IMG/VR virus record: IMGVR_UViG_3300031658_000103
Coordinates: 1 to 25,595 of that record
Strand: one strand, 5' to 3'
Length of the DNA: 25,595 bases
DNA from: a virus
Made by a program: the position numbers and the translations under genes. The notes below the pieces were generated by a model, which saw only the letters and a list, made by a program, of their open reading frames with translations, was not told the DNA's origin and made no database searches. Within the stretch, counting starts at the first letter, position 1, and each line of letters begins with the position of its first letter. Of this stretch, positions 1 to 25,595 are shown piece by piece.

Positions 1-2
1 GC

Positions 3-614
3 ATTCATACCAATAGAATGTTACATCTGGAGGAGGACTCAGATGAGTGGAAAAAAGAAAAGAAGAAAATTTGGGAAGATTATTATCTTAACAGTAGACG
101 TTTATATTTTTATGATCATTGGGGAAGCGTGGATGTTACGGTACTATCTACTAATATAAGATATTTTGTACGTCACTTTAATGTTGGTTGGATTGTATTA
201 GACCACCTCTCTATCATGGTATCAGGTGTTGAAGGTGGAGATGAAAGAAGATTAATAGATAACATTATGACTACATTACGTAGTCTAGCAGAAGAACTAA
301 ACATAGGTATGTTCATCGTCTCCCACTTAAGGAGACCTCAACAGGGAAAGGACCATGAAGATGGCAAACAAGTCTCTTTATCAGATCTTAGAGGGTCAGG
401 AAGTATTGCTCAACTCAGCGATTTCGTCATTGGGCTTGAACGGGATCAACAATCTGACGGTGAAACCGATGTTAGAGTACTTAAGGCAAGATATAAAGGC
501 GCATCTACAGGACTTGCAGGGAGTCTCTTCTACGACAGTACCACAGGAAGACTCCAAGAATGCGGAAGTAGCTCAGTGGGTGAGGATAGATCAACTGGAA
601 AAGAGAGTTTCTAA
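3..614 (+). CDS. Replicative DNA helicase, C-terminal part (T7 gp4-like), 5' end outside window
   Basis: The frame is open from base 3, so this is the C-terminal ~203 residues of a helicase that starts before the window; the first in-window ATG (18) is internal. RecA/DnaB-fold motifs of T7 gp4 are visible: the Walker-B/H2 segment WIVLDHLSIMVSG, the sensor-like VSHLRRP, the H3 segment LRGSGSIAQLSDFVIGLERDQQ-like region (nt 388-453), and the arginine-finger region with KARYKGASTGLAG followed by TGRL. The protein would be a ring helicase that unwinds DNA ahead of the polymerase encoded just downstream; in T7 the N-terminal half carries a primase, which cannot be checked here. After TGRLQE the tail is short and polar (rich in Ser, Gly, Glu), as in T7, where the acidic tail contacts the polymerase. 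A second frame is open across the 3' part (355-669). Confidence 0.93.
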   Translation: MHTNRMLHLEEDSDEWKKEKKKIWEDYYLNSRRLYFYDHWGSVDVTVLSTNIRYFVRHFNVGWIVLDHLSIMVSGVEGGDERRLIDNIMTTLRSLAEELNIGMFIVSHLRRPQQGKDHEDGKQVSLSDLRGSGSIAQLSDFVIGLERDQQSDGETDVRVLKARYKGASTGLAGSLFYDSTTGRLQECGSSSVGEDRSTGKESF

Positions 615-669
615 ATTGGAAGACTTAGTGTTACCTAAGAGAAATGTCTTTAATGAAAGGAAGGTATAA
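355..669 (+). CDS. Possible small ORF overlapping helicase 3' end, coiled-coil C-terminus
   Basis: This frame overlaps the helicase for about 260 nt and fills the 54-nt gap before the polymerase. Its stop forms TAATG with the polymerase start, an arrangement typical of coupled translation. The C-terminus reads as a heptad-like helix (RIDQLEKRVSKLEDLV) followed by a basic tail. Three starts are possible: ATG 355 or 361 behind a GAAAGGA box at 345-351, ATG 469 behind GGTGA at 459-463, or GTG 580, which would give only 29 residues. The part inside the helicase may be chance open frame, because the helicase frame is certainly coding there. T7 has several small genes between 4 and 5, so a gene here would be unsurprising. 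No function recognised. Confidence 0.35.
   Translation: MKMANKSLYQILEGQEVLLNSAISSLGLNGINNLTVKPMLEYLRQDIKAHLQDLQGVSSTTVPQEDSKNAEVAQWVRIDQLEKRVSKLEDLVLPKRNVFNERKV
562..585 (+). other. tRNA-like 5' segment (acceptor 5' strand plus D-arm only)
   Basis: The bases GCGGAAG-TA-GCTC-AGTGGGT-GAGG read like the first ~25 nt of a tRNA, with a glycine-type acceptor strand. The D-stem pairs 3 of 4 positions. Nothing downstream completes a tRNA: there is no anticodon stem, no GGTTCGA-type T-arm and no matching 3' acceptor strand. It lies inside the helicase 3' end and the overlapping ORF. It is therefore not a tRNA gene; it could be chance or a remnant or core of an attachment site, but no integrase gene is in the window. 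Confidence 0.25.
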
Positions 670-2474
670 TGGAACTAGAACTCATAGTAGACATTGAAAC
701 AGATGGGTTACTACCTGATGTTACTAAGATACATTGTATAGGGATGACAGTAGTAGGAGCTGCAGCTGCTCAGATTTTTGCTAATGAAGAACCTTATGAA
801 TGTATTGAAGATGCACTAGAGTTAATGTCTAGAGCTAAGTCTTTAACAGGACATAATATCATAGGGTATGACCTCCCTGTTCTTAAGAAGTTACTAGGGT
901 GGACTCCAAGTAAAAACACTGAGATCATAGACACCTTGGTAATGTCTAGGCTCTGCCATACTAGTCTTAGGGAGGTAGATGCTAAACAGAAATCTATTGA
1001 GACTAAATTCTGGGGAAGCCATAGTCTTAAAGCTTGGGGTAAACGCTTAACTGTAGAGAAGTCTGAACTTGATGGAGATGATGTATGGTCTCATTTTACT
1101 GGAGAGATGGCTGATTACTGTATGCAGGATGTGTTAGTTACCTCTGAACTTAAGTACCACTTTGAGTTACAAGAATATAGTCCAGAAGCTATCCAACTGG
1201 AGCACCAGTTTGCTACAGTAATACAACGTCAAGTTGAGTATGGGTTTAGCTTTGACATCAAGAAAGGACAGGAGTTATATGTCAAACTACTTAAACGTCA
1301 AGATGAACTTGGTGGGGGATTAAGGAAAGCATTTGGTAGTTGGTTTGTTTCAGATGGTGAGCTTATTCCAAAGAAGGATAACCTAAAGAGAGGCTATACA
1401 GCTGGTGCTCCTCTTACTAAGATTAAGAAGATAGATTTTAATCCTAACTCAAGAGATCACATAGCAAGAAACCTTAAGACATTCGGATGGGTTCCTAAAG
1501 ATTTTACACCTAATGGTAAACCTAAAATAGATGAGACAGTTCTATCTAAACTGAACCTTCCTCATTGTAAAGAATTAAAAGAACACTTCTTAATAAGTAA
1601 ACGAATATCACAATTAGCGGAGGGAGATAATGCTTGGCTTAAATTGGAGCGAAATGGACGGATTTACGGTGGGGTTAATACTAACGGTGCAGTCACTGGG
1701 CGTTGTACTCACAGCCGTCCTAATGTCGCTCAGGTCCCTGCATCCTACAGTCCTTATGGTACTGAGTGTAGGTCTCTTTTTAGAGGTGGTGAAGATAGGC
1801 TTCTTGTTGGCTGTGATGCTGATGGTCTGGAGCTTCGGGCTTTAGCAGGATATCTTAAACGATTTGACGGAGGTAAATATGCAGAAGCAGCAGTCAATGG
1901 AACTAAAGACAAAGGAACAGACATTCACTCCATCAATAGAGATGCACTTGGAATCCAATCAAGAGATACTGCAAAGACTTTTTTCTATGCATTCATTTAC
2001 GGGGCAGGAGACGCTAAACTTGGTAGTATTCTTGGAGGAGGTCCTAAGAAAGGAAAACAAGCAAGGGAGAATTTCTTATCTGGAGTCAGCGGTCTTATGG
2101 ACCTTACCAATAGAGTTAAGCAGGTATATAGAAGGCGTGGGCATCTCGTTGGTTTGGACGGACGGAAATTACATATTCGATCAGAACACTCTGCTCTCAA
2201 CACCTTACTACAATCGGCAGGTGCTGTGCTCATGAAGAAAGCTTTAGTTCTACTTGATGAGACACTTCAAAAGGTAGGATTAAAAGAGGGTAAAGATTAT
2301 GAATTTGTAGCTAATATTCACGATGAATTTCAAATAGAGGTATTCTATAGATATGCAAACGTCATCTCTACATACGCAGCTCAGTCTGTTTCAAGAGCAG
2401 GAGAATACTTTGAATTTGACTGTCCACTTTCCGCAACTGCTCACATTGGAAAGAACTGGAGCGAGACGCATTGA
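669..2474 (+). CDS. DNA polymerase, family A, with 3'-5' exonuclease (T7 gp5-like)
   Basis: This is the replicative polymerase, 601 residues against about 704 in T7. Exonuclease motifs are present: D8-I-E10, the GHNIIGYD segment ending at D68, and Y150-D154, so proofreading should be intact. Polymerase motif A is DADGLELR with the metal ligand D383; motif B is R432-DTAK436-TFFY440 followed by IYGAG; motif C is H551-D552-E553. Y440 is the position equivalent to T7 Tyr526 / E. coli Pol I 762. The thumb region aligns with T7 around FGSW (222-225), AGAP and NPNSRDH (258-264), but the stretch between GSW and NPNS is only 32 residues, clearly shorter than the thioredoxin-binding insert of T7 as I recall it. 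Start ATG 669 has AAGGAAGG at about 658-665 and overlaps the previous stop. Confidence 0.96.
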   Translation: MELELIVDIETDGLLPDVTKIHCIGMTVVGAAAAQIFANEEPYECIEDALELMSRAKSLTGHNIIGYDLPVLKKLLGWTPSKNTEIIDTLVMSRLCHTSLREVDAKQKSIETKFWGSHSLKAWGKRLTVEKSELDGDDVWSHFTGEMADYCMQDVLVTSELKYHFELQEYSPEAIQLEHQFATVIQRQVEYGFSFDIKKGQELYVKLLKRQDELGGGLRKAFGSWFVSDGELIPKKDNLKRGYTAGAPLTKIKKIDFNPNSRDHIARNLKTFGWVPKDFTPNGKPKIDETVLSKLNLPHCKELKEHFLISKRISQLAEGDNAWLKLERNGRIYGGVNTNGAVTGRCTHSRPNVAQVPASYSPYGTECRSLFRGGEDRLLVGCDADGLELRALAGYLKRFDGGKYAEAAVNGTKDKGTDIHSINRDALGIQSRDTAKTFFYAFIYGAGDAKLGSILGGGPKKGKQARENFLSGVSGLMDLTNRVKQVYRRRGHLVGLDGRKLHIRSEHSALNTLLQSAGAVLMKKALVLLDETLQKVGLKEGKDYEFVANIHDEFQIEVFYRYANVISTYAAQSVSRAGEYFEFDCPLSATAHIGKNWSETH

Positions 2475-2517
2475 TTCAATTGATAAACTGGTTCAATTGT
2501 GGGTCAGTAGTAATTCA

Positions 2518-2898
2518 ATGTGTATGAGTAACTGTCCTTATAAGAGTGGTAAGGATTACTTTAGATATAGACGTAAGGTAGTATCAGGGTTTATAGGCTG
2601 GTTGTTTGAATATAAATGTCAGGATTGCCAAGAAGAAAATCCTACAAAGACTTTAGACTGCCACCACCTTGATCCTACTACTAAATTATCTTCGGTATCA
2701 CAGTTAGTTAAATGTGGTAAGTACAAAAAAGCTTTACTAGAATTATTAAAATGTGCATACTTATGTAATGTATGTCACTATAAAAGACATGCTAACTTAG
2801 GAGATTTAGATGAAGACTTCCAGACTATTAATAGACGGAGACATACTTACTTACAGAACTTGTTGGGCTTGTCAGACTCAAGTACAATGGGAGGATGA
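2518..2898 (+). CDS. HNH endonuclease
   Basis: The product shows a zinc-supported HNH/beta-beta-alpha nuclease pattern: CQDC (C34, C37 counted from ATG 2518), then LDCHHLDP with the catalytic-type His pair, then CAYLCNVCHYKRHA near the C-terminus, which supplies the second metal-binding pair and the final His. It follows the polymerase, the place where T7 carries 5.3, also an HNH-like protein; here it may act as a homing-type or resolving nuclease. The start is unclear. ATG 2518 (or 2524) has no convincing Shine-Dalgarno; an open frame extends back to ATG 2353 inside the polymerase; TTG 2497 and an ATT at 2470 lie in frame, the last one 8 nt after a GGAG. The 3' end overlaps the exonuclease by 89 nt. 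Confidence 0.8.
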   Translation: MCMSNCPYKSGKDYFRYRRKVVSGFIGWLFEYKCQDCQEENPTKTLDCHHLDPTTKLSSVSQLVKCGKYKKALLELLKCAYLCNVCHYKRHANLGDLDEDFQTINRRRHTYLQNLLGLSDSSTMGG

Positions 2899-3553
2899 TA
2901 TAGTTACAACAGCTACTAATTTAAAAGAAGTAAAAGCACAGGCTGATGCTATGATATCTTATTGGCAGGAACAGCTTGGAGTAAAGCAGTTAATCATTTG
3001 TTTTTCTCCAAAGGGAGGCAAATATTTTAGACACAATATTTTAGAGAGTTATAAGGGAACAAGAAAAGCCTCACAGAAACCTATGGGATACCATTCTTTA
3101 GTGGAGTATCTTAAGGACAAGTACTCCTACTTACAGGTTCCTATGTTAGAAGCTGATGATACACTAGGTATACTAGCTACCAACGGTGAATGTTCTCGTA
3201 ACATTATTGTTAGTGTAGATAAAGATATGTTAACGATACCATGTGAGTACTACAACATGGACAAAGAGATAACTGAAACTGTTTCTCTACAACTAGCAGA
3301 CTACATGCACTTGTATCAGACATTGGTAGGTGACTCTACAGATAACTACAAGGGATGTCCTGGAATTGGACCTAAGAAAGCTGCAGAGATACTTAAGGTT
3401 CCAGCATGGTCCAGAGTAGTAACAGCTTTTCAACAAGCAGGACTAACAGAAGAAGATGCATTAGTTCAAGCAAGAGTGGCTCGTATTTTACGAGCTAATG
3501 AATATGACTTTGGAACAGGGGAGGTAAAATTATGGGAGCCGTCAAGAGCCTGA
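2810..3553 (+). CDS. 5'-3' exonuclease (T7 gp6-like, FEN/flap family)
   Basis: A 247-residue flap-type exonuclease that in T7 removes RNA primers and degrades host DNA to mononucleotides. Metal ligands are readable in order: D9-G-D11 at the N-terminus, the helical-arch segment RHNILESYKGTRK, EADDTLG, SVDKDM, and the GDSTDNYKG segment followed by PGIGPKKAAEIL, the helix-three-turn-helix DNA-binding motif. These are the diagnostic blocks of the PIN-like 5' nuclease family. ATG 2810 has AGGAG at 2799-2803, six bases upstream, which fixes the start even though it lies inside the HNH gene. The 3' end overlaps the next gene by 22 nt. Confidence 0.94.
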   Translation: MKTSRLLIDGDILTYRTCWACQTQVQWEDDIVTTATNLKEVKAQADAMISYWQEQLGVKQLIICFSPKGGKYFRHNILESYKGTRKASQKPMGYHSLVEYLKDKYSYLQVPMLEADDTLGILATNGECSRNIIVSVDKDMLTIPCEYYNMDKEITETVSLQLADYMHLYQTLVGDSTDNYKGCPGIGPKKAAEILKVPAWSRVVTAFQQAGLTEEDALVQARVARILRANEYDFGTGEVKLWEPSRA

Positions 3554-3879
3554 TGTATTGTGATGAGTGTGGTCAAGAGAAAACTTATTTACTTACGGAG
3601 GAAGATATGATCCAAGCAGAAGAAGAGATGATAGCTGATGCAGAACCACAATTAAATGATCAGTGGAAAGGTGGAGCTACTAACATAAGACCTGCTTACT
3701 ATGCTAAGTATAAGATAGATCCTTGGACTTTTATTATAGAAAACCAATTGGGTATGGATGTAGGTAGTGTGGTAAAATATGTAGTTAGACATCAAGATAA
3801 GAATGGAGTTGAAGATTTAAATAAAGCAATCAAATGTTTAGAGATGATGAAGGAGCACTACTACAATGAAAAAGGTTAA
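3532..3879 (+). CDS. DUF3310 protein (T7 gp1.7 dNMP-kinase related)
   Basis: Residues ~55-112 carry the DUF3310 signature: a YY pair, then IDPWTFIIENQ, GSVVKYVVRH, KNGVEDLNKA and a helical end. In T7 the same domain forms the C-terminal part of gp1.7, a nucleotide kinase acting on dGMP and dTMP; whether this shorter 115-residue protein is a kinase is not shown. The N-terminus has a CDEC pair (C10, C13) with no second pair, so a full zinc ribbon is not evident. The start ATG 3532 follows AGGGGAGG (3517-3524); ATG 3553, after the exonuclease stop, is a weaker alternative. Its place between the exonuclease and MazG/reductase genes supports a role in nucleotide supply. Confidence 0.85.
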   Translation: MGAVKSLMYCDECGQEKTYLLTEEDMIQAEEEMIADAEPQLNDQWKGGATNIRPAYYAKYKIDPWTFIIENQLGMDVGSVVKYVVRHQDKNGVEDLNKAIKCLEMMKEHYYNEKG

Positions 3880-4240
3880 AGAGTTTCACAAGAAGATGGA
3901 GTTAGCTATTGATCAACCTTATAGTAAAGAGCTAATGAACTTTAGACTCCAGTTATTATTTGAGGAGATACAGGAGTTAGCTACTGCTGCTTTAGATGTA
4001 GAAGAAGCAGAAGATAGTAGGGAAAGAAATGTTTTAATGCAAAAATTATTGAAAGAAATGTGTGATGTTGTTTATGTTATTAAAGGTATGGCTGTATCCT
4101 TTGGTATGGATTTTGACCAAGCTTTTAAACTAGTACATAAAAGTAACATGAGTAAACTACCTTTATTAAAAGATGCTGATGGTAAGGTCCAGAAAGGACT
4201 GAACTATGAGCCTCCTATGCTGGAGGGTTTAATTAATTGA
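3866..4240 (+). CDS. MazG-like nucleotide pyrophosphohydrolase
   Basis: An all-alpha MazG/PRA-PH-type protein of 124 residues. The metal-binding pattern E33-E34-x-x-E37 followed by E64-x-x-D67 is visible, as is the C-terminal HKSNMSKLP segment and the DGKVQKGLNYEPP tail seen in phage MazG-like proteins. These enzymes hydrolyse nucleoside triphosphates to monophosphates and pyrophosphate; in marine phages they have been linked to nucleotide pools or ppGpp, but the substrate here is unknown. ATG 3866 overlaps the DUF3310 gene by 14 nt with AAGGAG 10-11 nt upstream. Its TGA stop overlaps the TTG start of the reductase, so the two are probably translated together. Confidence 0.86.
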   Translation: MKKVKEFHKKMELAIDQPYSKELMNFRLQLLFEEIQELATAALDVEEAEDSRERNVLMQKLLKEMCDVVYVIKGMAVSFGMDFDQAFKLVHKSNMSKLPLLKDADGKVQKGLNYEPPMLEGLIN

Positions 4241-6141
4241 CAAGTGTAAGAGCACAGGTAATAACCAGACGTACATACAATAGACCTACAGATACAGGCT
4301 ATGAAACGTGGGAGCAGACAGTTGATAGAGTGATACAGCATCAAGCTTGGCTCTGGGATAGAGCAGGAACCTCAGATATAACTGAGCTTGTAGAGCTAAG
4401 AGAACTAATGATTAGTAGGAAGGTAATGGTTAGTGGTAGAACATTGTGGTTAGGAGGAACTGATGTAGCTAAGAAGCGTGAGGCTAGTCAGTTTAATTGT
4501 TCACATTTAAAAGTGGAGACTATTCATGACGTTGTCGACTCTCTATGGCTCTTGCTTCAAGGGTGTGGTGTGGGTTTCACGCCTGTTGTCGGTACACTCT
4601 CTGGTTTCACATCACCTATCAGAAATATTCAAGTGCTACGTTCTAAGCGAACTAAAAAAGGAGGACACGAGGGAAACAGAGAGTCTTCCGATAATGGGAC
4701 TTGGACGATTACAGTTGGAGACTCCGCTGAAGCATGGGCAAAGTCTATCGGTAAGGTTCTGGCATATAAAGGGAAAGCTACAAATTTCGTACTCGATCTC
4801 ACACAACTCAGACCAGCAGGACAACGTCTCTCAGGATATGGGTGGATCTCTTCAGGTGATGGGCCAATGTCACGAGCCTTCACAGAAATCGTTGGGATTC
4901 TAAACAAGAAGTCAGGACAGTTGCTAGGTAAGATAGACATCCTAGATATTATGAACTGGTTAGGTACTGTTCTATCTTCTAGGAGATCAGCAGAGATAGC
5001 CTTGGTCTACCATGATACTCCAGAGTGGGAAGAGTTTGCTAGAGCCAAGGAAGATCTATCAGCATCACCACACAGAGCACAGTCTAATAACAGTGTAGTC
5101 TTTTGGAAGGAGCCTAGTCATGAGCAACTTGAACAACTCTTCAAGATCATCTCAGAATCAGGAGGATCAGAACCTGGATTTATCAACGGAGAAGAAGCTA
5201 GGAAACGTGCTCCTTGGTTTAGTGGAGTCAATCCCTGTGCAGAAATTCTCCTTGGAAACAAATCTTTCTGCAACCTCTCCGAAGTGGACCTCAGCAAATT
5301 CAGAAATGATAGCGGAGGACTTGAACGAGCTATGTATCTTATTGCCAGAGCCAACTATCGTCAAACTCTTGTCAATCTTGATGATGGCATATTGCAAAGA
5401 ACATGGCATGAGAACAATGAGTATCTCAGGTTATGTGGAGTTGGACTTACAGGGATTGCTACGAGGCAGGACTTATCACAGTATGACTACAAGCGACTAC
5501 GTAATATAGCAGTACATGGTGCATACTCTATGGCAGATGAGCTAGGTACTCAGCGTCCTAAGAATGTAACAACTATTAAACCTAGTGGAACACTGAGTAA
5601 GATCATGGATACCACTGAGGGTTGTCATAAACCTATGGGTAAGTACATCTTTAACAATGTTAACTTTAGTATCAATGATCCTATGCTTCCTAGACTTAGA
5701 GAAGCAGGGTATCATGTTGTTATTAATCCTACTGATGAGCATAATGCTATCGTAACATTCCCTGTATCTTGGGAGAACATAAGGTTTGATAAGGAGGGAG
5801 ATTTATATGTTAATAACGAGACGGCTATTGAACAGCTTTCACGCTACAAGTTACTCATGGATTCTTACGTTGAACAGAACTGCTCGATTACGATATCTTA
5901 TAAAGAAGATGAAGTCCCTGCTATTAGAGATTGGCTTAAAAGTAATTGGTCTAGCTATGTTGGTGTTAGCTTTCTTCCCATTACTAATACTGTCTACGAA
6001 TACCTTCCACAAGAAGTAGTAACTGAGGCTAGGTACAAGGAGTATGTAGCACAGCTAACTGATGTAGACTTTAGTGACACTGATAGTACCCATGAAATAG
6101 AGAACGATGAGTGTGAGTCTGGTGTATGTCCTGTTAAATAG
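4237..6141 (+). CDS. Class II (adenosylcobalamin-dependent) ribonucleotide reductase, monomeric type
   Basis: A 634-residue enzyme reducing ribonucleoside triphosphates to deoxynucleotides for phage DNA synthesis. Diagnostic residues match the monomeric Lactobacillus-type enzyme: C88 (QFNCSH) and C345 (FCNLSE) as the redox pair, N332-P-C334-A-E336 as the radical-site loop, with the same 11-residue spacing between the thiyl cysteine and second cysteine, the TTIKPSGTLSKI phosphate-binding loop, and a C-terminal C626-x4-C631 pair that would re-reduce the active site. It has no glycyl-radical or diiron features, so it should need B12 but no oxygen or partner subunit. The start is TTG 4237, behind GGAGGG at 4222-4227. 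It is shorter than the roughly 739-residue Lactobacillus enzyme, but all catalytic residues are present. Confidence 0.95.
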   Translation: MTSVRAQVITRRTYNRPTDTGYETWEQTVDRVIQHQAWLWDRAGTSDITELVELRELMISRKVMVSGRTLWLGGTDVAKKREASQFNCSHLKVETIHDVVDSLWLLLQGCGVGFTPVVGTLSGFTSPIRNIQVLRSKRTKKGGHEGNRESSDNGTWTITVGDSAEAWAKSIGKVLAYKGKATNFVLDLTQLRPAGQRLSGYGWISSGDGPMSRAFTEIVGILNKKSGQLLGKIDILDIMNWLGTVLSSRRSAEIALVYHDTPEWEEFARAKEDLSASPHRAQSNNSVVFWKEPSHEQLEQLFKIISESGGSEPGFINGEEARKRAPWFSGVNPCAEILLGNKSFCNLSEVDLSKFRNDSGGLERAMYLIARANYRQTLVNLDDGILQRTWHENNEYLRLCGVGLTGIATRQDLSQYDYKRLRNIAVHGAYSMADELGTQRPKNVTTIKPSGTLSKIMDTTEGCHKPMGKYIFNNVNFSINDPMLPRLREAGYHVVINPTDEHNAIVTFPVSWENIRFDKEGDLYVNNETAIEQLSRYKLLMDSYVEQNCSITISYKEDEVPAIRDWLKSNWSSYVGVSFLPITNTVYEYLPQEVVTEARYKEYVAQLTDVDFSDTDSTHEIENDECESGVCPVK

Positions 6142-6144
6142 CAG

Positions 6145-6161
6145 TTGCGCTAGTGTCGCAA
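6145..6161 (+). other. Small hairpin in the gap after the reductase gene
   Basis: A perfect 5-bp inverted repeat (TTGCG, 7-nt loop, CGCAA) just after the reductase stop, with one possible extra G-T pair. No T-run follows, so it is not a typical intrinsic terminator; it could mark an RNA-processing site or be chance. Confidence 0.25.
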
Positions 6162-6189
6162 TAACTTCAGACCTTAAGAAGAGGAATCA

Positions 6190-6396
6190 ATGGATAATAT
6201 TATAATTACTGATGGACTACTTAAAGAATTAGATGAGAACTTTGGTCCTCAAGGAATACGTAACGCTAAAAGTATAGAGGATTTCTACAAGATCAAAGGT
6301 TACATAGAGATATTAGATTACTTAAAAGATAGACAGGAAGAACTAAGACAAAACCAATTCGATAACACTGATCAAATTACTTTAGACAGTAGTTAA
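6190..6396 (+). CDS. Hypothetical small acidic helical protein
   Basis: A 68-residue protein of unknown function. It is acidic and predicted by eye to be helical, with a polar Gln/Asn-rich tail and no Cys, no membrane segment and no recognisable motif. The start ATG 6190 has AGAGG about seven bases upstream. It sits at the border between the replication/nucleotide module and the structural module, the place of T7 genes 6.5 and 6.7, and is followed directly by the polyproline protein. I have no basis to assign it to the virion or to a regulatory role. Confidence 0.75.
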   Translation: MDNIIITDGLLKELDENFGPQGIRNAKSIEDFYKIKGYIEILDYLKDRQEELRQNQFDNTDQITLDSS

Positions 6397-6410
6397 CAAA
6401 GGAGATTACC

Positions 6411-6668
6411 GTGATTAATTTAGGATTATTATCAGCAGTATTATGTATGGGTGGAGCACCTTCACCGCCCCCACCTCCCCCTCCACCTCCTCCTCCACCG
6501 CCTCCTCCAGCTCCTCCAGCTCCGATAGCTAGTGTTGCTAGTAAGGCTAAGAGTCCAACGGAGAAAGCTACGACAGCTGCTAAGAAAAGAACAGCTAGAA
6601 AGTCAAGAGGTAAAGGAGCATTTAATACGCTAGGTTCTGGTTCATCCACTGGATTAAACATAGGGTGA
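6411..6668 (+). CDS. Polyproline small protein, possible T7 gp7.3-like virion protein
   Basis: An 85-residue protein starting at GTG 6411, with AAAGGAG six bases upstream. It has a short hydrophobic N-terminus (residues 3-13), then prolines 19-33 without interruption, an Ala/Pro linker, a basic Lys/Arg-rich segment (KKRTARKSRGKGAF), and a Gly/Ser-rich end STGLNIG. The layout of basic segment plus Gly-rich end recalls T7 gp7.3, a small tail-associated protein needed for adsorption, and its position before the portal fits, but similarity is compositional only. The hydrophobic start is not a valid lipoprotein signal: the residue before C12 is Leu. Long proline runs stall ribosomes unless EF-P helps. 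Confidence 0.72.
   Translation: MINLGLLSAVLCMGGAPSPPPPPPPPPPPPPPPAPPAPIASVASKAKSPTEKATTAAKKRTARKSRGKGAFNTLGSGSSTGLNIG
6465..6509 (+). repeat. Tract of 15 proline codons
   Basis: Fifteen consecutive CCN codons using all four synonymous forms (CCG, CCC, CCA, CCT), so the protein run is kept without a pure DNA microsatellite. The opposite strand reads as polyglycine, which is the source of a spurious reverse ORF. Confidence 0.95.
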
Positions 6669-6677
6669 TAATATAAT

Positions 6678-7250
6678 ATGTGTCCTGTAACTTTTACTGC
6701 ACTTGCTGCTGGTTATATGGGTGCAACTGCAGCAGCCGTGGTAGGTACAGCTGTTTCTGGAGCACTGATAGGAATGGGAGCTACTGCTGTTATGAACGTA
6801 GCTACAGGACAAAGTATTACTTCTGGACTAGGTAAAGCAGCTTTGTTTGGAGCAATAGGTGGTGGTATTTCAGGTGGTATTTCTCCTGGTAGTTTCTTTG
6901 GTGGAGGTGCGACAGGATCATTAGGAACCTTCTCTTCAACGATACAAGCAGCCAATCCTATATTATCTTCAATGGCTCCTAGTTGGGGTGCTATTGCATT
7001 ATCAGGAGCAGCAGGATCATTAATGAATTCCATGACATCACCAGTAGGATACACTCCAGCTGCACAAGTATCACAAATACAAGCTTTGAACACCAACATA
7101 GCTACCACAGGTAGTGGAGGTAGACAAGCTACTAAATCATTAGCTACTGCTATAGCAAGAACTAAGCAAAGAAAATTAACTCAGCGTGATGTGGGAGAGC
7201 TAAGTCTTTCTACTGAATCATTCACTAACACAGGATTACAATTAGCATGA
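6678..7250 (+). CDS. Hypothetical glycine/alanine-rich protein with hydrophobic N-terminal half
   Basis: A 190-residue protein with no family that I recognise. The first ~130 residues are rich in Gly, Ala, Ser and Met with glycine-zipper-like spacing (GATAAAVVGTAVSGALIG, then GAIGGGISGGIS), suggesting membrane-inserting helices. The C-terminal ~45 residues are hydrophilic and basic, ending NTGLQLA, reminiscent of the STGLNIG end of the preceding protein. Its position before the portal corresponds to the small virion/ejected proteins 6.7-7.3 of T7, so a virion or ejection role is possible; a holin is an alternative, but the length and basic tail argue against it. Ribosome site is weak (AGGGTGA). 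The stop overlaps the portal start (ATGA). Confidence 0.78.
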   Translation: MCPVTFTALAAGYMGATAAAVVGTAVSGALIGMGATAVMNVATGQSITSGLGKAALFGAIGGGISGGISPGSFFGGGATGSLGTFSSTIQAANPILSSMAPSWGAIALSGAAGSLMNSMTSPVGYTPAAQVSQIQALNTNIATTGSGGRQATKSLATAIARTKQRKLTQRDVGELSLSTESFTNTGLQLA

Positions 7251-8797
7251 TGCAAACTAACAAACGCTACTCAAATATGTGCCGTGACAAACAGTGCTTC
7301 TTAGATGTAGCATGGGAGAGTGCAGAGCTAACCTTACCTTTTATATTACCTCGTCATGGTGATAGAAACAATCCTTTACCTACACCTTATCAAAGCATAG
7401 GAGCCAAAGGTGTTAACAGTTTAAGTTCTAAGTTTTTACTTACCCTGTTCCCTCCTAACTCCCCCTTTGTGAAGTTTCAGATTGATGACTTTATGTTACA
7501 GGAACTAGAAGCACAACGTGCTCCAGTAGAAGAAGGACTTAACTCTATGGAGAGAGCCATTAGTAATGAAGTAGAAGCTAAGGCTATGCGTGTACCATTG
7601 AATGAATGCTTACGTCACCTAGTCATTACTGGTAACTGTGTCCTTCATGTTGGTAAGAAAAATAAAATTAGAGTATTCCATCTAGATCAATTCTGTGTAA
7701 GACGAGATCCTCAAGGTGAGATGCTAGAGATTATAGTTAAAGAAGAAATGTCTAGAGAATTATATATGGACATCTTTAATTCTGCACCACCTAAAGAAAC
7801 AGGTGACGATGCAGACGGTACAGAAAAAGTACTAGAATTATATACAGTAGTTAGACGTAAGGGCGATAAGATAAGAGTACATCAAGAAGTAAACGAAACT
7901 AAAATACCTAACACTGATTCTAATTATCCAGTAGAGAAAAACCCTTGGTTAGCCCTACGGTACAATGCAATTGACGGTGAGGACTATGGAAGGGGATTTG
8001 TAGAGGAGTACTTAGGAGATCTAAGAGCAGCAGAAGGTTTGAATAGAAGTATCTTAGAAGGAACTGCTGCTGCTGCCAAGGTGATCTTCCTTGTTAAACC
8101 TAATGGTACTACCAAGATGAAGTCTGTTGTTGCACCTAACCTATCTGTTAGACAGGGCAACCCAGATGATGTCGGTGTTATCCAAGTACAGAAGTTCAAT
8201 GACTTTAGAGTAGCTAGAGAAACACTAGAGTCTATTGAACGTAGACTAGCTTCTGCCTTTTTATTGTTAGAAGGAGTACAGAGGAATGCAGAAAGAGTTA
8301 CAGCAGAAGAGATCAGAATGATGGCACAAGAAATTGATACCTCAAAGGGAGGAGTATATTCACTACTATCTCATGAGCTTCAACTTCCATTAGTAAAAAG
8401 AATACAAGCAGGACTAGAGAAGGAAGGTAAGTTACCTAAGCTACCAGAAGGGACCGTTGAACCTGTCATTATCACAGGCTACGAAGCTCTAGGTAGAGGT
8501 AATGATGCTAACAAACTGGCTACCTTTATACAGACTTTGACTCAAACCTTAGGACCAGAAGTAGTAGCAAAATATATCAATGTTTCTGACTTTGCTAAGA
8601 GAATAGGTGTAGGCTTTGGTATAGATATGAAGGGTTTAGTTAAGACTCCAGAGGAAGTCCAACAAGAACAACAAGCTCAACAACAGGCACAGCAACAGGC
8701 AGAAATGATGAAAGCAGGAGTGCCTAATGCTGTTACCCAAGGTGGTGAAATGATGAGAGAACAACAACAACAAGGAGCACAGCAACAAGATGGCTAA
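7247..8797 (+). CDS. Portal / head-tail connector protein (T7 gp8-like)
   Basis: A 516-residue protein (T7 gp8 is 536) forming the ring at the head vertex through which DNA enters and leaves. T7-family landmarks include the N-terminal AWESAELTLPFILP, a NPLPTPYQSIGAKGVNSL-like block, LFPPNSPFVKF, the GNCVLHV strand, a GEDYGRGFVEEYLGDL segment and the helical ERVTAEEIRMMAQEI near residue 350. The C-terminal ~45 residues are extremely Gln-rich. The start is ATG 7247 or 7250, overlapping the preceding stop; no strong Shine-Dalgarno, so coupling is likely. Portal, small protein and scaffold overlap, which fits co-assembly. Confidence 0.96.
   Translation: MMQTNKRYSNMCRDKQCFLDVAWESAELTLPFILPRHGDRNNPLPTPYQSIGAKGVNSLSSKFLLTLFPPNSPFVKFQIDDFMLQELEAQRAPVEEGLNSMERAISNEVEAKAMRVPLNECLRHLVITGNCVLHVGKKNKIRVFHLDQFCVRRDPQGEMLEIIVKEEMSRELYMDIFNSAPPKETGDDADGTEKVLELYTVVRRKGDKIRVHQEVNETKIPNTDSNYPVEKNPWLALRYNAIDGEDYGRGFVEEYLGDLRAAEGLNRSILEGTAAAAKVIFLVKPNGTTKMKSVVAPNLSVRQGNPDDVGVIQVQKFNDFRVARETLESIERRLASAFLLLEGVQRNAERVTAEEIRMMAQEIDTSKGGVYSLLSHELQLPLVKRIQAGLEKEGKLPKLPEGTVEPVIITGYEALGRGNDANKLATFIQTLTQTLGPEVVAKYINVSDFAKRIGVGFGIDMKGLVKTPEEVQQEQQAQQQAQQQAEMMKAGVPNAVTQGGEMMREQQQQGAQQQDG
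8660..8790 (+). repeat. Glutamine-codon-rich (CAA/CAG) tract at portal C-terminus
   Basis: From residue Q472 onwards the portal tail is built from short CAA/CAG runs broken by Ala, with a Met-rich spacer and a second run (EQQQQGAQQQDG). This is low-complexity coding sequence that may vary in length among relatives. Confidence 0.8.
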
Positions 8798-9032
8798 TAA
8801 AAATACAGAAGGAAAAGAGAAACAGAAAGAAAAAGATAGAGTAGCTAAGTCCGTAACTAGTAAAGCTGAACTTAAGAATGTTGAAATTAACAATAAAATT
8901 CTTGAACAGAAAGCTAAAGTACGTACAGCTGGTGGACTAGAGTCTACCTATACTAAGATACAATTAAGAAACGGAACTATTAAAGAACATTACGGAGAAA
9001 GACATGGCAGACCAGCTAGTAGTACCAACTGA
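8790..9032 (+). CDS. Hypothetical small charged protein between portal and scaffold
   Basis: An 80-residue, strongly charged protein (Lys/Glu-rich N-terminal 50 residues, probably one long helix) with a more ordinary end TYTKIQLRNGTIKEHYG. It overlaps the portal by 8 nt and the scaffold by 29 nt, with AGGAG 11-12 nt before ATG 8790. No family is recognised. The place and composition suggest an assembly-related accessory protein, but that is only context. Confidence 0.75.
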   Translation: MANKNTEGKEKQKEKDRVAKSVTSKAELKNVEINNKILEQKAKVRTAGGLESTYTKIQLRNGTIKEHYGERHGRPASSTN

Positions 9033-9795
9033 ACAAGGAGACATGTCTGCTGAAGACCAATACAATCAAGAGATGATTGATAAGGTGGACGGTAATGATA
9101 TGTCTACTGAACGTCCTGCTCTAGACAATAGTGGTGATAAATTTCAGGGAGATTATGGTAAGCTTAAAGAAAGTTATGAAGCATTAGAACGAAAGATGCA
9201 CGGTGCTCAAGAAGAAGACGTACCTGTAAATGTTCAAGAAGATCTAGGTATACCACAAGATGTACCAGTAGCTGAGGGTGCATTTGATATGAATGCTTTA
9301 ACCCAAGAGTACACTGAGAATGGATCACTGTCTGAGAATAGTTATAAACAATTAGAGGATGCTGGTATTAGTCAAGAGATGACTAACCAATACATTGCAG
9401 GACAGAAAGCATTAGGAGTACAGATTGGAAATGATGTTAAGAATACTGTAGGTGGGGAAGAAAACTACAATGGTATGGTAGAATGGGCTAAGAATAATTA
9501 TAGTGAAGATCAAATAGCTGCTTATGATAATGCTGTTAACTCAGGTAATATTGAGTTAGCTAAGATGGCAGCTAAAGGATTACAATCAGACTACCAGAAC
9601 ACTGAAGGTGTAGAGGGTAGAATATACGGTGGTAAACAAGCTGCTCCTGAGGGAGGACACGGAGATGTATTCCGTAGTAATGCTGAAGTAACTACTGCTA
9701 TGAAAGATCCTCGTTATGATTCTGACCATGCTTTTAGACAAGATGTAAGAGATAAATTAGAAAGGTCTGACCTGTTTAATCAGGGAAGACTGTAG
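9004..9795 (+). CDS. Capsid assembly scaffolding protein (T7 gp9-like)
   Basis: A 263-residue acidic, helical protein without cysteine (T7 gp9 is about 307). The order is a disordered acidic N-terminus, a helix KLKESYEALERKMHG, a central helical region with SYKQLEDAGISQEM and the NTVGGEENYNGMVEWAKNN block typical of T7-like scaffolds, and a charged C-terminus ending KLERSDLFNQGRL that would bind the capsid shell. It shapes the procapsid and leaves before or during packaging. The start ATG 9004 has CGGAG 6-10 nt upstream and overlaps the preceding gene. It lies directly before the capsid leader. Confidence 0.92.
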   Translation: MADQLVVPTEQGDMSAEDQYNQEMIDKVDGNDMSTERPALDNSGDKFQGDYGKLKESYEALERKMHGAQEEDVPVNVQEDLGIPQDVPVAEGAFDMNALTQEYTENGSLSENSYKQLEDAGISQEMTNQYIAGQKALGVQIGNDVKNTVGGEENYNGMVEWAKNNYSEDQIAAYDNAVNSGNIELAKMAAKGLQSDYQNTEGVEGRIYGGKQAAPEGGHGDVFRSNAEVTTAMKDPRYDSDHAFRQDVRDKLERSDLFNQGRL

Positions 9796-9931
9796 TTTTA
9801 GTAGTACGCTATTAAGTATTTAAACAAGTAAACAGAGACGGGCTGCGGTCCATAATCCCTAGTTGAAAGTTAAAGAAAGTATAGCAATTAATGTTAGATA
9901 CTTTTTATAAATTTTAAATTAGGAGGATACG
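9796..9931 (+). promoter_or_regulatory. Capsid gene leader with strong ribosome site
   Basis: This 136-nt gap is the longest non-coding stretch in the window. It holds a small GC hairpin (GGGC 9840-9843, loop TGCG, GTCC 9848-9851), an AT-rich segment with TTGAAA at 9863-9868 but no matching -10 at proper distance, and AGGAGG at 9921-9926, five bases before the capsid ATG and the best ribosome site in the window. T7 places its strong phi10 promoter here; a phage-polymerase promoter is likely by analogy, but I see no T7 consensus. Confidence 0.6.
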
Positions 9932-10912
9932 ATGTCAGTTACAGATACAACTGCACCCGTCCTTACAATGACCCGAACAGGCCAAGCTAATTCTGCAGGA
10001 GATTCATCTGCATTAATGCTTAAGGTCTATGCTGGTGAAGTCTTGACTGCTTTCGAGCAAGCAAGTGTAACGATGGACAAACATGTAATGCGTTCAATTA
10101 GCTCTGGAATATCAGTTCAATTTCCATTAGTATGGAAGACTGGTGCTACTGAGTATGCCTATATCAATGGGTCTGGGAATACTGGAACCACAGGTATTGA
10201 ATTGGATGGTACAATTATACACAAGAACGAGAAGGTCATCTCTATTGATGGTCTATTGATTGCTGATCACTTTGTGAACAACTTGGATGAGGCTATGTCT
10301 CACTTTGAAGTTCGTTCTATTTATGCTAAAGAGGCTGGTATAGCTCTAGGTACACAATGGGATCAGAATGTATTACAACAGGGACTACTAGGAGCACGAT
10401 CATCTACTCTAATCACGGGTGGTAATGGTGGTACTGTACTCACTAACGGATCTTATGGAACGTCAGGTTCTACTCTAGGTTCAGGACTCTTTGATGCTGC
10501 AGAACAGCTTGATGAGAATAACGTACCTGAGAATGACCGTTATATGTACGTTCGTCCTGCCCAGTATTATCTAATGGCAGAAACTACTGATCTCATCAAC
10601 CGTGACTGGGGTGGAGCAGGAGTATATTCAGAAGGTGAAGTTATGAAGGTTGCTGGTATTCACATTGTGAAGACTAATAATCTCCCTATTACTAACATTG
10701 CTGGTGCTCAAGTATCAACACACGATGTAAATGCATCTACGACTAAAGCATTAGTAATGCATAAGTCAGCTGTAGCTACTGTGAAGCTATTAAATCTAGC
10801 TGTTGAAACAGAGTATCAAATTAAAAACCAAGGCTGGATCATTGTAGCTAAGTATGCAATGGGACATGGCTTCATTCGTCCAGAAGGTTGTGTCGAATTT
10901 AAAACCTCTTAA
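9932..10912 (+). CDS. Major capsid protein (T7 gp10-like)
   Basis: A 326-residue shell protein (T7 gp10A is about 345). HK97-fold, T7-type features: an N-terminal arm followed by LMLKVYAGEVLTAFEQAS, the block QFPLVWKTGATEYAY, LDGTIIHKNEKVISIDGLL, the helix IYAKEAGIALGTQWDQNVLQ, ENDRYMYVRPAQYYLM, and a C-terminal ending in NQGWIIVAKYAMGHGFIRPEG. Spacing and order match the T7 family. Translation should be strong, given AGGAGG five bases before the ATG. There is no sign of a gp10B-type frameshift extension: the -1 frame has a stop at 10900-10902 before the capsid stop. Confidence 0.96.
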   Translation: MSVTDTTAPVLTMTRTGQANSAGDSSALMLKVYAGEVLTAFEQASVTMDKHVMRSISSGISVQFPLVWKTGATEYAYINGSGNTGTTGIELDGTIIHKNEKVISIDGLLIADHFVNNLDEAMSHFEVRSIYAKEAGIALGTQWDQNVLQQGLLGARSSTLITGGNGGTVLTNGSYGTSGSTLGSGLFDAAEQLDENNVPENDRYMYVRPAQYYLMAETTDLINRDWGGAGVYSEGEVMKVAGIHIVKTNNLPITNIAGAQVSTHDVNASTTKALVMHKSAVATVKLLNLAVETEYQIKNQGWIIVAKYAMGHGFIRPEGCVEFKTS

Positions 10913-10929
10913 GGGAAAGGATATAAAAT

Positions 10930-11763
10930 ATGACTGATATTGCAAATATCCAATCTCTTGCTGTGGCTGCAGATACTGTTACCAATGTAGAGTTAATACA
11001 ACCCTATGCTGATAACGCTACTGTCGGAACGTCATTTGAAACAATCTCCAACACCAATGCTGATCAGGTTTTTCCTGTTCTTGTTGGTGCTGACATCGAT
11101 GTAGTATCTGGTGATATAGCTGATGATGTTGGAAGTACAGGTGCAACAAGTGTACGAGTAACGTATCTTGATGCTAGTTCTAATCAAGCTTATGAAGATG
11201 TAGCAATGAATGGTACAGGTGCAGTTGAGATGACTGAACAGACTATTTCATTTATTCAGAAAGCTGAAGTTGTTGATTCTGGTACTGGATTAGCTGCTGC
11301 TGGTGCTATCACTATTGCTGATGTAACTGGTGGTGGTGTTCATGCACTTATTGATGCAGGTATGAAAGAGTCAGGTAACTGTACTTGGAAGATTCCTGCT
11401 GGTCACTCTGGTTATGTTCATGGCTTTTGGTATGATGTAGACGCTGTGGCTGCTGGTGTTGGTACTGTTGAGATTGCTTTACAAGTAGCACATGCTGAAT
11501 CTTCTGGAGTTGCTAATTCAGAAACTTGGCGTACTATTGCTAAAGTAACAGTAATTGAAGGTGACAATGATATTGTTGCTGCTACTGGTGGTAATCAGAA
11601 TAACGCAGGTTCATTTTCCTTTCCAGGAAATATACCTTTTGTTGTTCCTTCTAAAGCTATAGTACGTTTGGCTGCTAAATCGCCAGCTGCTGTAGCCGTT
11701 ACTGCTGGCTTTAGTATGTCAGTACAAGGTAGCGGTGGCGGTACGAGTATAACACAAAGTTAA
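10930..11763 (+). CDS. Beta-rich hypothetical virion protein, possible head decoration
   Basis: A 277-residue protein, rich in Ala, Val, Gly, Thr, with almost no charge clusters and alternating hydrophobic strands, consistent with a beta-sandwich. Residues ~145-260 (GNCTWKIPAGHSGYVHGFWYDV, split by Gly, to VPSKAIVRLAAKS) look like a separate domain. It starts 18 nt after the capsid gene behind AGGGAAAGGATA and is followed by an intrinsic terminator, so it shares the capsid transcript and is likely made in quantity. T7 has no gene here. Decoration protein or head fibre is my inference; I recognise no family. Confidence 0.8.
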   Translation: MTDIANIQSLAVAADTVTNVELIQPYADNATVGTSFETISNTNADQVFPVLVGADIDVVSGDIADDVGSTGATSVRVTYLDASSNQAYEDVAMNGTGAVEMTEQTISFIQKAEVVDSGTGLAAAGAITIADVTGGGVHALIDAGMKESGNCTWKIPAGHSGYVHGFWYDVDAVAAGVGTVEIALQVAHAESSGVANSETWRTIAKVTVIEGDNDIVAATGGNQNNAGSFSFPGNIPFVVPSKAIVRLAAKSPAAVAVTAGFSMSVQGSGGGTSITQS

Positions 11764-11769
11764 ACTATT

Positions 11770-11801
11770 GGGGAGGGCTACTATAGACTCCCCATCTTTT
11801 T
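11770..11801 (+). terminator. Intrinsic (rho-independent) terminator after capsid operon
   Basis: A perfect 6-bp GC-rich stem GGGGAG (11770-11775) with CTCCCC (11788-11793), a 12-nt loop that could form a further CTA/TAG inner pairing, then ATC and five T (11797-11801). It lies 6 nt after the stop of the capsid-linked gene, equivalent to T7 Tphi downstream of gene 10, and would lower transcription into the tail genes. Confidence 0.88.
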
Positions 11802-11820
11802 ATAATAAGGAGAAATAACG

Positions 11821-12411
11821 ATGGCAGATACAAGCAGAACTGTCGCAGATATGGCAAGCAATCTGTTTCAAGACAGTCAGGCTGCTGGGTCAATCACGCC
11901 CCAAGACCTTAGAGATTTTCTAGAGACTTGCCAAACAAAACAAGGAAGTATTTATGTAAGCACAGCTAGTGCTACAACTATTGCAGGGGCAGCTAATGTA
12001 GATCCTGCTTCTCTTACTAACATGGTAGCAGTAGAGACAGCAGCTACATTTACTCTTAGTACAGCTCCAACGGCTAATGAGTTTGACATGAATACAGATG
12101 GACAGCTAAGGTACACTGGTACTCCCACTACGAATGTATTCTTTACAGCTTCAGTAATGCTGGAGATTGTAACAGCTGGAGTTGATTTGGAATTAGTCAT
12201 GGCTGTAACCAAAGGTGGAACTATAGTAACTGGTGCTAAAACTGGTGGATTCTGTCCACGAGTAACAACTAACTCAGTGCCTATGTCTGTCTCTGGTTTT
12301 ACTTCAATGGCTACTAATGATTATTTAAATATATTTGTTGGTAACGTAGATAGTACAGTTAATGTCGTTGCACGTATGGCACAACTTACAGCCTTTTCTT
12401 TGGTAACTTAA
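11821..12411 (+). CDS. Hypothetical virion protein with C-terminal jelly-roll-like region
   Basis: A 196-residue protein. Residues 1-40 are helical with the segment AGSITPQDLRDFLET, a pattern seen in the N-terminal attachment part of various phage surface proteins. The rest is beta-rich (FDMNTDGQLRYTG, NVFFTASVMLEIV, LVMAVTKGGTIVTG, LNIFVGN), resembling a C1q/TNF-like jelly roll by strand pattern. This suggests a small surface spike or head fibre, probably trimeric; this is inference from appearance. The start ATG 11821 has AAGGAG eight bases upstream, just after the terminator, so expression is probably lower than for the capsid. It ends 1 nt before tail tube A. Confidence 0.78.
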   Translation: MADTSRTVADMASNLFQDSQAAGSITPQDLRDFLETCQTKQGSIYVSTASATTIAGAANVDPASLTNMVAVETAATFTLSTAPTANEFDMNTDGQLRYTGTPTTNVFFTASVMLEIVTAGVDLELVMAVTKGGTIVTGAKTGGFCPRVTTNSVPMSVSGFTSMATNDYLNIFVGNVDSTVNVVARMAQLTAFSLVT

Positions 12412-12412
12412 A

Positions 12413-13018
12413 ATGTCATTTATATCACAAGTTCCTATGTCAGAACTTCAAGCAATTAACATGTTGTTAGCTGCTATTGGAGAAGCTGCTGTATCTAATC
12501 TAGAAACAGCTACTACTGTAGAAGTTACTCAGGCTAAGAACTTGTTAAGCAATACAAACAGAGCGATACAACAGAAAGGGTGGCACTTTAATACAGAGTG
12601 GGATGTTGTTATGGCTTTGGACTCAGAAAGCTTGGTTCCAGTAGGTTCTAACATTCTATCTATTAGCATTCCAAATAAAATAACTACCTTAAGAGGACGC
12701 TCTGGTTCTCCTTATCTGTATGATTTAGAGAACAATACATTCACCTTTGGGAGCGCACCTAATAATGCTGTTACTATTGTTCTTCTCGATTTTATCGACA
12801 CTCCACAAACTTTTAGACAATACGTAACTCTAAGATCAGCTAGGATATTCCAAGAGGAAATCATAGGACAATCTTCAGCAGAACAAATTAATAGAATAGA
12901 AGAGAGTGAAGCTTATGCAGATCTCTTGGATGATGAAACAGATAGAGCAGGTTACAATGTAGGTTACAGTGATATTGAAATGTTTAACATAACGAAGAAA
13001 CATAGGAAACTCTGGTAG
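12413..13018 (+). CDS. Tail tubular protein A (T7 gp11-like)
   Basis: A 201-residue adaptor (T7 gp11 is 196) joining portal to nozzle. Family features: N-terminal ELQAINMLLAAIGEAAVSNL, the helix QAKNLLSNTNRAIQQKGWHFNTE, the PNKITTLRGRSG region, a YDLENNTFTF strand and the C-terminal helix QINRIEESEAYADLLDDE followed by a basic end. The order matches the family from end to end. The start ATG 12413 lies two bases beyond the previous stop and its ribosome site is weak, so coupling with the previous gene is likely. Confidence 0.94.
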   Translation: MSFISQVPMSELQAINMLLAAIGEAAVSNLETATTVEVTQAKNLLSNTNRAIQQKGWHFNTEWDVVMALDSESLVPVGSNILSISIPNKITTLRGRSGSPYLYDLENNTFTFGSAPNNAVTIVLLDFIDTPQTFRQYVTLRSARIFQEEIIGQSSAEQINRIEESEAYADLLDDETDRAGYNVGYSDIEMFNITKKHRKLW

Positions 13019-15502
13019 ATGCCCTTAATTACTGAGCAAATAAGTAACCTAATAAATGGTGTTTCACAGCAACCTCCTAGTTTACGATTAGCATCCCAAG
13101 CTGAAGTACAAGAAAATGGGATGGTTACTATTGCTGAAGGTCTTAAGAAAAGACCACCTTTAGAACATGTAGTAAAGCTTAATAACAAAACAGATACAGA
13201 TGCTAAGGTTCACTTTATAGACAGAGATGCTAATGAAAGATATGTAACTCTTATTACTTCAGATCAATTTGATACTGCATTTTCTAGTGATTACTCTGGA
13301 ACAGCTTTAGAGGTCTTTAGTATAGATGATCCTGTTAATCCTTGGGATACTTCTTTTAGTACATCTTATGGTCCTAATGATTATAGCCGTAGTCTTTCTG
13401 GTATTCAAGGAGAAGATTTAGATTACATTAGAGTTAACGATGCTAGAGATACTATTAAATTATTCACTGTAGCTGACTTTACTTTCTTATTAAATAAAAA
13501 TAAAGTTGTAGCTAAGAGTGGTCTTTCAGGTGAGATACGTGATCCTGAAGGCATTGTTTTTCTAAAGCAAGCTACCGCTGATACAACCTTTAAAGTTTTT
13601 TTAGATGGAGCTGATGTAGGTTCTATTTCAGCTGATGCTAACGCTGATACTTTAGTTAACAACATATCTACTGCTATGGCTACTCCAGGATATACAATTA
13701 CTAAGTTTGGTAGTAGTAATGTTCATGTTACTAAGAATGATGGGTCAGACTTCACACTACATGCTGAAGCTCCTGAAACTAACATGATAGCTATTAAAGA
13801 TACCATAGTAGATTTCACAGATCTTCCTGCTAGAACCAAAGATGGCTTTACTATTAAAGTAACAGGAGATCCAGAGAGTACTACAGATGATTACTGGTTA
13901 TATCATGTCAATCAATCTGATGATGATGTTGGTGAATGGGTAGAAACTGTAGAACCTGGATTAGATAATGATCTTAATGCTGCTACTATGCCTATTAAAT
14001 TAGTTAGGGCTTCTCCTTATCCTTGGGATAAAGCATTTTCTGATGACTTTGGTAGACCTAGTTTTTCTTTATCTCAAATAGAGTGGACAGAAAGAATAGC
14101 TGGTGATGAAGAAACAGCTCCAGATCCTTCTTTTATTGGTCAAAGAATTAATGACATGTCTTTCCATAAAAACAGATTGGCTATACTAGCTGGTGAGAAT
14201 GTTATACTTTCTGAATTAGGTGGGTTCTTTAACTACTATGCAACCACTGCTACAGATCTCTTAGATACAGATATGATTGATCTTTCTGCACCTACTAATG
14301 AAGTAAGTATCTTACATAACTTTGCACCCTTTAATGAAAACTTAATGATCTTCAGTGACTTTGGACAGTTTAAATTGTCAGAGTTTGCTGCTGGAGGATT
14401 GACTCCAACCAATGCTAAACTATCTTTACTAACACAGTACCAATCTGATAAACTTGTAAAACCTGTAGTTAATGGTAGAAAGATTTACTTTAGTGATGAG
14501 AATGATGGGTTCAGTGTTATACGAGAATTTGGTATCATAGAAGATTTACAAGAAGAGACAGCTGAAAATATTACAAGTCATATACCTAGTTACATAAAGG
14601 GTAAAGGCTTTGAAATTATTCCTCATGAAGAATTTTTATTTGTATTATCAGATCAGAATCTTAATGAGATATTTGCTTATAAATTCTTATTTCAATCAGG
14701 AGCAAAGAAGTTAAGTTCTTGGTCTAAGTGGGTATTCAAGCCTGAAGAAAAAGTTATAGGTATGAAGATCATAGAACATATAGCATACTTTGTTATAGTA
14801 AGACCTGATGGTACATACCTAGATAAGATGTCTTTACAAGATGCTAACCTAGTGAATCTTCCAGAGTCTGATACTCAACTTCCATTTAAGGTACACCTTG
14901 ATAGACTAGTAGAGTCTAAAGGAATATACGATATATTAACTGACATCACTACTTGGTCAGTACCTTATCCAGATAACTTTGGGTCTACCTTTAGAGTAGT
15001 CCTTGGTCCTGCGTGGACAGGTAGAGAGGGTTCTTTAGTACAAGGTATATCCCAGACTAGCAGAAGTGATACAACGCTACTGACAGCTTCTGGGGACTTC
15101 TCTAAGCATAATGTATTTATAGGTAAAGAGTACCAGTTCTTGTATGAGTTTACAGAGCCTACTATTAAAACAGAAGTACAAGGTAGACAGACTGCACTTG
15201 CAGGGGGTATACTTAAGATACGTAAGTTTAATGTAGATTACTTTCGTACTGGTTACTTTAAAATGAGAGTAACTGCTTTAGGTAGAGATGCATTTGATCA
15301 TATCTTTACAGGTAGAATACTAGGTTCTCCTCTTAATCAGATAGGAACTATACCATTTGAAACAGGATCGTTTAAGAAGTTAATATTATCTGATGCCAGT
15401 AATTTAAAAATAGAACTAATTTCTGATTCTTACTTACCATGTTCTTTTACAGGAGCTGATTGGGAAGGTAATTATGTAACTAGGACTATTAGTAGAAGGT
15501 AA
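13019..15502 (+). CDS. Tail tubular protein B / nozzle (T7 gp12-like)
   Basis: An 827-residue nozzle protein (T7 gp12 is 794). The N-terminus is diagnostic: QISNLINGVSQQPPSLR followed by QENGMVTIAEGLKKRPPLEHV. Further family blocks are the PYPWDKAFSDDFGRPSFS segment, SFHKNRLAILAGENVILSE, FNENLMIFSDFGQFKLSE, the QYQSDKLVKPVVNGRKIYFS stretch, and the C-terminal FRTGYFKMRVTALGRD region. In T7, six copies close the tail tube and hold the fibres. ATG 13019 follows the gp11 stop directly. The beta-rich fold and length support a full-length, intact gene. Confidence 0.95.
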   Translation: MPLITEQISNLINGVSQQPPSLRLASQAEVQENGMVTIAEGLKKRPPLEHVVKLNNKTDTDAKVHFIDRDANERYVTLITSDQFDTAFSSDYSGTALEVFSIDDPVNPWDTSFSTSYGPNDYSRSLSGIQGEDLDYIRVNDARDTIKLFTVADFTFLLNKNKVVAKSGLSGEIRDPEGIVFLKQATADTTFKVFLDGADVGSISADANADTLVNNISTAMATPGYTITKFGSSNVHVTKNDGSDFTLHAEAPETNMIAIKDTIVDFTDLPARTKDGFTIKVTGDPESTTDDYWLYHVNQSDDDVGEWVETVEPGLDNDLNAATMPIKLVRASPYPWDKAFSDDFGRPSFSLSQIEWTERIAGDEETAPDPSFIGQRINDMSFHKNRLAILAGENVILSELGGFFNYYATTATDLLDTDMIDLSAPTNEVSILHNFAPFNENLMIFSDFGQFKLSEFAAGGLTPTNAKLSLLTQYQSDKLVKPVVNGRKIYFSDENDGFSVIREFGIIEDLQEETAENITSHIPSYIKGKGFEIIPHEEFLFVLSDQNLNEIFAYKFLFQSGAKKLSSWSKWVFKPEEKVIGMKIIEHIAYFVIVRPDGTYLDKMSLQDANLVNLPESDTQLPFKVHLDRLVESKGIYDILTDITTWSVPYPDNFGSTFRVVLGPAWTGREGSLVQGISQTSRSDTTLLTASGDFSKHNVFIGKEYQFLYEFTEPTIKTEVQGRQTALAGGILKIRKFNVDYFRTGYFKMRVTALGRDAFDHIFTGRILGSPLNQIGTIPFETGSFKKLILSDASNLKIELISDSYLPCSFTGADWEGNYVTRTISRR

Positions 15503-15507
15503 ACATA

Positions 15508-15981
15508 ATGTTAAGGATAAGGGCGTACATGAAGCCGTATCATAGAGTATCTACATTAGATGACATGGTATATTTATCAAAGAATCTAAGGTATGAAGAT
15601 AAACGTGAAGTAGAAACACTAGGACATACTCCTGAAAAAGCTTTAGCCTTAGGCTTTGGCAACAGTAGTATCTGTAGGTCTATCATAGATGCACGTGGTA
15701 CACCTGTAGGAGTCTATGGTGTAGTCCCATTGTCTGACAAGATAGGACAGATTTGGATGTTAGGATCACAAGGTTTAGTTAAGATCAAGACTGCTTTCCT
15801 TAAACAATCTAGATCAGAGGTAGAAGGTATGAATACTATATATCCCCACCTATGTAATTTCATAGACAGCCGTAACGAGATTCACCTTAAGTGGATCCGC
15901 TGGTGTGGCTTTAAGATAATTGGAGAAAAGATGATTAATAATGTGAAGTTTTATGAGTTCTGCAAGGTGGCTAGCTTATGA
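15508..15981 (+). CDS. gp13-like protein, GNAT-type fold (DUF2833-like)
   Basis: A 157-residue protein (T7 gp13 is 138) in the gp13 position between nozzle and gp14. The pattern RGTPVGVYGVVPL, then IGQIWMLGSQGL, then FIDSRNEIHLKWIRWCGF resembles the acetyltransferase-like fold reported for this phage family, with the final W-x-x-W-C-G-F block typical of the GNAT C-terminus. In T7 the product is needed for correct assembly of the internal core; enzymatic activity is unproven. ATG 15508 has AGAAGGT a few bases upstream. The stop overlaps the next start. Confidence 0.8.
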   Translation: MLRIRAYMKPYHRVSTLDDMVYLSKNLRYEDKREVETLGHTPEKALALGFGNSSICRSIIDARGTPVGVYGVVPLSDKIGQIWMLGSQGLVKIKTAFLKQSRSEVEGMNTIYPHLCNFIDSRNEIHLKWIRWCGFKIIGEKMINNVKFYEFCKVASL

Positions 15982-16568
15982 TGCCTGAGGGTTACATGAT
16001 GTTACAAGCTTTAAGCACAGGGTTTTCTATTTTTGATAGAGCAGCTACATATAGCGACCAAACTTCTCAAGTATATGCACAGTATGATGCAGCTCAAAGA
16101 CAAGCAGCTCTCCAAAATGAAGCTACTTATAATAGTTTTCTACATTTAGGAGAAGTCCAACAATTAAATGCTAAAAAACATTCTATAGGACTTTCAGAAT
16201 TATACAGAGTTGCTAGAAGAACTAGAGCTTCTGAAAAGGTTTTAGCTTATCAGCAAGCTGGAAGTGCTTCTCAAACTGGAGCTAAAAGATTACAAGTATT
16301 AAATGCTGAAGCTCTTACAGCAGCTCGTAGAAAAAATGAGAACTTTGAAACAGTAGTTAAAGACTTTGAGAATAAAAGAAAGAATCTTACTCTTGAAAAT
16401 ATTAATGCTAATAATAAAACTTTTAGTGGTTTAAGTGCATTACCTAGCAAAACAGGACTTGTTACTGGTATTGCAGGAGATCTTATAAACGCTAAATTGT
16501 CTATAGGTTATGGAACAGATGCTTCTGGTAAAGTATTTGATAGGTTCGCTCCTGATAAAGGTAATTAA
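15978..16568 (+). CDS. Internal virion protein B (T7 gp14-like)
   Basis: A 196-residue protein, identical in length to T7 gp14. It is alanine- and glutamine-rich and largely helical (QYDAAQRQAALQNEATYNSF, RVARRTRASEKVLAYQQAGS), with the QAGSASQTGAKR stretch typical of gp14-type proteins. In T7, gp14 is ejected first and forms a pore in the outer membrane. The start is ATG 15978 or 15981, behind AAGGTGG (15963-15969), overlapping the gp13-like stop. The glycine-containing end contains no obvious membrane helix, so pore formation is inferred from the family and position. Confidence 0.88.
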   Translation: MMPEGYMMLQALSTGFSIFDRAATYSDQTSQVYAQYDAAQRQAALQNEATYNSFLHLGEVQQLNAKKHSIGLSELYRVARRTRASEKVLAYQQAGSASQTGAKRLQVLNAEALTAARRKNENFETVVKDFENKRKNLTLENINANNKTFSGLSALPSKTGLVTGIAGDLINAKLSIGYGTDASGKVFDRFAPDKGN

Positions 16569-16571
16569 ATA

Positions 16572-19500
16572 ATGGCACAATCATCAAATAGGTTTGGCTT
16601 AGATGAAGTTAACACACAGCTAACCGCACCTACTAGCAACGTCCAAGTACAAGGACCACTTAATACCAATTTAACAACTAGTACTAGATCAAAAGGATTT
16701 ACAGATTTTAGTAATGCTGTAGCAGGTCTTGCTAGAAAAAAGTTAGCTAATAAAATACATAATGATACAGTAGATGCATTGTTAGATGCTGCAGATGGTA
16801 AAGAAAGAAACAAAAAGTGGGAACCTGAAGCTGAATATGCTTTTAATTATGCCATAGATTTACAGGAATTTGATAAACTTAAGAATAATCTAGCAAATTT
16901 CTCTATTGTAGAAGGTACTAATATTCTTAATGATAGTACGTTAAGTAGAAAAGAAAAGCTTAGTAACTATCAAACAGGTATGCAAAATAATATTAATACA
17001 GCCTTACAAGCCTTTACTCCTAGTAATTATTCTAAGTTTTCTCCTTTAATTGATAAAGAATATAGTAGATATAGTCTTATTGCATCTACAGACTTAGCTA
17101 AACAAAAGAAAGAAGAAGATTCATCTACAAATGCTGCAGCTATTACTGCAAATGTTAATATTGCTTATGATGCAACAGCTAGAAATATTGCTGATCAACT
17201 GGCTGATAGAAAGGATGGTGTTGGAAAAGGCAATGATTTTTCTGGTACTGGATATGATGATGACCTTAGCCCTAAAGAATTTGCAAAATTAACTATAGAT
17301 GCTACTAATCTTGTATCTTCTAAAGGTTTGTCTGTTACTGCTTTTAACACTATAGTTAATCAAACTCAATCAACTGGAGTTGGGGCAGACAATAGAGAAA
17401 CTAAAGCAACTGTATTTGCTGCTATGATAGTTAGATTACTTAAGGCTGCTGAGGAAGGAGATTTTGTTGTTGATCGAAAAATTGTAAGTAACCTTATGAA
17501 TAAAGTTAAAGGAAATCCACAATCTCCAAATTCTACTATAAGAACTGAGATTACTGGAAATACTCCATATGGTACAATATTTAAAACTATTGAAGATGGA
17601 TTTGATAGTAATCTTAAAACAATTTTAACTAATAAAAGAACTTTAAAAAACCAAGCAATAGTTGATGCAGACAATAAAATAGGTAATATTCTATTTGATA
17701 ATGTTGAAAAGTTTACTCAAAAACAAGGGCAAGAAATGCTTAAAGGTATGGGTAATATTAATTTACAGCTAACATCAACAAAGAGATGGAATGCTTTGTT
17801 TACAGATGCAGCTCTAAATGGGTCTACTTCTGCTGCTTATGTAACAGCTTTAATAGGAGCACATAAGGCAGTCTTAAAACCTAATGGTAAGGAAATCGAT
17901 GAAATAGCTTTTTCTACCTATGTTTACGAACATAAACTTAAGCCTGAAGCAGCTACAAAATTAAGAACTGCAGTAGATCCTGAGTCCAAAGCAGCTAAAC
18001 ATAGGACTGCTGTATTACAAAACAAATCAATAGATTTACTTTTAACTAGCTTTACATCAACAACTAAAGCTTATCTTAAAAACTTAAATATAGCTGAAAT
18101 AACTAGAATAGCTAATGGTCTACAAGCAGGAGAAGCTCTTCCTAATAATTTAATATTATCAAAACTAAAAACAAAATTAGGAGCTAATTCACCTGTTTTT
18201 AATAAAGCATCTCAGATACTTAACGCTGAACTTGAGTTTACTGAACAACTAGAAAGTTTAATATTAAACAATCCTGATAAAGAACCTACAGAATTAGTTA
18301 AAGAAGCTAAACAAATGTTTAATGATTTATTTGCAGATGTTGTTACAGATAAAAAAGTTGGAACTACAGCAACAGATAGAGATCTAGAAACACTTAATAC
18401 TGTATTGGAAAAACGTAAGTTAATGGAAGCAGGTTCAGGAGCGGTAACACTTACAACAGCAGGATCAGGAAAAGGAACACTTAAAGAAGCTGCTATACAA
18501 ACAAAAACTGCATTAAGTGTAGCTTTAAATGAATCAGACAATCCTGAGGCTACTAAAAAGTATATAGAGATAGCTTCACAGGAAGTAGCAGCAGCACAAA
18601 AAGCTATATCAAATGAAGCTAATTTTAAAGTATTAACTAGAGGTGAAAAGTTAAAAATAGTAATGGCAAAAGGAGGCAGACCTACAGCTTCTGAAAGTGC
18701 TAAGAGAACTGTAGATGCTTTTGAAACTAACCCTGATGCTTTTATTGTGTTACGATCTAGAGCTTTACAAGACAAAGCTACAGAAGAAAATGTTGACAAA
18801 AAGATTAAAGCTCAAATGGAAAAGAATAGAGAAGCAGGTAAAGAAATATTTAGTATAGGTAATTTTCAACTTACAACAGATGAAGCTAAAAAAGCTTATG
18901 GAAATGTAAAGCATTATCTTAAAGGTTTTTATGATATAATTAGTGATGCAGACACTCCTGAAGCTAAAGCTGAACGACAGAAGGTTCAAGCTCAATCAGA
19001 TAAAACTACAGCTGCACTTGAAAATACAACAAAGGAGATAAATAAAAAAGATATTAGTATTCCTAGGGATGTTTCAAGTGATACATCTGGGGATGCTGAA
19101 CCTTTTCCTGTAATTAAAGAAGAAACAAAAGAATCCAACAAGGTGAGTAGCGTTGAACCTGAACTTTCAACAGCTCAAAAAATAGCTTCTGCTATTAATA
19201 CAGTTGTTGGTTCAGGAACAGCTAAAGCATTTGGAAAACCATTTGAAGAACTTCCAGAGGAAATTAAGGTTCTTCCTAAAAAGTTTCAATATATAACAGA
19301 CGAAGATGCTGTCAAAAGTATTAAAAGAAATAATCCATTTAATGTAGAAAAAGGTGAAAATTGGCAGGGATTAGTTAAGTCAGATAGTAATAGATTCTTT
19401 GCTACTGATACTCCATTAAACGGATTAAGAGCAGGATATATAAATATCTTAGCTAAACTTAAAAGAGGTAAAACTTTAGGTGAAACTATTCAAATTCTTT

Positions 19501-20384
19501 CACCAAAATCAGATAATAATCCTACTTCTGCCATGATTAAATTAGCAGAAAATATGTCTGAAGTTGGAAAAAATGATAAGTTAGAAGTTTCTATGGATAA
19601 CTTTGAAAAAATAAAACAACTTGGTTTAGGTCTTCTTAAGTTTGAAGCTCCTAACCATAATTATCCAGATAGTTTAATTGATGAAGCTGTAAAATTAGCT
19701 ATTGAGCAAAAAACAAATGTTGGATTAAAATCAACAGTTAAGGGTAAAGAATTTTATCCTCCATCAAAATCAGATTTTAAAGTAAAGAAAATTAAACCTA
19801 TAGTAGAAAAAGGTAGTATACTTAAGTCTTTATTTGAAATGCCTAGAAAGGTTTTTAATGAAGTTGTTCCTGATAATTTAAGGTTTTTTACTTCTTATTT
19901 AAAGGATAATAAAATACTAAGTCCTAATACTAAAAAACCAGTTGTTACAGAAAAAGCTTTATCTAGTGGAGTTCAGTCAGTCTTAATGAAAGCGGTTAAG
20001 AAAGCAATATCTTCTGGTAAAACTAATGTAGATTATTCTGATTATCCTGATACGTCTTTTGGAATGTCAGTTCCTGCTATAGTTGCTGCAAAAGGTAGAA
20101 GTAAAGAAGAATATAAGGAAGCTAAAGATCGTTATCCACAAGGTTGGTTAGGAAAAGCTAGGTTATTATTAGACAGCTCTGATGATGTTGTGTCAGCAGC
20201 AACCACAATAGGCGGTTTTAATTTTAAAATTATAAATGGAGATGTTGTTATTACGGATATTTATGATTTTAGTAAGTATGGTGGTAAAGAAGATTCTGCT
20301 TATGCAGAAGTTAGAAAAGATGTCCATACTAAAAAAGGTAATATTGTTTATCAAGTAAGAGCTAATTTAGGTAAACTTACATGA
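16572..20384 (+). CDS. Internal virion protein C (T7 gp15-like) with putative peptidoglycan-cleaving domain
   Basis: A 1270-residue protein, much larger than T7 gp15 (747), assigned by position between gp14- and gp16-type genes. Residues 1-~860 are mainly helical and Lys/Ala/Asn-rich, as expected for the periplasmic tunnel protein. Residues ~915-1030 form a distinct domain: R919-N-N-P-F-N, then W-x-G-L, RFFATDTPLNGLRAGYINIL, GETIQILSP and a further NNPTSAMIKL, the pattern of small phage murein-hydrolase/transglycosylase-like domains. The C-terminal ~120 residues end in GGFNFKIINGDVVITDIYDFSKYGG, perhaps another small module. AAAGG lies just before ATG 16572. The family link to gp15 is by context, not motif. 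Confidence 0.85.
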   Translation: MAQSSNRFGLDEVNTQLTAPTSNVQVQGPLNTNLTTSTRSKGFTDFSNAVAGLARKKLANKIHNDTVDALLDAADGKERNKKWEPEAEYAFNYAIDLQEFDKLKNNLANFSIVEGTNILNDSTLSRKEKLSNYQTGMQNNINTALQAFTPSNYSKFSPLIDKEYSRYSLIASTDLAKQKKEEDSSTNAAAITANVNIAYDATARNIADQLADRKDGVGKGNDFSGTGYDDDLSPKEFAKLTIDATNLVSSKGLSVTAFNTIVNQTQSTGVGADNRETKATVFAAMIVRLLKAAEEGDFVVDRKIVSNLMNKVKGNPQSPNSTIRTEITGNTPYGTIFKTIEDGFDSNLKTILTNKRTLKNQAIVDADNKIGNILFDNVEKFTQKQGQEMLKGMGNINLQLTSTKRWNALFTDAALNGSTSAAYVTALIGAHKAVLKPNGKEIDEIAFSTYVYEHKLKPEAATKLRTAVDPESKAAKHRTAVLQNKSIDLLLTSFTSTTKAYLKNLNIAEITRIANGLQAGEALPNNLILSKLKTKLGANSPVFNKASQILNAELEFTEQLESLILNNPDKEPTELVKEAKQMFNDLFADVVTDKKVGTTATDRDLETLNTVLEKRKLMEAGSGAVTLTTAGSGKGTLKEAAIQTKTALSVALNESDNPEATKKYIEIASQEVAAAQKAISNEANFKVLTRGEKLKIVMAKGGRPTASESAKRTVDAFETNPDAFIVLRSRALQDKATEENVDKKIKAQMEKNREAGKEIFSIGNFQLTTDEAKKAYGNVKHYLKGFYDIISDADTPEAKAERQKVQAQSDKTTAALENTTKEINKKDISIPRDVSSDTSGDAEPFPVIKEETKESNKVSSVEPELSTAQKIASAINTVVGSGTAKAFGKPFEELPEEIKVLPKKFQYITDEDAVKSIKRNNPFNVEKGENWQGLVKSDSNRFFATDTPLNGLRAGYINILAKLKRGKTLGETIQILSPKSDNNPTSAMIKLAENMSEVGKNDKLEVSMDNFEKIKQLGLGLLKFEAPNHNYPDSLIDEAVKLAIEQKTNVGLKSTVKGKEFYPPSKSDFKVKKIKPIVEKGSILKSLFEMPRKVFNEVVPDNLRFFTSYLKDNKILSPNTKKPVVTEKALSSGVQSVLMKAVKKAISSGKTNVDYSDYPDTSFGMSVPAIVAAKGRSKEEYKEAKDRYPQGWLGKARLLLDSSDDVVSAATTIGGFNFKIINGDVVITDIYDFSKYGGKEDSAYAEVRKDVHTKKGNIVYQVRANLGKLT

Positions 20385-20397
20385 AGGATACATATAG

Positions 20398-23300
20398 ATG
20401 GTATTAGAATTTAATCCAAACAGACAGGATGAAGCAGAGCAGTTTCATGCTGTAAAAAGAGCTAGAAAGAATTATGAAGGCTCTAAACAGGAAGAAAAGG
20501 ATATAGACACAGTAGCTTTTGAAAACGAAAGAGGAGAAGTTACTGAATTAGAAGAAGAAAAATCTAATAAAGGACATGATGGTTTTATTGAATCTGCCAT
20601 AGAATTTGTTCCTGATGTTCTTACTGGATTAGGTAGAGCAACTGAACAAGTATCAAGATCTTTAGGTGGACCTGAAAACATCTTTAATTTTGAACCACCT
20701 GATGATACAGCTAGTCATGTTATTCAAACCTTTTTTCAGTTTGCTGGTCCTGCAGCTTTAACTATAACTCCTGTAGGAAGAGCTACAGCTACTGTTGCTT
20801 TTCTAGCTAAACATAAAACAATAAAAAGAGTTTTAGATTCTGCTTTAGCAGGTCTTCCTGTAGATGCTTTTGCATTTGCACCTGAAGACGGTAATGCATT
20901 TAACTTCTTAATTACCGCTTTAGGTGTTTCTGAAGACTCTAGAACTGGTGCGGTTATTAAAGAATACTTAGCAGTAGATCCTGCTGATACAGAGCTTAAA
21001 GCCAGAGCTAAGAATGCACTAACTGGTATTGTTGGTAGTGTTATGTTTGATATGATTATTAGAATAGCTGGTGGTACTATAAAAACAGGATACAGAGCTG
21101 CTAAAAATATATCTAAAGGTAAAGTACAACTACTTGATACTGATGTTCCCCATGCTAATAAAGTCTTTTCAGGTAAAACACAGACAGATGGTACAGCTCC
21201 ATCTCCTAGTGAGTTACAGACCCCACAAATTAAAGATGAAGTAGTACCAGATGAAGGAAAGTTTTCAGATGAAGAACTTAAAGAAGTTACAGATGAATTA
21301 GGAGCTAACTTTACAGATACTTTAGATAGAGGACAAGCATCATTATCGCCAGAAGAAATGTCTTTTGTTGGAAGTAAATTTTCAAATAGAGAATCAGGTG
21401 ATATTAGAGCTGCCGATAAAGAAGTAGCTGATGGTGCTGAATTTTATCATTCCTCTACTCCTGAAGCACAAACTCAAATGAGAGAAGTATTTGAGAAGGT
21501 TTTTAATGGTGAAAAATTATCTGATATTGAATTAGATAGTATGAATCCTTTTAATCTTACTAAGCTTAATTCACCTACTGAAAGAATACAGATTATAGCA
21601 CAGTTAGGGGAGATTATGAAAGACACTCTTCCTAGAAACCTTAGTGATGCTGCTAGAGCTGCTCGTAGAGAACTCTTAGATGAACAGATAGCTAAACAAA
21701 TTAAGTTTTTTGGAGCAGATCCTGAAACGTTTCTTAAGAATCTACAGAAAGCTGCTCCTACAGTAGAAGGACAGATTCAGTTTCTTAGAGCAGGTAAAAC
21801 TTTTACTGATTTACAAGTACAAAAGGCTTTACGTGAGGTAGGAAAATCTATAGTAAAAAGAACTAAAGAGGCTACTTCCTCTGCAACAGCTCATATGCTT
21901 AATGCAATGAATGCTGCTAGAGCTACTAGTGGTCTTAATACTTCTTTTGGTAGAGGTCTTGCAGAACTTAAAAATACAGCTGATGCTGGTGATTTAGCTA
22001 GTCAGACAAATCTTATTAAAGCTAAGATGGTCAATGATATTATGGTGGCTACACCTGAATTGGGAGCTAAACGTGATGGTATACTAAATAACTTAGAAAG
22101 TTTATCTAAGCTAGAACGTGAGGCTTCTCCTGAAGATTTTGGTAAAGTAAAGAAAGAACGTACTGCTCAGGAACTTGCTGTATCTAACACTAAAAGATTA
22201 GAAAAACAATTAGCTGATTTAAAAGCTGGTAAAACAACTATTAAAAATAAACGTGAGATAACTCTAGAAGAAAAAAGACTTAAAAAAGAAATTAAAGATA
22301 TAAGAAAAGCTTCTCCTAAGAAAGTTAGGAGTGATGAAGAGTTAGCTAATGCTAATATTAAAAGAATACAACAACGTATTAAAAATCTTAAATCAGGAAA
22401 GACTCCTACTAAATCTAAAAGAGACCTAACTGAACTTGAAGAATCTTTAAGAACAGAAGAAAGAGCACTTTTAGCTGAAAAAAGAATTACTGAAATACTT
22501 TCTGCTGATGATCTACAAGCTCGTCAAAGATTACGATTTATGGAGCTTAGTCTTAAAGCTAAATCCAGAGATATTCTTACAGAAATATACATCAATGGAC
22601 TTCTTTCTAGTATTAAGACTTCTGTAGTAAATTTTACAGGTAATTCTACAGCTACAATTTCTTCTATTTTTGAAAGAGCCTATGCTGGTGCAACTAATGA
22701 TTCTATTGATGGTGTAACATTAGGTGAAGCTGCACAATTAACATGGTCTTATGTTAATTCTTTTGGGGATTTTTGGAGAACCTTTTTCTATGCAGCTAAA
22801 AATGGACCTAGTACTAATGCTATTAAAAGTGATCTTATTACTGTTCATAACCAATCTATTAGTGGTGCTATTTTAGGTATAGGAGGTAATGTAGGTAAAG
22901 CTATAGATGGTGTTGGATGGGCTGTTAATCTTCCTGGTAGAATGTTATTATCTATGGATGAAGCTTTTAAAATGATTCATTATAGAGCACAAATAGATGC
23001 TTTATCTTATAGAAAAGCACGTAATATATTAGGAGATGGAGCTAGTAACAGTGCTATAGCTTTAAAACATAGTGAAATTAAGAACGATGTATTAAACCAT
23101 AAAGATATTTTAGCTGAAGCTAAAGATTTTTCAGAACTTAATACCTTTACTAATAAACTTCCTGAAATAGATCACTTTGATTCAAAAACAAATACAACAA
23201 GACAAGTAGATGGATTATCTAGAACCTTTAAAAAGTTATTAGACAGAGATCCAACAGGACTGATGAGAACCTTTATACCTTTCTTTCAAACTCCAGTTAA

Positions 23301-24591
23301 TCTTTTATCTTATGCAGGACAGCGTACTCCTTTTATTAGAAAATTTAGTCAAAAACTTCAAAGAGAACTAAGCGGTGACTTAGGATTAGCTACTAAACAA
23401 CTAGCTGAAGCTAAAGTAGCTACAGGTAATATGATGTGGGCTACAACTATGGGAATGGCTATGACAGGAAATTATACAGGTGCTCCTCCTGTAGACTATA
23501 AATTAAGAATACAACAAGAAGAAGCTATGGGTGGAGCTTTTTGGTATAGTAGGTTAACTAAAGATGGTTGGGTTCCTTATAATAAATTTGATCCTTTAGG
23601 AATCATGCTTGCAGGTTCAGCTAATATGGCTAATCTTGTTAGAAGTATTATTGATTTAACAGGACAAGGTAACAAAGATGGTTATACTGCTGAACTTATG
23701 GAAGCATTTAATCAAACATTTGCTGATGCTGTAGTAGGTACTGCACGTTTAGTTACTGATAGGCATTATTTACAAGGATTTGGTAATCTTATTGATATGT
23801 TAACAGGAGATCCTAGAGGTTTTAGTAAAGGAGCTACTAATTTAGCTACTGCTCTTGATCCTACAGCTAGTTTCTATTCTAGTTTTAGGCGTAATAGAAA
23901 TAAAGATTTAAACCCTGAAAAAGAAACTCCTCTTAAACAAGCTGAACAAGAAATTACAGATCCGTTAACTGCTGGTTGGAATACTATGTCTGTTGCTCTT
24001 AATGATTCTTTTGAAAACTCTCAAAGTCTTTTATTTGGAGGAGGTCAACGTCCTGCTGCTAGAAATCATATGGGAGAAGTTAAGTTCTTTCCAGCTACTG
24101 CTGCTAGTGATGAACTTAATATTGGTATTTGGAAAAGTTTAGCTGATATAAGAAATGAAATGGGTTTAGGAACTGCTAGTATTAACCCATTTGCTGAAGC
24201 TAAAAAGAAAAATAATCCTGTAATGAATAAACTAGCTTCTTTAGGTTCTACGTTATCTAGTCCTTCTCAATGGGAAGACGTAGATGGAGTTAAAATAAAT
24301 CAGGAGGAACATACTTTTTACGTAGATATTTATGTAGAACTTAATCAACAACAAAAACTAGAAAATTGGGTTCTTTCTAAATCTTTTAATAATTTACCTG
24401 AAGCTATGCAATTAGATCAATTAGAAAGTAGACTCCAACTTAATAGAAATATTGCTGAAATACGAACTGCTTCTAAGTTTTCAAGACTTAGAGATGCTAG
24501 TACTAAAAATCTCTTAAATAATATTAGAGAAGAGTTTGCTGAAAACTTACCTCAACGAAGTCAACAATCTCTTTTTAACCTAGGAAACTAA
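20398..24591 (+). CDS. Internal virion protein D (T7 gp16-like)
   Basis: A 1397-residue core protein (T7 gp16 is 1318) ejected into the cell, where in T7 it helps pull in the genome. Order: acidic charged N-terminus, a hydrophobic region (~90-240, including FFQFAGPAALTITPVG and VGSVMFDMIIRIAGG), helical middle, a tandem helical repeat (592-697), then hydrophobic segments typical of gp16-type proteins: GRMLLSMDEAFKMIHYRAQ and FFQTPVNLLSYAGQRTPF from residue 962. I do not see the N-terminal SLT lytic transglycosylase motif of T7 gp16. The start ATG 20398 follows AAGGATA about eight bases upstream, 13 nt after the gp15-type stop. Confidence 0.9.
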   Translation: MVLEFNPNRQDEAEQFHAVKRARKNYEGSKQEEKDIDTVAFENERGEVTELEEEKSNKGHDGFIESAIEFVPDVLTGLGRATEQVSRSLGGPENIFNFEPPDDTASHVIQTFFQFAGPAALTITPVGRATATVAFLAKHKTIKRVLDSALAGLPVDAFAFAPEDGNAFNFLITALGVSEDSRTGAVIKEYLAVDPADTELKARAKNALTGIVGSVMFDMIIRIAGGTIKTGYRAAKNISKGKVQLLDTDVPHANKVFSGKTQTDGTAPSPSELQTPQIKDEVVPDEGKFSDEELKEVTDELGANFTDTLDRGQASLSPEEMSFVGSKFSNRESGDIRAADKEVADGAEFYHSSTPEAQTQMREVFEKVFNGEKLSDIELDSMNPFNLTKLNSPTERIQIIAQLGEIMKDTLPRNLSDAARAARRELLDEQIAKQIKFFGADPETFLKNLQKAAPTVEGQIQFLRAGKTFTDLQVQKALREVGKSIVKRTKEATSSATAHMLNAMNAARATSGLNTSFGRGLAELKNTADAGDLASQTNLIKAKMVNDIMVATPELGAKRDGILNNLESLSKLEREASPEDFGKVKKERTAQELAVSNTKRLEKQLADLKAGKTTIKNKREITLEEKRLKKEIKDIRKASPKKVRSDEELANANIKRIQQRIKNLKSGKTPTKSKRDLTELEESLRTEERALLAEKRITEILSADDLQARQRLRFMELSLKAKSRDILTEIYINGLLSSIKTSVVNFTGNSTATISSIFERAYAGATNDSIDGVTLGEAAQLTWSYVNSFGDFWRTFFYAAKNGPSTNAIKSDLITVHNQSISGAILGIGGNVGKAIDGVGWAVNLPGRMLLSMDEAFKMIHYRAQIDALSYRKARNILGDGASNSAIALKHSEIKNDVLNHKDILAEAKDFSELNTFTNKLPEIDHFDSKTNTTRQVDGLSRTFKKLLDRDPTGLMRTFIPFFQTPVNLLSYAGQRTPFIRKFSQKLQRELSGDLGLATKQLAEAKVATGNMMWATTMGMAMTGNYTGAPPVDYKLRIQQEEAMGGAFWYSRLTKDGWVPYNKFDPLGIMLAGSANMANLVRSIIDLTGQGNKDGYTAELMEAFNQTFADAVVGTARLVTDRHYLQGFGNLIDMLTGDPRGFSKGATNLATALDPTASFYSSFRRNRNKDLNPEKETPLKQAEQEITDPLTAGWNTMSVALNDSFENSQSLLFGGGQRPAARNHMGEVKFFPATAASDELNIGIWKSLADIRNEMGLGTASINPFAEAKKKNNPVMNKLASLGSTLSSPSQWEDVDGVKINQEEHTFYVDIYVELNQQQKLENWVLSKSFNNLPEAMQLDQLESRLQLNRNIAEIRTASKFSRLRDASTKNLLNNIREEFAENLPQRSQQSLFNLGN
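22171..22488 (+). repeat. Tandem 56-residue helical repeat inside gp16-like protein
   Basis: Two consecutive units, residues 592-647 and 648-697, align without gaps: ELAVSNTKRLEKQLADLKAG with ELANANIKRIQQRIKNLKSG, KTTIKNKREITLEEKRLKKE with KTPTKSKRDLTELEESLRTE. Each looks like two helices joined by a Lys/Thr-rich turn. It suggests a duplicated charged helical hairpin. Confidence 0.88.
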
Positions 24592-24594
24592 AAC

Positions 24595-25595
24595 ATGGCA
24601 TTCTACGCTAAAGATAAGTATACTGCTGATGGCAGTACTCAGACATACGCAGTAACCTTTCCCTTTATAAGTAGGGAGCACGTAACTGTGACTGCTGATG
24701 GAACAGCTGCAACTTTTACATTTGTTAATGATGGGCAAATTACTATTACCAGCCCTGCTGTACTATCCTCAGAAGCTTTAATTATTAAACGTAACTCTAG
24801 TCCTGCTACTTTGTTAGTTGACTTTGTAGATGGTTCTAATCTTACAGAAGCTGATTTAGATCTTTTAGCTACTCAGATGTTTTATTTAGCTCAAGAGAAT
24901 ATAGATGAAGGTGGCAGTGTAGGATTTTCTGATATTGATGAAGTTTCAGATACTGCTGTAGCTACTACTGCTGCTAATTTGTTAATATCTAATGGGACTC
25001 AGTTTACCAATGTAGCACTATCTGGTGACATAACTGTTAATAGTTCTGGGGTTACAGCTATAGGCTCCTCTAAAGTAGTCTCAGCTATGATTGCAAATGA
25101 TTCTATAGTAGACGCTGATGTTAAATCTAATGCTGCTATAACTGCTACTAAGCTTGGTAATGGAGATGTTACCAATACTGAACTTAGCTATATTAATTCT
25201 GTAACTGCTAATGTCCAGACTGCTATAGATAATATTGTAGCAGGTACTGTAACTTCTGTTCAAGATGATGACTTTACTTTAGTAGACAATGCAGATGGAA
25301 CTAAAAAAGCTCAGTTTCAATGCTCAAGTATTACAGGAGGAGCCACAAGAACTTTAACTGTACCTGATGCTAATGATACTATTGTAGGAAAAGCTACTAC
25401 AGATACTTTTACTAATAAGACTTTTAATGCTAATGGTACAGGTAATAGTCTCAGCAATGTAGATGTAGCTGATTTAGCTGCTGGAACAGATGGTCAGTTG
25501 ATAACATGGGGAGCCGATGCAGCACCAACTGTTGTTGCTGTGGGAACTTCTGGGCATTACTTAAAATCCCAAGGAGCAGGTTCTGTGCCAGTATT
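24595..25595 (+). CDS. Tail fibre protein (T7 gp17-like N-terminus), cut by window end
   Basis: Open from ATG 24595 to the last base (333 codons) with AGGAAA 9-13 nt upstream. Residues 1-~105 form the T7-type fibre N-terminal domain that docks on the tail: YTADGSTQTYAVTFPFIS, then VTVTADGTAATFTFV, LIIKRNSSPATLLVDF, and LDLLATQMFYLAQENID. After ~110 the composition turns to Thr/Ala/Asp/Asn-rich modules: AMIANDSIVDADVKSNAAIT, NTELSYINSVTANVQTAID, then TFTNKTFNANGTGNSLSNVD and a GTDGQLITWGADAAPTVVAV block. These units recur in marine phage fibres. The receptor-binding C-terminus is outside the window. Confidence 0.92.
   Translation, partial: MAFYAKDKYTADGSTQTYAVTFPFISREHVTVTADGTAATFTFVNDGQITITSPAVLSSEALIIKRNSSPATLLVDFVDGSNLTEADLDLLATQMFYLAQENIDEGGSVGFSDIDEVSDTAVATTAANLLISNGTQFTNVALSGDITVNSSGVTAIGSSKVVSAMIANDSIVDADVKSNAAITATKLGNGDVTNTELSYINSVTANVQTAIDNIVAGTVTSVQDDDFTLVDNADGTKKAQFQCSSITGGATRTLTVPDANDTIVGKATTDTFTNKTFNANGTGNSLSNVDVADLAAGTDGQLITWGADAAPTVVAVGTSGHYLKSQGAGSVPV

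Follow-up and report, generated by a model that had tools for sequence, protein, structure and literature searches.

Lysins located in gp15-type proteins have been published for the phages SP6, K1-5/K1E, phiKMV and PhiM1, as indicated by the portions of the literature consulted here, and those of SP6 and phiKMV were also detected in our own scans. For PhiM1, passages of the report also describe an endolysin-like domain in the gp16-type protein, situated inside the hub and not at the N-terminus (PMC11440229). Another type of peptidoglycan hydrolase domain is that of Enc34, which excerpts of its description characterize as all-helical, as a permuted relative of GH73/GH23 and, when purified, as muralytic (PMC8943055). 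Domains of the Enc34 type are present at the N-terminus of the gp16-type proteins of Kayfunavirus SH3, Morganella MP2 and PDB 9vvp chain L (for 9vvp, a search by PDB code found no accompanying paper). Within the literature surveyed, mostly listings and passages, no paper was found on a domain of this type in a gp15-type ejection protein.

The stretch of DNA examined here (the window; 25,595 nucleotides), from a short-tailed phage of marine type, carries on its plus strand a series of genes for a gp12-type nozzle protein (13019..15502; PF25675, E=3.1e-207), a gp13-type internal virion protein (15508..15981; phrog_308, E=1e-34) and a gp14-type internal virion protein (15978..16568), the last identified by PF24072 (T7_gp14) with E=1.4e-4 and 22.3 bits, which is below the curated cut-off of 27, and by phrog_805 with E=0.0042. 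These are followed by an open reading frame for a protein of 1270 aa (P0001; 16572..20384) and by the gene for a gp16-position ejection protein of 1397 aa (P0002; 20398..24591), which matches the internal virion protein family phrog_6651 over aa 846-1163 (E=4.6e-16). As in SP6, phiKMV and PhiM1, the P0001 gene thus lies between gp14-type and gp16-type genes, and its product contains a peptidoglycan-hydrolase fold. Its designation as a gp15-position ejection protein is by gene position only, and T7 gp15, SP6 gp36 and phiKMV gp36 gave no BLASTP match to it at E<=1e-3.

The domain of interest in P0001 extends over aa ~911-1046 (19302..19709). The phrog_873 ('endolysin'; PHA02564) profile matched it with E=3.1e-13, and with E=2.8e-15 when all six frames of the window were searched. 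In tblastn searches, full-length P0001 matched 155 phage records (best E 9e-10), all over the domain stretch among the matches listed, and the domain alone, whose best match had E=5e-13, gave 411 at E<=1; as judged from these comparisons, its similarity to phage records is far beyond chance. The AlphaFold model of the domain, with pLDDT mostly 78-95 per ten-residue block, superimposes on the Enc34 endolysin catalytic domain (ORF39, PDB 7q47) over 133 residues at 2.3 A with Z=16.9, while the next-best row has Z=5.2, although families absent from that list may also match. Based upon the sequence comparisons and the predicted model, this region is a divergent homologue of the Enc34-type peptidoglycan-hydrolase domain. 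An assignment to the SLT or PRD1 type was dropped, as the fold and profile indicate the Enc34/PM2-P5 type. An earlier note on this DNA had placed a peptidoglycan-cleaving domain at 19314-19661 and proposed structure prediction and a profile search for aa 900-1040, and a hydrolase-like fold is indeed found there. The motifs that it listed are also where it put them (RNNPFN at 919-924, NWQG at 930-933, GLRAGY and SDNNPTS, with 19314 corresponding to codon 915), although its end point is slightly short, the fold extending to about residue 1046 (19709).

Three catalytic residues have been proposed for this family, viz. Trp79, Tyr95 and Glu131 in Enc34, and their equivalents were compared in 95 non-redundant relatives of the domain (96 domains including that of the window). 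Only one of the three is retained in P0001, Glu1025 (19644..19646), at a position where Glu is found in 95 of 95 relatives. The Trp79 position, which is aromatic in all 95 (87 W, 4 Y, 4 F), is occupied by Leu976 (19497..19499), and the Tyr95 position, Tyr in all 95, by Met988 (19533..19535); the loss of both is unique to P0001 in this comparison. We therefore regard the domain as a divergent homologue and do not place it in the group of active enzymes. The hydrolase-family fold is present, but with the conserved Trp and Tyr replaced, the cleavage implied by "peptidoglycan-cleaving" is uncertain for the P0001 domain. A sequencing error behind these changes was considered and dropped, as the entire active-site rim is altered (R->I, W->L, Y->M, H->F, N->A and G->P relative to the commonest family residues).

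The divergence extends beyond the active site. Among the 24 columns conserved in at least 90% of the family, 10 are lost in the P0001 domain, in comparison to 0-6 in each of the other 95, and in a FastTree tree of the 96 domains, which is weak given short, long-branched sequences, it has the longest terminal branch (2.25; median 0.28) and pairs with L132 (support 0.63) and not with SH3 or MP2. However, 14/24 of the conserved columns are kept versus 33/106 of the less conserved consensus columns, the retained residues besides Glu1025 including N920, N921, P922, N924, W931, G933 and R953. Of these, Trp931 (19362..19364) of the NWQG motif is Trp in 91/95 relatives. The better retention of conserved columns, together with the preserved Glu, indicates that constraint on the domain has not gone.

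The P0002 protein was examined for the SLT domain that is found in T7 gp16. A six-frame search of the window with SLT (PF01464) gave 0 matches at E<=10, the same library detecting the SLT of T7 gp16 at 1.7e-31; no SLT was listed in a Pfam search of P0002, and a simple motif scan revealed no SLT-like pattern in it. The statement in the earlier note that the gp16-type N-terminus shows no SLT pattern thus agrees with the profile searches. Likewise, no lysin was detected in P0002 by Pfam, PHROGs, NCBIfam or PDB sequence searches. Most of this protein is without a known fold, and the structure prediction for aa 1-720, made from an alignment of 2 rows, has a mean pLDDT of 41. When single full-length proteins were used to search the viral_contigs collection, no relative was obtained for P0001 and one for P0002, whereas alignment queries recovered more relatives for the domain and the gp15-type body and none further for gp16. 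PPR-repeat matches that topped one of the searches were set aside as repeat artefacts, no single stretch passing alone.

A sister contig, IMGVR_UViG_3300032011_000244 (L002/L095), has genes 12-16 colinear with those of the window, and identities of 73% for gene 12, 80% for gene 13, 62% for gene 14 and 73% for gene 16. Its gp15-type protein has 42% identity to P0001 over aa 1-790 (16572..18941), a conserved body that was matched here only, but the remaining ~480 aa are without similarity, including the P0001 segment that precedes the domain (aa 791-910; 18942..19301). At this C-terminus, where the window has the Enc34-type domain, the sister protein carries an unrelated phage lysozyme (PF00959, aa 1153-1239, E=2.6e-5, above the cut-off), and this region also matches PDB lysozymes at E~1e-5. 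Among close relatives this C-terminus is resolved only in L002, as L096 and L097 end before it. The tail of P0001 (aa 1122-1240; 19935..20291) resembles gp23 of Roseobacter phage SIO1 in a single pairwise comparison (BLASTP E=3e-8, 25% identity), but only at E=0.06-0.2 in the collection search, and 80 pattern matches for it yielded 0 confirmed relatives. The region aa 1046-1270 matched no Pfam or PHROG family and was poorly modelled in the AlphaFold prediction.

The simplest reading of these sequence comparisons is that the C-terminus of the gp15-type protein is a swap slot, which is here filled by a divergent and possibly catalytically weakened module. The earlier note had supposed instead that the wall-opening activity itself left the gp16-type protein and was transferred to its gp15-type neighbour. 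The occurrence of the Enc34-type family in both positions, in view of the gp16-type N-termini of SH3, MP2 and 9vvp chain L, favours such a transfer; however, SLT and Enc34-type domains are different families, so that the P0001 domain is not a relocated SLT or PRD1-type transglycosylase, and in the weak domain tree it does not pair with those of SH3 or MP2. Further, the sister phage, whose gp16-type protein is 73% identical, already bears a lysin, an unrelated lysozyme, at its gp15-type end, and replacement within the slot is for this reason simpler; we consider the transfer very improbable. For the replacement reading, a mechanism in which the C-terminal third of the ejection protein serves as an exchange slot for peptidoglycan-acting modules, and holds in this phage a strongly diverged glycosidase-fold domain of the Enc34 type, has in our estimation about an even chance. 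In its favour are the profile and fold matches, the muralytic activity of the purified Enc34 domain, the retained Glu and conserved columns, the unrelated lysozyme end of the sister protein, the Brevundimonas prophage described below and the known gp15-type lysins. At infection, P0001 would exit the capsid, where it is presumed to reside, and contribute to the trans-periplasmic tunnel with its tail end among the glycan strands, and the remaining Glu could then cut glycan slowly and locally, enabling the tunnel to pass the wall.

Counted against this explanation were the resolution of this C-terminus in a single close relative, the fragmentary nature of the window, beyond which another virion lysin may lie, and also the absence of Trp and Tyr, the loss of 10/24 conserved columns and the longest branch of the 96 domains. 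The last three speak for a pseudo-hydrolase in which the Enc34 fold and binding groove are kept and cutting is lost, as does retention of the NNP.N/W.G loop. Such a protein might tether the tunnel, once ejected, to the mesh of glycan, or it might be a structural part of the core, the wall being crossed via existing gaps or by another enzyme; loss of cutting may be affordable, as the T7 gp16 wall enzyme is required only under certain conditions according to the part consulted of a review (PMC8954989). A pure binding domain would, however, not need the Glu that is retained, and we hold this alternative to be possible but somewhat less probable than slow cutting. Its more specific form, that the domain without its two catalytic aromatics grips glycan and docks the DNA tunnel to the wall, is doubtful; if true, a wall-binding and not a wall-opening ejection module would occupy the slot of the sister's lysozyme. 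That the domain is a decaying relic without a role, while an unrecognised lysin that is part of P0002 or encoded beyond the window opens the wall, appears unlikely. The endolysin-like domain in the PhiM1 gp16-type hub noted above, and the poorly modelled and mostly unassigned P0002, are in its favour; yet the reading frame is unbroken across 1270 aa, conserved columns are retained better than others, and the family and PDB sequence searches of P0002 gave no lysin. The P0001 domain provides a natural case, in a little-studied enzyme family, of 2 of 3 proposed catalytic residues changed with the Glu unchanged, and it bears upon the need for the Trp and Tyr and upon whether podophages need a cutting enzyme at the wall.

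In comparison with Enc34 ORF39, the likeness of the P0001 domain (26% identity) comprises the fold, the profile, the position of the catalytic Glu and the NNP.N...W.G loop, but ORF39 is an endolysin that belongs to a lysis cassette and has a membrane tail, whereas the P0001 domain is part of a 1270-aa ejection protein, and Trp79/Tyr95 are replaced by Leu/Met. The same domain family is present in Epsilon15 gp15 and its relatives (L009 and many prophages), in a virion protein downstream of gp13-/gp14-type genes, but there it is located mid-protein (aa ~246-378 of 842) and Trp, Tyr and Glu are all kept. A Brevundimonas prophage (L171) has it in the same place as P0001 (aa 822-960), with the catalytic residues intact and gp13-/gp14-type genes upstream. 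In the gp16-type core proteins SH3 gp40 and 9vvp Gp29, which are ejected and whose bodies (aa 128-1294) match T7 gp16 155-1314, the domain replaces SLT at the N-terminus and again has Trp, Tyr and Glu. SP6 gp36, K1-5/K1E, phiKMV gp36 and the PhiM1 OEP share with P0001 a lysin domain toward the C-terminus of the gp15-position protein, but theirs is a phage lysozyme or lysozyme-like. Wall enzymes of unrelated families may thus be exchanged at the gp15-type end between sister phages, with an Enc34-type domain here, a lysozyme in the sister, and glucosaminidase plus M23 in the slot of the more distant S-SRP01. Lysins in gp15-type proteins are already known, and what is different here is that the domain is of the Enc34 type, with altered Trp and Tyr positions.

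The window is a 25.6-kb fragment of a T7-like podovirus, and its portal is closest to that of, among others, Bordetella BB8, LUZ100, Roseobacter CRP and Pelagibacter phages. In gene order, a nozzle gene (PF25675) is followed by gp13-type (phrog_308) and gp14-type (PF24072, under the family cut-off) genes, those for a 1270-aa protein (16572-20384, + strand) and a 1397-aa gp16-type protein (phrog_6651; 20398-24591, + strand), and a T7-type tail fibre gene. We call the 1270-aa protein gp15-type solely for the place of its gene, T7 gp15 giving no BLASTP match to it, and we infer that it is carried in the virion and ejected. Elsewhere in the window, a MazG/PRA-PH-like pyrophosphohydrolase gene precedes a class II (B12-dependent) ribonucleotide reductase gene with a TTG start (3866-6141). 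The DNA polymerase gene overlaps at its end with an ORF (2353-2898) that has no Pfam match; this ORF contains CxxC and CHH residues, which we take to be reminiscent of an HNH endonuclease.

In a profile search, phrog_873 matched residues 911-1046 of the gp15-type protein (19302-19709; E=3.1e-13), and an AlphaFold model of the region, based upon a 26-row alignment, was confident in these residues only. The only clear structural match among those listed for this model was the catalytic domain of the Enc34 endolysin (PDB 7q47; Foldseek E=1.1e-6; VIA Z=16.9 over 133 residues at 2.3 A, the next row having a Z of 5.2). The hydrolase-like domain which an earlier note had placed near this C-terminus is thus confirmed by both family and fold. 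The Enc34 domain is reported to degrade peptidoglycan of Gram-negative bacteria, with a proposed beta-N-acetylglucosaminidase activity and a conserved catalytic signature of Glu131, Trp79 and Tyr95 common to GH73/GH23 (PMC8943055). The bond specificity of its relative M4Lys is described as unclear (PMC7143992); PM2 P5 has also been added to this family (PMC9502842).

The three signature positions were placed on alignments by means of the 7q47 chain, whose numbers exceed those of the paper by 1. Among the 87 loci compared initially, the Trp79 position held Trp in 84, Tyr in two and a gap in one, and, with gaps left out, Tyr95 and Glu131 were invariant (86/86 and 85/85). For the final set, 190 of 204 loci besides the window's own matched at E<=1e-3, one was too short, and 95 non-redundant relatives were kept; in all 95 the Trp79 position was aromatic, the Tyr95 position Tyr and the Glu131 position Glu. 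Because most loci were picked by the motif NNP.N, before confirmation by similarity to the window's domain, conservation of NNP.N is partly by construction, whereas that of Trp and Tyr is unaffected.

The window domain has Leu976, Met988 and Glu1025 at these positions. It retains 14 and loses 10 of the 24 columns that are at least 90% conserved, whereas 59 of the 95 relatives lose none and the maximum is six, and its terminal branch is the longest of 96 in the domain tree. A relative, a separate 233-aa protein of locus L099 with a motif very similar to the window's (NNPLNVEKGENWQGM) retains all three catalytic residues. The best supported reading, which we regard as evenly balanced, is that the domain is an end-piece of a tunnel protein, which, once ejected, would come into contact with glycan strands and would probably retain a weak ability to cut them through Glu1025. 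The main rival, that it only binds and has lost cutting, is compatible with Leu976 and Met988 and is tenable, if less probable. Identity to the family consensus, in bands from most to less conserved, is 14/24, 10/25, 8/22 and 15/59; being highest in the most conserved band, it indicates a fold still constrained with an unusual catalytic rim. Beside this constraint, we consider a relic improbable. Least probable of all, and very much so, is direct transfer from the gp16-type to the gp15-type protein, the move of the wall-opening activity which the earlier note had proposed. The absence of SLT from the gp16-type protein on which it drew does hold at the level of sequence profiles, a six-frame search of the window with PF01464 giving no match at E<=10; the domain in the gp15-type protein is of the Enc34 type.

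A colinear sister contig (IMGVR_UViG_3300032011_000244) is 73%, 80%, 62% and 73% identical to the window in gp12, gp13, gp14 and gp16, respectively. The gp15-type proteins are 42% identical over residues 1-790, and beyond these no similarity was found between the two. The sister protein (1267 aa) ends in a predicted phage lysozyme (PF00959 E=2.6e-5, over the cut-off; PDB lysozymes at about 1e-5), whose activity is putative, given that the match lacks the first 27 profile positions (18 in a six-frame search). Among five named marine/freshwater relatives (HTVC119P, HTVC011P, CRP-227, CRP-403 and S-SRP01), Pfam indicated a lysin in the gp15-position protein of S-SRP01 only (glucosaminidase and M23), none in the five gp16-position proteins, and no SLT profile in the five genomes. 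The two S-SRP01 lysins are in tandem (1882-5040 of its locus). An Enc34-type domain with all three residues ends the gp15-position protein of a Brevundimonas prophage, and another, with Phe replacing Trp, ends an ejection protein (phrog_26400) of locus L157; an end-piece of this kind therefore either is ancient or was gained by several lineages. In a further relative (L096, 4578-6672), the gp15-type ORF ends at residue 599 and its homology continues in a different frame close to where the contig stops, reflecting a frameshift or sequencing error. The last part of the window protein (19935-20291) resembles SIO1 gp23 (6839-7441 of its locus), a separate 200-aa protein adjoining the endolysin-like gp24 (phrog_90 E=3.4e-13); judging from these sequences, this tail is possibly an accessory module travelling with lysins.

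In 12 comparison records, SLT was found only in T7. Phage lysozyme was present in four, lying inside gp15-type proteins in SP6 (gp36), phiKMV (gp36) and the sister contig, and matching separate endolysins in phiKMV and HTVC119P. The phrog_873 family occurred in three (epsilon15 gp15 and the gp16-type proteins of SH3 and MP2), SH3 gp40 having a T7 gp16 body with an Enc34-type domain in place of SLT. These types and places indicate that lysin position and type are freely exchanged among ejection proteins. In the gp16-type proteins of Kayfunavirus, to which SH3 belongs (4998-8885 of the locus compared), an Enc34-type domain replaces SLT on a T7-like body, though many records label it a transglycosylase; the family profile also found this domain at the N-terminus of PDB 9vvp chain L (E=9e-52), another such protein. 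In the epsilon15 record, gp13-gp16 are labelled virion genes and the 842-aa gp15 holds the lysin domain; this is at odds with Table 1 of PMC8954989, where the ejection proteins are gp11-gp13 and differ in size.

Comparable arrangements have been described. The gp15-like proteins of K1E/K1-5 are reported to bear the lysozyme activity that T7 has on gp16, and domain swapping across ejection proteins is termed thematic (PMC8954989); lysozymes are listed for SP6 gp36, a K1-5 protein and, C-terminally, phiKMV gp36 (PMC5380687); and in PhiM1 the outer ejection protein is described as having a lysozyme-like domain, and the gp16-type protein as enclosing an endolysin-like one (PMC11440229). In view of these published lysins, the window case represents a variation on a known theme.
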